Positions 1 through 64,000 of a DNA stretch of 64,000 nt are shown here, piece after piece (the stretch's first letter is position 1; every line of letters begins with the position of its first letter). The position numbers and the translations under genes are program-made. Where the stretch lies: the NCBI GenBank assembly GCA_016927595.1, contig JAFGMI010000042.1, forward strand, positions 83,901-147,900, given 5' to 3'. The stretch is from Melioribacteraceae bacterium (GTDB taxonomy: Bacteria > Bacteroidota > Ignavibacteria > Ignavibacteriales > Melioribacteraceae). The notes under the pieces were generated by a model. That model did no database searches and had not been told where the DNA came from. It saw only the letters and a list, made by a program, of their open reading frames with translations.

Positions 1-717
1 GGCGCCATGCAGTTTTCTTACCGCATCAATTTCACTTTTATTTTCAGAAGAATGCGTATGGTATAAAGAACCGTGGAAATTTTTCGACATCTCATAACTC
101 TCCCGCAGCAATTCTTCGGAGCACGAAAGAACAAACCTGGGTGCAAATCCGTACTTTATTTTTGAGGTTTTATTATGGAACTCCTCAGCAAGTTCATTAC
201 ATGTATCGATTGAGTCCCTGGTGCTTTCTTTAAATTCGGGATACAGATCATTTATATCAACAAGACACTTACCTGCAATGGCTCTCATCTTTGAATCAAT
301 CAGTTCATTGAAGATAACATCCTGATGATTAATAGTCCCCATATCCAGTATGGTCGTAGCCCCTCCCAGTTGTAATTCGGCAATACCAAGACGCACCGAG
401 GCACTTAATGAATTTATGTCATGTGCATTCTCATAAGGGAATATTTTCATCTGAAGCCAGTCGAGCAATTCAAGATCATCAGCCAGACCCCTGAAAAGAG
501 TCTGACATAAATGAATATGTGTCTGTACAAAACCAGGTATTAGAATTAAATCCCTGTGTTCATGCACTAAACCTTCAAAGGAATTAATATCAAAATGCTC
601 TTCTGGTTTAATGCTGCTTATAATTCCGTCTTCAATAACTAACACGTGATTATAAAGTATCTCGTTTTTATTATTAACGGTTACAATTGCTTTGGGAATT
701 ATTACTTGTTTATTCAT
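1..717 (-). CDS. Amidohydrolase family protein (cytosine deaminase / SAH-MTA deaminase-like), C-terminus truncated by window edge
   Basis: Open frame on the minus strand from ATG at 717 to the window start; translation contains '..LILIPGFVQTHIHLCQTLFRGLADDLELLDWLQMKIFPYE..' (metal-binding HxH and the typical 'LxDWLxxxIxPxE' motif of this family). Confidence 0.85.
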   Translation of the reverse strand, partial: MNKQVIIPKAIVTVNNKNEILYNHVLVIEDGIISSIKPEEHFDINSFEGLVHEHRDLILIPGFVQTHIHLCQTLFRGLADDLELLDWLQMKIFPYENAHDINSLSASVRLGIAELQLGGATTILDMGTINHQDVIFNELIDSKMRAIAGKCLVDINDLYPEFKESTRDSIDTCNELAEEFHNKTSKIKYGFAPRFVLSCSEELLRESYEMSKNFHGSLYHTHSSENKSEIDAVRKLHGA

Positions 718-1063
718 TTTTATCTCCCAACAATTCGTCCAGCTGTTCCATTGCAAATCTGAGATGAGGTATTACAATTGACCCGCCTACAATAAGCGCT
801 ATATTAAAACTCTCGTAGAATTCCTGCCGGTTCGCTCCCTCTTCCACCGCACGATCGATATGATAGAGTATACAGTCATTACATCTTAATACCATTGAAG
901 CGACCAGACCCATAAGTTCTTTTGTTTTGGCGTCAAGCGCCCCGTTGATATAAGCTTTATTATCAAGCGCAAAAAACTTGTTGAAATCTCTGAATCCGGA
1001 GTTTAATATTTTATCGTTCATATCGGAACGGTATTTTTTGAACTCAGTTATTGTTTTCTTCAT
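710..1063 (-). CDS. Carboxymuconolactone decarboxylase / AhpD-like family protein
   Basis: 117-aa ORF with '..LDAKTKELMGLVASMVLRCNDCILYHIDRAVEEGANRQEFYE..' (CxxC-x-x-H motif of the CMD/AhpD family); overlaps the next gene start by 8 nt. Confidence 0.85.
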   Translation of the reverse strand: MKKTITEFKKYRSDMNDKILNSGFRDFNKFFALDNKAYINGALDAKTKELMGLVASMVLRCNDCILYHIDRAVEEGANRQEFYESFNIALIVGGSIVIPHLRFAMEQLDELLGDKNE

Positions 1064-1066
1064 AAA

Positions 1067-3898
1067 TTACTTCCTGCATAATTCTTTGACAAGAAATTGT
1101 CCGGTTATACTTTTTTTATTTTTTGCAACTTCTTCCGGTGTCCCTTCTGCTATTATTCTGCCGCCGTGCTCACCTCCGCCGGGTCCGAGATCAATAATAT
1201 AATCAGCGACTTTTATTACATCAAGATTATGCTCGACAACAACAACTGTATTCCCCTTGTCAACCAGTTTCTGAAGTACTTTTAACAGTATCCGGACATC
1301 CTCGAAGTGCAGACCTGTTGTAGGTTCATCAAGTATATACAGTGTCTTACCCGTACTTACCTTACTTAATTCGGTTGCCAGTTTAACTCTTTGCGCCTCA
1401 CCGCCCGAAAGCGTTGTTGCCTGCTGACCAAGTTTAATATAACCCAGACCAACATCGTTCATCGCTTTAATTTTTCTTTTGATTCTTGGGAAATCCTTAA
1501 AAAATTCCAGTGCATCTTCAACGGTCATTTCCAGAACATCATTAATTGATTTTGTTTTATATAGAATTTCCAGAGTCTCCCTATTGTAGCGTTTACCATT
1601 ACAAGTCTCGCAATGGACATAAACGTCAGGTAAAAAATTCATTTCAATTTTCTGAAGACCGGCGCCCTGACAATCCTCACATCTGCCTCCCTTCACATTA
1701 AAGCTGAATCTTCCCGGTTTATACCCTCTCATTTTAGCCTCCGGCAGCTCTGTAAAAAGATCACGAATGAATGTGAACAGTCCGGTGTACGTCGCCGGGT
1801 TGGACCGGGGCGTCCTTCCTATCGGTGATTGATCAATTTCGATTACCTTATCAATATTTTCCAGCCCTGTAATTTCCTTGTGAGGCAGCGGTACTGTTTT
1901 AGAATTAAAGAACTTACACATCAAAGCGCTTACGAGCGTTTCGTTTATCAGGCTCGATTTTCCCGATCCGCTAACACCTGTAATTGCCGTGAAAACCCCG
2001 AGTGGTATATTGACATCAATGTTTTTAAGATTATTACCCGATGCATTTTTGATTTGTATCCGATTGCCATTACCCTTCCTGCGTTGCTTAGGGGACTGTA
2101 TTCTTTTCCGGCCTTTAAGATAATCTATTGTTATCGATTTATATCCATTGCCGCCGTTTAACAATTTAGCAGTCTCATCAGCCACACATAATTCTCCTCC
2201 GTGTTCGCCGGCTCCCGGACCAAGATCGATAAGATAGTCGGAACTTTCAATTGTTTCTCTGTCGTGCTCAACAACAATTACAGTATTGCCGAGATCTCTC
2301 AGATTCTTCAAAGAACTGATAAGTTTGATGTTATCGCTTTGGTGCAGTCCTATACTAGGTTCGTCAAGTACGTACAATACACCAGCGAGCTGAGTCCCAA
2401 TCTGTGTAGCAAGTCTGATCCTCTGCGATTCTCCTCCCGAGAGAGTGCGGGCTGATCGTCCGAGTGTCAGATAATCCAGTCCAACATTCAGAAGAAAGTC
2501 AATTCTCTCATTGATTTCTTTAAGTATTTGTTTTGCAATTATTTTGTCCCTGTCCGTCAGCATTAAGCCGTTGAAAAACTCTTTCGTTTTCTCGAGTGAT
2601 AGATTGGTTACTTCGCTTATATTTTTTCCGCCTACAAGAACAGCTAACGACTCCTGTTTTAATCGTCCACCTTTACAAGTTGTGCAGGTTTTCGTCGTCA
2701 TGAACGATTCAGCCCAGTCACGTACATGATTGGAAGTTGTGTTATCATAAAAATGCTTGATATAATGAAACACTCCGGAGAATTTATGCTTATAATTCAC
2801 AGTTTTACCTCCGCTGTAAGTGTACGTAAACGATATCTTTTCCTTACTGCCGTTTAATAATATTTCCTTTTGCTGATCATTAAGATTTTTTAGAGGTGTA
2901 TCGAAGTCGAAGCCGAGCGATGCCGCTACACCTTCCAGTTGATTGAAGAACCAGATATTCCGTGGTTTCCCCAATGCCTCAATTCCTCCTTCATTAATAG
3001 TCTTATCCCAGTCGGGAATTATAAGGTTGATGTCGAGTGATTTTTTTTCGCCTAAACCGTCACAATCGGGACATGAACCGTAAGGACTGTTGAAAGAAAA
3101 AGAATTCGGAGCCAGCTCCTGATAGCTTATTCCGCAATGATGGCAGGCCAAATTTCGGCTGTAAACGAAATCTTCCTTCCCATTGCTGATTATAAGATTC
3201 CCGTTTCCATAGTTAAGAGATATTTCTACCGACTCGGATAAACGGTGCACCGATTTTTCTGAAACGTTAATCCTGTCAATAACGATTTCTATGTTATGAA
3301 CCTTGTAACGATCGACTTTAAATCCCCTGTAAAGTTCAACCAGTTCGCCATCAACCCTGGCTCGTATAAAGCCGTCTTTTAATATATCCTCAAAAAGTTC
3401 CCTGTAGTGTCCTTTCCTCCCGCGAATAACAGGAGCAAGGACTATTATCCTTGCATCTTTAAATTGGTTAGTTACTGAATCGATTATCTGTTCTGTAGTC
3501 TGCTTTTCTACAGGGCGTCCGCAGTTATAACATCGAGGTTTACCAACACGTGCGTAGAGAAGACGCATATAGTCATATATTTCAGTTACTGTACCGACTG
3601 TGGATCTGGGATTACCTGTCGTTGATTTCTGCTCAATCGATATAGCCGGACTCAATCCTTCAATCAGATCAACATCCGGTTTTTCGAGCAGATTAAGAAA
3701 CTGCCGTGCATATGCCGACAACGATTCAATATATCTTCGCTGTCCTTCGGCATAAATTGTATCAAATGCCAGCGAAGATTTTCCCGATCCCGATAATCCT
3801 GTTACAACTACCAGTGAATCCCGTGGAATATTAAGTGATATATTTTTAAGGTTGTGCTCTCTTGCACCCTGTATTACTATTTGGTTTTCAAAATCCAT
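1067..3898 (-). CDS. uvrA: Excinuclease ABC subunit A (UvrA)
   Basis: 943 aa; two ABC ATPase modules ([28 protein letters not shown]), ABC signatures ([24 protein letters not shown]), CxxC zinc modules. Confidence 0.98.
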
Positions 3899-3986
3899 TT
3901 GGGTAGTTTTTGATTAAGTTTAAACCTGAATACTACTTATTGACAAATTCAAAATCAATTTAAAACTTGTACAAAAATTCACTGCC

Positions 3987-4610
3987 ATGTCAGAGATTCA
4001 GAAGTTTACAACAATAAAATATCATAATGAATTCAAATTCAAGGAAAAGGGTTCTTTATTTATCGCTCACTCAATCCCTGTTGAAACCATCGGACAAACC
4101 GATTCGGAATTAAACGGTGTAAGAAAAAAATTTTATGATGCTACCCATAACTGTTATGCTTTTCAGCTTAGAGACGGGAATTTCAAATATTCCGATGACG
4201 GCGAGCCTAACGGTACTGCGGGTATACGCATTTATAATGCGATTAAACATTTTGAACTGTTCGATTTAATGGTAGTCGTTACGAGATACTTTGGAGGTAC
4301 AAAGCTCGGTGTCGGTCCGCTTGGAAAAGCTTATTATAATGCTGCAATGGAGGTTCTAAGCTCGGCTGAAAAGGTTGACCGTGAACTTTATCATAAAATT
4401 GAAATTAAATTCGATTTTAATATGACCAGTAATGTTCATCATTTTATAAATATTTACGATGTAAAAAACATCGTAAATAAATTCAGCGAAGGACCAGTAT
4501 TAGAATGTTTGATCAAACCGATTTATATTTCTGAATTAACTAACTCTCTGCGTGAGATTTCTGCAGGAAAAATTACACTTAAAACTCTTATTGATGATAT
4601 TTTTATTTAG
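3987..4610 (+). CDS. YigZ/IMPACT family protein
   Basis: 207 aa; 'DGEPNGTAGIRIYNAIKHFELFDLMVVVTRYFGGTKLGVGPLGKAYYNA' is the characteristic YigZ/UPF0029 motif. Confidence 0.93.
   Translation: MSEIQKFTTIKYHNEFKFKEKGSLFIAHSIPVETIGQTDSELNGVRKKFYDATHNCYAFQLRDGNFKYSDDGEPNGTAGIRIYNAIKHFELFDLMVVVTRYFGGTKLGVGPLGKAYYNAAMEVLSSAEKVDRELYHKIEIKFDFNMTSNVHHFINIYDVKNIVNKFSEGPVLECLIKPIYISELTNSLREISAGKITLKTLIDDIFI
4451..4479. repeat. Perfect 12-bp inverted repeat with 5-nt A loop inside the YigZ-family CDS
   Basis: TATTTACGATGT AAAAA ACATCGTAAATA. Confidence 0.85.
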
Positions 4611-4705
4611 TTCATGCAAGAATTGTAAATTAATAAATATTCTTTTCTTGATATTGTTATCCTGTTCAGCTATTTTAGCCTCTAAAATTTATTGACATAA
4701 TATAG

Positions 4706-5149
4706 ATGCTTACAGAGTTCGGAAAGATTTTTGTTTTTTTAATATTCGCAATGCTGTTTGTTGCGATTTCAATCTTCATAGCCAGATTAATCAGACCAAC
4801 AAGACCAACCAAAGAAAAGCTTAAAATTTATGAATGCGGTGAAGAAGCCATGGGCACTCCATGGATAAAATTTAATATCCGCTTTTACGTTGTGGCATTA
4901 ATATTTTTGATATTTGATGTGGAAGTTGTCCTTCTGTTCCCCTGGGCAATTACCTATAAAGATTATGGTATTTACGGATTTCTTGTAGGAATTATTTTTC
5001 TTGTTGTTCTAGCAATCGGTATGGCTTATGAATGGCGGAAAGGTGATCTGGAATGGGCAAGACCCAAACCTAATATCCCCGATCTCAGCAAAATTTTAAA
5101 GAAAAAAATTGCTCAGCCTGAAACTATTGAACCATCGGCTGATAACTGA
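4706..5149 (+). CDS. nuoA: NADH-quinone oxidoreductase subunit A
   Basis: 147 aa with 'YECGEEAMGTPWIKFNIRFYVVALIFLIFDVEVVLLFPWA', diagnostic NuoA signature. Confidence 0.96.
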   Translation: MLTEFGKIFVFLIFAMLFVAISIFIARLIRPTRPTKEKLKIYECGEEAMGTPWIKFNIRFYVVALIFLIFDVEVVLLFPWAITYKDYGIYGFLVGIIFLVVLAIGMAYEWRKGDLEWARPKPNIPDLSKILKKKIAQPETIEPSADN

Positions 5150-5171
5150 TTTCTAATTAAACAAGTTTGTT

Positions 5172-5663
5172 ATGGGTCTATTAGATAAAGAATTCATTGA
5201 CAGTAATATTGTCATTGCTAAAAGCGAAGATTTGTTAAATTGGGCACGTTTGTCCTCATTATGGCAGTTAAGTTTCGGTTTAGCATGCTGTGCAATTGAA
5301 ATGATGGCTACATCTGCTTCGCATTATGATTTTGACCGATTCGGAGTTATGCCACGTCCCACGCCGCGCCAGGCGGATATTATTATAATCTCAGGCACCG
5401 TAACGCTTAAAATGGCAACCCGGATTAAGCGTCTTTACGAACAGATGCCTGATCCAAAATATATTATTTCGATGGGAAGCTGTTCAAACTGCGGAGGTCC
5501 TTACTGGGAACATGGTTATCATGTCCTCAAAGGTATTGATAGAGTTATCCCCGTTGATGTTTATGTCCCGGGATGCCCTCCCCGACCTGAAGCATTGTTA
5601 GAGGGATTATTAAAATTACAGGAAAAAATAAGAAAAGAAACTTTACGAACTAAAAAAGCATGA
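5172..5663 (+). CDS. nuoB: NADH-quinone oxidoreductase subunit B
   Basis: 163 aa; '[43 protein letters not shown]', '[10 protein letters not shown]', '[14 protein letters not shown]'. Confidence 0.97.
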
Positions 5664-6193
5664 AAATATCAGAAGAGATTTTCGAAATCCTGAAGAATAA
5701 ATTTCCGGATTATAAGTTCGGACTTGAAACTGAAACTCCGGTTGAGCCGGTATTATCGGCTGATCCCTTAAAAATAAATGAAATTGCTCATTTTTTGGCA
5801 GAAAATGAAGATTTATTTTTCGATTCATTAATGAACCTCTCGGGTGTCGATGACGCTAACGGAGAAAAGTCAACCGATGCAGACGGCGCTGAAATTATCA
5901 CGGGAGGTACATTAAGTGTTTATTATCATCTCCACTCAATGAAGTTTAATCACAAGTTAACCGTAAAAGTGTCAACACCGAGGGAGAATCCGGAAGTTGA
6001 ATCCGTTGAAGGAATCTGGAAAACTGCCAACTGGCATGAACGTGAAGCATATGATATGGTAGGAATAATTTTCCTGAATCATCCTGACTTAGAGAGAATT
6101 CTGATGCCTTACGACTGGGAAGAAGGAAGTCACCCGCTGAGAAAAGACTATAAAAATCCCGAGTTTTATCACGGAATGAGAGTACCTTACTGA
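5660..6193 (+). CDS. nuoC: NADH-quinone oxidoreductase subunit C
   Basis: 177 aa; '[40 protein letters not shown]'; overlaps nuoB. Confidence 0.95.
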
Positions 6194-7308
6194 TGGCAAT
6201 TAAGACTGAACAACTAATACTAAACATGGGACCACAGCACCCTTCAACTCACGGAGTACTAAGACTGGAAGTTGAACTTGAAGGTGAAGTTGTTACCAAA
6301 GTTAAGCCTCATCTGGGATATCTTCACCGTTGTTTTGAAAAACACGCTGAAGCTATGTCGTACCCTCAGGTAATCCCTTATACAGACCGAATGGATTATC
6401 TTGCATCGATGTACAATAATTTCGGATATGTTCTTGCAGTCGAGAAACTTATGGGAATTAAAGTGCCGGAGCGTGTTGAATATATAAGAATTATAATGGG
6501 CGAACTCCAGAGAATTGCTTCTCATATGGTTGCTCTTGGTACCTACGGACTAGATATCGGTGCATTTACACCATTCCTTTATTTATTCCGCGACCGGGAG
6601 AAAATATTAACCTTGTTTGAAATGACCTGCGGAGCTCGTCTACTTTACAATTATATGTGGGTCGGTGGTCTGTCGCACGATCTTCACCCGGATTTTGTAA
6701 GAATGACTAGGGAATTCATCAGTTATTTCAGACCTAACGTAGTTGAAGTGAATGAATTACTAACTTTTAATAAAATTTTTATTGAAAGAACCGCCAACAT
6801 AGGTATTCTACCTGCTGATACGGCAATCAATTACGGTATTACAGGTCCTAATTTACGAGCTAGCGGCGTTAAGTGGGATTTAAGAAAAAACGATCCATAT
6901 TCAATTTACGACAGATTCGATTTTGAAATCCCCGTTGGCGAAGGTACAATGGGAACGGTTGGGGACTGCTGGGACAGATATTACGTCCGTGTACTTGAAA
7001 TGGAGCAAAGTCTCAGAATTATTGAACAGGCGCTTGATCAGCTGCCGGAAGGTGATATCAATGAATCCATACCGAAGCGAATTAAACCTCCGGCCGGATC
7101 GGTCTATCAGAGAGTAGAAAATTCAAAAGGCGAACTTGGTTATTTTATAATCAGCGACGGAACCCTCAATCCTTTCAGGGTAAAGGTTCGTGCGCCTTCT
7201 TTCGTTAATCTTTCTGTGCTCAATGAATTGTGCCGGGGTCATATGGTAGCCGATATCATTGCAATCCTCGGAAGTATTGATATTGTTCTCGGTGAAGTTG
7301 ACAGATAA
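6193..7308 (+). CDS. nuoD: NADH-quinone oxidoreductase subunit D
   Basis: 371 aa; 'LNMGPQHPSTHGVLRLEVELEGE', '..SFVNLSVLNELCRGHMVADIIAILGSIDIVLGEVDR'. Confidence 0.97.
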   Translation: MAIKTEQLILNMGPQHPSTHGVLRLEVELEGEVVTKVKPHLGYLHRCFEKHAEAMSYPQVIPYTDRMDYLASMYNNFGYVLAVEKLMGIKVPERVEYIRIIMGELQRIASHMVALGTYGLDIGAFTPFLYLFRDREKILTLFEMTCGARLLYNYMWVGGLSHDLHPDFVRMTREFISYFRPNVVEVNELLTFNKIFIERTANIGILPADTAINYGITGPNLRASGVKWDLRKNDPYSIYDRFDFEIPVGEGTMGTVGDCWDRYYVRVLEMEQSLRIIEQALDQLPEGDINESIPKRIKPPAGSVYQRVENSKGELGYFIISDGTLNPFRVKVRAPSFVNLSVLNELCRGHMVADIIAILGSIDIVLGEVDR

Positions 7309-7337
7309 ATAATTCAGCAATTACAGTATAAAAAGAT

Positions 7338-8405
7338 ATGTACGATTTTTTAGTCGATCTTATAGGAAATGAAATTATAGCTGCATTTATTTCGGCAGCT
7401 CTTCCGGTTGTGTTCATAGTGCCCTTCGTTATTTTCGGCGTTCTGATGGAACGCAAGGTAGCGGGACACATGCAAGACCGGTTAGGTCCCATGCGCGTAG
7501 GATACCATGGTATTCTTCAGACTGTAGCGGACTTTTTCAAGCTTCTCCAAAAAGAAGATATTGTGGCAGATGGGATTGATAAAAAGTTCTTCAACTTTGC
7601 GCCATATCTTGTTTTTGCCGGAAGTTATGCAGTATATGCGGCTCTCCCCTTCAGCAGCAAGTATATTGGTGCAGATATTGATCTTGGCATATTCTATATC
7701 ATAGCCGTCTCAGGTCTGGTAGTTGCCGGAATTCTGATGGCTGGGTGGACATCCAATAATAAATACAGTCTTTACGGCGCTCTCCGTTCTGCTGCACAGA
7801 TTGTAAGTTACGAAATACCGACTGCATTAATTATACTCTCGATGGTGATGCTCACCGGCACTTTAAGTCTAGCCGAAATGAGCGAGATGCAGACGGCATA
7901 TTTCTGGAACTGGAATATTTTCGGCGGCGCTGAATGGTCTTTTACCAAACTGCTCCTGATTCCCTTCATGTTTGCAGGATTTCTGCTGTTTTATATTTCA
8001 TCGCTGGCTGAAGTAAACAGAACTCCTTTCGACATGCCTGAAGCCGAATCGGAACTTGTAGGCGGTTATCATACTGAATACTCAGGAATTAAATTCTCGA
8101 TGTTCTTTCTGGCTGAATATGCGAATATGTTTGCCGTTTCTGCGCTGGTTTCTGTCTTATTCTTTGGCGGCTATCATTCGCCTATCGGCTATGTCGGAAA
8201 CACACTCGGCTTAGAAGCGCTTATTCCTTTTGAGCAGGTTTTCTGGTTTGCCGCTAAAGGCATTTTCTTCGTTTTTGTTCAGATGTGGCTGAGATGGACG
8301 CTGCCAAGAGTAAGAGTCGACCAGCTTATGACTATCTGCTGGAAATATTTAATCCCGTATGCGTTTTTAAATCTACTTATAATCGGAATAATAACATTAA
8401 TATAG
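7338..8405 (+). CDS. nuoH: NADH-quinone oxidoreductase subunit H
   Basis: 355 aa multi-TM; 'ERKVAGHMQDRLGPMRVG', 'AEVNRTPFDMPEAESELVGGYHTEYSG'. Confidence 0.97.
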   Translation: MYDFLVDLIGNEIIAAFISAALPVVFIVPFVIFGVLMERKVAGHMQDRLGPMRVGYHGILQTVADFFKLLQKEDIVADGIDKKFFNFAPYLVFAGSYAVYAALPFSSKYIGADIDLGIFYIIAVSGLVVAGILMAGWTSNNKYSLYGALRSAAQIVSYEIPTALIILSMVMLTGTLSLAEMSEMQTAYFWNWNIFGGAEWSFTKLLLIPFMFAGFLLFYISSLAEVNRTPFDMPEAESELVGGYHTEYSGIKFSMFFLAEYANMFAVSALVSVLFFGGYHSPIGYVGNTLGLEALIPFEQVFWFAAKGIFFVFVQMWLRWTLPRVRVDQLMTICWKYLIPYAFLNLLIIGIITLI

Positions 8406-8406
8406 A

Positions 8407-9009
8407 ATGAAACAGTATCTGAAAAATACATGGGAAGGCATCTGGACGGTTTTGATAGGTATGAAAATTACCTTCAAACATCTTTTTGTACCGGCTGTTA
8501 CAATTCAGTATCCTGATGTTAAAGTACCATTACCAGAAAGAGTACGAAACAGGCTTTACGTTAATATGGACGACTGTATAGGATGCGACCAATGTGCACG
8601 CGCCTGCCCCGTAAGCTGTATTGAGATTGAAACAGTTAAAAGTCTGCCGACTGAAGACCTCGGTAAAACATCAAACGGTAAGAAAAAAGCACTCTGGGTT
8701 ACAAAATTCAACATTGATTTCGCAAAATGCTGTTACTGCCAGCTGTGCGTTTTCCCATGCCCTACCGAATGCATTTATATGACGGACATTTATGAATTCT
8801 CGGAATTCAAGCGTGAAGGTCTTCTTTATAATTTCTCAACATTGACTCATGAAGAAGTCCTGGAAAAGAAAGCAAATTTTGAAAAGTTTCAGGCTGAGAA
8901 AGAGGCACAAAAGGCAGCCGAAGCTAAGGCTAAAGCTGAGGTAGCAGCTAAAACGAAGGAGTCGGAGAATAAATCCGATACCGGTTCTAATAAGTCAGAA
9001 AACGGTTAA
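8407..9009 (+). CDS. nuoI: NADH-quinone oxidoreductase subunit I, two 4Fe-4S motifs and an Ala/Lys/Glu-rich C-terminal tail
   Basis: 200 aa; 'CIGCDQCARACP' and 'CCYCQLCVFPCP'; tail 'AEKEAQKAAEAKAKAEVAAKTKESENKS'. Confidence 0.95.
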   Translation: MKQYLKNTWEGIWTVLIGMKITFKHLFVPAVTIQYPDVKVPLPERVRNRLYVNMDDCIGCDQCARACPVSCIEIETVKSLPTEDLGKTSNGKKKALWVTKFNIDFAKCCYCQLCVFPCPTECIYMTDIYEFSEFKREGLLYNFSTLTHEEVLEKKANFEKFQAEKEAQKAAEAKAKAEVAAKTKESENKSDTGSNKSENG

Positions 9010-9017
9010 TACATAGA

Positions 9018-9533
9018 ATGGAATTATACGATTTAATATTTTATTTCTTTGCGATAGTTACAGTAGTCTCGGCATTTATGGTTGTTACATCCAAAAATAT
9101 TGTTCATGCCGGTTTTAATTTACTCTTTACATTTTTCGGTGTAGCAGGAATATATGTCCTGCTTGGAGCGGACTTTATTGCGGTCGTGCAGCTCCTCGTT
9201 TATGTCGGTGGCATACTGATATTATTACTTTTCGGTATAATGCTAACAAATAAAATTACAAGTGTTGAACTCAGGACCGGCACTGCTCATATTATTCCGG
9301 CGGTAATAGGTGTTGGTATTTTTTGGGGAGCATTAACGGCAATTGTAGCATTCAAGACGGACTGGGTTGAAGTAAACACTGCATCAACAGAATCAACAAC
9401 AATTATTGGACTTGGGAATCTGCTGCTAACAGATTATGTGCTTATTTTCGAACTTTTAGGCATTTTGCTTTTAGTAGCTCTCATAGGTGCAGCATCATTC
9501 GCAAGACGTGAAATAGAAGAGCTTAAGGATTAA
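9018..9533 (+). CDS. nuoJ: NADH-quinone oxidoreductase subunit J
   Basis: 171 aa multi-TM with 'GADFIAVVQLLVYVGGILILLLFGIMLT'. Confidence 0.95.
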   Translation: MELYDLIFYFFAIVTVVSAFMVVTSKNIVHAGFNLLFTFFGVAGIYVLLGADFIAVVQLLVYVGGILILLLFGIMLTNKITSVELRTGTAHIIPAVIGVGIFWGALTAIVAFKTDWVEVNTASTESTTIIGLGNLLLTDYVLIFELLGILLLVALIGAASFARREIEELKD

Positions 9534-9537
9534 TAAA

Positions 9538-9846
9538 GTGGAAGTTGGATTATCACATTTTTTAGTTGTTAGTACAGCGTTGCTGTCACTTGGGATTTAT
9601 GGTGTAATAACCCGTAAAAATGCTGTTATGGTGCTTATGGGAATTGAACTAATACTAAATGCAGCCAATATAAATTTTGTTGCGTTTTCCAAGTACGGTA
9701 ATTTCGGTCTTGAAGGACAAGTGATGGCATTGTTCATTATAGTTCTTGCAGCGGCTGAAGCTGCGATAGCACTCGCGATAGTGTTAAATATTTATAAAAC
9801 ATTCAACCACGTAAATGTTGACGAGATTGAAGATCTAAAAGAGTAA
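9538..9846 (+). CDS. nuoK: NADH-quinone oxidoreductase subunit K (GTG start)
   Basis: 102 aa; 'GIELILNAANINFVAFSKYG...QVMALFIIVLAAAEAAIALAIVL'. Confidence 0.96.
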   Translation: MEVGLSHFLVVSTALLSLGIYGVITRKNAVMVLMGIELILNAANINFVAFSKYGNFGLEGQVMALFIIVLAAAEAAIALAIVLNIYKTFNHVNVDEIEDLKE

Positions 9847-9852
9847 AAGTTT

Positions 9853-11931
9853 ATGAGCGAATCCATATTAGTAACATTATCGATAGTAATTCTTTTTCTC
9901 CCTCTTCTTGGGTTCACAACGGTATTACTATTCAATAAAAAATTTCCAAAACTTTATTTGTTCGAAGTGGGAATACTGATTGGTGCATTCCTGCTTTCAA
10001 TCGTTGTATTGATTGTAAAACTCAGTTCCTACCTTGATACTGAAATAGTTTCAAGTTTTACCTGGATAGATTTCGGCGATGTCCCCTTTCTCGGTCGGGT
10101 TTCAGTTGAACTTGGCGTAAAGATAGATAATGTCGCCGCAATTATGGTCGTTGTCGTTAACCTTATAAGCCTTCTAGTACATGTATACTCCATTGAATAC
10201 ATGCGTGGGGATAAAAGGTACAACAGATATTTTGCCTATCTGGGAATATTCACATTTTCGATGCTCGGTATTGTAATCACTCATAACCTTTTGATGATGT
10301 ACATTTTCTGGGAACTAGTCGGGCTTTCTTCTTATCTGTTAATCGGATTCTGGTACGAGAAAAAATCAGCAGCCGATGCAGGGAAAAAAGCGTTCATTGT
10401 AAACAGGGTCGGCGATATTGGCTTCTTTATCGGAATCTTAATTTTATTTACTTCATATAACACTTTCACATTCGATACGATATTTGAGCAGATAGCTGCG
10501 GGTAATCTTCCCTTCGGAAGTTCCGCCTGGTTAACTGCCGCAGGTATTCTTATCTTCATGGGTGCTGTTGGTAAATCTGCTCAGTTCCCACTTCATGTGT
10601 GGCTTCCGGATGCTATGGAAGGTCCCACGCCGGTCAGCGCTTTGATTCATGCTGCAACAATGGTTGCTGCCGGTGTTTATCTGATAGCGCGGATCTTCGT
10701 AATGCTGACTGCAGATGCTATGCTCGTAATAGCCATTGTAGGAGCCTTTACTGCATTTATAGCGGCAACAATTGCATTGACACAAAACGATATTAAAAAA
10801 GTACTCGCTTATTCCACTGTAAGTCAGCTTGGCTATATGGTTATGTCGTTAGGAGTAGGTGCTTATGCTTTTGCATTTTTTCATCTCGTTACTCATGCCT
10901 TTTTCAAGGCATGTCTGTTTCTCGGTTCGGGTTCGGTTATTCATGCTATGCATCATGAGCAGGATATCAGAAACATGGGCGGTCTTCGGAAAAAACTGCC
11001 TATTACATACGCAAGCTTTCTGATCTCCACACTGGCGATTTCCGGCGTTCCATTAACATCAGGCTTTCTAAGTAAGGATGGTATTCTGGCAGGTACATAT
11101 GCCTTCGGGTCCTTAACGGGTCACTGGCTTATTCCCGTAATCGGATTCGGTGTTGCCTTAATGACTGCATTTTACATGTTCAGATTAGTTATAATAACTT
11201 TCCACGGACAACCCAGGGATCAGCATAAATATGATCATGCACACGAATCTCCTTTTGTAATGGCGATGCCTCTTGTTGTTCTGGGAGTTTTATCAGTATT
11301 TATCTGGTATACTCCTCTGCCTCACTCACCCGATGCAGGATGGTTCATTTCATCCTGGGTTAAAACTCCTCATACAGTTGTTCCTGCAGAATCAAGTTTT
11401 GAATTCATGGTTGGCGGCGCAGCTGAAAATGCCGGTATTATTCATTCTGAAATGTACACAGAGGCAATGCATCATGCGCATTACCCTGCAATGTTTCTAT
11501 CTCTAATATTAGGAGGTTTAGGCATTCTGCTCGCTTATTCAATGTATCAGTGGAAAAAGATCGATCCGGATAAAATTGCCGGTAAGGTTCCGGGTTTGTA
11601 CAAGTTTTCACTGAATAAATGGTATATCGATGAATTATATGATGCAATTTTTATTAATCCGACAGTAACTTTAAGCAGAGCACTTGCATGGTTTGATAAT
11701 ACTATTATTGACGGAATCGTAAACGGCTCAGCTTCATTAACAAGATTTATATCAGCTTTAAGCGGATTATTTGATACTTATATTGTTGACGGTCTGGTGA
11801 ACTTTACAGCATTCTTCAGCGGATTTATAGGAATCACGTTTAAGAAAATACAGACAGGGAAAGTTCAGACTTATATCGTTCTGGTAGTATTCTCTGTTAT
11901 TTTACTGATATTTATTGTAAGTCCCTTTTAA
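9853..11931 (+). CDS. nuoL: NADH-quinone oxidoreductase subunit L
   Basis: 692 aa; 'FWELVGLSSYLLIGFWYEKKSA', 'HVWLPDAMEGPTPVSALIHAATMVAAGVYL', 'KKVLAYSTVSQLGYMVMSLG'. Confidence 0.97.
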   Translation: MSESILVTLSIVILFLPLLGFTTVLLFNKKFPKLYLFEVGILIGAFLLSIVVLIVKLSSYLDTEIVSSFTWIDFGDVPFLGRVSVELGVKIDNVAAIMVVVVNLISLLVHVYSIEYMRGDKRYNRYFAYLGIFTFSMLGIVITHNLLMMYIFWELVGLSSYLLIGFWYEKKSAADAGKKAFIVNRVGDIGFFIGILILFTSYNTFTFDTIFEQIAAGNLPFGSSAWLTAAGILIFMGAVGKSAQFPLHVWLPDAMEGPTPVSALIHAATMVAAGVYLIARIFVMLTADAMLVIAIVGAFTAFIAATIALTQNDIKKVLAYSTVSQLGYMVMSLGVGAYAFAFFHLVTHAFFKACLFLGSGSVIHAMHHEQDIRNMGGLRKKLPITYASFLISTLAISGVPLTSGFLSKDGILAGTYAFGSLTGHWLIPVIGFGVALMTAFYMFRLVIITFHGQPRDQHKYDHAHESPFVMAMPLVVLGVLSVFIWYTPLPHSPDAGWFISSWVKTPHTVVPAESSFEFMVGGAAENAGIIHSEMYTEAMHHAHYPAMFLSLILGGLGILLAYSMYQWKKIDPDKIAGKVPGLYKFSLNKWYIDELYDAIFINPTVTLSRALAWFDNTIIDGIVNGSASLTRFISALSGLFDTYIVDGLVNFTAFFSGFIGITFKKIQTGKVQTYIVLVVFSVILLIFIVSPF

Positions 11932-11959
11932 TGAAAATAAGTAAGGAATAATAATAAAA

Positions 11960-13561
11960 ATGAATGGATTCCCAATTTTAACGTTACTGACATTTATTCC
12001 CGTACTTGGAATGGTATTGGTTTTGCTGATGCCCAAAGATAAAGAGAGAGAGATTAAAATTACGACTCTTATTGCTACCGGGATCCAGGTTGTTCTATCC
12101 GCAGTTCTCTTGATGAGTTATGACTACAATGCGGGCGGAATATTCGAAGAAAGCTCATTCCAGTTCATAGAAAAATTCAGATGGATTGAGATTACAGGAC
12201 TATCCTGGCTGGGAACGGTAAAGATCGATTATTTTTTAGGTGTGGACGGTTTAAGTACACCTATGGTACTGCTGACATCTATTGTTGCCTTTATCGCTAC
12301 TTTATCGTCATGGAATATTTCAAAATCATTGAAGGGATACTTTGCACTGTTCCTGCTGCTCGATACAGGTATGATGGGTGTTTTCGTATCGCTTGATTTT
12401 TTCCTGTTCTATGTTTTCTGGGAATTGATGCTGCTCCCTATGTATTTCCTGATCGGCATCTGGGGCGGTACAAGAAAAGAATATGCTGCAATAAAGTTCT
12501 TTATCTATACCTTGTTCGGATCAGTGTTTATGCTGCTGGTTATGATCGGACTTTATTTCTCAACTCAGGAAACACTAGCTGACGGTTCTGCTGTATTCAC
12601 GTTTAATATGCTCTCAATGATGGATCCCGCAAATTACACTGCGGATGGTATTCTGTCTCCGTTCAATCCGGGTAATTTAAGATTCATTGCATATATTGCA
12701 CTGTTCGTAGGTTTCGCAATTAAAATACCTATGTTCCCGTTCCACACTTGGCTGCCGGATGCACACGTTGAAGCGCCTACACCTATAAGTGTTATTCTTG
12801 CGGGAGTTCTACTTAAAATGGGTACTTACGGCATCCTGCGAATCAGTTATCCGATGTTCCCTGAGATCACAAAAGATCTTATGTGGTATATCGCACTGTT
12901 CGGTATGATAAATATTATTTACGGTGCACTTTGTGCGATGGCTCAGAAGGATTTTAAGAAACTTATTGCGTACTCCTCAATTTCTCATATGGGTTATGTG
13001 CTTCTCGGTATGGCTTCATTAAGTACCACGGGTATTAATGGAGCTATTTTTCAGATGTTCAACCACGGTACCATAACTTCAATGTTGTTCCTTATTGTTG
13101 GTGTTATCTATGACAGAACTCATACAAGAGGACTAGATGATTTCGGCGGTCTCGCAAACCAGATGCCTGTTTATACAGGATTTGTAACAGTCGCTTTCTT
13201 TGCTGCAATAGGACTCCCCGGAATGAGCGGATGGGTTTCGGAAGCACTGGTATTTGTCGGATCAATCGGAGAAGAAATTACAAGAATTCTTGCAATGATC
13301 TCGACTTTGGGTATTTTACTCGGTGCTGGCTATATGTTATGGGCATTGCAGAGAATTTTCCTGGGTAATCTGAAGGAGAAATGGTCTGATCTTACTGATC
13401 TTGATGGACGCGAGTATGCCATGCTGGTACCTCTGGCGGTTATAATAATTTTCCTCGGTATTTATCCTTCATTTATGCTCGATATAATGAATACTTCGGT
13501 GAATACACTGGTTGAATTTGTCTCAGTAAACGTTAGTAAATTTACATTAAGTGGGTTATAG
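11960..13561 (+). CDS. nuoM: NADH-quinone oxidoreductase subunit M
   Basis: 533 aa; 'FPFHTWLPDAHVEAPTPISVILAGVLLKMGTYG', 'KKLIAYSSISHMGYVLLG'. Confidence 0.97.
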   Translation: MNGFPILTLLTFIPVLGMVLVLLMPKDKEREIKITTLIATGIQVVLSAVLLMSYDYNAGGIFEESSFQFIEKFRWIEITGLSWLGTVKIDYFLGVDGLSTPMVLLTSIVAFIATLSSWNISKSLKGYFALFLLLDTGMMGVFVSLDFFLFYVFWELMLLPMYFLIGIWGGTRKEYAAIKFFIYTLFGSVFMLLVMIGLYFSTQETLADGSAVFTFNMLSMMDPANYTADGILSPFNPGNLRFIAYIALFVGFAIKIPMFPFHTWLPDAHVEAPTPISVILAGVLLKMGTYGILRISYPMFPEITKDLMWYIALFGMINIIYGALCAMAQKDFKKLIAYSSISHMGYVLLGMASLSTTGINGAIFQMFNHGTITSMLFLIVGVIYDRTHTRGLDDFGGLANQMPVYTGFVTVAFFAAIGLPGMSGWVSEALVFVGSIGEEITRILAMISTLGILLGAGYMLWALQRIFLGNLKEKWSDLTDLDGREYAMLVPLAVIIIFLGIYPSFMLDIMNTSVNTLVEFVSVNVSKFTLSGL

Positions 13562-13569
13562 TAAATAAT

Positions 13570-15081
13570 ATGGAAATGAACAGCCTTTACGACTCGTTAT
13601 CTTTAATTGCTCCTGAACTGATAATATCTGTTACTCTTCTGGTAATAGTATTATTCGATCTTATATTTAAGAACAATAAAAAGATGCTGCCGTTTTTATC
13701 TACTGTCGGATTAGCTGTCGCTCTCATTACTCAAGCCGGTAACCTGACTGACGGCGGTTTCGCTTTCAGCCCGGAAAATACTCCCCTATTTTACGGTATG
13801 TTGACGATTGATTCATTCGGCGCATTCTTTAAAATTCTGGTGCTTGCAGCTTCAATGCTTATTATTTACTTCTCAAGCACAACCGATGAAGTTAATGAAT
13901 CGTTCGACAGGCTCGGCGAATATTATACGCTTATATTCGGTATGGTGCTTGGTATGATGTTTATGATATCTGCCAGCGATTTAATCCTTATTTATCTTTC
14001 TGTTGAACTACTGTCGCTTTCATCATACGTGCTCGCAGGTTTCAGCAAAAACAAAACCCGCAATAACGAAGCTGCTTTAAAATATTTACTTTTTGGCGCG
14101 TTTTCTTCTGGTCTGATGTTGTTCGGCATCTCACTGATTTACGGTATGGTCGGCAGCACTAACCTGACCGCATTAAATAATTTTTTACAGACCGGCTCAA
14201 TAAATTTATTTACTATCACAATTTCGTTAATACTTGTATTTGCGGGAATCGGGTATAAAATTTCATCCGCTCCTTTCCATTTCTGGACACCCGATGTTTA
14301 CGAAGGCGCACCTATCTCAATTACGGCTTTCCTTTCTGTTGCCAGTAAAGCTGCGGGATTTGCTCTGTTGATCAGATTTATACGTGTCGGATTCGTTTCA
14401 TACGTTGATTCTGAAGGTTTCTGGAAATTATCAGAGGTTTTTGACTGGCAGTTGCTCCTGGTAATTATTGCAATTCTCACAATGACTCTTGGTAATTTTT
14501 CCGCACTTTGGCAGGATAATCTTAAGAGAATGCTTGCGTATTCCAGTATAGCCCATGCAGGTTATATGCTGCTTGGACTGGCTGTTATGTCAGACCAGGG
14601 TGTACTTGCCGTGCTCGTCTACTTCTTTATTTATGCTATAATGAATATCGGGGCATTTTTTATTGTTATGCTTATTGCTAACAGAATCGGTTCGGAAAAT
14701 ATTGACGATTATGACGGACTTGGATTCAAAGCTCCCCTGCTCGGTGTATCGCTTGGTATCTTTCTGGTTTCTCTAACCGGCATTCCGCCTACAGCGGGTT
14801 TTATAGGCAAACTATATCTGTTCATAGCGCTTGTAGATGCAAATATGATTGCAGTTGCCGTTATTGCTCTTCTTAATACCGTTGTTTCACTGTACTACTA
14901 CATCAGGGTGCTTAAACATATGTATCTAGTAAAACCCAGCACTGAACCGCCTGTTATTAAGCCATCATTTAACAATCTGATATTCGTTTTAATTCTTGCT
15001 GTACCGACAATTATTTTTGGAATTTATTTTACGCCGATTCTTGATTTCGCAAAACAGTGCGTTCAGTTTTTTGGCGTGTAA
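13570..15081 (+). CDS. nuoN: NADH-quinone oxidoreductase subunit N
   Basis: 503 aa; 'APFHFWTPDVYEGAPISITAFLSVASKAAGFA', 'KRMLAYSSIAHAGYMLLG'. Confidence 0.96.
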   Translation: MEMNSLYDSLSLIAPELIISVTLLVIVLFDLIFKNNKKMLPFLSTVGLAVALITQAGNLTDGGFAFSPENTPLFYGMLTIDSFGAFFKILVLAASMLIIYFSSTTDEVNESFDRLGEYYTLIFGMVLGMMFMISASDLILIYLSVELLSLSSYVLAGFSKNKTRNNEAALKYLLFGAFSSGLMLFGISLIYGMVGSTNLTALNNFLQTGSINLFTITISLILVFAGIGYKISSAPFHFWTPDVYEGAPISITAFLSVASKAAGFALLIRFIRVGFVSYVDSEGFWKLSEVFDWQLLLVIIAILTMTLGNFSALWQDNLKRMLAYSSIAHAGYMLLGLAVMSDQGVLAVLVYFFIYAIMNIGAFFIVMLIANRIGSENIDDYDGLGFKAPLLGVSLGIFLVSLTGIPPTAGFIGKLYLFIALVDANMIAVAVIALLNTVVSLYYYIRVLKHMYLVKPSTEPPVIKPSFNNLIFVLILAVPTIIFGIYFTPILDFAKQCVQFFGV

Positions 15082-15222
15082 TATTTCTATACTAATCAGA
15101 ATTAACTTCTAAACAGACAAATAGTTATATATCATTTGATTCTTCCTAACTGAATCTTCTCTCTGTTTTTTTATTATTCCCTTGCATTAATCGATTCGGT
15201 CTTATATATTTCTATTGTATTA

Positions 15223-15243
15223 GTTATATAGTACACTATTAAC
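15223..15243. promoter_or_regulatory. Candidate operator: imperfect palindrome upstream of the GntR/YtrA-like gene
   Basis: GTTATATAGT-AC-ACTATTAAC with core ATAGT-AC-ACTAT, lying just before the GGGGGT RBS and TTG start. Confidence 0.4.
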
Positions 15244-15253
15244 AGGGGGTAAC

Positions 15254-15649
15254 TTGATTGATTTTAAACTTGACCCGAAAAGCGGTGTCCCTTTCTATCG
15301 TCAGATCATTGACCAGATCAGATACGGAATAGCTTCAGGAAATTTTAAAGTAGGGGAACAACTGCCGACAGTGCGTGCTTTAGCGGTAGATTTAAAGGTT
15401 AACCTGAATACGGTTTCGAAAGCCTATAAGGAACTTGAGATTCAGAATATTATCGAAACCCAGCAAGGCACAGGAACATTTATAGGGGATATTAAACTAA
15501 TGATTCCCGAAACCGAGCGAAGGAACAAACTTGAGGGAATTGTAAATGAGTTTTTAACTATTGCTTCGAGTTACGGATTCTCAAAAATCGAATTAATTGA
15601 AGAATTAAACAAAAGAAACGGGGGCTCAAATGAGAAAAGTAATAAGTAA
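15254..15649 (+). CDS. GntR family transcriptional regulator (YtrA-like, lacks a large effector domain)
   Basis: 131 aa; 'GVPFYRQIIDQIRYGIASGNFKVGEQLPTVRALAVDLKVNLNTVSKAYKELEIQNIIETQQGTGTFI'; TTG start with GGGGGT RBS. Confidence 0.92.
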   Translation: MIDFKLDPKSGVPFYRQIIDQIRYGIASGNFKVGEQLPTVRALAVDLKVNLNTVSKAYKELEIQNIIETQQGTGTFIGDIKLMIPETERRNKLEGIVNEFLTIASSYGFSKIELIEELNKRNGGSNEKSNK

Positions 15650-16544
15650 CAAACCACAGGTCAATTATGTTGCCGCTACCGTTTTCATACTATTCGAACT
15701 GATTTTTTTAGCATTATACTATGCTGAGCTGCTATCAGTTACTCTATTCTTTATCCTACTTTTGGTCGTGCTTTGTATCTCTGCTTCTATTAAGATTGCT
15801 GATCAATGGGAAAAAGCTGTTGTGCTCAGGATGGGAAAGTTTACTGGTCTTAAAGGACCCGGATTATTCTTTATTATTCCTATAATAGACAGAATTGATA
15901 AATATGTTGATCAACGGATCCGGGTAACTGACTTCAAAGCGGAACAAACATTAACCAAAGATACAGTACCTGTAAATGTGGATGCTGTTGTTTACTGGAC
16001 TGTATGGGATGTCGAAAAGACTGCTCTTGAGGTACAGGATTATATCACCGCTGTATATTACATCGCTCAGACAGGATTAAGAGATATAATCGGAAAACAT
16101 GAGTTAGCCGATGTACTTCAAAATCGTGAGAAAATAGCAGAAGCTCTTCAAACCGCACTCGACGAACATACCAATCCCTGGGGCATTACATGTCAGAATG
16201 TTGGAATTAAAGATATTGTTATACCTTCGGCATTGGCAGATGCAATGAGTAAACAAGCCCAGGCTGAAAGAGAAAGACAAGCAAGAATAATTCTGGGAAC
16301 TGCTGAAACGGAAATATCCGAAAAGTTCAGGCAAGCCAGCGAAAATTATTTAAATAATCCCATCGCATTACAATTGCGCGGCATGAACATGCTGTTTGAA
16401 GGCTTAAAGGAAAAGGGATCACTGGTAATTGTTCCCTCTTCTGCGCTTGAATCTATGAATCTTGGTGCGATAGGCGGTCTGACAGCTTTGGCACAACAAC
16501 ATGCTGAATATGGAATAAAGAGAAAAGACAATACTGCTGAATAA
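15630..16544 (+). CDS. SPFH/Band 7 domain protein, slipin/stomatin-like
   Basis: 304 aa; N-terminal TM region then 'QWEKAVVLRMGKFTGLKGPGLFFIIPIIDRIDKYVDQRIRVTDFKAEQTLTKDTVPVNVDAVVYW...AMSKQAQAERERQARIILGTAETEI'. Confidence 0.93.
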   Translation: MRKVISNKPQVNYVAATVFILFELIFLALYYAELLSVTLFFILLLVVLCISASIKIADQWEKAVVLRMGKFTGLKGPGLFFIIPIIDRIDKYVDQRIRVTDFKAEQTLTKDTVPVNVDAVVYWTVWDVEKTALEVQDYITAVYYIAQTGLRDIIGKHELADVLQNREKIAEALQTALDEHTNPWGITCQNVGIKDIVIPSALADAMSKQAQAERERQARIILGTAETEISEKFRQASENYLNNPIALQLRGMNMLFEGLKEKGSLVIVPSSALESMNLGAIGGLTALAQQHAEYGIKRKDNTAE

Positions 16545-16595
16545 TTAGCAGAAATTTCGTAGTTGTTAACTATCTTTCATCACCGGAAAAACCGG

Positions 16596-16634
16596 AAAGA
16601 TTTCCGCTTGTCTTTAGCGGAAATCTTTTGTAGT
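16596..16634 (+). terminator. Rho-independent terminator after the slipin gene
   Basis: AAAGATTTCCGCT-tgtcttt-AGCGGAAATCTTT, perfect 13-bp stem followed by a T-rich stretch. Confidence 0.75.
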
Positions 16635-16637
16635 TTT

Positions 16638-16660
16638 ATATCCGACTTTTTTAGTCGTAT
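16638..16660. promoter_or_regulatory. Candidate Rrf2/IscR-type operator upstream of the Rrf2 gene
   Basis: ATATCCGACTTTTTTAGTCGTAT, palindrome CGACT-N5-AGTCG resembling the GACT-N5-AGTC core recalled for E. coli IscR type 1 sites; about 20 bp before the ATG. Confidence 0.55.
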
Positions 16661-16677
16661 TTCAAAAGATAAAAATT

Positions 16678-17091
16678 ATGCTTAAAATACCGAAAAAGAT
16701 AGAATATGCATTTTTAGCGCTGAAATATATTGCTGAGCATTCTGCAGATGAGTGTATCAATTCCAAGACTATTTCGAGAAACGCTGATATTCCACATGAT
16801 CTGACTGCGAAAATTCTGCAACAGCTGGTTAAACGTAAAATTATCTCATCACAGCAGGGTGCTAAAGGCGGTTATGTGCTAAACTACTCCCCTTTTGAAC
16901 TGAGTCTTGGATCCGTAATATCTGCTGTTGACGAAGAAGTTATGCTGACTAAATGTATGTTCGACGGAGCCTCAAAAGTGAGTTGTGAACGTTTTGATAA
17001 TTGCTGTTTAAGGGATCCGCTGAACAAAATCCAAAATAAAATAAACGAGTTATTTGATAAAACATTTTTGCAAGAAATAATCGGACAGTAA
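16678..17091 (+). CDS. Rrf2 family transcriptional regulator with putative Fe-S cysteines
   Basis: 137 aa; 'KIEYAFLALKYIAEHS...DIPHDLTAKILQQLVKRKIISSQQGAKGGYVL..' winged HTH, Cys cluster 'CMFDGASKVSCERFDNCC'. Confidence 0.92.
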   Translation: MLKIPKKIEYAFLALKYIAEHSADECINSKTISRNADIPHDLTAKILQQLVKRKIISSQQGAKGGYVLNYSPFELSLGSVISAVDEEVMLTKCMFDGASKVSCERFDNCCLRDPLNKIQNKINELFDKTFLQEIIGQ

Positions 17092-17092
17092 A

Positions 17093-17365
17093 ATGAAATC
17101 GACAGAAGAACGCTACAACGAATTACTGAGCAACAAATCGCCTTTTTTTCAATTCATGAGGGAAAGGTATCCGCTTTTTTTTAATTCAAACATATTTTTG
17201 CGAGATATTCAATACGCAATACGAACATATTTTGAGCGGAAGAACATTCTTATCAGTTACACTGAAGCTGAAGAACTGATGAAAAAGTTTACTCAACACC
17301 TGGAATCTGAAGGGCAATTAGTAAGGCTCAATTACAATTCCTGGAAAGTGAATTTTTCTTTATAA
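17093..17365 (+). CDS. Hypothetical protein, 90 aa, within the Rrf2/HesB/SOD cluster
   Basis: ORF starts 2 nt after the Rrf2 stop codon; same strand and tight spacing with neighbours. Confidence 0.7.
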   Translation: MKSTEERYNELLSNKSPFFQFMRERYPLFFNSNIFLRDIQYAIRTYFERKNILISYTEAEELMKKFTQHLESEGQLVRLNYNSWKVNFSL

Positions 17366-17395
17366 GCTTATGTTTAATATTAGAAAGGTTGTAAT

Positions 17396-17737
17396 ATGTC
17401 CATTATTCAGGATATAAGTATTACTGATAAAGCTTTAAAACAGATTTTAAAGATAAAGGATGAAAATGATATACCATCGGATTATGGCTTAAGAGTTGGT
17501 ATTAAAGGCGGAGGCTGTTCCGGATTAACATACAATATGGGTTTTGACGGCGAAACAAAAGAAGGCGACACAATTCTGGAGTATGGTGATCTTAAAATTT
17601 ATATAGACGGTAAATCTTTATTCTATTTAACAGGCACAGTACTTGATTTTTCCGACGGTCTTAACGGCAAGGGATTTGTTTTTAATAATCCTAATGCGAC
17701 AAAGACCTGCGGCTGTGGCGAATCATTCGGAGTATAA
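17396..17737 (+). CDS. HesB/IscA/ErpA family iron-sulfur assembly accessory protein
   Basis: 113 aa; '[19 protein letters not shown]...[21 protein letters not shown]' with three conserved cysteines. Confidence 0.96.
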
Positions 17738-17753
17738 AAAAGGTATAAGCAAA

Positions 17754-18470
17754 ATGAAAAGAAGAAATTTTTTAACATCTATCGGTCTTGCAGCAGTTGC
17801 AGCCGGTATGAACAAAGCCGAAAGTTTAACTGGCAAATTTCAATCAATTAATAGGAGTGAAATCATGGGCAAATTCGAGTTACCTGCGTTACCATACGCA
17901 TTCGATGCTTTAGAGCCGCACATAGATGCGAGAACAATGGAAATACATCATGGCAAACATCATAACGGTTATGTAAATAATCTTAACGCTGCGATTGAAG
18001 GCACTGATCTGGCTGGTAAAAGTCTTGAAGAGTTGCTGGCTAATGCTTCATCTAACACAGCTGTAAGAAACAACGGCGGTGGACACTGGAATCATTCTTT
18101 ATTCTGGGAAATCATGTCCCCGAACGGTGGCGGAGAACCAAACGGTGATCTGGCTGATGCTATTAACAGCGCCTTCGGTTCGTTTGAATCATTCAAAGAT
18201 CAGTTTTCAAAGGCTGCTGCAACAAGATTCGGCTCGGGTTGGGCCTGGCTTGTTGTTACTGATGGGAAACTGGTAATCACATCAACCCCGAACCAGGATA
18301 ATCCTCTTATGGATGTTGCTGAGGTTAAAGGAACTCCAATTCTTGGTCTCGATGTATGGGAGCATGCTTACTATTTAAATTATCAAAATAAACGCCCCGA
18401 TTATATAAGTGCCTGGTGGAATGTTGTTAATTGGGAAGAAGTAACAAAAAGGATGAAAAACGCAAAATAA
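17754..18470 (+). CDS. Superoxide dismutase (Fe/Mn family) with Tat-like N-terminal signal; likely start ATG at 17754
   Basis: '[18 protein letters not shown]' (twin-arginine RRNFL) then '[38 protein letters not shown]...[11 protein letters not shown]...NQDNPLMD...[28 protein letters not shown]'. Confidence 0.95.
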
Positions 18471-18499
18471 TTAGAATCTGGTAAATAACATTAATGTGA

Positions 18500-18538
18500 T
18501 GCCCGTCAGTTTGACTTGAACTTTCGGGCATTTTTTTT
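18500..18538 (+). terminator. Rho-independent terminator downstream of the SOD gene
   Basis: TGCCCG...CGGGCA stem followed by TTTTTTTT. Confidence 0.75.
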
Positions 18539-18566
18539 AGATTTGCGTTGAAATAAAAAATCTTTT

Positions 18567-19196
18567 ATGAACGAAATTATACCCATATTTCCGCTTAATA
18601 TTGTCCTCTTTCCGGATTCGATTTATCCTTTGCATATCTTCGAAGTCCGGTATAAGAAGATGATTGACCGTTGTATCAATAATGATGAATATTTCGGTAT
18701 AGTATCTAAAATTGACTATGACATAGCAAAAATCGGATGCAGTGTAAGGGTTACGAGAGTTATTAAAACCTATGATAACGGAAGTATGGATATAATTGTA
18801 AAGGGATACAAAAGGTTCCTGGTTGAATCAACGAATCTTCATAAAGACGGCTACCTGGAAGCCGTTGTCACTCCTTTTAACGATAATGAATATCCGGATT
18901 TTAGCGACGACATATTTCAGCGCGCAATCAACAGGTTAAGAAACATTATAAAGAAGACATCAATTCAATTAAGCAACAGTTTCTGGGAAAATTTACGATC
19001 AGCCAAAGAGAAATCATATAAACTTGCAGAGAAAAGCGGTTTAAATTTGAGACAGCAGCAGGAAATATTATCACTGGCAAGCGAAAGAGACAGACTTGAC
19101 TATCTTGATGATCATCTTAAAAAGTTGGAAAACACTCTAGATAAAGCGAATACTATTAGAGAAATAATTATGAACGACGGTTATCTGAATCAATAA
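18567..19196 (+). CDS. LON peptidase substrate-binding domain-containing protein
   Basis: 209 aa; 'IPIFPLNIVLFPDSIYPLHIFEVRYKKMIDRCI..EYFGIVSKI..KIGCSVRVTRVIKTYDNGSMDIIVKGYKRF'; no AAA or protease domain. Confidence 0.92.
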   Translation: MNEIIPIFPLNIVLFPDSIYPLHIFEVRYKKMIDRCINNDEYFGIVSKIDYDIAKIGCSVRVTRVIKTYDNGSMDIIVKGYKRFLVESTNLHKDGYLEAVVTPFNDNEYPDFSDDIFQRAINRLRNIIKKTSIQLSNSFWENLRSAKEKSYKLAEKSGLNLRQQQEILSLASERDRLDYLDDHLKKLENTLDKANTIREIIMNDGYLNQ

Positions 19197-19242
19197 CAAG
19201 AATTTGCCCACCGAATAATATTCCATTCAACTTCCGGGAAGA

Positions 19243-19662
19243 TTAGTTTTTATAATCTCCGCTTAATTTCAACCTGTTAACGGCTCTTTTCAATGCAGCT
19301 TCAGCGCGTGCAAGGTCAACTTTTTCCACCTGCTGCGCTTCCTTTGAAAGTCTTCTTCTTGCTCTTTCCATTGCTTCCCTGGCACGTTTAACATCTATCT
19401 CTTCGGGGCGTTCAAAACTTTCTGCCAACAGCAGTACTTTATTCTTAAGAACTTCTACGGTTCCTCCACCGGTAGCAAATCTGTAAACTGTTCCGTTGTT
19501 CTCTTCAATCTTCACAATACCTGTTTCAAAAGTACTTAGTATAGGTGCATGATTGTACAACACCTGAAAACTACCCGCACTGCCTGGAATTGTTACTGAG
19601 TTTGCCTGAGAACTGTAAACCACCTTAGACGGAGTAATTACATCGATATTAAGTGTTTTCAT
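19243..19662 (-). CDS. atpC: ATP synthase F1 subunit epsilon
   Basis: 139 aa; 'LNIDVITPSKVVYSSQANSVTIPGSAGSFQVLYNHAPILSTFETGIVKIEE', adjacent to atpD. Confidence 0.95.
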   Translation of the reverse strand: MKTLNIDVITPSKVVYSSQANSVTIPGSAGSFQVLYNHAPILSTFETGIVKIEENNGTVYRFATGGGTVEVLKNKVLLLAESFERPEEIDVKRAREAMERARRRLSKEAQQVEKVDLARAEAALKRAVNRLKLSGDYKN

Positions 19663-19664
19663 AT

Positions 19665-21092
<1,428 letters not shown>

Positions 21093-21147
21093 TTAATTTT
21101 TGAGAAACTACAAAATTATTGATTAAAGTAAATTTTTTCAAACTAAT

Positions 21148-22380
21148 TTATTTCAGATAGAGCATCTTTCTTGTCAAATAATCAGATTCAGTGATGATAC
21201 TATAAAAGTATATGCCGGATGCTAAGTTTTTTGCAGAAAAACGCACTATATGGATTCCGGGATTCAATTCTCCGGAAAATAATTCCGAGACCTCGTTACC
21301 CAATACATCGGTTACAAGTATTCTTCCAAACTCCCTTCTGCCTACAGAAAATTTGATTTCCGTTGACGGATTAAATGGATTCGGGTAATTCTGATAAAGA
21401 GTTACTGTTTCAGGTATATGATCCGCCGATTCAACAAATGTGGGCACCTCAAATTCCAGATCAATGTGAACCGGAAGATGGTCCGATGCCAGGTAAAGAG
21501 CATTCAGGAAAGAGAGATCCGATAAATCAAACGGTGCATCATTTATAGACTTATTGAAATGCTGACCATCATTCCCGGGTGTTGTGTATGAATTGTTACT
21601 ATATGTTATACCGCCGCTGTCAATTACAGCCTGCGACAACATAATAAAATCGAACCTGTCATCCATGCCTCCGGTAGAACCGCCGTCATTGTTCGGTGTT
21701 GCACCCGTACGGGTAGACTGCGTATGTATATCAGCATAATTCTGTGAATCATGCCATGAACCCGTCCGCAGCGGATCGATGAAATACCCCGAGGTTGACT
21801 GATCAACTAACCGCTGATAAGCAGTTTCTGAAGAGGTATAAAGATTAAAATCACCGCAGACAATATAATTTACACCATCCCGGAAGGTATCCGTTTTTAA
21901 CCGCAGCTGGTTTATTTCATTGAACCTTTGCTGACTGTCACTGTTGGTATTACCGGCTTTTAAATGTACAACGAATACAATTAGAGTATCATTCGTGATA
22001 TTGTGCTTTAAGGTATATTGCGGAATATCTCTCAGGACGGTCGGCAGGTAATCAAACTTTAATACTGTAAACAGAGAGTCTTTAAAGTACAAGCCGTTAT
22101 CAATATCAGTCGAAGGATTATTTCTGAAATAGCCTGCTCTGTATTCTTCACCGAGAACATTTTCGATAAACTGTGTTACGCCGTTAGTTGTTGTCATTTC
22201 CTGAAAAGCCAGAATGTCCGGATCTATTTCGTCAATTATTTTTCTGAAACTATCTTCGCGGTCAGCTCCTGAATTTGTAGGATAACGTAAGAGGTTATAG
22301 CTCATGAAACGCACTTTTTCCTGAGCGAAGTGAAATTGAAAGCTTAACAGCAGAATGAAGAGTATTATCTTTATTTTCAT
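21148..22380 (-). CDS. Secreted endonuclease/exonuclease/phosphatase family protein with T9SS C-terminal sorting domain
   Basis: 410 aa; signal peptide, EEP motifs (MSYNLLR, FQEM, VVHLKAG, GDFNLY, DDRFDFI, SDHLPV), CTD 'LYQNYPNPFNPSTEIKFSV...SGIYFYSI...KMLYLK'. Confidence 0.9.
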   Translation of the reverse strand: MKIKIILFILLLSFQFHFAQEKVRFMSYNLLRYPTNSGADREDSFRKIIDEIDPDILAFQEMTTTNGVTQFIENVLGEEYRAGYFRNNPSTDIDNGLYFKDSLFTVLKFDYLPTVLRDIPQYTLKHNITNDTLIVFVVHLKAGNTNSDSQQRFNEINQLRLKTDTFRDGVNYIVCGDFNLYTSSETAYQRLVDQSTSGYFIDPLRTGSWHDSQNYADIHTQSTRTGATPNNDGGSTGGMDDRFDFIMLSQAVIDSGGITYSNNSYTTPGNDGQHFNKSINDAPFDLSDLSFLNALYLASDHLPVHIDLEFEVPTFVESADHIPETVTLYQNYPNPFNPSTEIKFSVGRREFGRILVTDVLGNEVSELFSGELNPGIHIVRFSAKNLASGIYFYSIITESDYLTRKMLYLK

Positions 22381-22385
22381 ATTTA

Positions 22386-23468
22386 CTAATCGATTTCTGT
22401 GGATAGAATAAATCTAAGGATGCGGTTATTACCGGTATCCAGCACATAAAGAGTTTTATCATGATATGCCACCGCATGCGGTCTGCTCATAATTTCACTG
22501 CCACCGAACGATTCCATCTCATCCCCGAAATTGTTAAACTTAAATACACTGTCCTTAGCGGCGTCTGCAACATAAATATTATCGAAAATATCAAGAGCAG
22601 TGCCTTCAGGCTGAGAGAATTTGTTTAGTGACATAAGCTCATTTGTGAACGGTGAGAGCCTGCTTATGTATCCAGAAAATAACGGTGTCTGAATATACTG
22701 CAGATACTGGACTTTAAAACTGTTTTCCCCTTTCAGAGTTGTAATAATATCGAGACTTATCCGATTGAACGAAGTAAGCGATGATAATATATTTGCTGAA
22801 ACAACTCCCGAGCCCAGCGGTTCAATCATAGGCACACGACCGATGAGAGTATCCCTCTCAACCCCACGTCTTTCATAGTTGGAAAAGATAAGTATTGAAT
22901 TATCGGGATCGACAGGACTTGAATTAACAGTGCCTGTTCTGGAGATATAAAACATATTATTGTAGAAAACGCATGCTCCCGTATACTTTCTCCCAGGTCT
23001 GTCGAAGTCATATGCCGTTTTAGGCAGTAGTCTTTTTGCAGGTGCTGAGGAAAAATCGTGTCCGCCCTCGAAGAGGTTTATCTTAAACACTGCACTGTAT
23101 GTATTTGAAATTCCATTAATCGTGGTATCGAATTCTGCGCACACAATCAAGTTCAGTTTATAATCCTGGGCAAGTGCAACAGGTCGCTTTATACTTCTGC
23201 TCCCTTGAATTCTTCCCGAGATATCCATCATTACGATACGGTCGTTATCGGTATCGGCGATGTAGAGCAGCGGTTCCCTGCCTACAATCATATCCTGAGG
23301 ATAATTAAAGCCCGCCCAAACAGGATACTGCTGGATATAAAGCGTATCACCTATAATCTGATTTGCCGGATCCGATATTGTATTATCGGGAGCATCAAAT
23401 TTATCTGTGCAAGAGATAATGGTTGCTGCAGAGAATATTACTAATAATATTTTTAAAACTTTCGACAT
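22386..23468 (-). CDS. NHL-repeat-like putative lipoprotein
   Basis: 360 aa; lipobox-like 'SAATIISCTDKF', repeats 'LLYIADTDNDRIVMMD', 'NIYVADAAKDSVFKFN', 'TLYVLDTGNNRILRF'. Confidence 0.75.
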   Translation of the reverse strand: MSKVLKILLVIFSAATIISCTDKFDAPDNTISDPANQIIGDTLYIQQYPVWAGFNYPQDMIVGREPLLYIADTDNDRIVMMDISGRIQGSRSIKRPVALAQDYKLNLIVCAEFDTTINGISNTYSAVFKINLFEGGHDFSSAPAKRLLPKTAYDFDRPGRKYTGACVFYNNMFYISRTGTVNSSPVDPDNSILIFSNYERRGVERDTLIGRVPMIEPLGSGVVSANILSSLTSFNRISLDIITTLKGENSFKVQYLQYIQTPLFSGYISRLSPFTNELMSLNKFSQPEGTALDIFDNIYVADAAKDSVFKFNNFGDEMESFGGSEIMSRPHAVAYHDKTLYVLDTGNNRILRFILSTEID

Positions 23469-24445
23469 TAATAAAGTCCCAGTAATATAGAAAATCTGTG
23501 TGCTGAACCTAGCCGTTCAAAACCGGAATATGCATAGTCTACTGTTACATCCGCAATACTCAAAGGCACCCTGAATCCGGCACCAAAAGTAAAGTCCTGT
23601 TCATCTACATTCAGTTTATATCCGCCTCTCAGGAAAGCAAGACTGTTCCAGGAGTACTCAAAACCAAATGATACGTTTTCACTGTTATCATTGGGATGAT
23701 TCAATTGTGCCGATGCAGTCAAACGATGATTATTATTCTGTATAGGCTCGAATGCAAATCCTATTCTGAACATTGTGGGCGGAGAGAAAGACTGCCAATC
23801 AGATTTCTTTCTTCCTCCGAACAAAATTACATCACCGTCGGGAGCCAGTTCGTTGCCGAAATTAGTTATAGCTACAGCAAATCTTGATGAACCCAATCCA
23901 GTCCAGTAAAGAGTACCCAGGTCAATCATAATACCGCGCATTTTCAGTTTATCGAGAGTTTCTTCTATATATCTGATAGTGCCGCCGAAACTGAACTGTT
24001 CCGTCATTTTTCGGGAATAAGAAACCGAAATTGCAATATCACCAACGGAAAAGTACTCCCCGGTTCCGAAAGGCATAACTTCAGTCGTTACAGGCATATC
24101 ATCCATATGAAGCGAAATGAACGACACACCAACGACGTCGTTTGCAGACAGCCTGTAAGCTGCTCCCAGAAACTCGTGCTTAATATCAGCCACCCATTCG
24201 TTATGTGAGAACATAATTTCATTTCTGTTCATATAAGCCATACCTGCGGGATTCCAGTAAAGGGATGAAGCGTCATCAGCAATGGATATAAATGCATCAC
24301 CCATTGCAGCAGCTCTTCCCCCCACACCAATTTTAAGAAATTGAGCTGTGGAGATGCCCGCTCTTTGTCCACCTAAAGTCGGGAATAACTGAGCCTCAAT
24401 TTTAATCAAAGGCAGTAATAATATAATCGCAATCAGTTTTTTCAT
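23468..24445 (-). CDS. PorV/PorQ family outer-membrane protein (copy 1)
   Basis: 325 aa; 'STAQFLKIGVGGRAAAMGDAFISIADDASSLYWNPAGMA', C-terminal beta-barrel pattern 'FTFGAGFRVPLSIADVTVDYAYSGFERLGSAHRFSILLGLY'. Confidence 0.88.
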   Translation of the reverse strand: MKKLIAIILLLPLIKIEAQLFPTLGGQRAGISTAQFLKIGVGGRAAAMGDAFISIADDASSLYWNPAGMAYMNRNEIMFSHNEWVADIKHEFLGAAYRLSANDVVGVSFISLHMDDMPVTTEVMPFGTGEYFSVGDIAISVSYSRKMTEQFSFGGTIRYIEETLDKLKMRGIMIDLGTLYWTGLGSSRFAVAITNFGNELAPDGDVILFGGRKKSDWQSFSPPTMFRIGFAFEPIQNNNHRLTASAQLNHPNDNSENVSFGFEYSWNSLAFLRGGYKLNVDEQDFTFGAGFRVPLSIADVTVDYAYSGFERLGSAHRFSILLGLY

Positions 24446-24467
24446 TTATAAACTATTTTTTATTCAA

Positions 24468-27275
24468 TTAAAACCTGAGTCCCAATCCTACTTTCACGTT
24501 TCGTCTTGTTAAATACCTTGCAGGATTAAACGGGAAAGTGCTGATAGGCGCCTGCAGATCGGGATATAAAGGATCGTTCCACGACGACGGTGTAGGATCG
24601 CCGTATTCATATGCCTCACCTGTGACAGGATTAATTATCGCTGAATTTTTTGTGTCAAGCAGGTTGTTTACCTCGATAAAGAGTGTAAGATCGAGTGCAC
24701 CCAGGTTTATACCTTTTTCAAAGTTAAGATCTATCCAGAACCAGTCGTCACCGATTTCATTGTACCGGTTATTGCGGATATATTCATATTCCGGTCTGCC
24801 GTCGGTATTATAACTGCCCGTGAAAACGGCAGGAGTATATCTTTTACCGGATTGAAAAAAGAATCTCAGATAAATATTATAATCGTCAAGAATGCCGGCG
24901 CCGAAATTAAACAACGGCTCGCCTGCGGGTACGAAAAAATTAAGCATCGATGTTATTGTAAATGGTCTGTCCCATGAAACAAATTCTTCTTTAATCGATT
25001 CATCAAGGTCACCTCTAAGTATCAGTACTCCCTCATCGGCAGAAGAACTTTTTCCTGTCACTATTGCATATGAAAATGTAAACATACCTGAGAACCATTT
25101 CCCGATTCGTTTTTTGTATTCAAGCTCAAGACCTCTTGACCGGGCATAATCCAGATTTGCATAAGTTATAAAGGATTGAGTTGCAAAACGTGCCGACTGG
25201 ATATTTGCCGTTCTGGTTCGTACATAATCGAATATATCTTTGTAATATGCGGTCACTGTTAAAACATCGTTTTGAGAGAATTGAGTTTTCAGACCCAGTT
25301 CGTATGCAACGGTAGTTTCAGGATTAAGATTCGGGTTTCCAAACCGTTGAAAAGACGACTGAGCATTCGTGGGACTTAGTTTGGCATAAACAAATTGAGG
25401 ACGGGGCCATTTATTGAAATGTCCGTAAGAAAAGAATAAAATCTGATTATCCGTAACCGGATGAGAAATACCGAGCCTGGGACTTAACCTCGCTTTAAAC
25501 CTTCTGTCACCAAACCATGGGAATGATTCATTTTTATATCTTTCTCTTGTTTCGTCGGGTATTGTCACAACATCCGGATTATTGACTGCATCATCAACAT
25601 ATTTACCCGGGAACCAGTAATCGAGACGCATTCCGAAATTAAGTATCATACCGCTGAAATTAATATTATCCTGAGCATAAAATGAACCACGCGCAGGATA
25701 TACTTTATAAATATCGTTATTCAGTCCCAGCTCACCTATCCATGGTCTGTAAAGATCTATTACCTGCATTTCCTGGAACACTAAATTAAAACCTGCTTTA
25801 AATTTATTTTTCTCGTCAAAGAAACTAGTCACATCGCCCTTTAACGAAAATTCTTCTATGTAATGATCGCGCCATGTTGATGGATTACCTACATCCCAGA
25901 ACCCATCACCCGGTATCACGCGAATTGTATCACCGTCGGTGTTGAAATACTCGAGTGGAAACGTAACAATATCTTTTCTCTCTTCGTACTCCGACCAGTG
26001 TTTTCCATTGGCATCAGCACGCAGATTTGAGAAGTAATGATTGATCTTAAATTCATAGAATGTCTTTGAGTTGAGTGTATGAGTCCAGCTTAACGAACTA
26101 TATTTATTATTATGAGTGAAAGTATTCGCATTATCAAGAATATTCTGAAAGTCGTACTGATAACCCGGACTCGGTTCAACGTATTCCAGATTAGCCTGCA
26201 ACGATTGGGAATTCTGGTTTATATTAACCGATTGGTTATAGGAATAAACAAGTTTCATGGTAGGACTAATACTGTATGTAAGCTTACCCAGCCAGAACCA
26301 GCTGTTTTCTGCTCTGGGAGCAAAACGCGTTCCATAAAATGTTGATGAATAGAGTTGTTTTGCTGTCGGCTTATAATGTCCCTGTGTAATGCCGTCACTA
26401 AGTCCGGCATAAAAACTTCCGAAGAAACTTATATCGCCCGGGAGATCCAGCCCAAGCATAGGTAAAAGGCTCGATGTAATAGGTTCAGGACCCGACAGAT
26501 TAGCTTCAACGATATCAAGGTTAAAAACAAACGGCGATGATTTGTCACCTAGATTATCACGTTTATACGAAATGTAACCTGCATAGTTTTGTCTTCCTTC
26601 CCTAGTCCTTACGTTTACAATTCCGGATGTAGCCTGTCCGAACTCTGCATTAAAACCGCCGGTAATTACCTCAACTTCTTCAATTGCATTAGAGCTTAGC
26701 TGCAGACCGAAACCCGTACCTGCCAAGGGATCCTGAACAGATACACCATCCAGTAAAAATGCGTTTTCATACGATCTGCCTCCCCTGATATGTATAGCAT
26801 TATCATCCTGTACAACACCAGCCTGCTGAGTTACAAGATCGGTGATATCTTCAACTATTGCCAGTTCGATATCTTCCTTTGATATTGTCCTTTTACTCTG
26901 AGTCTCCTCAACATCTATCAGGGGTTTATCACCTACAACTACCACATCCTTATCCAGAGTGAGAGAGGATTCTTCCATCTCAACATCTAACTTAAGAGTT
27001 CGGTTAGCCTGTATTTCAATTCCGGTGTACTGCCTGGTTTTATAACCGATGAATGTAACCTCGACTGTATAGATTCCCGGATTAATATTTTCAATTTTAT
27101 AGTTACCGTCATAATCCGAAGCGGCACCGTAATACGTGCCTTTTAGAATTACGTTTACACCGGGCAGAGCTTGTTTAAACTCATTATCGGTAATTACGCC
27201 TTCAAGACTCCCTTTCTGCTGGGCAGTTATACAGGTGGTGAAAATTAATAATATCGGAAGAATCAGTTTCTTCAT
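24468..27275 (-). CDS. TonB-dependent receptor with N-terminal carboxypeptidase-regulatory-like domain (copy 1)
   Basis: 935 aa; 'GSLEGVITDNEFKQALPGVNVILKGTYYGAASDYDGNYKIENINPGIYTVEVTFIGYKT', plug 'IHIRGGRSYENAFLLDGVSVQDP', terminal 'KVGLGLRF'. Confidence 0.92.
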   Translation of the reverse strand: MKKLILPILLIFTTCITAQQKGSLEGVITDNEFKQALPGVNVILKGTYYGAASDYDGNYKIENINPGIYTVEVTFIGYKTRQYTGIEIQANRTLKLDVEMEESSLTLDKDVVVVGDKPLIDVEETQSKRTISKEDIELAIVEDITDLVTQQAGVVQDDNAIHIRGGRSYENAFLLDGVSVQDPLAGTGFGLQLSSNAIEEVEVITGGFNAEFGQATSGIVNVRTREGRQNYAGYISYKRDNLGDKSSPFVFNLDIVEANLSGPEPITSSLLPMLGLDLPGDISFFGSFYAGLSDGITQGHYKPTAKQLYSSTFYGTRFAPRAENSWFWLGKLTYSISPTMKLVYSYNQSVNINQNSQSLQANLEYVEPSPGYQYDFQNILDNANTFTHNNKYSSLSWTHTLNSKTFYEFKINHYFSNLRADANGKHWSEYEERKDIVTFPLEYFNTDGDTIRVIPGDGFWDVGNPSTWRDHYIEEFSLKGDVTSFFDEKNKFKAGFNLVFQEMQVIDLYRPWIGELGLNNDIYKVYPARGSFYAQDNINFSGMILNFGMRLDYWFPGKYVDDAVNNPDVVTIPDETRERYKNESFPWFGDRRFKARLSPRLGISHPVTDNQILFFSYGHFNKWPRPQFVYAKLSPTNAQSSFQRFGNPNLNPETTVAYELGLKTQFSQNDVLTVTAYYKDIFDYVRTRTANIQSARFATQSFITYANLDYARSRGLELEYKKRIGKWFSGMFTFSYAIVTGKSSSADEGVLILRGDLDESIKEEFVSWDRPFTITSMLNFFVPAGEPLFNFGAGILDDYNIYLRFFFQSGKRYTPAVFTGSYNTDGRPEYEYIRNNRYNEIGDDWFWIDLNFEKGINLGALDLTLFIEVNNLLDTKNSAIINPVTGEAYEYGDPTPSSWNDPLYPDLQAPISTFPFNPARYLTRRNVKVGLGLRF

Positions 27276-28810
27276 AATCCCAAACCAAATTCATCGATGA
27301 ATATTTTATCGAGTAGTTTCAAGACGCCACCCTTTATCCCGTCGCACTTATGCAAAGGCATTCCTATGAAAACAAGATTATCATCATTATTCTTCAAGCC
27401 TATTATATCGTTGTCTGAAACCTGCGGACTGATAAGATGATAAAGTGCCGATGCGCTTGTCTGCGAAGGGACAAAAGTCCTTACAATATATACAGGCTCG
27501 TTCGTTTTAAGAGCCGGATACAAATTATAATTATTATCCGGTACGATATCCGCACCGGTTATTACGGATGTGATAAATTTCGTTTCAATCGAGTCAATCG
27601 GAAGAAATCCCTGAAGCAGATCAAGATCAATCGATCTGGGCATAAGCAGAGAGAATGCAATCTTGCCGCCGCTGTTCAAATAATTCTGTATTGAAGTCGA
27701 TGCAAGATCGAGGTCGGGTGAATTATCGGTATACCAGAAAATTCCATCGTAAAGCTTAATCGTCTCAGAAAATGTAATGTTTCTGAACGGTACCGGGTTA
27801 CCGATTAAATCCCATACATCGTATTTATCGTACATACTGTAATTGTTAAGGCTGTCGAATTTTTCTTTATAAAAGCTTTTAGAGTTATCATTAATCACGT
27901 AATTATCAATTATCAGAATTTTACCTCTCGGTTTTTTAACATACCAGTGACCGGATGTATCGGGTAAAGAAATAAAATTGGTCCTGGCACCTGAAATATC
28001 TTCAGCCTGAACAAAGAACCTGTTGTCGCTATCAAATTTAAGTCCGTTCAATTTCGAGTCGGCAATAAAATTTTCATTCCCGTTCAACAATATTTCCATT
28101 TGAGGATTTTCCGTGTCGAACTGATCCGTGCGTAAAGTAACAAGTCTGATTGTTCCGTCAATTGATACGAAGCTGCTTGTATCATTAACAGCAATATTAA
28201 TTTTTGAAATAGACTCATCGCCATCTATATCCGAAGCATTCCATCTGAAGGTCATAATAGGGAATGATGTGTCCGGCAGAACAGTAAGTTCGTTCCACTC
28301 GATTTCCGGTTTCGAATTCTTTATCGGAAATTGCTGCGAAGCCGGAGACGGATCGATATCACCAATATCAATAAACTCCTCACCATCATCATAAGTTGCA
28401 TTATTATTTACATCATTAAATGGTTCGGGACCCAGATCAATGCCGTTTCTATCTATATTGCTATCATATATCCCATTAGAATTATTATCTACAGCCATTA
28501 TATAAAAAACATAATCCGTATCATTGGCGCCGATTCGAAGAGCAAATTCCATGCTGTTAAGACCGGTAAATTCCCAGTCCGATCCGTTCCATGAGTAATA
28601 GTATCCCACAACTAATCCATCCGGATCATCACCCTGCCAGTGAAGTTCTATGCGGCTTGGCTGCTGGCTGATAACATCGTCTGGATAAATAAACAGATTA
28701 GTTTCCGGCGGCTGATTCTCAAGTTTATTATCAGTCAGTTTTTCCGTACAGTACCAGAACCCGAAAAGCACCGGGACGATCAGTAATATTTCAATTAACT
28801 TTTTAAACAA
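27272..28810 (-). CDS. Putative lipoprotein with Ca-binding-like Asp/Asn loops
   Basis: 512 aa; 'LIVPVLFGFWYC' lipobox-like; 'DNNSNGIYDSNIDRNGID', 'DVNNNATYDDGEEFID'; 4-nt overlap with TonB receptor gene. Confidence 0.65.
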   Translation of the reverse strand: MFKKLIEILLIVPVLFGFWYCTEKLTDNKLENQPPETNLFIYPDDVISQQPSRIELHWQGDDPDGLVVGYYYSWNGSDWEFTGLNSMEFALRIGANDTDYVFYIMAVDNNSNGIYDSNIDRNGIDLGPEPFNDVNNNATYDDGEEFIDIGDIDPSPASQQFPIKNSKPEIEWNELTVLPDTSFPIMTFRWNASDIDGDESISKINIAVNDTSSFVSIDGTIRLVTLRTDQFDTENPQMEILLNGNENFIADSKLNGLKFDSDNRFFVQAEDISGARTNFISLPDTSGHWYVKKPRGKILIIDNYVINDNSKSFYKEKFDSLNNYSMYDKYDVWDLIGNPVPFRNITFSETIKLYDGIFWYTDNSPDLDLASTSIQNYLNSGGKIAFSLLMPRSIDLDLLQGFLPIDSIETKFITSVITGADIVPDNNYNLYPALKTNEPVYIVRTFVPSQTSASALYHLISPQVSDNDIIGLKNNDDNLVFIGMPLHKCDGIKGGVLKLLDKIFIDEFGLGL

Positions 28811-28849
28811 ATTCTTCTCTGCATCACTTAAAAGGTAAATTTATAATTA

Positions 28850-30943
28850 TTACTTAATCAGCATCATTTTTCTAACCGAATTAAATTCTCCGGCATCGAT
28901 TGAATAAAAATATAATCCGGATGATAATCCACTTGCATTGAATTTCACTTTATGATAACCGGCATTTCTGGTCTCATCGATTAACTTTGCGATTTCCTGT
29001 CCCAGTATATTAAAAATCCGGATTCTCACTTCAGCGGTTTTAGGCAGCGCAAATTCAATAACCGTTGAAGGATTAAAAGGATTGGGATAATTCTGATTCA
29101 AAGCAAAATCAGCGGGAATATCTGAATCGTCAACAGAAACAACCGGCGGGAAAACAAAGTCATCATTATTTCGCGGAATCAGTTTATAATTATTGAATGA
29201 ATAGTACATAACGCCGGTAATTTCTTCTATTTCCGTGCCTGCATCAAGAAATACCAGCGTAGTGTCATCAATTAGCAGCGGATCCCATAAATTATGATAT
29301 TTATGGTCACCGTCCTGAAGTTCAACTCTTGTATCCCCGCTGCCGTCATTCACCAGTATTTCACCATAATTACTGCTTCCGTCGGCATTATAATTTGAAA
29401 CCTCAGCATCAACATATTTCACCAGAACACCTTCCCATTGTTCAGCATTAATACTTCCATTCGGGAGAAAATCTACCGACCCGGTTTGTACAACTTCAGC
29501 CTCAGGCAGTTCATTACCGGAGCTGACAACAGATGCCTGAGAAGGCTGATTTATATCTTCCAGTTCTGTAAAGTCAAAGTATTCTGCAACCGTACCGGTT
29601 ACGGTAACTAAGTCGCCTTTCCTGAATTTTAAGACTTCGGTACCGAACAGACTTATACCGCTCCAAGGTCCGCCCTCTTCATCCTGAATATAGACTGTGT
29701 TCCCGAGATCACTCGTATCAGCTGTTACAATACCGGAAACCGTAACTTCATAACCTTGCAGCGAACTCATTCCGCTACCAAAGGGACTATATTGTATATC
29801 CTTTATATCCGGAGAACTTGTTTTAGCGAAAAAGAAAAGTTTACCCGCAACTGTATCGGCGGGTTCCACCGTTATATTGCCGAGGTCATCTTGAGCGGTA
29901 AGGTAATAATCAATTATCACGTCATCCTGAAAAACGGCAGGTATAGTTGCCGAGTAAACCGAATCGCCCGAAGTATTCATCTGAACATGATTAAGCGAAC
30001 CGCCGTCAACTCTGTAATGCAGATCCGCTCTCGCTACCGTACCATCGGCATCATAGATTTTGCTGGTAATTTCAACATCAGTATCAGGAAGGGCGATTGC
30101 AGTATTTCTATGAATAGAGGAGATTGTCGGAGGTGCGGCACCAACTTTAATATCACCCGGGTACAGTGGAACTATATAATATGTATCCTCCCTTGTTGTC
30201 AGCGCACCGCGAATATATTCAATAGCAGAGCCATCAACGGGAGGCTCATAATCGGTTAAACCCGTAAGCCTGTTTCCATCTGAAGCAACTTTAAAGAACG
30301 ATGATTGTGTATAAACCATAAGGTGATTGCCGTTACCGTCATTCAGGCGGAAATATCCATTGGTAACATTTCTGTCACTCGTTGTAAAATTTTTCAGTAT
30401 AACGTACATCCCTTCGTATTTTTCACCTTCGGGATTCTTTTCTCCGCCGTTCATCAGTGCATCCATGCTTACTTCAACCGGATCAGGTCTTTTGGGAAGC
30501 TGACTGATAACCTCAACCGGGGCAATCGGATCTAACAACACAAAGAACTCAGTCGTTGATATGTATTCACTAACAACACCTGTAACCCTGATTACCTGGG
30601 CTGTATCCACGAGATCGAAGAATGTGTTCTGATTGACTCCCGTTGTATCGTCCTGCAGCACGAGCATTCCGCCCCAGGGCTGACCGTCTACATCCTGCAT
30701 ATAAACCGACCATCTGCCACCCGCCCAAATTATCGGACGCCTGTCATTTTGCGCATCGACTACTGGTGCAACCGTAACAACGCCTTCGATGGTAAGTGTA
30801 TCGCCGTCTCTTGGCGAGGCTACATCCCCTGTGTTAGCGATATCATCAATAAACTGTATATCGCTTATTTTAACTGTAGGGTAAGTTTGCGCATAGAATG
30901 ATGAACAGATAAAAAGCAATGTAAGTAGTAAACACTTTTTCAT
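28850..30943 (-). CDS. Secreted protein with OB-fold-like domains and T9SS C-terminal sorting domain
   Basis: 697 aa; signal peptide; repeated 'GDTLTIEGVVTVAP...VYMQDVDGQPWGGMLVLQD' / 'GYEVTVSGIVTADTSDLGNTVYIQDEEGGPWSGISLFG'; CTD 'LNQNYPNPFNPSTVIEFALP...KMMLIK'. Confidence 0.8.
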   Translation of the reverse strand: MKKCLLLTLLFICSSFYAQTYPTVKISDIQFIDDIANTGDVASPRDGDTLTIEGVVTVAPVVDAQNDRRPIIWAGGRWSVYMQDVDGQPWGGMLVLQDDTTGVNQNTFFDLVDTAQVIRVTGVVSEYISTTEFFVLLDPIAPVEVISQLPKRPDPVEVSMDALMNGGEKNPEGEKYEGMYVILKNFTTSDRNVTNGYFRLNDGNGNHLMVYTQSSFFKVASDGNRLTGLTDYEPPVDGSAIEYIRGALTTREDTYYIVPLYPGDIKVGAAPPTISSIHRNTAIALPDTDVEITSKIYDADGTVARADLHYRVDGGSLNHVQMNTSGDSVYSATIPAVFQDDVIIDYYLTAQDDLGNITVEPADTVAGKLFFFAKTSSPDIKDIQYSPFGSGMSSLQGYEVTVSGIVTADTSDLGNTVYIQDEEGGPWSGISLFGTEVLKFRKGDLVTVTGTVAEYFDFTELEDINQPSQASVVSSGNELPEAEVVQTGSVDFLPNGSINAEQWEGVLVKYVDAEVSNYNADGSSNYGEILVNDGSGDTRVELQDGDHKYHNLWDPLLIDDTTLVFLDAGTEIEEITGVMYYSFNNYKLIPRNNDDFVFPPVVSVDDSDIPADFALNQNYPNPFNPSTVIEFALPKTAEVRIRIFNILGQEIAKLIDETRNAGYHKVKFNASGLSSGLYFYSIDAGEFNSVRKMMLIK

Positions 30944-30955
30944 ATTAATTATCCC

Positions 30956-33040
30956 TTACTTAATTACTAAAAATTTTCCAATCTTTATATTATCCGATCG
31001 AAGATCTTTAACTGAAAACAAATACAGTCCCGTTGCAACAGCCTGGTCATTTTCCGTAACTAGATCCCAGGCATGTTCGCCGCCTGACATTTTCTGCGAA
31101 CCATCGGCATAAGTTTCAAACCAACGCACGTCTGATCCGTTGCTGAGCTGGTTGTGGTGTATTCGTTTTACTATATCGCCCGAAAGAGTATAAATTGTTA
31201 TCTCACATTCTTCGGGCAGATTATAAAAATAAATTTTCCTTAAACGTTCCGAACTTCCGTCCCAGTAAGCATTGCCGTAATAGGGATTCGGATATACCCC
31301 GACTTTAGATTCTTCATCATTAACGGCAGGAGTACCCGGAAGAATTCTTTGTGCAGATGCAAGCTTGGCTGATTCCAAACTTTCCAATTTGTTTTCAGGA
31401 TCACCGGTATCAAAAGCAGTCACGGAGTAAACATACTGCCATCCGTTCAGAAGATTATTTATTTCGAATTTATACTTATACTCAATATCATCATCAGCAA
31501 ATTTAACAGGCTGTTCAAGTTCAATAAAAGAGAAACCCGTATTGAACCCAAGATCATTATCCTTCCTGTCAAATTCTGCGATCAGTGTCATGGAAGCAAG
31601 AACGTCCTGGGCTTCAGACAAATCGAATCCTGCATTTGTACGATAAATACGATAACCCTCAAAATCCTTTTTAACGGAAATAGGGTCGATTGAATCTTCG
31701 GCACGGGCGTCCCAATAGACTGTAACTTTCTGCGATTCGGGTACAACTTTAACTATAGGTGTAAGGGGCGGACTCGGAAGAATATATCTTGTGATTGAGC
31801 CATCACCGTCCAAATCTTCCCCCGTATCGAGTACACCGTTCCCGTTTCTGTCCTCACCATGATAAGCTCTTAATGCCCAGCTTGCATTTCTATAAAGATT
31901 TTCCTTTTGTGCTTCGGTATCGCTTGCAGGATTTTCGAAACCTGCTTTTTTCGCGGCAACAATTGCAAATGTAATATTAATGGAATCACCCGGTGCAAGC
32001 GTTTCGAAATCACCTGCAGAAATAAGCATTGATCTGTTACTGGCACCTCTGAGAGATGAAGGGTTTACACCGGAATTATATTTATTATTGCCTCCGAAAT
32101 AGCCCTGGAGTTTTCTGTATCTGTCAACATCATTCTGAGGCATAAAGAAATTCGGGTCATCCGTGTTCCTGAACTGCCAGCTTGTAAATGCGACAGTATC
32201 GAATTCAGTATCCGAACCAAGATACTGAATACCAATATAACTGTCGGTAAAGCCGATATCGCCCGCAGCATCAAATTCGTAAGCAATAAAGAGAGAATCG
32301 TCGTACCCGTTGCCGCTTTTATTGAAAAACGCACCGCCGCTTCTGGGTGAAGTAACATTTGTATTACGGACGACAGTGTCCGTCCATAATCCTACGTAAA
32401 TGCTGTCGATATATTTATCCGAAACATTTTTAATCCAGTAGTTCATAATCACAAAATAATTTGCGAATGAAAAATTCCAGGCATATGTTTCCTGGTGAAC
32501 GCTAAGACCGAGCGGTTTATGATCGACGATCAGTTCACCGTTACTGAAAACAAGACTTGTATCGGAAAAGTCAATTACAAAATCCTGGTGAGATACCGCA
32601 TCGGGTTTAAAGAATCTTGATTCGGTAAGAGAAGATTTTTCCACAACTACATCAGCAGGTTTATTAGTAAATTCGAACCCGCCGCCTCTTGTAGATATCG
32701 AGGAAGCATCTACAGCTCCTGTTGTAACGAAAGGACCGGTTTTGTTACTTCCCGTTGCATCGGTGCTCAAAAACGCACCGATCCATAAACCACCGTCAAA
32801 AATATGTTCAATACCGCTTCCGAGCGGATATTCGCATGAAGGCTGGTCGGGCCATTTTGAGAAACCATGACCATAGGTACCAAAGTTCGTTACCGTTAAA
32901 CCGATATTTCCAACATTTGTAAATTTCGAGTCGTCGTCTTTGAGCAGTTTTCCTAGTCTGTATTCTTTATCATCTGAATCGAATGTAAAGGCAGCTATCA
33001 GAAATATTGTCAGTAATAATAGAAAGTTATAATGTCTCAT
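30956..33040 (-). CDS. Large secreted protein with FnIII-like segment and non-canonical C-terminal domain
   Basis: 694 aa; 'KVTVYWDARAEDSIDPISVKKDFEGYRIYRT', Ca loop 'DRNGNGVLDTGEDLDGDGS', C-terminus 'GLYLFSVKDLRSDNIKIGKFLVIK'. Confidence 0.75.
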   Translation of the reverse strand: MRHYNFLLLLTIFLIAAFTFDSDDKEYRLGKLLKDDDSKFTNVGNIGLTVTNFGTYGHGFSKWPDQPSCEYPLGSGIEHIFDGGLWIGAFLSTDATGSNKTGPFVTTGAVDASSISTRGGGFEFTNKPADVVVEKSSLTESRFFKPDAVSHQDFVIDFSDTSLVFSNGELIVDHKPLGLSVHQETYAWNFSFANYFVIMNYWIKNVSDKYIDSIYVGLWTDTVVRNTNVTSPRSGGAFFNKSGNGYDDSLFIAYEFDAAGDIGFTDSYIGIQYLGSDTEFDTVAFTSWQFRNTDDPNFFMPQNDVDRYRKLQGYFGGNNKYNSGVNPSSLRGASNRSMLISAGDFETLAPGDSINITFAIVAAKKAGFENPASDTEAQKENLYRNASWALRAYHGEDRNGNGVLDTGEDLDGDGSITRYILPSPPLTPIVKVVPESQKVTVYWDARAEDSIDPISVKKDFEGYRIYRTNAGFDLSEAQDVLASMTLIAEFDRKDNDLGFNTGFSFIELEQPVKFADDDIEYKYKFEINNLLNGWQYVYSVTAFDTGDPENKLESLESAKLASAQRILPGTPAVNDEESKVGVYPNPYYGNAYWDGSSERLRKIYFYNLPEECEITIYTLSGDIVKRIHHNQLSNGSDVRWFETYADGSQKMSGGEHAWDLVTENDQAVATGLYLFSVKDLRSDNIKIGKFLVIK

Positions 33041-33132
33041 TAAATTATCTAATTCCTAAAAACAGGGGTATAAAATAGACAACTGGGAACCGTATTTCAA
33101 TTAAAAAAAGCTTGTATTCAACGAGTAATTTA

Positions 33133-33165
33133 CATAAAAAAACCCGTCTTTAAACAAAGACGGGT
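33133..33165 (-). terminator. Rho-independent terminator of the 2-oxoacid:ferredoxin oxidoreductase operon
   Basis: Minus-strand ACCCGTCTTT-gttt-AAAGACGGGT followed by TTTTTTT. Confidence 0.85.
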
Positions 33166-33185
33166 CTTTAAATCATGAAGAATAA

Positions 33186-33740
33186 TTATGCAGATACTTC
33201 AACCTCACCAACTAATTCACTGCCCTTTTTTATTGCTTCTTCATTAAGAGGAATCAGGTTATGATAACGCTCGGGGAGAACCTGCTTTAACCCCTTGAGA
33301 ATATTATCCATTCCGATTATAGGTTTCTTCTTCAGGAATGCACCCAGCATAATCATATTGAGAATTTTTGTATTCTTCATCTTTGCTGCTTCCGAACTTG
33401 CAGCTATACCAATTATTTGTATATCATTCCTGGTAGGGGGATTTATAACATTAGTACTTTCATATATGATAAGACCTCCGGGTTTAACGGAGTTTTCAAA
33501 CTTATCGACAGACGGCTGATTGAGTGCAATAACCGTATCGAACCTGGAAATAATCGGCGAACTAATTTTAGAATCGCTTATAATTGTAATACAATTGGCG
33601 GTGCCGCCTCTCATTTCGGGGCCATAGGAAGGCATCCAGCTAACTTCCTTATTCTCCATCATACCTGCATAACAAAGTATCATTCCCATCGATAGAACAC
33701 CCTGTCCGCCAAAACCTGCAATTATAATTTCTTCTGTCAT
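33186..33740 (-). CDS. korC: 2-oxoacid:ferredoxin oxidoreductase gamma subunit
   Basis: 184 aa; 'EEIIIAGFGGQGVLSMGMILCYAGMMENKEVSWMPSYGPEMRGGTANCITIIS'. Confidence 0.92.
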   Translation of the reverse strand: MTEEIIIAGFGGQGVLSMGMILCYAGMMENKEVSWMPSYGPEMRGGTANCITIISDSKISSPIISRFDTVIALNQPSVDKFENSVKPGGLIIYESTNVINPPTRNDIQIIGIAASSEAAKMKNTKILNMIMLGAFLKKKPIIGMDNILKGLKQVLPERYHNLIPLNEEAIKKGSELVGEVEVSA

Positions 33741-33825
33741 AATTCAATTCTCCCCTGCCGCGAACAACCGGCAGTAATTTTAATTCGTATGAAAGAATCA
33801 TTCACAACAATACTGGAATAATTTT

Positions 33826-34644
33826 TTATTTACCGTCCGGTGTTTTCAAATCTCCTAACGGATAATACGGAAGCATATTATCCTCAAGCCATTTATTAGA
33901 TTCAACCGGTGTCATTTTCCAGTTTGAAGGACAATTGGATACAACTTCAATAAAACAAGTGCCCTTGTTCTGTTTCTGATATTCAAACGATTTTTGAATA
34001 GCCTTTTTCATTTTACGTACATTGGTCGGCTTGTGTACCGACTGACGCGTTACATAATATGTGCCCGGTAACTGAGCCACCAGGTCTGTCATCTTTAAAG
34101 GAGCTCCCATTGTAATTACATCTCTTCCGAATGGTGAAGTTGTGGATTTCATATCGGGAAGCGTAGTCGGAGCCATTTGACCGCCTGTCATACCGTATAT
34201 ACCGTTATTTATGAAGATGATCAGAATATTCTCACCCCTGTTGCAAGTATGAATTGTTTCTCCTGTTCCGATTGCAGCGAGGTCGCCGTCACCCTGATAT
34301 GAAAAGACCAATTTCTCAGGAAGTACACGTTTAATTCCGGTGGCTACTGCAGATGCTCTGCCATGAGCTGCTTCTGACATGTCAATATTCAGATAATTAT
34401 AAGCAAGTACCGAACAACCGACAGGTGCAACTCCGATAACATCGTTGAGAATTCCCATTTCTTCGATCACTTCAGCAAGCAGCCTATGTACAACACCATG
34501 CCCGCAACCCGGGCAGTAATGCATCGGAGTATCATATAATGCACTTTTCGGTGCTTCGTAAACAATGTTATCATTTATACAGATACTTTCTTCCTGAATC
34601 ATTTCCTCGTAGTGCTGATCGTCCAGCATTTTTTTCTCACTCAT
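33826..34644 (-). CDS. korB: 2-oxoacid:ferredoxin oxidoreductase beta subunit (TPP-binding)
   Basis: 272 aa; 'HYCPGCGHGVVHRLLAEVIEE..', 'AHGRASAVATGIKR..', 'YQGDGDLAAIGTGETIHTCNRGENILIIFINNGIYGMTGGQMAPTT'. Confidence 0.94.
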   Translation of the reverse strand: MSEKKMLDDQHYEEMIQEESICINDNIVYEAPKSALYDTPMHYCPGCGHGVVHRLLAEVIEEMGILNDVIGVAPVGCSVLAYNYLNIDMSEAAHGRASAVATGIKRVLPEKLVFSYQGDGDLAAIGTGETIHTCNRGENILIIFINNGIYGMTGGQMAPTTLPDMKSTTSPFGRDVITMGAPLKMTDLVAQLPGTYYVTRQSVHKPTNVRKMKKAIQKSFEYQKQNKGTCFIEVVSNCPSNWKMTPVESNKWLEDNMLPYYPLGDLKTPDGK

Positions 34645-35708
34645 ACAGCACCTCCAATAAATTTTTCTTCTAATTTATCCAGAATTTCCTCGGGTGACGG
34701 CACAATACCGCCCATTCTCCCGTGAAATCTGACGGGCACACTTCCCTCGAGAGCAAGACGTACATCCTCAATCATTTGTCCCGAATTCATCTCAACATCA
34801 AGTATTCCTTTTTTATTTGATGCAACTTCTTTCAATTGCTGGTAAGGGAACGGGAAAAGTGTTATCGGTCTGAACACGCCTACTTTAATGCCCTTCTCGC
34901 GGGCTAAGTCGGCTGATTTCTGACAGATACGTGCGACCAAACCGTATGCGACTATAATGTAATCCGCATCTTCACAATTAATTGCCTGGTATCTTATCTC
35001 GTTCTTTTCAATTTCTCTGTACTTCTTTTGCAGATGGTGATTCAGGACTTCCATTTCATCGGGTTTTAAATGAAGCGAGGTAATAACTCTTCCGTTACCG
35101 TTTTTACGACCAGTAGTTGCCCATTCCAGTTCTTTAAACTCTCTGGACATCTGCGGTTTGAGTTCTACCTTCTCCATCATTTGACCGAGTGCGCCGTCTG
35201 TAAGAATTAAAACAGGATTCCTGTACTTAAAAGCTAATTCGAATGAAAGTCCCACAAAATCAGCCATTTCCTGAACTGTAGAAGGAGCAAGTACAATTAA
35301 CCGATAATCTCCATGCCCGCCGCCTTTAACAGATTGGAAATAATCTCCCTGTGCAGGTTGAATTGTTCCGAGTCCCGGACCCCCTCTGTTAACGTTTACT
35401 AATAGGCAGGGAAGTTCGGCACATGCGATATAAGATATACCTTCCTGCATAAGACTTATTCCCGGGCTGGAAGACGAGGTCATAACTTTTTTGCCAGTCC
35501 CGGCAGCACCGTAGACCATATTGATCGAAGCTATTTCACTTTCAGCCTGCAATACAGTCATTCCTGTTCTATTATTAGCTTCACGGCTCAGGTATTCAAG
35601 AACTTCCGATTGCGGAGTAATAGGATAACCGAAATATGCGTCACAACCGGCTCTGATTGCGGCTTCTGCCAATGCTTCATTACCTTTCATTAATTTTAAT
35701 TCTTTCAT
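34641..35708 (-). CDS. korA: 2-oxoacid:ferredoxin oxidoreductase alpha subunit (KorA/VorB-like)
   Basis: 355 aa; 'LMKGNEALAEAAIRAGCDAYFGYPITPQSEVLEYLS', 'TSSSSPGISLMQEGISYIACAELPCLLVNVNRGGPGLGTIQPAQGDY'. Confidence 0.93.
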   Translation of the reverse strand: MKELKLMKGNEALAEAAIRAGCDAYFGYPITPQSEVLEYLSREANNRTGMTVLQAESEIASINMVYGAAGTGKKVMTSSSSPGISLMQEGISYIACAELPCLLVNVNRGGPGLGTIQPAQGDYFQSVKGGGHGDYRLIVLAPSTVQEMADFVGLSFELAFKYRNPVLILTDGALGQMMEKVELKPQMSREFKELEWATTGRKNGNGRVITSLHLKPDEMEVLNHHLQKKYREIEKNEIRYQAINCEDADYIIVAYGLVARICQKSADLAREKGIKVGVFRPITLFPFPYQQLKEVASNKKGILDVEMNSGQMIEDVRLALEGSVPVRFHGRMGGIVPSPEEILDKLEEKFIGGAV

Positions 35709-35992
35709 TCTTTCACCGTTACTGTTAAATCCCCAGTTACATTAGATATTTTAGCTACTTGCTGTTTGGCTTTACTCGTCTGTCTGTAAACAGTAATTAC
35801 AGCATCGGGACAAACAAGTGCGCAATTCGCACAACCTGTGCAATTATCCTCAACTTTTACTATATATAAATAACCTTTCTGGTTTACATGTTTGGATTTT
35901 TCCAGCGTACCCTGTGGGCAGGCTGCGATACATAGCTCGCATCCTTTACATTTTTCAATATCGATAACAATATCACCTTTCACTTTTGCCAT
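35705..35992 (-). CDS. korD: 4Fe-4S ferredoxin-type subunit of 2-oxoacid:ferredoxin oxidoreductase
   Basis: 95 aa with 'CKGCELCIAACPQGTLE' and 'CTGCANCALVCPDAVI'. Confidence 0.93.
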   Translation of the reverse strand: MAKVKGDIVIDIEKCKGCELCIAACPQGTLEKSKHVNQKGYLYIVKVEDNCTGCANCALVCPDAVITVYRQTSKAKQQVAKISNVTGDLTVTVKE

Positions 35993-36023
35993 ATTGTTCT
36001 CCGTAAATTCATTTAAAAATAAA

Positions 36024-36051
36024 AAAGGTTACTAAGCATTTAGTAACCTTT
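36024..36051 (-). terminator. Terminator-like hairpin in the leader of the kor operon (candidate attenuator)
   Basis: Minus-strand AAAGGTTACTAA-ATGC-TTAGTAACCTTT (perfect 12-bp stem) followed by TTTATTTTT, ending about 30 nt before the korD ATG. Confidence 0.65.
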
Positions 36052-36573
36052 CTTTGGAATAAACATTCCAATAATTAGAATATTTAGTATAGCACGAATA
36101 TATGATTTTAGATTAAATTGTCTTTTCATTCTGCTTCGTCCAAAGACGAAATTGTAACAAAAAACTATGCCAAAAAACTGATACTGTTTTTATTGATTTA
36201 AAGATACTAAAATCTTATAAAAGCACAAAAACCGTACATTTTAATTTTGATTTATAGGATAGCGACTCTTTTTTGCCACATCTGAGAAACAGAATAATGT
36301 TTTTGAGAAATAAATTGCAGTTTCATCTGACTATCAGAACGTCATGAAATAAATAGATAATGTTTTTTAAGTAAGATCCTAGACCGGAAATATTACTGAA
36401 TATTTATTCTACATTCCGATATTCCATCCCGAATAATAGTCGTTCGTCTATTTTTAAAACAATTCAACAAAAATACTTTATAGATTTATTTCCGAAATGT
36501 AAGCGATACCATCCTAATTAAATCTTGAGCGTACATAATTACAATAATTAGTTAATAATCAGGGAAATTAACT

Positions 36574-37143
36574 ATGATTACTATTGTATCAGGATTACGT
36601 TTCAGCGGTAAGGAGTTGATGATGAAGGCATTGAAAGCCTCCGGGATGAATGTAGTTCCGAATTATCTGCCGAGACAAAATACGGTAAACCACATACAAT
36701 TTTCAGAGTCCGAGAGTATGAGATTGTGTTTGAAAGATCCTCTCTGGCTTAAAAATGCTGATAACAGTTTAATAAAATTAATATCATTCCTGATACCACA
36801 GCTTCCGTTCGAGTATTCTTACAATGTAATTTTCATGGAAAATAAAAACAGATTTTTATTCGAACCGGATCCGGTATATAATTCTTTGCAGGATCGGCTA
36901 ACGCCGGAAGACGCAATAAAAAAAACTTTTCTCGACGAACACATTTCACGTGTGAAGGGATGGATGAGCAATCACTCAAATTTTCAATTCACGACAGTGA
37001 ACTATTTGTCACTTCTTGAGAGTCCATTTAAGGTGCTGAAATTTATAAGTACCGAATTCGGAATAGAATTAAATATGACTAAGGGCTGCAATGTGCTATA
37101 CGGAAATAACTTTAAAAGAAATAAGTATCTTCAGATTGGCTGA
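36574..37143 (+). CDS. Divergent sulfotransferase-like P-loop protein
   Basis: 189 aa; 'MITIVSGLRFSGKELMMKALKASGMNVV', 'YNVIFMENKNRFL', 'HISRVKGWMSNHSNFQFTTVNYLSLLESPFKVLKFISTEFGIEL' resemble bacterial sulfotransferase-family order and spacing. Confidence 0.6.
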   Translation: MITIVSGLRFSGKELMMKALKASGMNVVPNYLPRQNTVNHIQFSESESMRLCLKDPLWLKNADNSLIKLISFLIPQLPFEYSYNVIFMENKNRFLFEPDPVYNSLQDRLTPEDAIKKTFLDEHISRVKGWMSNHSNFQFTTVNYLSLLESPFKVLKFISTEFGIELNMTKGCNVLYGNNFKRNKYLQIG

Positions 37144-37274
37144 GAGTAATAATATATTAATAATTTCGCTATACTCGTCTGTTTGCTAATGGCAGATCCG
37201 GATTTCTCATTCTTTAATTTTTTATTTATCCCTTTTGACTATAGTACCAGATTAAAGAGTAAATAACTTACGTA

Positions 37275-38183
37275 TTACTTCCACATGTCTCTCGCCTGTT
37301 TGTCGGCGTGATACGAACTTCTTACCAACGGACCTGATTCAACGGCTTTAAATCCCATTTTAAGTCCTTCTTCTTTGTACATTTTGAATTCGTCGGGAGT
37401 TACATAGCGATGTACGGGAAGATGATTTTTCGTAGGCTGAAGATATTGCCCTATTGTCATTATATCGCAACCATGTTCCTTAAGCTCGCGCATTAGTTCT
37501 AAAACTTCCTCTGTTCTCTCGCCTATCCCAACCATAATTCCGCTTTTGGTTCTTAGTCCTCTATCTTTGAACCAGCGAATCAATTCAAGACTTCTATTGT
37601 ACTTCGCCTGGGGACGAACCGCATGGTAAAGCCTCTGCACCGTTTCCAGATTATGATTTAAAATGTGGGGTGGATGTTTCATGATTATCTCAAATGCATG
37701 CTCCTCACCTTTGAAATCCGGGATTAAAATTTCAACCGTGGTTTTGGGCATTCTTTCATTGATCAATCTTACGGTCTCGGCAAAGATGCCTGCTCCTCCA
37801 TCATTAAGTTCATCCCTGTTGACTGAAGTAATAACGACATGACGAAGTTCCAATTGTTCAACGGATTCGGCAACGCGGCGCGGTTCATCGAGGTCAAGTT
37901 CTGTAGGCAACCCTACTTTCACGTTGCAGAATCCGCAACTACGGGTACATGTATCACCCAGTATCATAAAGGTTGCTGTACGTGCATTCCAGCATTCGGC
38001 AATGTTAGGGCATCTGGCTTCTTCACATACAGTGTTAAGCTTTGCCTTGCGCATTAAAGAATGCACATCTTTATAGTTTTGTCCTGCAGGCAATTTAACT
38101 TTAAGCCAATCAGGTCTTTTACCCAAATCCACTCTTTCTTTTTCAACTGCCTCTTTAAAATCTCTTTGATGTTTATTTATCAT
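37275..38183 (-). CDS. lipA: Lipoyl synthase
   Basis: 302 aa; '[37 protein letters not shown]', '[43 protein letters not shown]', C-terminal 'VRSSYHAD'. Confidence 0.97.
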
Positions 38184-38267
38184 GATTATCCTGTGTTAAA
38201 ATTTTATTCAGATTTCTGTAAATCTCATTCACATTATTTTGAATCATACATTTCTTATCACGTTTGT

Positions 38268-38500
38268 CCCGGTCTTAATATTCGTCTTTGCCTGATTCTT
38301 TGTCCTGATCCTGATCTCAATTCTTGTCCTTAACTAACTCTTTGTCCTGCTCTAAATCTTAATCTTGATCATAATCTTAATCTTCGCCTCTACCTAAATC
38401 ATAATCCTGTTCTTAATCATTATCCTTATCTCTGTCTCTATTCAATTTCTTTTGCAATGTTTATGATCAGGATCAGGATTTGATCAAGATTATAGGACTA
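38268..38500. repeat. Degenerate hexanucleotide (TCCTGA/TCTTAA-like) tract with internal inverted repeats
   Basis: Pyrimidine-rich run followed by its purine-rich complement; CCTGATCCTGATC (38304-38316) vs GATCAGGATCAGG (38465-38477), AATCTTGATCA (38361-38371) vs TGATCAAGATT (38481-38491). Confidence 0.75.
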
Positions 38501-38507
38501 AGATTGC

Positions 38508-40109
38508 CTAAATAATTGTTGCATCAAAGTTCTCCAGCGTATTTTTTACCGACCGCAGAAATAGTCCACCGAGCATACCATCAATCAGTCTGTGGTCATG
38601 ACTGAGCGACAAATACATCATAGGTTTTATGGCTATGGTGTCCTGTCCGTCAGCTTCAATTACAACGGGTTTTTTGGTAACGGCACCTACTCCAAGGACA
38701 CCCACTTCCGGCTGATTAATTATAGGTGTACCGAATAAGGATCCGAACACACCGAAATTTGTAATCGTAAAAGTCCCTTCCATAATATCATCCGGAAGAA
38801 GACCTTTGTTCCTTGATTTATCACTCAATTCCTTAATAGCCTTTGCAAGCCCTTTAATATTTTTTTCATCTGCATGCTTAATATTCGGTACAATCAAACC
38901 GTTAGGTTCAACGGCAACTGCTATCCCCAGATTAATAGATTTTTTCAGAACTATGTTGTCCCCGTCTATCGATGCGTTCAGGTAAGGATACTCCTTCAAA
39001 GCTTTAATGCATGCATACGATATAAACGGCATGTAAGTAAGTTTAATTCCCTCATCCTTCTGGAATGAAACTTTATTCTTCTGGATGTAATTGTGTACTC
39101 TGCTCATATCCACTTCCGTAACACCAGTAACATGCACCGATGTATCGCGGCTGTTAACCATGTGATACATTATACGTTGTCGTATTTTATCCATCGGGAT
39201 AATTTTAATACTCTCATCTTTACCAAAATGCGGCACACTTTTTTGCCTGGGCAATTCTTCTGAAATGGTACGTAATTCTACAGGGGTAGTTGAGCCTGAT
39301 TCACGATGCTTCAAATATTTGAGCACATCGTTTTTTGTCACTCTCCCATTGATTCCGGTGCCGGTTATTCGCGATAATTCTTCAAAACTGATTCCTTCCT
39401 TTTTAGCGATATTCATCACAAGAGGTGAAAAGAATTTCTTGCTATCATCCTCTAAAATGTTTTCAGGTATTATCTGGGACTGTTTTTGAGATTCCATTTT
39501 ATCTGCAGGTATCTCATCCTTCTTTGATTCTGTCTTAGCAGGTTTTACTATACCTCCGCTGGCAGATATCCTGGCAACAACCGTGTCAACCTCCACAGTA
39601 TCATTTTCATTGTACAGAATTTCAGCAACAGTACCCGCTGCCGGCGATGGTACTTCCGTGTCAACTTTATCTGTACTTATTTCGAATATAATCTCATCAC
39701 GTTCTACTTTGTCGCCAACTTTTTTATGCCATTTTATGATAGTCCCTTCCATTACAGATTCACCCATTTTAGGCATCGGGACATCGATCAGTTCTCCCCC
39801 TACCTGAGTTGTTGACGGAACTTCCTCTTCTAAAACCGGCTTCTGAATCACATCATCAGATGAAACCTGACCGTCTGTTTCTATAATGGCAACAACTGTA
39901 TCAACTTCAACGGTTTCGTTTTCATAAACCTTTATTTCCAGCAGCACTCCTGTTTCAGGGCTGGGGATTTCAGTATCAACTTTATCTGTACTGATCTCGA
40001 AGATTATCTCATCCTTTTGAACTTTATCACCTTTCTTCTTATGCCATTTGATAAGTGTACCTTCAGTAATACTTTCACCCATTCTAGGCATTTTCACTTC
40101 GACATTCAT
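38508..40109 (-). CDS. 2-oxoacid dehydrogenase E2 component (dihydrolipoamide acyltransferase) with two lipoyl domains
   Basis: 533 aa; two 'EIIFEISTDKVDTE[I/V]PSP' lipoyl motifs, E3-binding region 'FFSPLVMNIAKKEGISFEELSRITGTGINGRVTKNDVLKYL', catalytic 'SLSHDHRLIDGMLGG'. Confidence 0.96.
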   Translation of the reverse strand: MNVEVKMPRMGESITEGTLIKWHKKKGDKVQKDEIIFEISTDKVDTEIPSPETGVLLEIKVYENETVEVDTVVAIIETDGQVSSDDVIQKPVLEEEVPSTTQVGGELIDVPMPKMGESVMEGTIIKWHKKVGDKVERDEIIFEISTDKVDTEVPSPAAGTVAEILYNENDTVEVDTVVARISASGGIVKPAKTESKKDEIPADKMESQKQSQIIPENILEDDSKKFFSPLVMNIAKKEGISFEELSRITGTGINGRVTKNDVLKYLKHRESGSTTPVELRTISEELPRQKSVPHFGKDESIKIIPMDKIRQRIMYHMVNSRDTSVHVTGVTEVDMSRVHNYIQKNKVSFQKDEGIKLTYMPFISYACIKALKEYPYLNASIDGDNIVLKKSINLGIAVAVEPNGLIVPNIKHADEKNIKGLAKAIKELSDKSRNKGLLPDDIMEGTFTITNFGVFGSLFGTPIINQPEVGVLGVGAVTKKPVVIEADGQDTIAIKPMMYLSLSHDHRLIDGMLGGLFLRSVKNTLENFDATII

Positions 40110-40129
40110 CAGTCAAATCACTCCTTAAT

Positions 40130-42226
40130 TTAATATGCCAGTAAACTTTTAATTTCATTATAAATTAAATCTCGGTCAGGCAGAATTTCTCTTTCAAGAT
40201 TCGGATGATACGGTATTGGTGTATCCTTAGCAGCTACACGTCTTACAGGACCGTCAAGACTTTCAAAACAGTTCTGCGAAATTCTTGCGGCAATTTCCGC
40301 TCCAAATCCTGCCGTTAAAGTATCCTCATGTATAACAATTACTTTACCGGTTTTACGAACCGATTTATAAATAGTCTCTTCATCAAGAGGCGATATGGTC
40401 CTTAAATCAATCAATTCAATACTATAACCTTCAGTGACAAGTTTTTTAATTGCAAAATTACATTCATGAACCATAGCGCCGTAGGTAACAATTGTAATGT
40501 CATTACCATCACAAACGATTTTAGCCTTGCCGAAAGGCAGAAGATAGTCTTTATCAGGTTCAGGTGATGTGGCATAGCTCTGCCTGTAAAGTCCTTTGTG
40601 TTCAAGGAAAAGAACAGGATCCTTGAGCCGCAGCGCAGTCTTAAGCAGACCTTTGGCATCTGCAGCGTTGGAGGGATAGGCAATCAGTAATCCGGGCATA
40701 TGTGAAAAATAACCTTCAATATTCTGACTATGATATAGTCCACCATGAATATATCCTCCAATTGCGACACGCATTACCATAGGTACTTCAAAAAGATTAT
40801 TTGATCTGTACCTGTACATAACAAGCTCGTTTCGGATCTGCATGAATGCGGGCCAAATGTAATCACCAAACTGAAACTCGACGCAAGGTTTTAATCCTGC
40901 AAGAGCCATTCCTATTCCGACGCCTGCGATTGATGCTTCAGCCAGGGGTGAATTAAATACTCTGTCATCACCAAGGTAAGAAGATAAATTTTTCGTGGCA
41001 CCGAATACACCGCCTTTCTTATCACGCACATCCTCACCGAAGACATAAATTTTTTCATTCCGTTCCATTTCTTCTTTCAGTGCATGATTTATAGCGTCAA
41101 CCATTACGATATTTTTCCCGCTCGGTATAGAAGTTTCAAATTTTATTCTGTCATGAGTTCCACTCTCATCCACAACATATTTTAACGCATCCGCTGCAGC
41201 AGGATTAGATTGTTCAAGCGCCCAATCCGAAATTTCTGATATATGATTTGTTATTTCTTTATTAAACTCCTCAAACGCCAGCTCGGTCAGAATCCCTTTC
41301 TGGATCAGTTTACTTGAAAAAAGAGTAATCGGGTCTTTCGCAAAAAAGTCGTCCAGAGATTCCTGCGGAATATATTTTTTCTGATCATCGGAAGAGGAAT
41401 GTGAAAATAGTCTTACGGTATGTGCTTCTACGAGAACAGGTCCCTTCCCTTGCCGGGCGTATTTAAATGCGGATTGAGCGGCAGCATGCGAAGCCAGAAA
41501 ATCCGTACCGTCAATTGTTACTCTGTAAAGATTTTCATAGCCCTTCATCATTTCAGCTATGGATGCATTTCTGCCTGCTGTCTGATCCTCAACAGGAACT
41601 GATATTGCATATTTATTATTCTGAATCAGGAAAATTACCGGCAGTTTCTCCCGCGCTGCCCAGTTAACGGCTTCATGAAATTCGCCTTCGCTTGTGGTCC
41701 CTTCGCCGCTGGAGACGTAGGTAACAGCATTATTCCCCTTCTTCTTATTAGCTAGTGCAGTGCCGACTGCCTGTAAAAACTGAGTACCTGTCGGACTTGA
41801 TTGAGTCGGCACATTAAACTCTTTCGACCCCCAATGATTGGGCATTTGTCTGCCGCCAGTCATCGGATCATCGGCTTTTGCAAGCATATGAAGGAAGATA
41901 TCTTTAGGCTTTACTCCAAGAGCCAGCATAAAAGGCATATCCCGGTAATATGGAAATGCCCAGTCGTGGCGGGGTTTCATAACCAGCCCGAATGCAACCT
42001 GAATTGCCTCGTGTCCGCCGGCTGATAAATAAAAAAAGGATTTTCCCTGCCTTAGCAGTTTCATTATTTTATAATCTATTTCACGCCCGATAGTCATAAT
42101 CCTGAGCGCATGCATTAACTCATCCTTTGTAAGACCTCCGAATGATCCGATTTTGCCGGTCGGTGCAGAACCGTTGGTTTTATTTATTTTCTCTGTAATC
42201 TCAGATGTTTTATTTTCTTCAGCCAT
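40130..42226 (-). CDS. Fused alpha/beta E1 component of a 2-oxoacid (branched-chain-type) dehydrogenase
   Basis: 698 aa; alpha part 'GRQMPNHWGSKEFNVPTQSSPTGTQFLQAVGTALANK', beta part 'VFGEDVRDKKGGVFGATKNLSSYLGDDRVFNSPLAEASIAGVGIGMALAGLKPCVEFQFGDYIWPA'. Confidence 0.94.
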   Translation of the reverse strand: MAEENKTSEITEKINKTNGSAPTGKIGSFGGLTKDELMHALRIMTIGREIDYKIMKLLRQGKSFFYLSAGGHEAIQVAFGLVMKPRHDWAFPYYRDMPFMLALGVKPKDIFLHMLAKADDPMTGGRQMPNHWGSKEFNVPTQSSPTGTQFLQAVGTALANKKKGNNAVTYVSSGEGTTSEGEFHEAVNWAAREKLPVIFLIQNNKYAISVPVEDQTAGRNASIAEMMKGYENLYRVTIDGTDFLASHAAAQSAFKYARQGKGPVLVEAHTVRLFSHSSSDDQKKYIPQESLDDFFAKDPITLFSSKLIQKGILTELAFEEFNKEITNHISEISDWALEQSNPAAADALKYVVDESGTHDRIKFETSIPSGKNIVMVDAINHALKEEMERNEKIYVFGEDVRDKKGGVFGATKNLSSYLGDDRVFNSPLAEASIAGVGIGMALAGLKPCVEFQFGDYIWPAFMQIRNELVMYRYRSNNLFEVPMVMRVAIGGYIHGGLYHSQNIEGYFSHMPGLLIAYPSNAADAKGLLKTALRLKDPVLFLEHKGLYRQSYATSPEPDKDYLLPFGKAKIVCDGNDITIVTYGAMVHECNFAIKKLVTEGYSIELIDLRTISPLDEETIYKSVRKTGKVIVIHEDTLTAGFGAEIAARISQNCFESLDGPVRRVAAKDTPIPYHPNLEREILPDRDLIYNEIKSLLAY

Positions 42227-42953
42227 TAATTTTCTCTCCTTTCTCTTCGAAATGAGCGGTATTCAGAAATGGTAATTCAGATGCAACAGTTTCATCGTAA
42301 CCGAAAATACTTACAAACTTATTAATGATTTTTTCATTTATTTGGTTCAAATCGATACTCATTCCAGTCTCCTTTTGCAGCGATGTAACTTCTTTATCGG
42401 TAATGCCGCAAGGAATAATCCCCTGGAAAAAAGATAAATCAGTGTTAACATTAAAAGCAAATCCATGCATCGTAACCCATCTGCTTACTTTTATACCTAT
42501 TGCGCAGATTTTACGGTCTTCAATCCATACCCCGGTTAAACCTTCGTTTCGTCCCGCTTTAAGTCCATATCCTTTGCACACCTGCAGAATTACCTCTTCA
42601 AGAGATCTGAGATAAAGATGAGTATCCTGCTTCCATTCTTTAAGATCGATGATCGGGTAGCCTACTACCTGACCGGGACCGTGATATGTTATATCCCCGC
42701 CCCGGTCGATATCATAAACAGCAATATTATTATCCTTCAGATATTTATCCGAACCCACAAGATTTTTTCTATCGGCTACTTTCCCAAGTGTGTATGTATG
42801 AGGATGCTGAAGGAGCAGGAGAGTATCGGGAATTTCATTCAGAGTTCTTTTTTTTAATAACTCTTTTTGAATATCCCAGGCTTCCTTATAACCGATTATT
42901 CCAAGGTCGATATGTTGAAGTAATCTAGATATGGATAGCCTCCCCATATGCAT
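42219..42953 (-). CDS. lipB: Octanoyltransferase
   Basis: 244 aa; 'LLQHPHTYTLGK', 'DRGGDITYHGPGQVVGYPIIDL', 'GVWIEDRKICAIGIKVSRWVTMHGFAFNVNTDLSFFQGIIPCGITDKEVTSLQKE'. Confidence 0.96.
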   Translation of the reverse strand: MHMGRLSISRLLQHIDLGIIGYKEAWDIQKELLKKRTLNEIPDTLLLLQHPHTYTLGKVADRKNLVGSDKYLKDNNIAVYDIDRGGDITYHGPGQVVGYPIIDLKEWKQDTHLYLRSLEEVILQVCKGYGLKAGRNEGLTGVWIEDRKICAIGIKVSRWVTMHGFAFNVNTDLSFFQGIIPCGITDKEVTSLQKETGMSIDLNQINEKIINKFVSIFGYDETVASELPFLNTAHFEEKGEKING

Positions 42954-44328
42954 TTGCAGCTGCTTCCATTATTGCTTCCGATAATGTAGGATGCGCATGA
43001 ACGGTTTTGACAATCGACTCAAAGGTCGCTTCCATCGATTTTGCGAGTCCGACTTCAGCAATCATTTCGGTCGCTTCGGATCCAATAATGTGCGCTCCTA
43101 ACAGCTCGCCGTATTCCGCGTCGAAGATCAATTTTACAAATCCTTCTCTTTCACCAAGGGCTGTCGACTTCCCGCTTGCAGAGAACGGAAATTTACCAAT
43201 CTTCAACTCATATCCCTCAGCTCGTGCTTTTTCCTCAGTCAAACCGATACTGGCAACCTGAGGCTGACAAAAAGTACAGCCTGGAATATTGGAGTAATTA
43301 ACAAGAGGAGAATTCAGACCCTTAATCTTTTCAACGCAATGAATTGCTTCTGCCGATGCAACATGCGCCAGCCATGGCGGTCCTATTACGTCGCCGACTG
43401 CATATATCCCCGGAACGTTTGTACTGTAATTGTTCTTATTAACTTTTATATAATTTTTTTCTACCTCGACACCGATTTTTTCAAGTCCGATATTTTCAAC
43501 ATTACCCGTGACGCCGATTGCATTTAATACCTTTTCGGCTTTCAATACCTGCATTTCACCAGTTTTCTCAATTGTAACCTTAACACCGGTTTTCTGAATT
43601 TCCGCATTTTTAACAACTGCACCAGTTATAACTTCAATACCGCGTTTTTTAAAATTTCTTTCAAGTGTCTGCGAAACTTCCTTGTCTTCGATTGGAAGCA
43701 TGTTGCCGAGCATTTCAACTAACGTTACTTTTGTTCCGAGTACATTATAGAAATATGCAAATTCTACCCCTATAGCCCCGGCGCCTATTACAATCATGTC
43801 TTTAGGTTGTTTAGACAGGGTCATTGCTCCTGTGCTAGTAATAATATTTTCGTGATCAACCGGTACAGAAGGAATTGTTTTTGGTCTGGCACCTGTAGCA
43901 ATAATGAAATTATCTGCAGTTATTGAACCGGTTAATTTACCATCAGAATCCAAAATCTCCAGCTCCTTTCCCGACTTGAACCGTCCGAAACCTTTAATGT
44001 GATCAATTTTGTTCTTTTTTATAAGATATTCGACTCCCTTAACTATGCGGTTTGACACATCTCGGCTTCGTTTAATAATTTTATCAAAATCAAAGCTAAC
44101 ACCCTCAACTTTTATCCCGAAATCACCTGCATGATTACTTACAAGATCTAAGACTTCTGCATTCTTAAGAAGTGATTTAGTCGGAATACAGCCCCAATTC
44201 AAACAAATTCCGCCCAAATTTTCCTTTTCAACAACTGCGGTTCTGAATCCCAGTTGTGCTGCACGAATTGCTGCAACATAACCTCCGGGACCACCTCCAA
44301 TTACTACAATCCCGTAATGTTTTGACAT
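42925..44328 (-). CDS. lpdA: Dihydrolipoyl dehydrogenase (E3)
   Basis: 467 aa; 'VVIGGGPGGYVAAIRAAQLG', redox 'GGICLNWGCIPTKSLL', 'HAHPTLSEAIMEAA'. Confidence 0.97.
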   Translation of the reverse strand: MSKHYGIVVIGGGPGGYVAAIRAAQLGFRTAVVEKENLGGICLNWGCIPTKSLLKNAEVLDLVSNHAGDFGIKVEGVSFDFDKIIKRSRDVSNRIVKGVEYLIKKNKIDHIKGFGRFKSGKELEILDSDGKLTGSITADNFIIATGARPKTIPSVPVDHENIITSTGAMTLSKQPKDMIVIGAGAIGVEFAYFYNVLGTKVTLVEMLGNMLPIEDKEVSQTLERNFKKRGIEVITGAVVKNAEIQKTGVKVTIEKTGEMQVLKAEKVLNAIGVTGNVENIGLEKIGVEVEKNYIKVNKNNYSTNVPGIYAVGDVIGPPWLAHVASAEAIHCVEKIKGLNSPLVNYSNIPGCTFCQPQVASIGLTEEKARAEGYELKIGKFPFSASGKSTALGEREGFVKLIFDAEYGELLGAHIIGSEATEMIAEVGLAKSMEATFESIVKTVHAHPTLSEAIMEAAANAYGEAIHI

Positions 44329-44460
44329 ATAAAATTCACCCTATTGAATATTATGGAAGCTGTGAAATATAATGAAGATATAAGTAAAAAGAAACTTTAA
44401 CTCCTATTAATTAAATCGGACTAAAGCCTTCTAAAATAATAATTTATGGCTAGGATTGTA

Positions 44461-45174
44461 TCAGATATGATCGAGCAGCATAAAACTGCTGCCTGTCGGC
44501 AGTACTGAAGATTTTAAGTTCTTGGGTTCAAAACCGCATATCTTAAAAAGCGGACATTTAGTGCAAACCGGATTTGAAGGCTTGCAAATTTCACGTCCGA
44601 GCCGAATAAGATTTGTATGAAAACTGTGCGCAATACCTTTCGGGAAATCCTCGTGAAGCGCATTAAACGTCTTATCGGGAGTTTTTTGTTTAACGATTCC
44701 AATCCGGTTAAGTGTACGATGCACATGTGTATCTACGGGACAGATATCCCTGTCAAGCGCAAACAGCAACACACAGCTAGCCGTTTTTAATCCTACACCA
44801 TTAAAACTGGTTAATTCGTCCAGAATTTCAGTATTAGCTTTATGAATAATATTATCGAGCGAAATTCTACCGTATTTTTTCATCAATCCTGAAACCAGTT
44901 CTTTAATCGCTTTAGATTTCTGCAGACCAAGCCCGGCAATTCTGATTTCTTTCTCGATCGAAATTCGTCGGGCTTTATAAATTTCTTCATTTGACGGGAA
45001 TCGTTTTTTAAGATTTTTGTATGCCTGAAAGGAATTTTTATCATTTGTATTCTGCGAAAGAATTGTCCCTATCAGCATGTCGACCGGATCGGGGATTCGC
45101 GAATTTCTTTCAGGAATGCCGTAATACTTTATAAGAAGACCATTAATTTTTTGGATTCTTTTGTTCAGCTTCAT
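44461..45174 (-). CDS. Endonuclease III-like DNA glycosylase with 4Fe-4S motif
   Basis: 237 aa; 'LTSFNGVGLKTASCVLLFALDRDICPVDTHVHRTLNRIGI', 'CKPSNPVCTKCPLFKIC'. Confidence 0.92.
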   Translation of the reverse strand: MKLNKRIQKINGLLIKYYGIPERNSRIPDPVDMLIGTILSQNTNDKNSFQAYKNLKKRFPSNEEIYKARRISIEKEIRIAGLGLQKSKAIKELVSGLMKKYGRISLDNIIHKANTEILDELTSFNGVGLKTASCVLLFALDRDICPVDTHVHRTLNRIGIVKQKTPDKTFNALHEDFPKGIAHSFHTNLIRLGREICKPSNPVCTKCPLFKICGFEPKNLKSSVLPTGSSFMLLDHI

Positions 45175-45215
45175 TTGAGATAATGATTGCCAGGTCTAAT
45201 AAATTCCGTGACGTA

Positions 45216-47501
45216 TTACTTAAGAAACAACATCTTTCTTACGATGTTCACATTACCGGTACTTAAACGATATAAATAGATTCCCGATGACAATCCTGAA
45301 CCATTATACTCTACCGAATGTGAACCCGCTTTCATCAAGCCATTTATAATTGTGGTCACCTCTTCTCCTAAGGTGTTATAAACCGTTAATATAACTTTCT
45401 GTGCGGATGGGATATAGAAACTTATCGTTGTTGACGGATTAAACGGGTTGGGGTAATTTTGTTCAAGCAGATAATTGTCTGCCCCAGAACTTGTTTTATC
45501 TACATCAGAAATGATATTTGACATACTAACCGTAAACTGAAATTCATCATCAACACTCAGCGGTTTTAAAGTATTTATAAAAATAGTATCTCCTTCTGCG
45601 GGCAATAAAATACCGCCATCAGGCAGGGTTGAAATCAGCTGCGCATGCGTACTGAAGCTGCTTGTTTTATACTCCTCCGGAGTCATGAATACTATTTTTT
45701 CGCCAGCATCCCATTGCAGGTTTTTAGTATTTGTATTTTCAAAAATTACCATTTCGATTCTGCTGTCGTCTGTAATATCTCTGGCAGTGAACGGTATAAT
45801 AATCTCTTTTTTGTTCGATGTGCTTAACACTGTATCAAGCGGATTTGAATACGACCCGTCACTCAGTGTATCCGGATTCCCCCATATCAGAGCAATATCT
45901 ATCGGCGAAATAGCCGGTGAGATTGTTGGATTCTGAAGTTCAAATGTAATGTTCGTTCCTGAGGAATTAATAAATTCAAACGTTTTGAAATTTAAAGCCA
46001 GGTTAAACTCCGGGATAAGTTCAACCGATATCCCGTCGAATTCTTCAGTGATATACGAAACACCGGAACCGAAATTAATGGGAAATCCATCAATTTTTAA
46101 TTCATCCGAGCTCAGACTTCTCACATACATTGTTAAATAATCCCCGGATGAATTGCCGAAGTAAATTGAATACGTATCTTCAACTATCAGAGAGGAATCG
46201 ACAACATGAATCACAAAATCCGAAGTGGTATTACCGGCGGAATGTTCGAGCAGAGACTTATCAAGAAAGCCCGATGTATATTTCAGGTTTACTCTTTTTC
46301 CTATTATCTCATAATCTTCATTGTATTGTCCCCAGCTTGACCAAACGACCAATATCTCGTCCGGGTTCGGCACAATGAAATCGGGTTCCCACTGATAATT
46401 ATCGGTATAATCATTAATTTTTCTTTCGAGCGATAACGGCTTGCCTTTATCACTTACCAGTTTGTAGAACACTCCTTCTCTGCTGCCGTCCAGTTCCCAG
46501 TTAGACCACAGAACCGCGAGTTTACCGTCATCAATATATTCAACTTTAGGCAGCCACTGGTAGAATTTCGTTGATGAATTGATCAGTATTTCTTCCCCGA
46601 CCTTCTCAAAACTGTTATTAAAATTCTGCATATAAATTCCGCCGTCGTATCCGTCCTGTTCCCAGCTGCACCACACTATGCTGAAATTATCCTGAGTATC
46701 AACAGCAATATCACCGAACCATTGGTAGTCCTCGGTGCAGGAATTTACCTGGAATTCGTCTTTAATTATAATTCCATCCTTATCAAATACTTTAGCAAAA
46801 ATATCATAACCTTGTGATGATGGAATATATGATTCCCAGGCTGCAATAAAGCTACCGTCACTCAGATATTTTATAACAGGTCGTGCCTGGCTGTATTCGG
46901 TCTGTGTATTAATTAAAAAATTATCACCAGTTTTACTACCATTTAAATCTGTAAACTGCTGTGCGAATATTCCCCTGTCGCTGCCATCCTGATACCACGA
47001 TTCAAAAGCAATAATAAATTTCTCATCCGGGTGCATATCAATTGCGGGCATAGTCTGAGTGTTCGGCTGAAAACTGTTGACCAGGAACTCATTCTTGTAA
47101 ACATTCCCGTTATTAAAAATTTTTGCTTTTATATCGTAGGAATTCCCGAGATTTCTATTATTGAACGAAGCCCATGAAACTACAAAAAAACCATCCAATC
47201 CCGACGCTACCGAGGGAAATTTCTGATCACCAGCTGTTGAATCATTTACGAGCGTTTCAGGTCCGATTTTATTATCAGCAGAATCAAACAACTGCATAAA
47301 AATGTCTCCTTGAGAATTTGAATCGAGCTGATCAACAGATTTCCAAACTACAACATAATCGCCGTTTGTATTAATTCTTGAGATTACCGGATTTCGCTGT
47401 TCTCCTCTCAGGTTGGAATTAATTAGAAACTCATCCTGAGCAGAAAGACTGAGTGATGTAATAAAAAAGCCGATTATTGTTAAAATTACATTATGCTTCA
47501 T
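45216..47501 (-). CDS. Secreted seven-repeat (propeller-like) protein with T9SS C-terminal sorting domain
   Basis: 761 aa; signal peptide; about seven ~55-aa repeats ('EFLIN....P.........VVWSSW..DG..I'); CTD 'LEQNYPNPFNPSTTISFYIP...KMLFLK'. Confidence 0.85.
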   Translation of the reverse strand: MKHNVILTIIGFFITSLSLSAQDEFLINSNLRGEQRNPVISRINTNGDYVVVWKSVDQLDSNSQGDIFMQLFDSADNKIGPETLVNDSTAGDQKFPSVASGLDGFFVVSWASFNNRNLGNSYDIKAKIFNNGNVYKNEFLVNSFQPNTQTMPAIDMHPDEKFIIAFESWYQDGSDRGIFAQQFTDLNGSKTGDNFLINTQTEYSQARPVIKYLSDGSFIAAWESYIPSSQGYDIFAKVFDKDGIIIKDEFQVNSCTEDYQWFGDIAVDTQDNFSIVWCSWEQDGYDGGIYMQNFNNSFEKVGEEILINSSTKFYQWLPKVEYIDDGKLAVLWSNWELDGSREGVFYKLVSDKGKPLSLERKINDYTDNYQWEPDFIVPNPDEILVVWSSWGQYNEDYEIIGKRVNLKYTSGFLDKSLLEHSAGNTTSDFVIHVVDSSLIVEDTYSIYFGNSSGDYLTMYVRSLSSDELKIDGFPINFGSGVSYITEEFDGISVELIPEFNLALNFKTFEFINSSGTNITFELQNPTISPAISPIDIALIWGNPDTLSDGSYSNPLDTVLSTSNKKEIIIPFTARDITDDSRIEMVIFENTNTKNLQWDAGEKIVFMTPEEYKTSSFSTHAQLISTLPDGGILLPAEGDTIFINTLKPLSVDDEFQFTVSMSNIISDVDKTSSGADNYLLEQNYPNPFNPSTTISFYIPSAQKVILTVYNTLGEEVTTIINGLMKAGSHSVEYNGSGLSSGIYLYRLSTGNVNIVRKMLFLK

Positions 47502-47507
47502 GTCGCT

Positions 47508-48164
47508 CTACTTCATTTGAAAATCCATAAGAGGGTATTTATTATTGTCAGAGAGCTGGTAATGCCACCATTCAGCAATATAATAACTTAATCCTCCCAC
47601 ATTCAGCATAATACTTTTCAGGTACTCTCTGTTATTATACACAATAGGATGGAGAAGGTGTTTGGGGTAGTCGTGACCGGCGGCATCAGAAAAGTCATCA
47701 AACCCGGTCGGCATGAAAAGTTCCTGCCCGGTAGATATGTCGATCAGAGTTACGTCAACTGCGCCTCCCCTGTTATGTCCCGATCCGTTATCGGGATTCG
47801 CCACGAAAGTCGGATCAGGAAATATATCGAACATCACATATTGGACTGAACGCGGACGGTACCCGTCCCATATTTTTAATCCGAGTCCTTCCGGATAATC
47901 TGAACCATTAAAAGATCTTACGTTTCGAAGACTATCCTGAACCAGTTTTAACCTGTATGCCAGTTCTTTAAGCATGTAGCATTCATTAGCTGTATATAAC
48001 TTCTGCTGGTCGAAAACATTGTCGGTAGTTGCATACTTAAGATCGACTGCTATATCGGGTATTATATCCTTGATTCTTACGAATTCATCGTAACTTGTCT
48101 GAGCGCCTGTAATATGATTTAGACAAAAGAATAAAACTAATATGAATGCTGATAAGGTTCTCAT
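47508..48164 (-). CDS. Exported M15-family D-Ala-D-Ala dipeptidase (VanX-like)
   Basis: 218 aa; signal peptide; 'DLKYATTDNVF', 'DGYRPRSVQ', 'SGHNRGGAVDVTL', 'EWWHYQL'. Confidence 0.92.
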   Translation of the reverse strand: MRTLSAFILVLFFCLNHITGAQTSYDEFVRIKDIIPDIAVDLKYATTDNVFDQQKLYTANECYMLKELAYRLKLVQDSLRNVRSFNGSDYPEGLGLKIWDGYRPRSVQYVMFDIFPDPTFVANPDNGSGHNRGGAVDVTLIDISTGQELFMPTGFDDFSDAAGHDYPKHLLHPIVYNNREYLKSIMLNVGGLSYYIAEWWHYQLSDNNKYPLMDFQMK

Positions 48165-48227
48165 TGTAAAAATTTACCACCTTATTAAAAACGATAGCCC
48201 CGATAACGGGACTATTTTAATAATATC

Positions 48228-49265
48228 CTAGAAAGTTAATCCGATATCAAAGTACTGAATATTTTTCAATAATCCGAAATCACCGTAAGCATAATTAACA
48301 ACGACTTTAAGTCCCGGACTAATTTCATAATTCAAGCCTGCGCCGGCTGTGAGTCCCTGTTCACTGTCAGGCATAAACAAAGTTTTATAACCTCCCCTGA
48401 TAAAGAACATATCGTAGAAGTTAAATTCAACACCTGTGTTCACGTACTCATTATTATCGTTAGGATGGACTGCATCGATTGCGACTTTAATCGTTGTAAA
48501 TCGTGATTCATACACATCCATTGCCAGCCCGACCTTAAAATTGAGCGGAAGATCATTTACTTCCATCCGGTAATTAAAGGGAATATTATTGGGACCTGAT
48601 TCAGGGTCATCATTAGGATCGATATTTCCCTGTATGTCACGTCCGTCAAGTTTCATTTTCGTTCCGAAGTTAGAAATGCTTGCTCCGATTACAAGATCAT
48701 TAAAGGGAGTTATATAGTAAGTACCGACATCCAATGCAAATCCCGAAGCACTTGAGTTCCAGATAGATTCACGAATAAATTTCGCATGGAATCCAATCGA
48801 GAATCTGTCGGTAAGACTTCGGGCAAATCCTATTCCGAGAGAAAGTGAGGAAGCATCCCAGGTTCGTCCGTCGCCGTCCGGGAAATCGAAAGATCTTACT
48901 TTTTCCTTCGGGGTCGACATTGATGTAAAAGTCATAAACATAGTGCCCAGTCCCGGTACATTAATTGCACCCGCAGCATAATCGTAATTTATATCTGCGA
49001 TCCACTCGGTATGATTGAATGCAACCTGACCGATGCCTTTGCTTACAGCGATACCTGCAGGATTCCAATAAGTTGCATAAATATCGTCGCTCACTGCAGT
49101 ATAAGCACTTCCCATTGCCACGGCACGCGCACCGGCTCCAATTTTCAGAAATGGCGCTACGGTTGTACCGACCCTGCTTATATCTCTGAATATTTGTGCA
49201 TTAATTTCATATGAAGTGAATTGAATTATTATCAAAGAAACTATAATAAAAACAACTTTTCGCAT
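48228..49265 (-). CDS. PorV/PorQ family outer-membrane protein (copy 2)
   Basis: 345 aa; 'TVAPFLKIGAGARAVAMGSAYTAVSDDIYATYWNPAGIA', C-terminal barrel 'VVVNYAYGDFGLLKNIQYFDIGLTF'. Confidence 0.88.
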   Translation of the reverse strand: MRKVVFIIVSLIIIQFTSYEINAQIFRDISRVGTTVAPFLKIGAGARAVAMGSAYTAVSDDIYATYWNPAGIAVSKGIGQVAFNHTEWIADINYDYAAGAINVPGLGTMFMTFTSMSTPKEKVRSFDFPDGDGRTWDASSLSLGIGFARSLTDRFSIGFHAKFIRESIWNSSASGFALDVGTYYITPFNDLVIGASISNFGTKMKLDGRDIQGNIDPNDDPESGPNNIPFNYRMEVNDLPLNFKVGLAMDVYESRFTTIKVAIDAVHPNDNNEYVNTGVEFNFYDMFFIRGGYKTLFMPDSEQGLTAGAGLNYEISPGLKVVVNYAYGDFGLLKNIQYFDIGLTF

Positions 49266-49328
49266 TTTTTACTCCAATAATATAATTGAAGACTGATCAA
49301 TAATAACAGAATCAGTTCGATTAACATT

Positions 49329-52300
49329 CTATTTTATAATTGCAAAACGTCCGATCTTTTCGCCAACATCTGGTATATCTACGTGGTAAATATATACCCC
49401 GTATGACACACGCATACCTTCCGAACTCAATAAATCCCATCTGGCTATACTTGTATTATCGTCCTTCTCAATTACATCAACTAATTCACCGGTAAGAGTG
49501 AATATTCTTATTGTACATTGAGGCGGTAAATTCCAGAACTGCAGTTCTCTTTCACCTCTTTTTGTTAACGTTCTGCCGGGATTTTCCGAAATCGAATAAG
49601 CTACATAAGGATTCGGGATAACAAAGATATTATTAACATTCTCTTTTGCCTGTGCAGCGCTGAACTCTATTTCCTTCGTTTCAAATAAAAATGTGTCTTC
49701 ATCTGAAAACGGTTTGCTGGTAATCAATTGATATACATCGCCTTCCTGAGGCAGAACCTGGTTAGAGATATTTTCATCCAGTGTAAAATTAATCTGGTAC
49801 GTTGTTGTTGCGTTTGTTGACCCCTGCGGTTGAAGGACTATTCCCTCGCCCCAGTCCCATCTTCCGTTGTTTTTAATCGACTGCACGATGAATGCAGCTG
49901 GTTCCTCGTAGTAAGCTCCGCTTGCATCCCTTTCGATATACCATATTGTGAAGGGTGCATTAACCGGTCCGAGGAGAGTATTGAGAACATTGGCATGTGC
50001 CCACTCCCCGTTGTTGAGAGTATCGGTATCATTCCACCTTACTTCCCAGTCGGCACTAACACGCACTTTTTTACTGCCGATTACTGCCGGGTAAAGGACA
50101 TCACTTTTCACAGTGATTGCTGTATTGGTTGTAAATCTGGACTGCACTCTGTCAACATCAAGTTCAACATCTTTAACAAATACTCTTATTCCGTCGAAGA
50201 CAGGATTGCCGTCTTCCATATCATACAATTTGCTCTGATAAACCGGATAATACCTGTAATTAATCGTGTAAATATTTCTTTCCGGAAGACTGTTCGGATA
50301 ACGCCCTCCTATTCTTCCAAGTGTTGTATTTATTACATATTCGCTTTCAGGAACGAGATTATTTTCTGCATCATATAATTTTACGCTTTCAGGCACAATA
50401 TTTTTATGTCTCAAAGCAACCAGAACAGTATCTTTTGACGTGAATGAATAACTCACACCAGTGGAATCGAGCACGTTATAATATTCGCCGCCGTTAAAAT
50501 CAATTTTATAACTTTTGTTCATTACTGCTAATTTATCCAGCACTTTGAGATTAATCTGACCGGTTCCGTTACCGGATACATGAATTGGAGAGCCCTGATC
50601 GCCTGCTTCGGGATCAAGCACTCCTACGGATATAGGCCCGGGTGTGACTGACAATGTATTAACATCATAAATCAGCTCGCCAGTCTGCGGATCTTCCTGA
50701 ATTACTGATTGAGTTTCCGTAGGCGGCAGATCGTCAGTACCACGGTCATAAGCAACCAAAGCATAATAGTATGTAATACCATTGGTTACTGTGGAATCGA
50801 CATATTCGTGTATCAGACCAGTGTTCTTACCCAGATCGTACTTTATGCCTCTTCCCTCGTATTCAACTGCTGCAAGTCCCGAGTATTCATTCACAAGATC
50901 GAATTGGGCAGCTTTCCCGGTATTCTCATCAAACAGGGGTAATCCTAAGTAAGGGATGCCATTTGCATCAGTCACTTTATAAACATCCGAAAAATTATAA
51001 TCTCTGCTTCTGTATATTTTATATCCTTCAAAATCCTTCTGTGATGTAAGAGGATCGATTGATTCTTCAGATTTCGTATCCCAATACAAAGTTACCTTTC
51101 CATCGCCTGGTACAGCTGTAAGAGCAGGCTTTTCAGGCGGCTGGGCAAATCTGTAATCGGCTTCAAGAATCTGAACAGATGTCTTGGCATTCAACTGCAG
51201 ATCCCTTAAATCCTCGCCCATTAATATCGCCATCGAGAAGCGCTGAGCTTCACCTTTCTGAAGCATCATAGGTCCGGTTGAGAAACAGAACACATTATCT
51301 CCCGCTGTTCTGAGCAGAGGCTGTTCAGGATCTATTTCGGGCTTTGTAAACCACTGCCACATTCTTTCATCGTTTCTTGGCGTGTTGGATGCATCATTAT
51401 AATCAGCCGCAGTAAAACCGGTTAAACCCAGCTGGTCGGACTCTGAAATATCTCTGAATCCGAAATTTGGTTCAGAACCAGCCCATTTGTAACCAAGGTT
51501 CCATTCTTCTGTTAAAGTTCCTATTTCTTCATCATCAAAAAGACCGTTTGTATTCATGTCCAGATACCATGCCTGCGAAGGAAAACCATCGCCTTCACCA
51601 TAGTCTTTGCCCGGGTAATTTACTGATTCGGGTCCTATGCCGTCAATACCGATATCATGCTTGTTCACATCCCAGTCGCCGTCCTCGTCACCAGACCATC
51701 GTGGTTTAGGTTCGCCGAAAACAGCTTTGTACTTGTCGGGATCCTCAATACCTGTATTAACATCAGTTACAACACCATCGATAAAATTACCTTTTGAATT
51801 GAAAGGCGACTCATCATTAATACCGTCGTCATCGTTGTCCTGCATATCATGATCGAAGGAAGGTGATTCCAAAAATTTCCATCCGAAATAACCAGGTCTC
51901 CTAGCACCGTGACCCTTAAAGTCTTCATCCCACCCGAAAACCATACTTCTGGATCTCTGTTCAATACCTTCTGCCAGTTCACCTTTAGGGGGAATAAAAT
52001 TAGCCATATCATCGCGATAGTCATTTGCACCGCCGATGTGAGGGTCGCCGTACATGCCCATATAAAATTCGTGAAGGTCTTTATCGCTTGCATTGGTAAT
52101 CTGATATACCATAAAAATTATATCTTCGGCAAGCGGGTTATTGAATTGCAAAATTCTTACATCACCATCGATTCCGAGACCGCCTTTTGTAAGATCATTA
52201 AGGAATGGAATATACTGTCCGTAAAACTCATAATTCGTGTAATCATCGATTGCATAAAAGACCTCTTCATCGGGTGCGGTTGCCTGATCACCTAAAAAAG

Positions 52301-52865
52301 CGGGCCAGAGATATTTACCTGCACCTTGTGAATACCATAATTCCGGCCATGAATCCGGTTTACCGTCACCGTCAGCATCTTCAGCATTCAGCGATGCGAC
52401 ACGTTTCTGGTCAGGGTCGCTGTATCCGTTTTTCGGAAGCCAGCCCCATTTCAGTGAAGCATCGGCATTGTAGTCGCCTTCGCGCGATCTCACATGCGAA
52501 TCACTTATGATATGAAGTGTATCACCGTTTTCATCGATCACCTCGGCACCTGCCATAAGTCCGAATTCGAATCCGTAACCCAGTCCGTTCCATACAAGAT
52601 CTTCAATATCGTTAAGAACTGCCGGAGCACAGACCGAGCCGTAATTATAAAGCTTGGTCTGAATTTTATTCCCTTTAATAATTATATCCTTTATTTCAAT
52701 CGGGTTTCCCGAAATTTTATTTAGTTTTTTTCCTGCAATAGGACCGAATATGGCTTCATATTCCTGGGGAGTCATATTTTTTCTGAAAATATCCTCCTCC
52801 TGCTGGGCATTTATCGCAGAAGTGACAAATAAAATTATCATTAAAAAGAGTTTTAACTGTTTCAT
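49329..52865 (-). CDS. Very large secreted protein with Asp-rich Ca-binding-like loops, FnIII-like segment and non-canonical C-terminal domain
   Basis: 1178 aa; signal peptide; 'DADGDGKPDSW', 'DNDDDGINDESP', 'DMNTNGLFDDEE'; 'KVTLYWDTKSEESIDPLTSQKDFEGYKIYRSRDYNF'; C-terminus 'GVYIYHVDIPDVGEKIGRFAIIK'. Confidence 0.8.
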   Translation of the reverse strand: MKQLKLFLMIILFVTSAINAQQEEDIFRKNMTPQEYEAIFGPIAGKKLNKISGNPIEIKDIIIKGNKIQTKLYNYGSVCAPAVLNDIEDLVWNGLGYGFEFGLMAGAEVIDENGDTLHIISDSHVRSREGDYNADASLKWGWLPKNGYSDPDQKRVASLNAEDADGDGKPDSWPELWYSQGAGKYLWPAFLGDQATAPDEEVFYAIDDYTNYEFYGQYIPFLNDLTKGGLGIDGDVRILQFNNPLAEDIIFMVYQITNASDKDLHEFYMGMYGDPHIGGANDYRDDMANFIPPKGELAEGIEQRSRSMVFGWDEDFKGHGARRPGYFGWKFLESPSFDHDMQDNDDDGINDESPFNSKGNFIDGVVTDVNTGIEDPDKYKAVFGEPKPRWSGDEDGDWDVNKHDIGIDGIGPESVNYPGKDYGEGDGFPSQAWYLDMNTNGLFDDEEIGTLTEEWNLGYKWAGSEPNFGFRDISESDQLGLTGFTAADYNDASNTPRNDERMWQWFTKPEIDPEQPLLRTAGDNVFCFSTGPMMLQKGEAQRFSMAILMGEDLRDLQLNAKTSVQILEADYRFAQPPEKPALTAVPGDGKVTLYWDTKSEESIDPLTSQKDFEGYKIYRSRDYNFSDVYKVTDANGIPYLGLPLFDENTGKAAQFDLVNEYSGLAAVEYEGRGIKYDLGKNTGLIHEYVDSTVTNGITYYYALVAYDRGTDDLPPTETQSVIQEDPQTGELIYDVNTLSVTPGPISVGVLDPEAGDQGSPIHVSGNGTGQINLKVLDKLAVMNKSYKIDFNGGEYYNVLDSTGVSYSFTSKDTVLVALRHKNIVPESVKLYDAENNLVPESEYVINTTLGRIGGRYPNSLPERNIYTINYRYYPVYQSKLYDMEDGNPVFDGIRVFVKDVELDVDRVQSRFTTNTAITVKSDVLYPAVIGSKKVRVSADWEVRWNDTDTLNNGEWAHANVLNTLLGPVNAPFTIWYIERDASGAYYEEPAAFIVQSIKNNGRWDWGEGIVLQPQGSTNATTTYQINFTLDENISNQVLPQEGDVYQLITSKPFSDEDTFLFETKEIEFSAAQAKENVNNIFVIPNPYVAYSISENPGRTLTKRGERELQFWNLPPQCTIRIFTLTGELVDVIEKDDNTSIARWDLLSSEGMRVSYGVYIYHVDIPDVGEKIGRFAIIK

Positions 52866-52888
52866 TATAATTCCCTATAAACTTTTCA

Positions 52889-55717
52889 TTAATCAAACAG
52901 AATTGAAAAACCAAGTCTTACTTCTCTTGGTCTGCTGACCCGTTCTTCTCTTGCATAATATTTATCTATAATATCTTCGCCGAACAAACCGGGATCGCCT
53001 CGTTTTATTCTGTTCCTGATATCCTGGAACTGAATTGCGTTAAGAGTCTCGTCAACATTTTTAAGTGCTTCGCCCGAATTAGCCCAGACATACAATTCAT
53101 TTTCAGTATCGAATATATTTTCAATCTGGAGGAAGACAGATAAATTAACCGGACCAACAGTAAAGAATTTTTCGAATTTAAAGTCCACATTCCATTGAAA
53201 CGGTTTGCTTGCAGATGTCTGCTCATAAGTTATTGTAGACAAACTGGGAGGAAGACTCGGAGTATAAGGTGTACCCGTCTGAAGATTGTAAATAAAACCG
53301 GTACTCCAGTTGCCTGGGTCGGTGAGTGTTATGGTGCCGTTAACTAAATGCGATCGGTCGAAATCGAGGGGGACAAGATAAGTTTCAGTTTGTTTGCCAG
53401 CAGCTTCACTGAAGAATAAATCTTCTTCGGGTTGTGTTCTGTTGCCTTCAGCCAGCTGGAATGTATAATCCAGCGTTGCAGAAAACATACTGCCGGGCGA
53501 GCGCCGCTTGATGAATGAAAGAGTGATACCCTTAACATTTGCGTATGCGAGATTAGTAAGTATTTCGTATTGTCTTGCTTCTTTTGTATAGACTGCCTGT
53601 GTGAAAATATAATCGCGCACGTCTTTATAATAGCCAGTAAGATCGAATTTAAAGTCATCTGTGAGCTGCTGCTGCAGACCTATTTCATACTGAACGGATC
53701 GTTGTGGGTCAACATTAGGATTACCGAATTCCGGTACGCTCGACACATTCGGGACCCATCTGAGATCGTTCCTGTAATATCTTTCGAGAGATGCAATCTG
53801 GTAGAAGTGCCCGTAAGAAAACCTGATAACACCTCTGTCGGTAATCGGATAACTCACGCTGAATCTGGGCGAAAACATGTGCTTTGGTTTTACTTCTGTA
53901 AGATTGGTGTTTAAAAATCCGAACTGCTGATCGGTTAGATTTCCTGATATATCCGGATTATAAAGCGTTGCGGCATCAAAATACTCGTATCGTAATCCCA
54001 CGTTAAGTATAAGAGTTTTATGAAGCTCAATTTTATCCTGAACGTAAGATGCAAACTGGACAGGTTCTTTTTCATAAATATTAACATCATATATCCTGCC
54101 TCTTGTAATTGTAAGATTGTCATCAGGATAAAGCACATCATTGGTACTTAAAGGTGTACCGAATGCATCTCTGAAAAATATAATCGAGTATCCGTCTCGT
54201 TCCAATTTATGTTTTCTGTATTCAAAGCCGGCTTTAACCTCGTGTATCCCGAACAGCTGTGCAACTACATCGCCTTTCAGACTTATTGTTCTTGTAGTCC
54301 TATCGGACCTGTAATTATCCGTTCCACCTGCATAATATGTTGTGGATCCGATTGTTTTCCTGTAAAAACCCGGCAGATATCTTGGATCGTCCCAGTCCTC
54401 ATACAAGTAATGTTTAGCGTTATTCAACGAATAAGAAGCTTTAAGTGTGTAAAAAACATTCTGACTTAATGTATGTGTTAAATCAAGCGATTGAACAAGA
54501 CCTTCGCTATAATCAGTGCCGTCTCCATCAGGATTGAACAGATATGATCTGTCAAAGCCTCTGGAATTACCCTTATCGTATACCGCTTCATATTTAAGTT
54601 TAATCAATGAACCGAACTGGTGGCTTATATTAGCCTGCAGGTTAAGACTTTGGGAAGGATCATAGTGGACTAATTCGCCATCGCCTGTGGGTGTACCATC
54701 GCTGTTTTCAGCAAAAGGATTGAAGAAATACGCTTCGTTACCATCGCCGTACCTGTAATCGCCGACTTTGAATCCATCAGGTGCAAGATAAGAATCTGCG
54801 GGATTATAAAGTCTGACGCCATAGTACAGACCTTTGCGATCCTCAAAAATACCCGAAACAAAAAATTTCGTTGATTTAGAGAATGGGAAAGGTCCGCCAA
54901 ATGTAAATTCAACTCTTTTCCTGTTAAGCGGATCAAAGTCGTCTATATTCCTGAACAGATCGGATCTGCCGGATAAGTATTCACCGACGTAACCGCGTAA
55001 ACTGAAAGTATATCTATCGCTTCCCTCGCGGGTAACATAATTAACAACACCACTGAGAGCATTTCCGAATTCGGCGCTGAAAGTACCAGTTGACACCGAA
55101 ACTTCCTGAACGGCGTTTGTAGCAATTCCGACCGAACGCGAGTTACCGTAAGGATCGTTAATAGACAGACCATTAAGCTGATAAGCCACTTCGTTGCTTC
55201 TTCCGCCTCTCACATGAAGTGCTCCGTCGTCACCCTGCACAACTCCTGCTTGGAGTTTAATAACATCGGCAATATTATCTACAGGAAGCTGCTCTATTGT
55301 TTCGGCATTAATAGCTACAGTGGGATTGGTTAAATCCTGTCTTATCAGAGGATTCCGTTCACCCTCGACTATAACGGCATCAAGCTGAACATCACCGGAT
55401 GTTAATTCAAAATCCAGCGAAGTTGTAAAGTTTACATTAACCCGTATGTTAGTTTGGGTAACTTTTTGATAACCGAGATAAGAAGCAGTAACGCTGTAGA
55501 TATCAGGCGGAATATTCAATATCACATAGTTCCCGTCGATATCGCTTGCTGCTCCTAGCGTAGTGCCCTCTACAAAAACATTTGCAAACGGGATTCCTTC
55601 ACCTGTTGCCTGGTCAATAATTCTTCCCATTATCTTTCCGGTAGACTGTCCCATGATATTCGCGGTACAAAACGCAGAAAAAAACATTATCATCAGGAGC
55701 CGATTAATTTTATTCAT
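52889..55717 (-). CDS. TonB-dependent receptor with carboxypeptidase-regulatory-like domain (copy 2)
   Basis: Likely start at MNKINRLLMIMFF (55717) before a signal peptide; 'GKIMGRIIDQATGEGIPFANVFVEGTTLGAASDIDGNYVILNIPPDIYSVTASYLGYQK', plug 'LHVRGGRSNEVAYQLNGLSINDPYG'. The ORF track extends it to 55774. Confidence 0.9.
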   Translation of the reverse strand: MNKINRLLMIMFFSAFCTANIMGQSTGKIMGRIIDQATGEGIPFANVFVEGTTLGAASDIDGNYVILNIPPDIYSVTASYLGYQKVTQTNIRVNVNFTTSLDFELTSGDVQLDAVIVEGERNPLIRQDLTNPTVAINAETIEQLPVDNIADVIKLQAGVVQGDDGALHVRGGRSNEVAYQLNGLSINDPYGNSRSVGIATNAVQEVSVSTGTFSAEFGNALSGVVNYVTREGSDRYTFSLRGYVGEYLSGRSDLFRNIDDFDPLNRKRVEFTFGGPFPFSKSTKFFVSGIFEDRKGLYYGVRLYNPADSYLAPDGFKVGDYRYGDGNEAYFFNPFAENSDGTPTGDGELVHYDPSQSLNLQANISHQFGSLIKLKYEAVYDKGNSRGFDRSYLFNPDGDGTDYSEGLVQSLDLTHTLSQNVFYTLKASYSLNNAKHYLYEDWDDPRYLPGFYRKTIGSTTYYAGGTDNYRSDRTTRTISLKGDVVAQLFGIHEVKAGFEYRKHKLERDGYSIIFFRDAFGTPLSTNDVLYPDDNLTITRGRIYDVNIYEKEPVQFASYVQDKIELHKTLILNVGLRYEYFDAATLYNPDISGNLTDQQFGFLNTNLTEVKPKHMFSPRFSVSYPITDRGVIRFSYGHFYQIASLERYYRNDLRWVPNVSSVPEFGNPNVDPQRSVQYEIGLQQQLTDDFKFDLTGYYKDVRDYIFTQAVYTKEARQYEILTNLAYANVKGITLSFIKRRSPGSMFSATLDYTFQLAEGNRTQPEEDLFFSEAAGKQTETYLVPLDFDRSHLVNGTITLTDPGNWSTGFIYNLQTGTPYTPSLPPSLSTITYEQTSASKPFQWNVDFKFEKFFTVGPVNLSVFLQIENIFDTENELYVWANSGEALKNVDETLNAIQFQDIRNRIKRGDPGLFGEDIIDKYYAREERVSRPREVRLGFSILFD

Positions 55718-55900
55718 TACTTCACCGTTGATATAATTTAAAAGTGTAAAGTTGTCATCAGTCATTAAATACACAAAAATAATAGTGTCTATTTACAAAA
55801 GCGGCTGTCCTAAAATTTCATCATATTATTATCAGGTAAAAGAATATTGCAGTATGATAAAACTTCTAAGACAGCCTCTAAAAATTTTAGAACAAAAACA

Positions 55901-57901
55901 TTACTTCAATAAAGTCATTTTAATTGACTTGGCAAAACTTCCGTACTGTAATCTTACTACATAATTACCGCTGGAAACTCTCGAGCCGAAATTATTTGTT
56001 CCGTCCCACGCAATTTCATATCCGCCCTTGCGGTATGTCTGATTGTTGATAAGAGTTTTTACTTCCCTGCCGAGCATATCGTAAACTACCATAGATATTT
56101 TTTTATCGACAGGCAGACTGAATTTAATTGTAGTAGAAGGGTTGAACGGATTTGGATAATTCTGTTCGAGCTTATAGTCCTCAGGAGTAATTATGCTGTA
56201 GGTTTGTTCGCTGAAACCTGTAAGAGGACCAGTATATTCGAGAACTCTGACCGTCTGGCGGTAATCATTAAAGACCTTGAAACTATTTTCGAGATCAAGT
56301 TCCCATTGACCTACGCCGATTGTATCAACCCAGTTGTAAATATTAATTGAAACCGAATCGTAAACACTCTGTTCCGACAAAACAATTTCGAGTGTTCCGT
56401 CGCCGTCAAGATCAACATTATCGGCAAAAATGTATGACGTAAAAGGAGTCTCAACTTTCACAGTATCAACTACAGAACCGTCGAAAGCAGCCGTTGTATC
56501 TATTACCATTGAATCGACTGTTACGTATGTTGTGTCATAAGTATAAGTCGCTCTGCCGTTATAAATATTCCATGTTGCGAATACATCACCGCCTGTACCG
56601 TCGTAAACTATATTCATAGTATAACTATCGGGATCCAGCAATTCGCCTTCGCCTTTATATTCTATTGCGACAAGATTAATGCCTGCGCCGCCGCCTGTGT
56701 ATATTTCATCCTTACCGTCCTTGTTAACATCACCTTTAACGATAGGCCACAATTCGGTGTATGATCTTCCGGCAAGAGCTGATATATCACTGTTTTTAGC
56801 GATTACATTATAATAACTTGCAAGTGATGCTGAATCGCCTTTCCATATATACACGCCGGTATCAGCTTCCGAAAAAGCATGCATTGTAAGGTCGAACCCA
56901 TCGCTGTATTTTGACCCGACTATTTCATCCCTGCCATCGCCGTTTACATCTACAGCCTGAACGCCGAAGTAGCTTACAGCATCCGCGGTTGAATATTCAT
57001 GATATGCTCCTTCTTCTTTAGCTGTTGCGTTATCAGCAGACATAGGATATACATAGGTATCCGGTCCTTTAACATCTATTGACCAGAAACCATAGTAATT
57101 CCAGGTATGATTAACGAGTTCAATTTCACCGTCGCCGTCAATATCAGCAGGAACGGTATTCCAGTAAGAGCCTCCGGCACTCCAGTCGCCGCCGTTCCAC
57201 TGTTCATTAGGTTTTCCGCCTTCAATTTCGATATATGCAAAACCCGGGAATGATTCTTTAACGCCTATAATAAGTACGTCTTTTCTGGGTGAGTTACCAT
57301 GTGGGAATATCTCGGTTCTGCCGTCGCCGTCAACGTCGTAAACGGTCAGCACTTCACGATATGTTCTCATGCCTTCTCTACCGCCAGCATTTTCAAGGTC
57401 GAGTGTGGTTATAGCAAAAGCAGCCTCTTCACCCCAGTCAGTACCATTCCATTCGAAAAAAGCTATTCTGTCGGTACTGCCGTCCTCATTCGGGAAATAT
57501 CTCTGTTCGAAAACTATTTCGGGCATGCCGTCGCCGTCACAGTCTCCCACCTGCGGATATCGCGGTGTTGAGCCACTGCTCTGATCATATGCCGGAGATG
57601 ACCACACGATTTCAAGAATCCCGTCTTCTACAACTTTCATAACGTGTACTCTACCGCCATTTGTATAATCTGTTGCAACAATTTCCTGTTCGCCGTCACC
57701 GTCAGCATCGGCAACAATAACACGGCGGACACCAAGATCGCCCATATAAGGCTGCTGAGCGTAGGCAGCTGAGTCAAGCGTAGGATCATTCGGAACAGTA
57801 AAAGCCGCCATGTTTTCGGCTGTAATTCCGGATGTCTGAGCAAATGTGTAACTCACTCCTAAAATTGCAATCATTACAAAAAGTAGAAATTTTTGTTTCA
57901 T
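55901..57901 (-). CDS. Secreted VCBS/FG-GAP-repeat protein with T9SS C-terminal sorting domain
   Basis: Likely start MKQKFLLFVMIAILGVSYTFAQ (57901, AGGAG-like RBS); about seven 'D.DGDG..EIV' loops; CTD 'LEQNYPNPFNPSTTIKFSLP...KMTLLK'. Confidence 0.88.
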   Translation of the reverse strand: MKQKFLLFVMIAILGVSYTFAQTSGITAENMAAFTVPNDPTLDSAAYAQQPYMGDLGVRRVIVADADGDGEQEIVATDYTNGGRVHVMKVVEDGILEIVWSSPAYDQSSGSTPRYPQVGDCDGDGMPEIVFEQRYFPNEDGSTDRIAFFEWNGTDWGEEAAFAITTLDLENAGGREGMRTYREVLTVYDVDGDGRTEIFPHGNSPRKDVLIIGVKESFPGFAYIEIEGGKPNEQWNGGDWSAGGSYWNTVPADIDGDGEIELVNHTWNYYGFWSIDVKGPDTYVYPMSADNATAKEEGAYHEYSTADAVSYFGVQAVDVNGDGRDEIVGSKYSDGFDLTMHAFSEADTGVYIWKGDSASLASYYNVIAKNSDISALAGRSYTELWPIVKGDVNKDGKDEIYTGGGAGINLVAIEYKGEGELLDPDSYTMNIVYDGTGGDVFATWNIYNGRATYTYDTTYVTVDSMVIDTTAAFDGSVVDTVKVETPFTSYIFADNVDLDGDGTLEIVLSEQSVYDSVSINIYNWVDTIGVGQWELDLENSFKVFNDYRQTVRVLEYTGPLTGFSEQTYSIITPEDYKLEQNYPNPFNPSTTIKFSLPVDKKISMVVYDMLGREVKTLINNQTYRKGGYEIAWDGTNNFGSRVSSGNYVVRLQYGSFAKSIKMTLLK

Positions 57902-58214
57902 CCTGCATCTCCTTTTATTGATTAATAATGAGTTGATTTTGTTTGAAATATTCATTTTGTAATTAGTTTCGGTAACCATAACAAATATAATTAGATTGAT
58001 AAAATAGTTAATACCGACAGCCAATTTTTGTTTTTAATTTAGATATGATAATTCAGTACCCGAAAACTGAGCTGAAAAATACCATTATTAAATCATTATG
58101 TCAATTTAAGTGTAAAATATTGTAAATTTATCTGCGCCGGTTTTATAAAGTAAATGTTTCTTAGATTTTAAATAAATTCTGAATAAATTCCACATTTTTA
58201 GAATTGGAGCCGTA

Positions 58215-59570
58215 ATGGGAACGTTAATGGTAAGTGTTTCGGGAATTCGGGGAATAGTCGGAGACGGACTGGACCCTTTTGTGCTTGTAAAATACATTAC
58301 TGCATTCGCGCAACTTTGCGGTAAAGGAAAAATAGTTATAGGAAGAGACGGCAGAATTTCGGGCGGGATGGTTAAAGACATAGTTTCAGGAACGCTTACT
58401 GCAAAAGGCAATGATGTAACCGACCTTGGTATTTGCCCTACGCCAACGGTTCTATTCAACGTGAAAAAGTCAGGTGCTGCCGGCGGTATTTCCATTTCTG
58501 CCAGCCATAATCCGAATGAATGGAATGCGTTGAAACTGCTTAACAGCAGAGGTGAGTTTTTAACAAGAGAGGAGAATGATAAACTTCAGGAAATTATTGC
58601 CGGTTCCAGAGAAAAGTTTTGCAGATGGAATGAGCTTGGGACATATGCAGAATATCCTCAAGGCATTATGGACCATATGGATGCAGTTTTAAATCTCCCT
58701 GTATTTGATATTAATAGAATCCGGAAACGCAGGTTCAGGATTCTGCTGGACTGCGTTAACGGCGCCGGTTCTTATGTTATGCCGGAACTACTTGAACAAT
58801 TAAGTTGCGATGTAATTAAAATAAACTGCGATAAGTCTGGTATTTTCCCGCGTAAACCGGAACCCTTACCTGAGAATTTAACCGAGACCATTAATGCCGT
58901 TAGGCAAAACGATGTGGATCTTGGTATTGTTGTCGATCCTGATGTAGACCGTCTGGTTTTATTGCAGGAAAACGGAGAGCCGTTCGGTGAAGAGAATACA
59001 ATTGTGCAGGCTGTAAATTTTGTGTTATCAAAAAATCCGGGTAATGTTGTTGTAAATCTCTCAACCACCCGTGCGGTTGATGATATTGCCGGGAAATATA
59101 GTTGCAAGGTGTACCGTTCTCCTGTAGGTGAAGCAAATGTAGTAAGTAAGATGAAACAGGTCGGAGCTGTAATAGGCGGTGAAGGCAGCGGAGGCGTTAT
59201 ATATCCTGAACTTCAGTATGGAAGAGATGCTCTGGTGGGAACACTTATGATTCTTCAGCAGCTTGCGGAATACGGCAAACCCATTTCCGGGTTAAAGAAT
59301 GAGATACCGCAGTATTACATTGTTAAGAAAAAACTGGAAATAGATGATAGTTTTGCGGATGAGATTTTAAGTAAACTAAAGGATAAGTATTCATCTCAGA
59401 GGGTCAATATTGACGACGGACTGCGAATAGATTTTGATGATCACTGGGTGCATTTCCGCAAATCCAATACAGAACCTATAATCAGGTGTATGGTTGAAAG
59501 TACCTCGCAGGAAAAAGCTGATGTATATATCAGAAATTATACCGGTGAGATAAAACAGCTGATGGTTTGA
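58215..59570 (+). CDS. glmM: Phosphoglucosamine mutase / phosphohexomutase family protein
   Basis: 451 aa; 'VSVSGIRGIVGDGL', catalytic 'ISISASHNPNEWNALK', Mg loop 'VDPDVDRLVL', 'GGEGSGGVIYPELQYGRDALVG'. Substrate not provable from sequence. Confidence 0.85.
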   Translation: MGTLMVSVSGIRGIVGDGLDPFVLVKYITAFAQLCGKGKIVIGRDGRISGGMVKDIVSGTLTAKGNDVTDLGICPTPTVLFNVKKSGAAGGISISASHNPNEWNALKLLNSRGEFLTREENDKLQEIIAGSREKFCRWNELGTYAEYPQGIMDHMDAVLNLPVFDINRIRKRRFRILLDCVNGAGSYVMPELLEQLSCDVIKINCDKSGIFPRKPEPLPENLTETINAVRQNDVDLGIVVDPDVDRLVLLQENGEPFGEENTIVQAVNFVLSKNPGNVVVNLSTTRAVDDIAGKYSCKVYRSPVGEANVVSKMKQVGAVIGGEGSGGVIYPELQYGRDALVGTLMILQQLAEYGKPISGLKNEIPQYYIVKKKLEIDDSFADEILSKLKDKYSSQRVNIDDGLRIDFDDHWVHFRKSNTEPIIRCMVESTSQEKADVYIRNYTGEIKQLMV

Positions 59571-59590
59571 TTAAAAATAATGTATTCGCG

Positions 59591-59632
59591 GATTGACGGA
59601 TCAGATCAGCATCAGGATAATGATCAGGATTG
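59591..59632. repeat. Short degenerate GATCAGGAT-type repeat tract
   Basis: gattgacggatcagatcagcatcaggataatgatcaggattg. Confidence 0.5.
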
Positions 59633-59665
59633 TGTGTCCCGGGTTCAGTCTTCTGGATTCAAATA

Positions 59666-60571
59666 TTAATTTAATCTTGCCCGTTTCTTGAAATATGCAA
59701 GCAATGCTTTGTCGAATGACATATTCGTATCAATTAAATTGTATTCAATTCCGTTGGTTAAGCATTCCTTTTTAATTTTATCGATATAGTTTCTTAGAGT
59801 ATCCTGATATGCTTTTTGTATCTGATAAGGTTGAGTAGTCATTTCATCTCCGGTTTCTTTATCCACAAAGATCGCATCCTTCCCGAAAGCAAAATCTCTT
59901 TCAATCGGGTCGAGAACCTGAAACACAATAACTTCATTTTTCTTGAAATGAAATTTTTTAATTGAAGCTAATACCGAATCGATGTCATCAAAAAAATCGG
60001 AAATTATTATTACCAATCCCCTTTTCTTTATTTTATCGGCTACCTGGTTTAAACACTCTGCTGTCCTGGTTTTATTAGAAGGTTTAGTAACTTCGATAGT
60101 GTTTAGTAAATTCCTCAGATAAATTCTTGTTGATTTGGGAGGCATATAAGATTCAATTTTGTCGGAATAAAGAGAAAGACCCACAGCGTCCTGCTGCCGG
60201 ATCATAATGTATATCAGGCTTGCTGCAAGAATATTTGCATACTCGAGTTTAGTTAAAATACCGGAGTGTTTAAAATCCATCGATTTACTGATATCGATAC
60301 TGACATGACTGATTAAATTTGTTTCCTCTTCATACTGCTTAACATAATACCTTTCGCTTTTGGCATAGACCTTCCAGTCGATGTTTTTAAGCGGATCTCC
60401 CTGCATATATGACCGGTGTTCGCTGAACTCAACACTGAAGCCGTGATACGGACTTTTATGAAGACCGACCATAAATCCTTCCACAACCAGTCTGGCTTTC
60501 AGTTCAAGCGAATTTAGTTTAGATACAAAAGCAGGATCAAGGTATTTTAACGAGGAATCGTTATTCTTCAC
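59666..60571 (-). CDS. DUF58 domain-containing protein (VWA-like)
   Basis: 301 aa; 'EFSEHRSYMQGDPLKNIDWKVYAKSERYYVKQYEEETNLISHVSIDISKSM', 'GLVIIISDFFDD'. Confidence 0.92.
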   Translation of the reverse strand: MKNNDSSLKYLDPAFVSKLNSLELKARLVVEGFMVGLHKSPYHGFSVEFSEHRSYMQGDPLKNIDWKVYAKSERYYVKQYEEETNLISHVSIDISKSMDFKHSGILTKLEYANILAASLIYIMIRQQDAVGLSLYSDKIESYMPPKSTRIYLRNLLNTIEVTKPSNKTRTAECLNQVADKIKKRGLVIIISDFFDDIDSVLASIKKFHFKKNEVIVFQVLDPIERDFAFGKDAIFVDKETGDEMTTQPYQIQKAYQDTLRNYIDKIKKECLTNGIEYNLIDTNMSFDKALLAYFKKRARLN

Positions 60572-61070
60572 TATTCGACTTCGTTAAGTTTTCCAGAAAC
60601 TCTTCTGTAGGCACCCCGAGGTTTTCAATTTCAGCTTTCGCCGAAACCACCATCGGATCGTCGGGGTACACTTCTAAAAACCTGTTGTAATAGAATCTTG
60701 CGGAATCAAATTCCTGCAATTCATTTGCGAAAAGAAAACCTATCATAAACATCGAATTAGGCGCTTCTTTACTGCCGGGGAATTCCTTAATTATCATTTT
60801 ATAATAGTCGATGGCTTTCAAATAGTTCTGTTCCTCGGTAAGTGATTTAATAACCTGACCGTGGTACATTTTTGCTATTTCGAAAAGCGACTGTGTTTTG
60901 TATTTGGTGGATGGAAATTCCTTGATCAGCCTTTCATATTCCTGCAACGATTCGGCATAATTCCCAGTTTCATGTTTACTTTTAGCATTCTCATAAATTT
61001 CATCGTCAGTTACTTTATTGCATCCGTTAGATATTACAAGAATAATAAGTACTATTATAATTCGCTGCAT
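60561..61070 (-). CDS. Tetratricopeptide-repeat lipoprotein (BamD/YbgF-like repeats)
   Basis: 169 aa; lipobox-like 'LVISNGCNK'; TPR units 'GNYAESLQEYERLIKEFPSTKY', 'NYLKAIDYYKMIIKEFPGSKEA', 'FDSARFYYNRFLEVYPDD'. Confidence 0.82.
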   Translation of the reverse strand: MQRIIIVLIILVISNGCNKVTDDEIYENAKSKHETGNYAESLQEYERLIKEFPSTKYKTQSLFEIAKMYHGQVIKSLTEEQNYLKAIDYYKMIIKEFPGSKEAPNSMFMIGFLFANELQEFDSARFYYNRFLEVYPDDPMVVSAKAEIENLGVPTEEFLENLTKSNSEE

Positions 61071-61169
61071 TCTACTAGATTCCTTTTTTTTAATATATTA
61101 TACGGAAATATAACACGTATTTGTTTCCGAAAAAAATAAGATGAGCAATGATAATTTTCGTACCGAAAA

Positions 61170-62204
61170 TTATCTGTTGGATTGAGTTTTAATTGAATGC
61201 CCTTTGGTACTGGCAATAGTCTTGCCGAGCGCTTCTATTCGGTCTTTAATTATTTTGTGTGATGAAAGCGGGTCTTCAATTAATCCACCGGAATTAATAT
61301 AATGCTTGAAATAATCGCGATACGGTGAAGGCGTAAAATCCGGCAGAATGACGTTTGCACCAGCCAACAGCCCCTTTTCCCTGCTTTTAATATTATTACG
61401 TTCGAAAATGGATGAAGACGATATATATATATTTTTCAGGACTATTCTTACAACCGCAATGACTTTCATAACAAATTCATCCGGCACTTTCTGCATATTC
61501 TGGTAAGGTGTATTCGGCGCCGGAATAAACGGAGTAAATGCCGCCATATCAACATCCAGTTCCCTGCATAAAAGAATATCGTCAGCAATATCTTCAATCG
61601 TCTGAAGAGGTAATCCGATAATGTTTCCTGACCCTACCTGATATCCGATATGCTTAAGATATTTCAGGTGATTAATCCTCTCGAATAACTGGTTTTTTCT
61701 GTGATAAATAGAATACGTTTTGGGGTTAGCAGATTCATGTTTCATGATATACCTGTCCGCTCCGGCAATTTTCCAGGCTTTGTATTCTTCGAAAGATCTT
61801 TCGCCTATACTGAGTGTTACAGCAACATCAAATTCTCTTTTGATATAGTAGATGAGGTATGAAATTAAATCTGTATCATAATAATTATCGGAACCTGATT
61901 GAAGTACAACAGTGTGTATCCCATTATCATATATAGTTTTTGCGGCATTAATTATTTCATCTGCAGACATGCGGTAACGGGGAATAATCAGATTATCTTC
62001 CCTGTAGCTGCAATAAATACAATTTTCGGAACAATAATTTGAAAACTCTACTATACCCCTCAAATGGACAGTTTCACCAAAATAAAAATCACGGATCTCA
62101 TTGGCTTTTTCAATCAGGGAATCAATATCCTCGGAATTAAGCAATGAAATAATTTCGTCGCGTGTATAATCCCCTTCCTTATTTAGAAGTTCTTTCAGAT
62201 CCAT
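61170..62204 (-). CDS. Radical SAM protein, HydE-like ([FeFe]-hydrogenase maturase family)
   Basis: 344 aa; 'LRGIVEFSNYCSENCIYCSYREDN' (CxxxCxxC), 'TVVLQSGSD', 'GSGNIIGLPLQTIEDIADDILLCRELDVDMAAFTPFIPAPNTPYQ', 'SREKGLLAGANVILPDFTP'. Confidence 0.8.
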   Translation of the reverse strand: MDLKELLNKEGDYTRDEIISLLNSEDIDSLIEKANEIRDFYFGETVHLRGIVEFSNYCSENCIYCSYREDNLIIPRYRMSADEIINAAKTIYDNGIHTVVLQSGSDNYYDTDLISYLIYYIKREFDVAVTLSIGERSFEEYKAWKIAGADRYIMKHESANPKTYSIYHRKNQLFERINHLKYLKHIGYQVGSGNIIGLPLQTIEDIADDILLCRELDVDMAAFTPFIPAPNTPYQNMQKVPDEFVMKVIAVVRIVLKNIYISSSSIFERNNIKSREKGLLAGANVILPDFTPSPYRDYFKHYINSGGLIEDPLSSHKIIKDRIEALGKTIASTKGHSIKTQSNR

Positions 62205-62481
62205 TTCGAATAATTATACTTGCATGGTTGAGTTTTGTCCGATTCTGATTAATAAAACATATAAAAGAATCTGCACAAAAGAATTTTAACAATAAATATA
62301 CCATAGCACTATAATTTTGTTTTTTGTTAAAATATATGGATTCTGAAGTTCTATTTCTTAAAACAGAGAATGCATCGGAGATAAGATTCTTTGTTTTAGT
62401 GAATAAAAGATAAGAAGTGTTAAACACCCGTTGGATGTGAATTTATCGGTTTTGAGAAGTACTGTAGTTAAAAATTATTAA

Positions 62482-63438
62482 CTAAATAACCGCGCTTTCA
62501 GTAATATCAATAAAACCCCGGGAAGTATTAACGTTGCATTTTATACCGTAAGGGAAAGTGATATTCTGTGAAATATGACCATGCTTAACATTATATATTA
62601 CAGGAATTTTCAAACCTTCGAAATAATCTGCAATCACTTCATTAAGGGTCAGAGACTTTTTAGTTGTATCTGTTTCGTAACAATCCACAAACCTGCCTAA
62701 AATTACTGCCTTAACCTGATTAAAAACTCTCGCTAATTTAAGCTGATTCAGTAACCGGTCAACTCTGTAAGGGCACTCGCCAATATCTTCCAGCAAAAGA
62801 ACTGATTCCCTGAAGCTGGGGCAATATGGAGTTCCCAGCATAGAACCTACAAGAGCCAGATTTCCGCCAATTAATTTGCCCTCGCTCCTGCCTTTATTTA
62901 AAATATAAAACTTTTCACCATTTGGATTTATCACTTTCCCGATTTTTTTATTGTTGGTTAGTATTCTCCAGAAGTTTTCTTCGGCAAAAGAGTCCACTTC
63001 ATCCTGCCAGAAATCCACCGCGGGCATCGGTCCTGCGAAAGTAACCAATCCCGTTTTGGCATAAAACGCCATTTGAAGCGCAGTAATATCACTATACCCG
63101 ACAAATATTTTGGGATTTTTCTTTATCAGGTTAAAATTGATTCTATCGAGAAGCCTGCCTGAACCATATCCGCCTCTGATTGAAAATATTGCTTTTACAT
63201 CTTTGTTTTTAAACATTTCGTGCAAGTCTTCCAATCGTTCCTCATCAGTTCCGGCAAGGTAGCCTCTATCTTTCCCGACATTTTTACCAACAATTACTCG
63301 ATAACCTTGTTTTTCGAAGTATTTTACACTTTTTTCAATTCTGGATGGATCATCTGGTGACGATGCGGGTGATATTAAACCGATTAAATCGCCCTTTGTA
63401 ATTTTCTTAGGTTTGATTGATCGCATATAATTGAGCAT
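62482..63438 (-). CDS. LD-carboxypeptidase (peptidase S66 family)
   Basis: 318 aa; 'KGDLIGLISPASSP', 'AIFSIRGGYGSGRLLDRI', 'LLLEDIGECPYRVDRLLNQL', 'VKHGHISQNITFPYG'. Confidence 0.93.
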   Translation of the reverse strand: MLNYMRSIKPKKITKGDLIGLISPASSPDDPSRIEKSVKYFEKQGYRVIVGKNVGKDRGYLAGTDEERLEDLHEMFKNKDVKAIFSIRGGYGSGRLLDRINFNLIKKNPKIFVGYSDITALQMAFYAKTGLVTFAGPMPAVDFWQDEVDSFAEENFWRILTNNKKIGKVINPNGEKFYILNKGRSEGKLIGGNLALVGSMLGTPYCPSFRESVLLLEDIGECPYRVDRLLNQLKLARVFNQVKAVILGRFVDCYETDTTKKSLTLNEVIADYFEGLKIPVIYNVKHGHISQNITFPYGIKCNVNTSRGFIDITESAVI

Positions 63439-63530
63439 TAATGAGACAATATTGTGCGGAATATAAAAAATGTTTTATATGAAAGCAAAAACAATTACAT
63501 CATTAAGTTTATATTTATTGAGTATAAAAT

Positions 63531-63564
63531 AAAAAAGGAGGTGTCGTTACCGATCACCCCCTTT
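63531..63564 (-). terminator. Rho-independent terminator downstream of the truncated T9SS-sorted gene
   Basis: Minus-strand AAAGGGGGTG...CACCTCC stem followed by TTTTTT. Confidence 0.75.
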
Positions 63565-63586
63565 GAAGGAGAGAAGATTTTGTGGA

Positions 63587-64000
63587 TTATTTTAATAAAG
63601 TCATTTTGCGCGTTATTGTGTTTGCACCGGCTTCAAGTCGGTAAATGTAAACGCCGCTGGTTAAATTGTCTGCATTCCAGCTTACACTATGTACCCCGGC
63701 ATTTCTTTGTCCATTTATTAAAGTTGCAACTTCCTGTCCCAGAATATTAAATACTGATAGTTTAACATAATTTTCTTTCGGTAGCGAAAATTCAATTATT
63801 GTCGAAGGATTAAAAGGATTCGGATAGTTCTGAGATAAGTTATACAAATCGGGCGTAGAACTCGTATAAGTTTCTTCCACATCTGTAACCATCTCGGTAT
63901 AACCAAGATTACTTAACGCAGTCCAGCCGAGCATCCAATTGTTACCGCCGAAAGCTCCTACGTACGATGTCTTTATGAAGAAATCATCTTCCAAATCCTG
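63587..64000 (-). CDS. T9SS-sorted secreted protein, C-terminal fragment (5' part outside the window)
   Basis: 'LSQNYPNPFNPSTIIEFSLPKENYVKLSVFNILGQEVATLINGQRNAGVHSVSWNADNLTSGVYIYRLEAGANTITRKMTLLK'; frame stays open to the window edge. Confidence 0.9.
   Translation of the reverse strand, partial: QDLEDDFFIKTSYVGAFGGNNWMLGWTALSNLGYTEMVTDVEETYTSSTPDLYNLSQNYPNPFNPSTIIEFSLPKENYVKLSVFNILGQEVATLINGQRNAGVHSVSWNADNLTSGVYIYRLEAGANTITRKMTLLK

Follow-up and report, generated by a model that had tools for sequence, protein, structure and literature searches.

Related systems

In SusC-SusD polysaccharide utilisation loci (PULs) the gene for a TonB-dependent receptor adjoins that for a dedicated surface protein, SusD, a helical lipoprotein lid, and there are several copies per genome, each near substrate-specific catabolic genes. 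PusCD of Flavobacterium is a SusCD-like system with a SusD, and its receptor-based uptake locus combines such complexes with phosphodiesterases, in this case periplasmic, for organic phosphate (PMC8115612). In T9SS, PorV is the known shuttle for cargo with a type A CTD (PMC5562754, PMC12618676), and in the attachment complex CTD proteins are paired with PorV-family barrels, PorZ with PorQ and PorU with PorV, the PorU gene being directly upstream of porV. Type B CTDs and their PorP/SprF shuttles are encoded as cognate gene pairs, many per genome (PMC12618676, PMC9143113). In the BAM complex of Bacteroidota, BamG, a FadL homologue of FadL/PorV fold, binds the surface protein BamH through its extracellular loops (PMC12578637). 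The xylan locus Rmar_1070-1072 of Rhodothermus marinus, a cultured organism, has adjacent genes for a TonB receptor and two hypothetical proteins, the first of which bears a CTD (PMC6987092).

The unit discussed here is a trio: a TonB-dependent receptor, a PorV-family barrel and BIG, our name for a large surface protein. It shares with SusC-SusD the receptor and dedicated surface protein but lacks SusD, having in its place a T9SS-type CTD protein of beta-sandwich and FN3 domains together with the barrel. It resembles PorZ-PorQ and PorU-PorV in pairing, but BIG is neither a sortase nor PorZ, and there are many copies, each with a TonB receptor. The type B systems differ in that the barrel of the trio is of the PorV/PorQ family, its CTD is not PF13585 and the receptor is included in the unit, while BamG-BamH lies within the BAM complex and has no link to T9SS CTDs. 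The Rmar_1070-1072 genes have the same shape as the trio. In full-text literature on T9SS, PorV, SusD and related terms we found no account of receptor-CTD-PorV trios.

Module A and its borders

The window, that is the whole stretch analysed, is 64,000 nt of a Melioribacteraceae bacterium genome (GCA_016927595.1, contig JAFGMI010000042.1, positions 83,901 to 147,900). Module A comprises seven minus-strand ORFs running from 33040 to 21148, with spacings in transcription order of 12, 39, -4, 22, -1 and 5 nt, and the tight packing described in the first-pass annotation is thus confirmed. Gene 1 (30956..33040) encodes BIG (694 aa), and is followed by genes for a T9SS cargo protein with two OB-fold regions and a type A CTD (gene 2, 28850..30943, 697 aa), a lipoprotein (gene 3, 27272..28810, TTG start, 512 aa), the TonB-dependent receptor (24468..27275, 935 aa; PF00593, PF07715 and PF13715), the PorV/PorQ-family barrel (23468..24445, 325 aa), an NHL-repeat lipoprotein (22386..23468, 360 aa; PF01436) and, as a variable tail gene, a secreted EEP-superfamily nuclease or phosphodiesterase with a type A CTD (21148..22380, 410 aa; PF03372, 40.4 bits).

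The upstream border is marked by a minus-strand hairpin-U terminator at 33138..33169 (14-bp stem, -18.8 kcal/mol, z -4.75) belonging to the upstream 2-oxoacid:ferredoxin oxidoreductase genes. The downstream border is marked by atpD, which has its own Bacteroidota-type promoter, a minus-strand consensus match TTTG-N20-TAATTTTG at 21111..21142. No such promoter was found before gene 1 or within the seven-gene block, and among 48 loci 3 have one before BIG (0.8 expected), an uninformative count.

The CTD proteins and the barrel

The CTD of gene 2 is over the type A cut-offs (PF18962 44.3 bits against 27; TIGR04183 40.8 against 23), as is that of the EEP protein (27.1 against 27 and 29.4 against 23). 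BIG has no match to these models, to the type B model PF13585 or to anything else in Pfam, and a PDB sequence search with it gave zero matches. Its predicted model (pLDDT 82), for which the fold matches are beta-sandwich and FN3 tandems, suggests an N-terminal beta-sandwich, FN3-like domains and a divergent Ig-like CTD. A SusD-like fold was considered and rejected on the basis of this model. The CTD (residues 573-694; 30956..31324, minus strand) is better conserved than any other part of BIG (0.73 against 0.58), forms an HMM class of its own and weakly matches the C-terminus of PorZ; some BIG paralogues match the type A models weakly, at 22-28 bits. The earlier count of two CTD-bearing proteins is correct for gene 2 and the EEP protein, but the number becomes three, because the divergent T9SS-type CTD of BIG escapes the Pfam and TIGR models.

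The barrel passes the PorV/PorQ family model NF033709 (237.7 bits; curated cut-off 90) but is below the equivalog cut-offs for PorV (NF033710, 87/250), PorQ (NF033711, 88.2/220) and PorV2 (NF052325, 94.9/325), whereas this genome's canonical PorV reaches 273 with the model for PorV proper. Its sole PDB match is PorV (6h3i, E 4.7e-19), and it has no Pfam match to the PorP/SprF family. In a tree of PorV paralogues the module A barrels are a separate orthologue group with clade support of 100/100, and a grouping of the trios into one clade is neither recovered nor excluded by that tree. The translocon SprA is encoded outside module A, and PorU and the canonical PorV at another locus (L118), so the suggestion of a self-contained export-and-uptake unit is not supported.

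Conservation of a six-gene core

Of the 66 orthologous loci in the class, 52, spread over 13 families, are collinear for BIG, OB-fold T9SS protein, lipoprotein, receptor, PorV-like barrel and NHL lipoprotein, and the order is also found outside the class; contig ends truncate 7 of the 14 loci that deviate. Core genes are near-overlapping across the class loci (median gaps -1 to 66 nt). BIG is the conserved first gene, and the NHL lipoprotein gene, which adjoins PorV in 61/66 loci, is the last. The seven-gene unit as first annotated therefore holds for six genes, the EEP nuclease being a variable tail outside the core. We considered the EEP gene as a core gene and rejected this, as few lineages have it and most operon copies are without it.

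BIG and PorV orthologues are jointly present or absent in 56 of the 57 shared class genomes. Family f8 fits this pattern although BIG and PorV are unlinked there, and it keeps BIG, gene 2 and PorV with the lipoprotein, receptor and NHL genes absent beside them, so that BIG-PorV has a use without the module A receptor. Unrelated genes can share operons, and these might be chance neighbours or merely co-regulated envelope genes, but the order in 13 families and beyond the class, the recurrence of paralogous units and the matched presence and absence contradict this and make it very improbable. The neighbourhood comparison proposed with the first-pass annotation was positive, and it bears out the proposed tie of a PorV paralogue to a protein exported by the T9SS and to a TonB receptor.

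Recurring trios in a genome lacking SusD

With module A included there are about 11 receptor-BIG-PorV trios in this genome. Most adjoin genes for arabinose, beta-glucan, pectin, fucose or rhamnose (araBDA; GH5/GH3/GH16; pectinase/TRAP; fucose; rhamnosidase), while several (L120, L127 and module B) lack clear sugar genes. Module B is a paralogous trio in the same window, on the minus strand, with a receptor (52889..55774; TBDR HMM 359 bits), a BIG of 1178 aa with a BIG-type CTD (49329..52865; BIG HMM 129 bits, CTD HMM 133 bits) and a PorV-family barrel (48228..49265; PorV HMM 225 bits). In comparisons over 11 paralogous modules, the distances for the receptor, for BIG and for PorV are correlated (r 0.61-0.86, p 0.0002).

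The receptor of module A has a carboxypeptidase-regulatory-like N-terminal extension and is under the SusC/RagA cut-off (TIGR04056 77.5 bits against 368), and its locus has no SusC-SusD pair and no carbohydrate-active enzymes. The first-pass annotation took the lack of a SusD homologue to mean that this is not a classical PUL. SusD is indeed absent, but the argument is misleading, as PF07980 was not detected anywhere in the genome (a control genome was positive; 18/61 class genomes have it) and trios sit in sugar-use loci. The paralogous loci look like PULs in which SusD has been replaced, the trio occupying the place where one would expect the usual SusC/SusD pair.

BIG-PorV could instead have a structural or assembly role comparable to that of BamG-BamH or PorZ-PorQ, the receptor being a client or sensor and BIG having no part in uptake. 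The BamG-BamH precedent (PMC12578637) and the genes retained in family f8 are in its favour. It is nevertheless unlikely, given that substrate-specific catabolic genes accompany the paralogous trios and that 8 of the 14 sampled family members have no module A orthologues, which fits a nutritional role and not core assembly.

Pairing of CTD and PorV

Seven genomes have 63 strong BIG-type CTDs, and 52 of these have a PorV-family gene directly downstream. A further 6 are module A copies with PorV elsewhere in the operon, giving 58/63 in total; 2 are at contig ends and 3 have no PorV neighbour. As a control, 97 type A CTD matches in the present genome include 5 that precede a PorV gene, these being PorU and four BIG proteins, and thus none of the approximately 92 ordinary cargo CTDs has one directly downstream. 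The BIG of module A sits five genes away from PorV, unlike that of other trios.

It had been proposed that the PorV paralogue is a second, general shuttle exporting the two ordinary CTD proteins of the operon, which would leave BIG as merely another cargo. The presence of two such proteins and the established role of PorV with type A cargo (PMC5562754, PMC12618676) are compatible with this, but adjacency follows the BIG-type CTD and not ordinary CTDs, and PorV persists where the EEP gene is missing, as in most operon copies, or where gene 2 was not found, as in family f19. To our knowledge, type A cargo in the species studied is all served by one canonical PorV, which also counts against this quite unlikely proposal. 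From the pairing counts, the protein to which the PorV paralogue is dedicated is most probably BIG, and we propose the BIG-type CTD as the retention or targeting signal for the cognate PorV paralogue.

Proposed function and substrate

Our preferred reading, to which we give a probability of about 0.55, is that module A belongs to a family of uptake units in the outer membrane, in each of which a PorV paralogue accepts and keeps its own BIG beside a TonB receptor, as a T9SS-based counterpart of SusC/SusD, the substrate of module A being nucleic acid or phosphodiesters. All T9SS proteins of the unit would exit via SprA, the common translocon. The BIG-type CTD would be handed to the co-encoded PorV paralogue and remain uncleaved, as with PorZ on PorQ, so that the barrel becomes the membrane anchor and probably holds BIG on the cell surface. 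We infer a physical complex with the receptor, in which the BIG-barrel pair would play the part of SusD for SusC in substrate binding or presentation. The product of gene 2 and the tail enzyme, with their ordinary type A CTDs, would use the housekeeping PorV/PorU. Paralogous copies would have glycans as substrates; for module A, extracellular nucleic acid or other phosphodiesters are suggested by the OB-fold protein and by secreted phosphodiesterases whose folds are unrelated, and it probably serves in scavenging of these.

The tail enzyme is swapped in relatives among EEP, PLD/NucT-type and NPP phosphodiesterases, and in many families the tail is a non-nuclease (DUF1028, S41 or S8) or there is nothing. 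These tails weigh against our preferred reading, as do the gene set of family f8, the distance between BIG and PorV in module A, the three BIG-type CTDs with no PorV neighbour and the trios that lack clear sugar genes. There are only 3 EEP genes in this genome. Common ancestry of EEP tails inside and outside the class was considered, but the window EEP does not match the L250-L256 EEP tails at E 1e-3, so that separate recruitment is probable. Gene 3 has an invariant Cys21 in the alignment, and its model (pLDDT 88, with fold search) suggests two Ig/FN3-like domains and a C-terminal GATase/flavodoxin-like fold.

An uptake system for a substrate other than nucleic acid, such as phospholipid head groups, sugar phosphates or a glycan, is possible if doubtful. 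EEP, PLD and NPP superfamilies each have lipid- or nucleotide-acting members, and the organic-phosphate systems of Flavobacterium (PMC8115612) are a precedent. However PLD tails have the nuclease NucT as best match, one of them with an N-terminal stretch resembling an LTD domain, and the gene 2 protein has a match to NF033681, the model for the extracellular DNase ExeM/NucH, over its first 130 positions only and below the cut-off of 300 (56.3 bits, E 2.5e-15). The OB region of gene 2 resembles the N-domain of an EEP protein (9sf8, E 5e-4) and, weakly, RPA. In Riemerella SusC-like and receptor-like genes influence DNA uptake (PMC8459023); a role in natural transformation was considered and dropped, there being no pointer to competence in the locus.

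Going further, and tentatively, Ignavibacteria and related early branches of Bacteroidota may have a widespread and undescribed class of nutrient importers of the outer membrane, whose SusD lid has given way to a T9SS-secreted protein kept uncleaved on its own PorV-family barrel by a new class of CTD, with module A as a conserved version importing extracellular nucleic acid or its fragments. If so, this would account for the at least 15 PorV genes that these genomes carry, and provide a T9SS-based answer to glycan uptake in members of the phylum without SusD. The CTD class would be one overlooked by current sorting-domain and PUL-finding tools, because they seek PF18962/TIGR04183 and SusCD pairs, and it would become directly testable whether the final location of T9SS cargo is set by its shuttle barrel.

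Module A and its proteins

Module A consists of seven minus-strand genes running from 33040 to 21148, named here BIG (gene 1, a large surface protein), gene 2 (OB-fold), lipoprotein, receptor, PorV-like, NHL and EEP, with intergenic spacings of 12, 39, -4, 22, -1 and 5 nt. The oxidoreductase genes upstream end at a terminator (33169-33138), and behind the module atpD has a Bacteroidota-type promoter of its own. The genome, of 3.85 Mb, is that of an Ignavibacteria-type bacterium.

By profile matches a type A sorting domain (CTD), the kind found in ordinary T9SS cargo (PF18962/TIGR04183), is the last part of both the EEP protein and that of gene 2. The PorV/PorQ family model matches the PorV-like protein with 237.7 bits, but this protein is far under the PorV, PorQ and PorV2 equivalog cut-offs, and has PorV of the SprA translocon (6h3i) as its sole relative of solved structure. 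The receptor is TonB-dependent with a carboxypeptidase-regulatory-like extension, and scores under the SusC/RagA cut-off. A Pfam search gave no match for BIG, for which the predicted model (pLDDT 82) has an N-terminal beta-sandwich, FN3-like domains and a C-terminal Ig-like domain; a SusD-like fold was not seen in it. The lipoprotein, from predicted model and fold search, has a GATase/flavodoxin-like fold and two Ig/FN3-like domains.

Conservation of the six-gene core

PorV-like orthologues are clear in roughly 90 of 149 sampled genomes of the class Ignavibacteria, with identity of 63% or more within the order, falling to about 40%. The six core genes are complete, collinear and on one strand in 52 of the 66 fetched loci (13 families), the 14 others being 7 cut by contig borders, 3 of family f19, where gene 2 is missing at the threshold applied, and 4 of family f8, where BIG and gene 2 are together, PorV is at a separate site and the remaining core genes are beside neither. 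Ten loci beyond the class have the identical core order, which was recovered in part at further such loci, where the simple ORF caller had picked opposite frames. In the 57 class genomes covered by both searches, compared by hand, 28 have orthologues of BIG as well as PorV, 28 have neither, and one shows an ambiguous fragment; these genomes are not independent, though presence varies inside several families. The unit is absent from 8 of 14 sampled genomes in the window's own family, and is thus an accessory function.

In family f3 (L065, L066, L067, L074, L079) gene 2 is separated from the lipoprotein by an extra secreted protein of 1043-1054 aa, apparently a thermolysin-like protease with CTD. 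L055 (11606-11980) and L060 have a short ORF between receptor and PorV, resembling a four-helix-bundle protein of the 23S rRNA intervening-sequence type.

The variable tail gene

NHL is followed by an EEP enzyme in the window as in some relatives, and in others, including the window's congener G058, by a PLD-type nuclease (PF13091) with OB/DUF5689 and CTD, for which NucT is the best NCBIfam match. Outside the class the tail can be a nucleotide pyrophosphatase/phosphodiesterase, and other families have DUF1028, a peptidase or none. The window EEP as query (E 1e-3) did not recover EEP tails outside the class, and the whole genome has only three EEP genes. Gene 2 matches positions 1-130 of the ExeM/NucH extracellular DNase model, and has an OB region similar to the N-domain of an EEP protein and, weakly, to RPA. 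The repeated recruitment of unrelated secreted phosphodiesterases as tail suggests that the module A substrate is a phosphodiester such as nucleic acid. In family f7 (L100-L104, L108-L111) a protein of roughly 595 aa with no Pfam match lies between NHL and the PLD nuclease.

Paralogous trios

There are 16 strong to moderate PorV-family genes in the genome, and ten besides that of module A are in the order receptor, BIG homologue, PorV, each directly adjoining. One such trio is module B (55774-48228 in the window). Their neighbours include araBDA for L121; GH5, GH3, GH16 and a sodium:solute symporter for L119; pectate-lyase-like and pectinesterase genes and a TRAP binding protein for L124; fucose isomerase, FucU, MFS and GH31 for L128; GH106, PfkB kinase and RbsD for L123; and GHL10 for L122. 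Clear sugar genes were not found among the neighbours of L120, L127 and module B. Around module B (45216-58024) there is an FG-GAP CTD protein before the trio and an M15 peptidase after it, together with another CTD protein.

No SusD was detected in this genome, and SusD is rare across the class (18 of 61 genomes); one has been described for a Sus operon of Melioribacter roseus (PMC3534657). Judged from published annotation alone, the xylan locus of Rhodothermus marinus (PMC6987092) is similar to the trio.

The BIG-type CTD and its proposed PorV partner

The BIG C-terminus has the pattern PNPY ... F.NLP..C.I.IFT..GELV ... WDL ... G.YI..V ... GKFxIIK, unlike that of ordinary cargo, QNYPNPFNP ... 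SGVYFYKL ... KMMLVK. BIG proteins score 102-146 bits with the BIG-CTD model and 3-19 with the cargo model, and cargo proteins 111-144 with the cargo model and 3-29 with the BIG-CTD model, the own-class scores coming from overlapping training and test sequences. In module A conservation is 0.73 for the BIG CTD, as against 0.58 for the rest of BIG and 0.59 for the gene 2 CTD.

In this genome and six outside model training there are 63 strong BIG-CTD matches, set apart by a score gap from 77 to 57 bits. A PorV-family gene is directly downstream of 52, six are module A copies, two are at contig ends and three lack a PorV neighbour (G000:C14:200507-200836, G106:C1:3171370-3174957). In the case of type A CTDs only 5 of 97 matches in this genome directly precede a PorV gene, these being PorU and four BIG proteins.

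Elsewhere in the genome, two PorV-family genes lie immediately behind a CTD protein that matches a PorZ profile (L130:10812-14325); the genome's PorZ and PorQ are probably encoded here. PorU, canonical PorV and an M6-like inactivated metalloprotease (NF052323) are consecutive at L118:8202-16420.

PorQ is known to retain PorZ, and PorV to retain PorU (PMC10202324); PorP/SprF carries type B CTD proteins (PMC12618676, PMC9143113), and the FadL-like BamG binds BamH (PMC12578637). By analogy with these pairs we propose that BIG would be exported through SprA, which the genome encodes, handed over to its cognate PorV paralogue and kept uncleaved next to the receptor, as a surface protein handling substrate. 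In such a complex of BIG, PorV and receptor, presumably serving uptake, BIG would have the role that SusD has in SusCD and PusD in the phosphate utilisation systems (PMC8115612).
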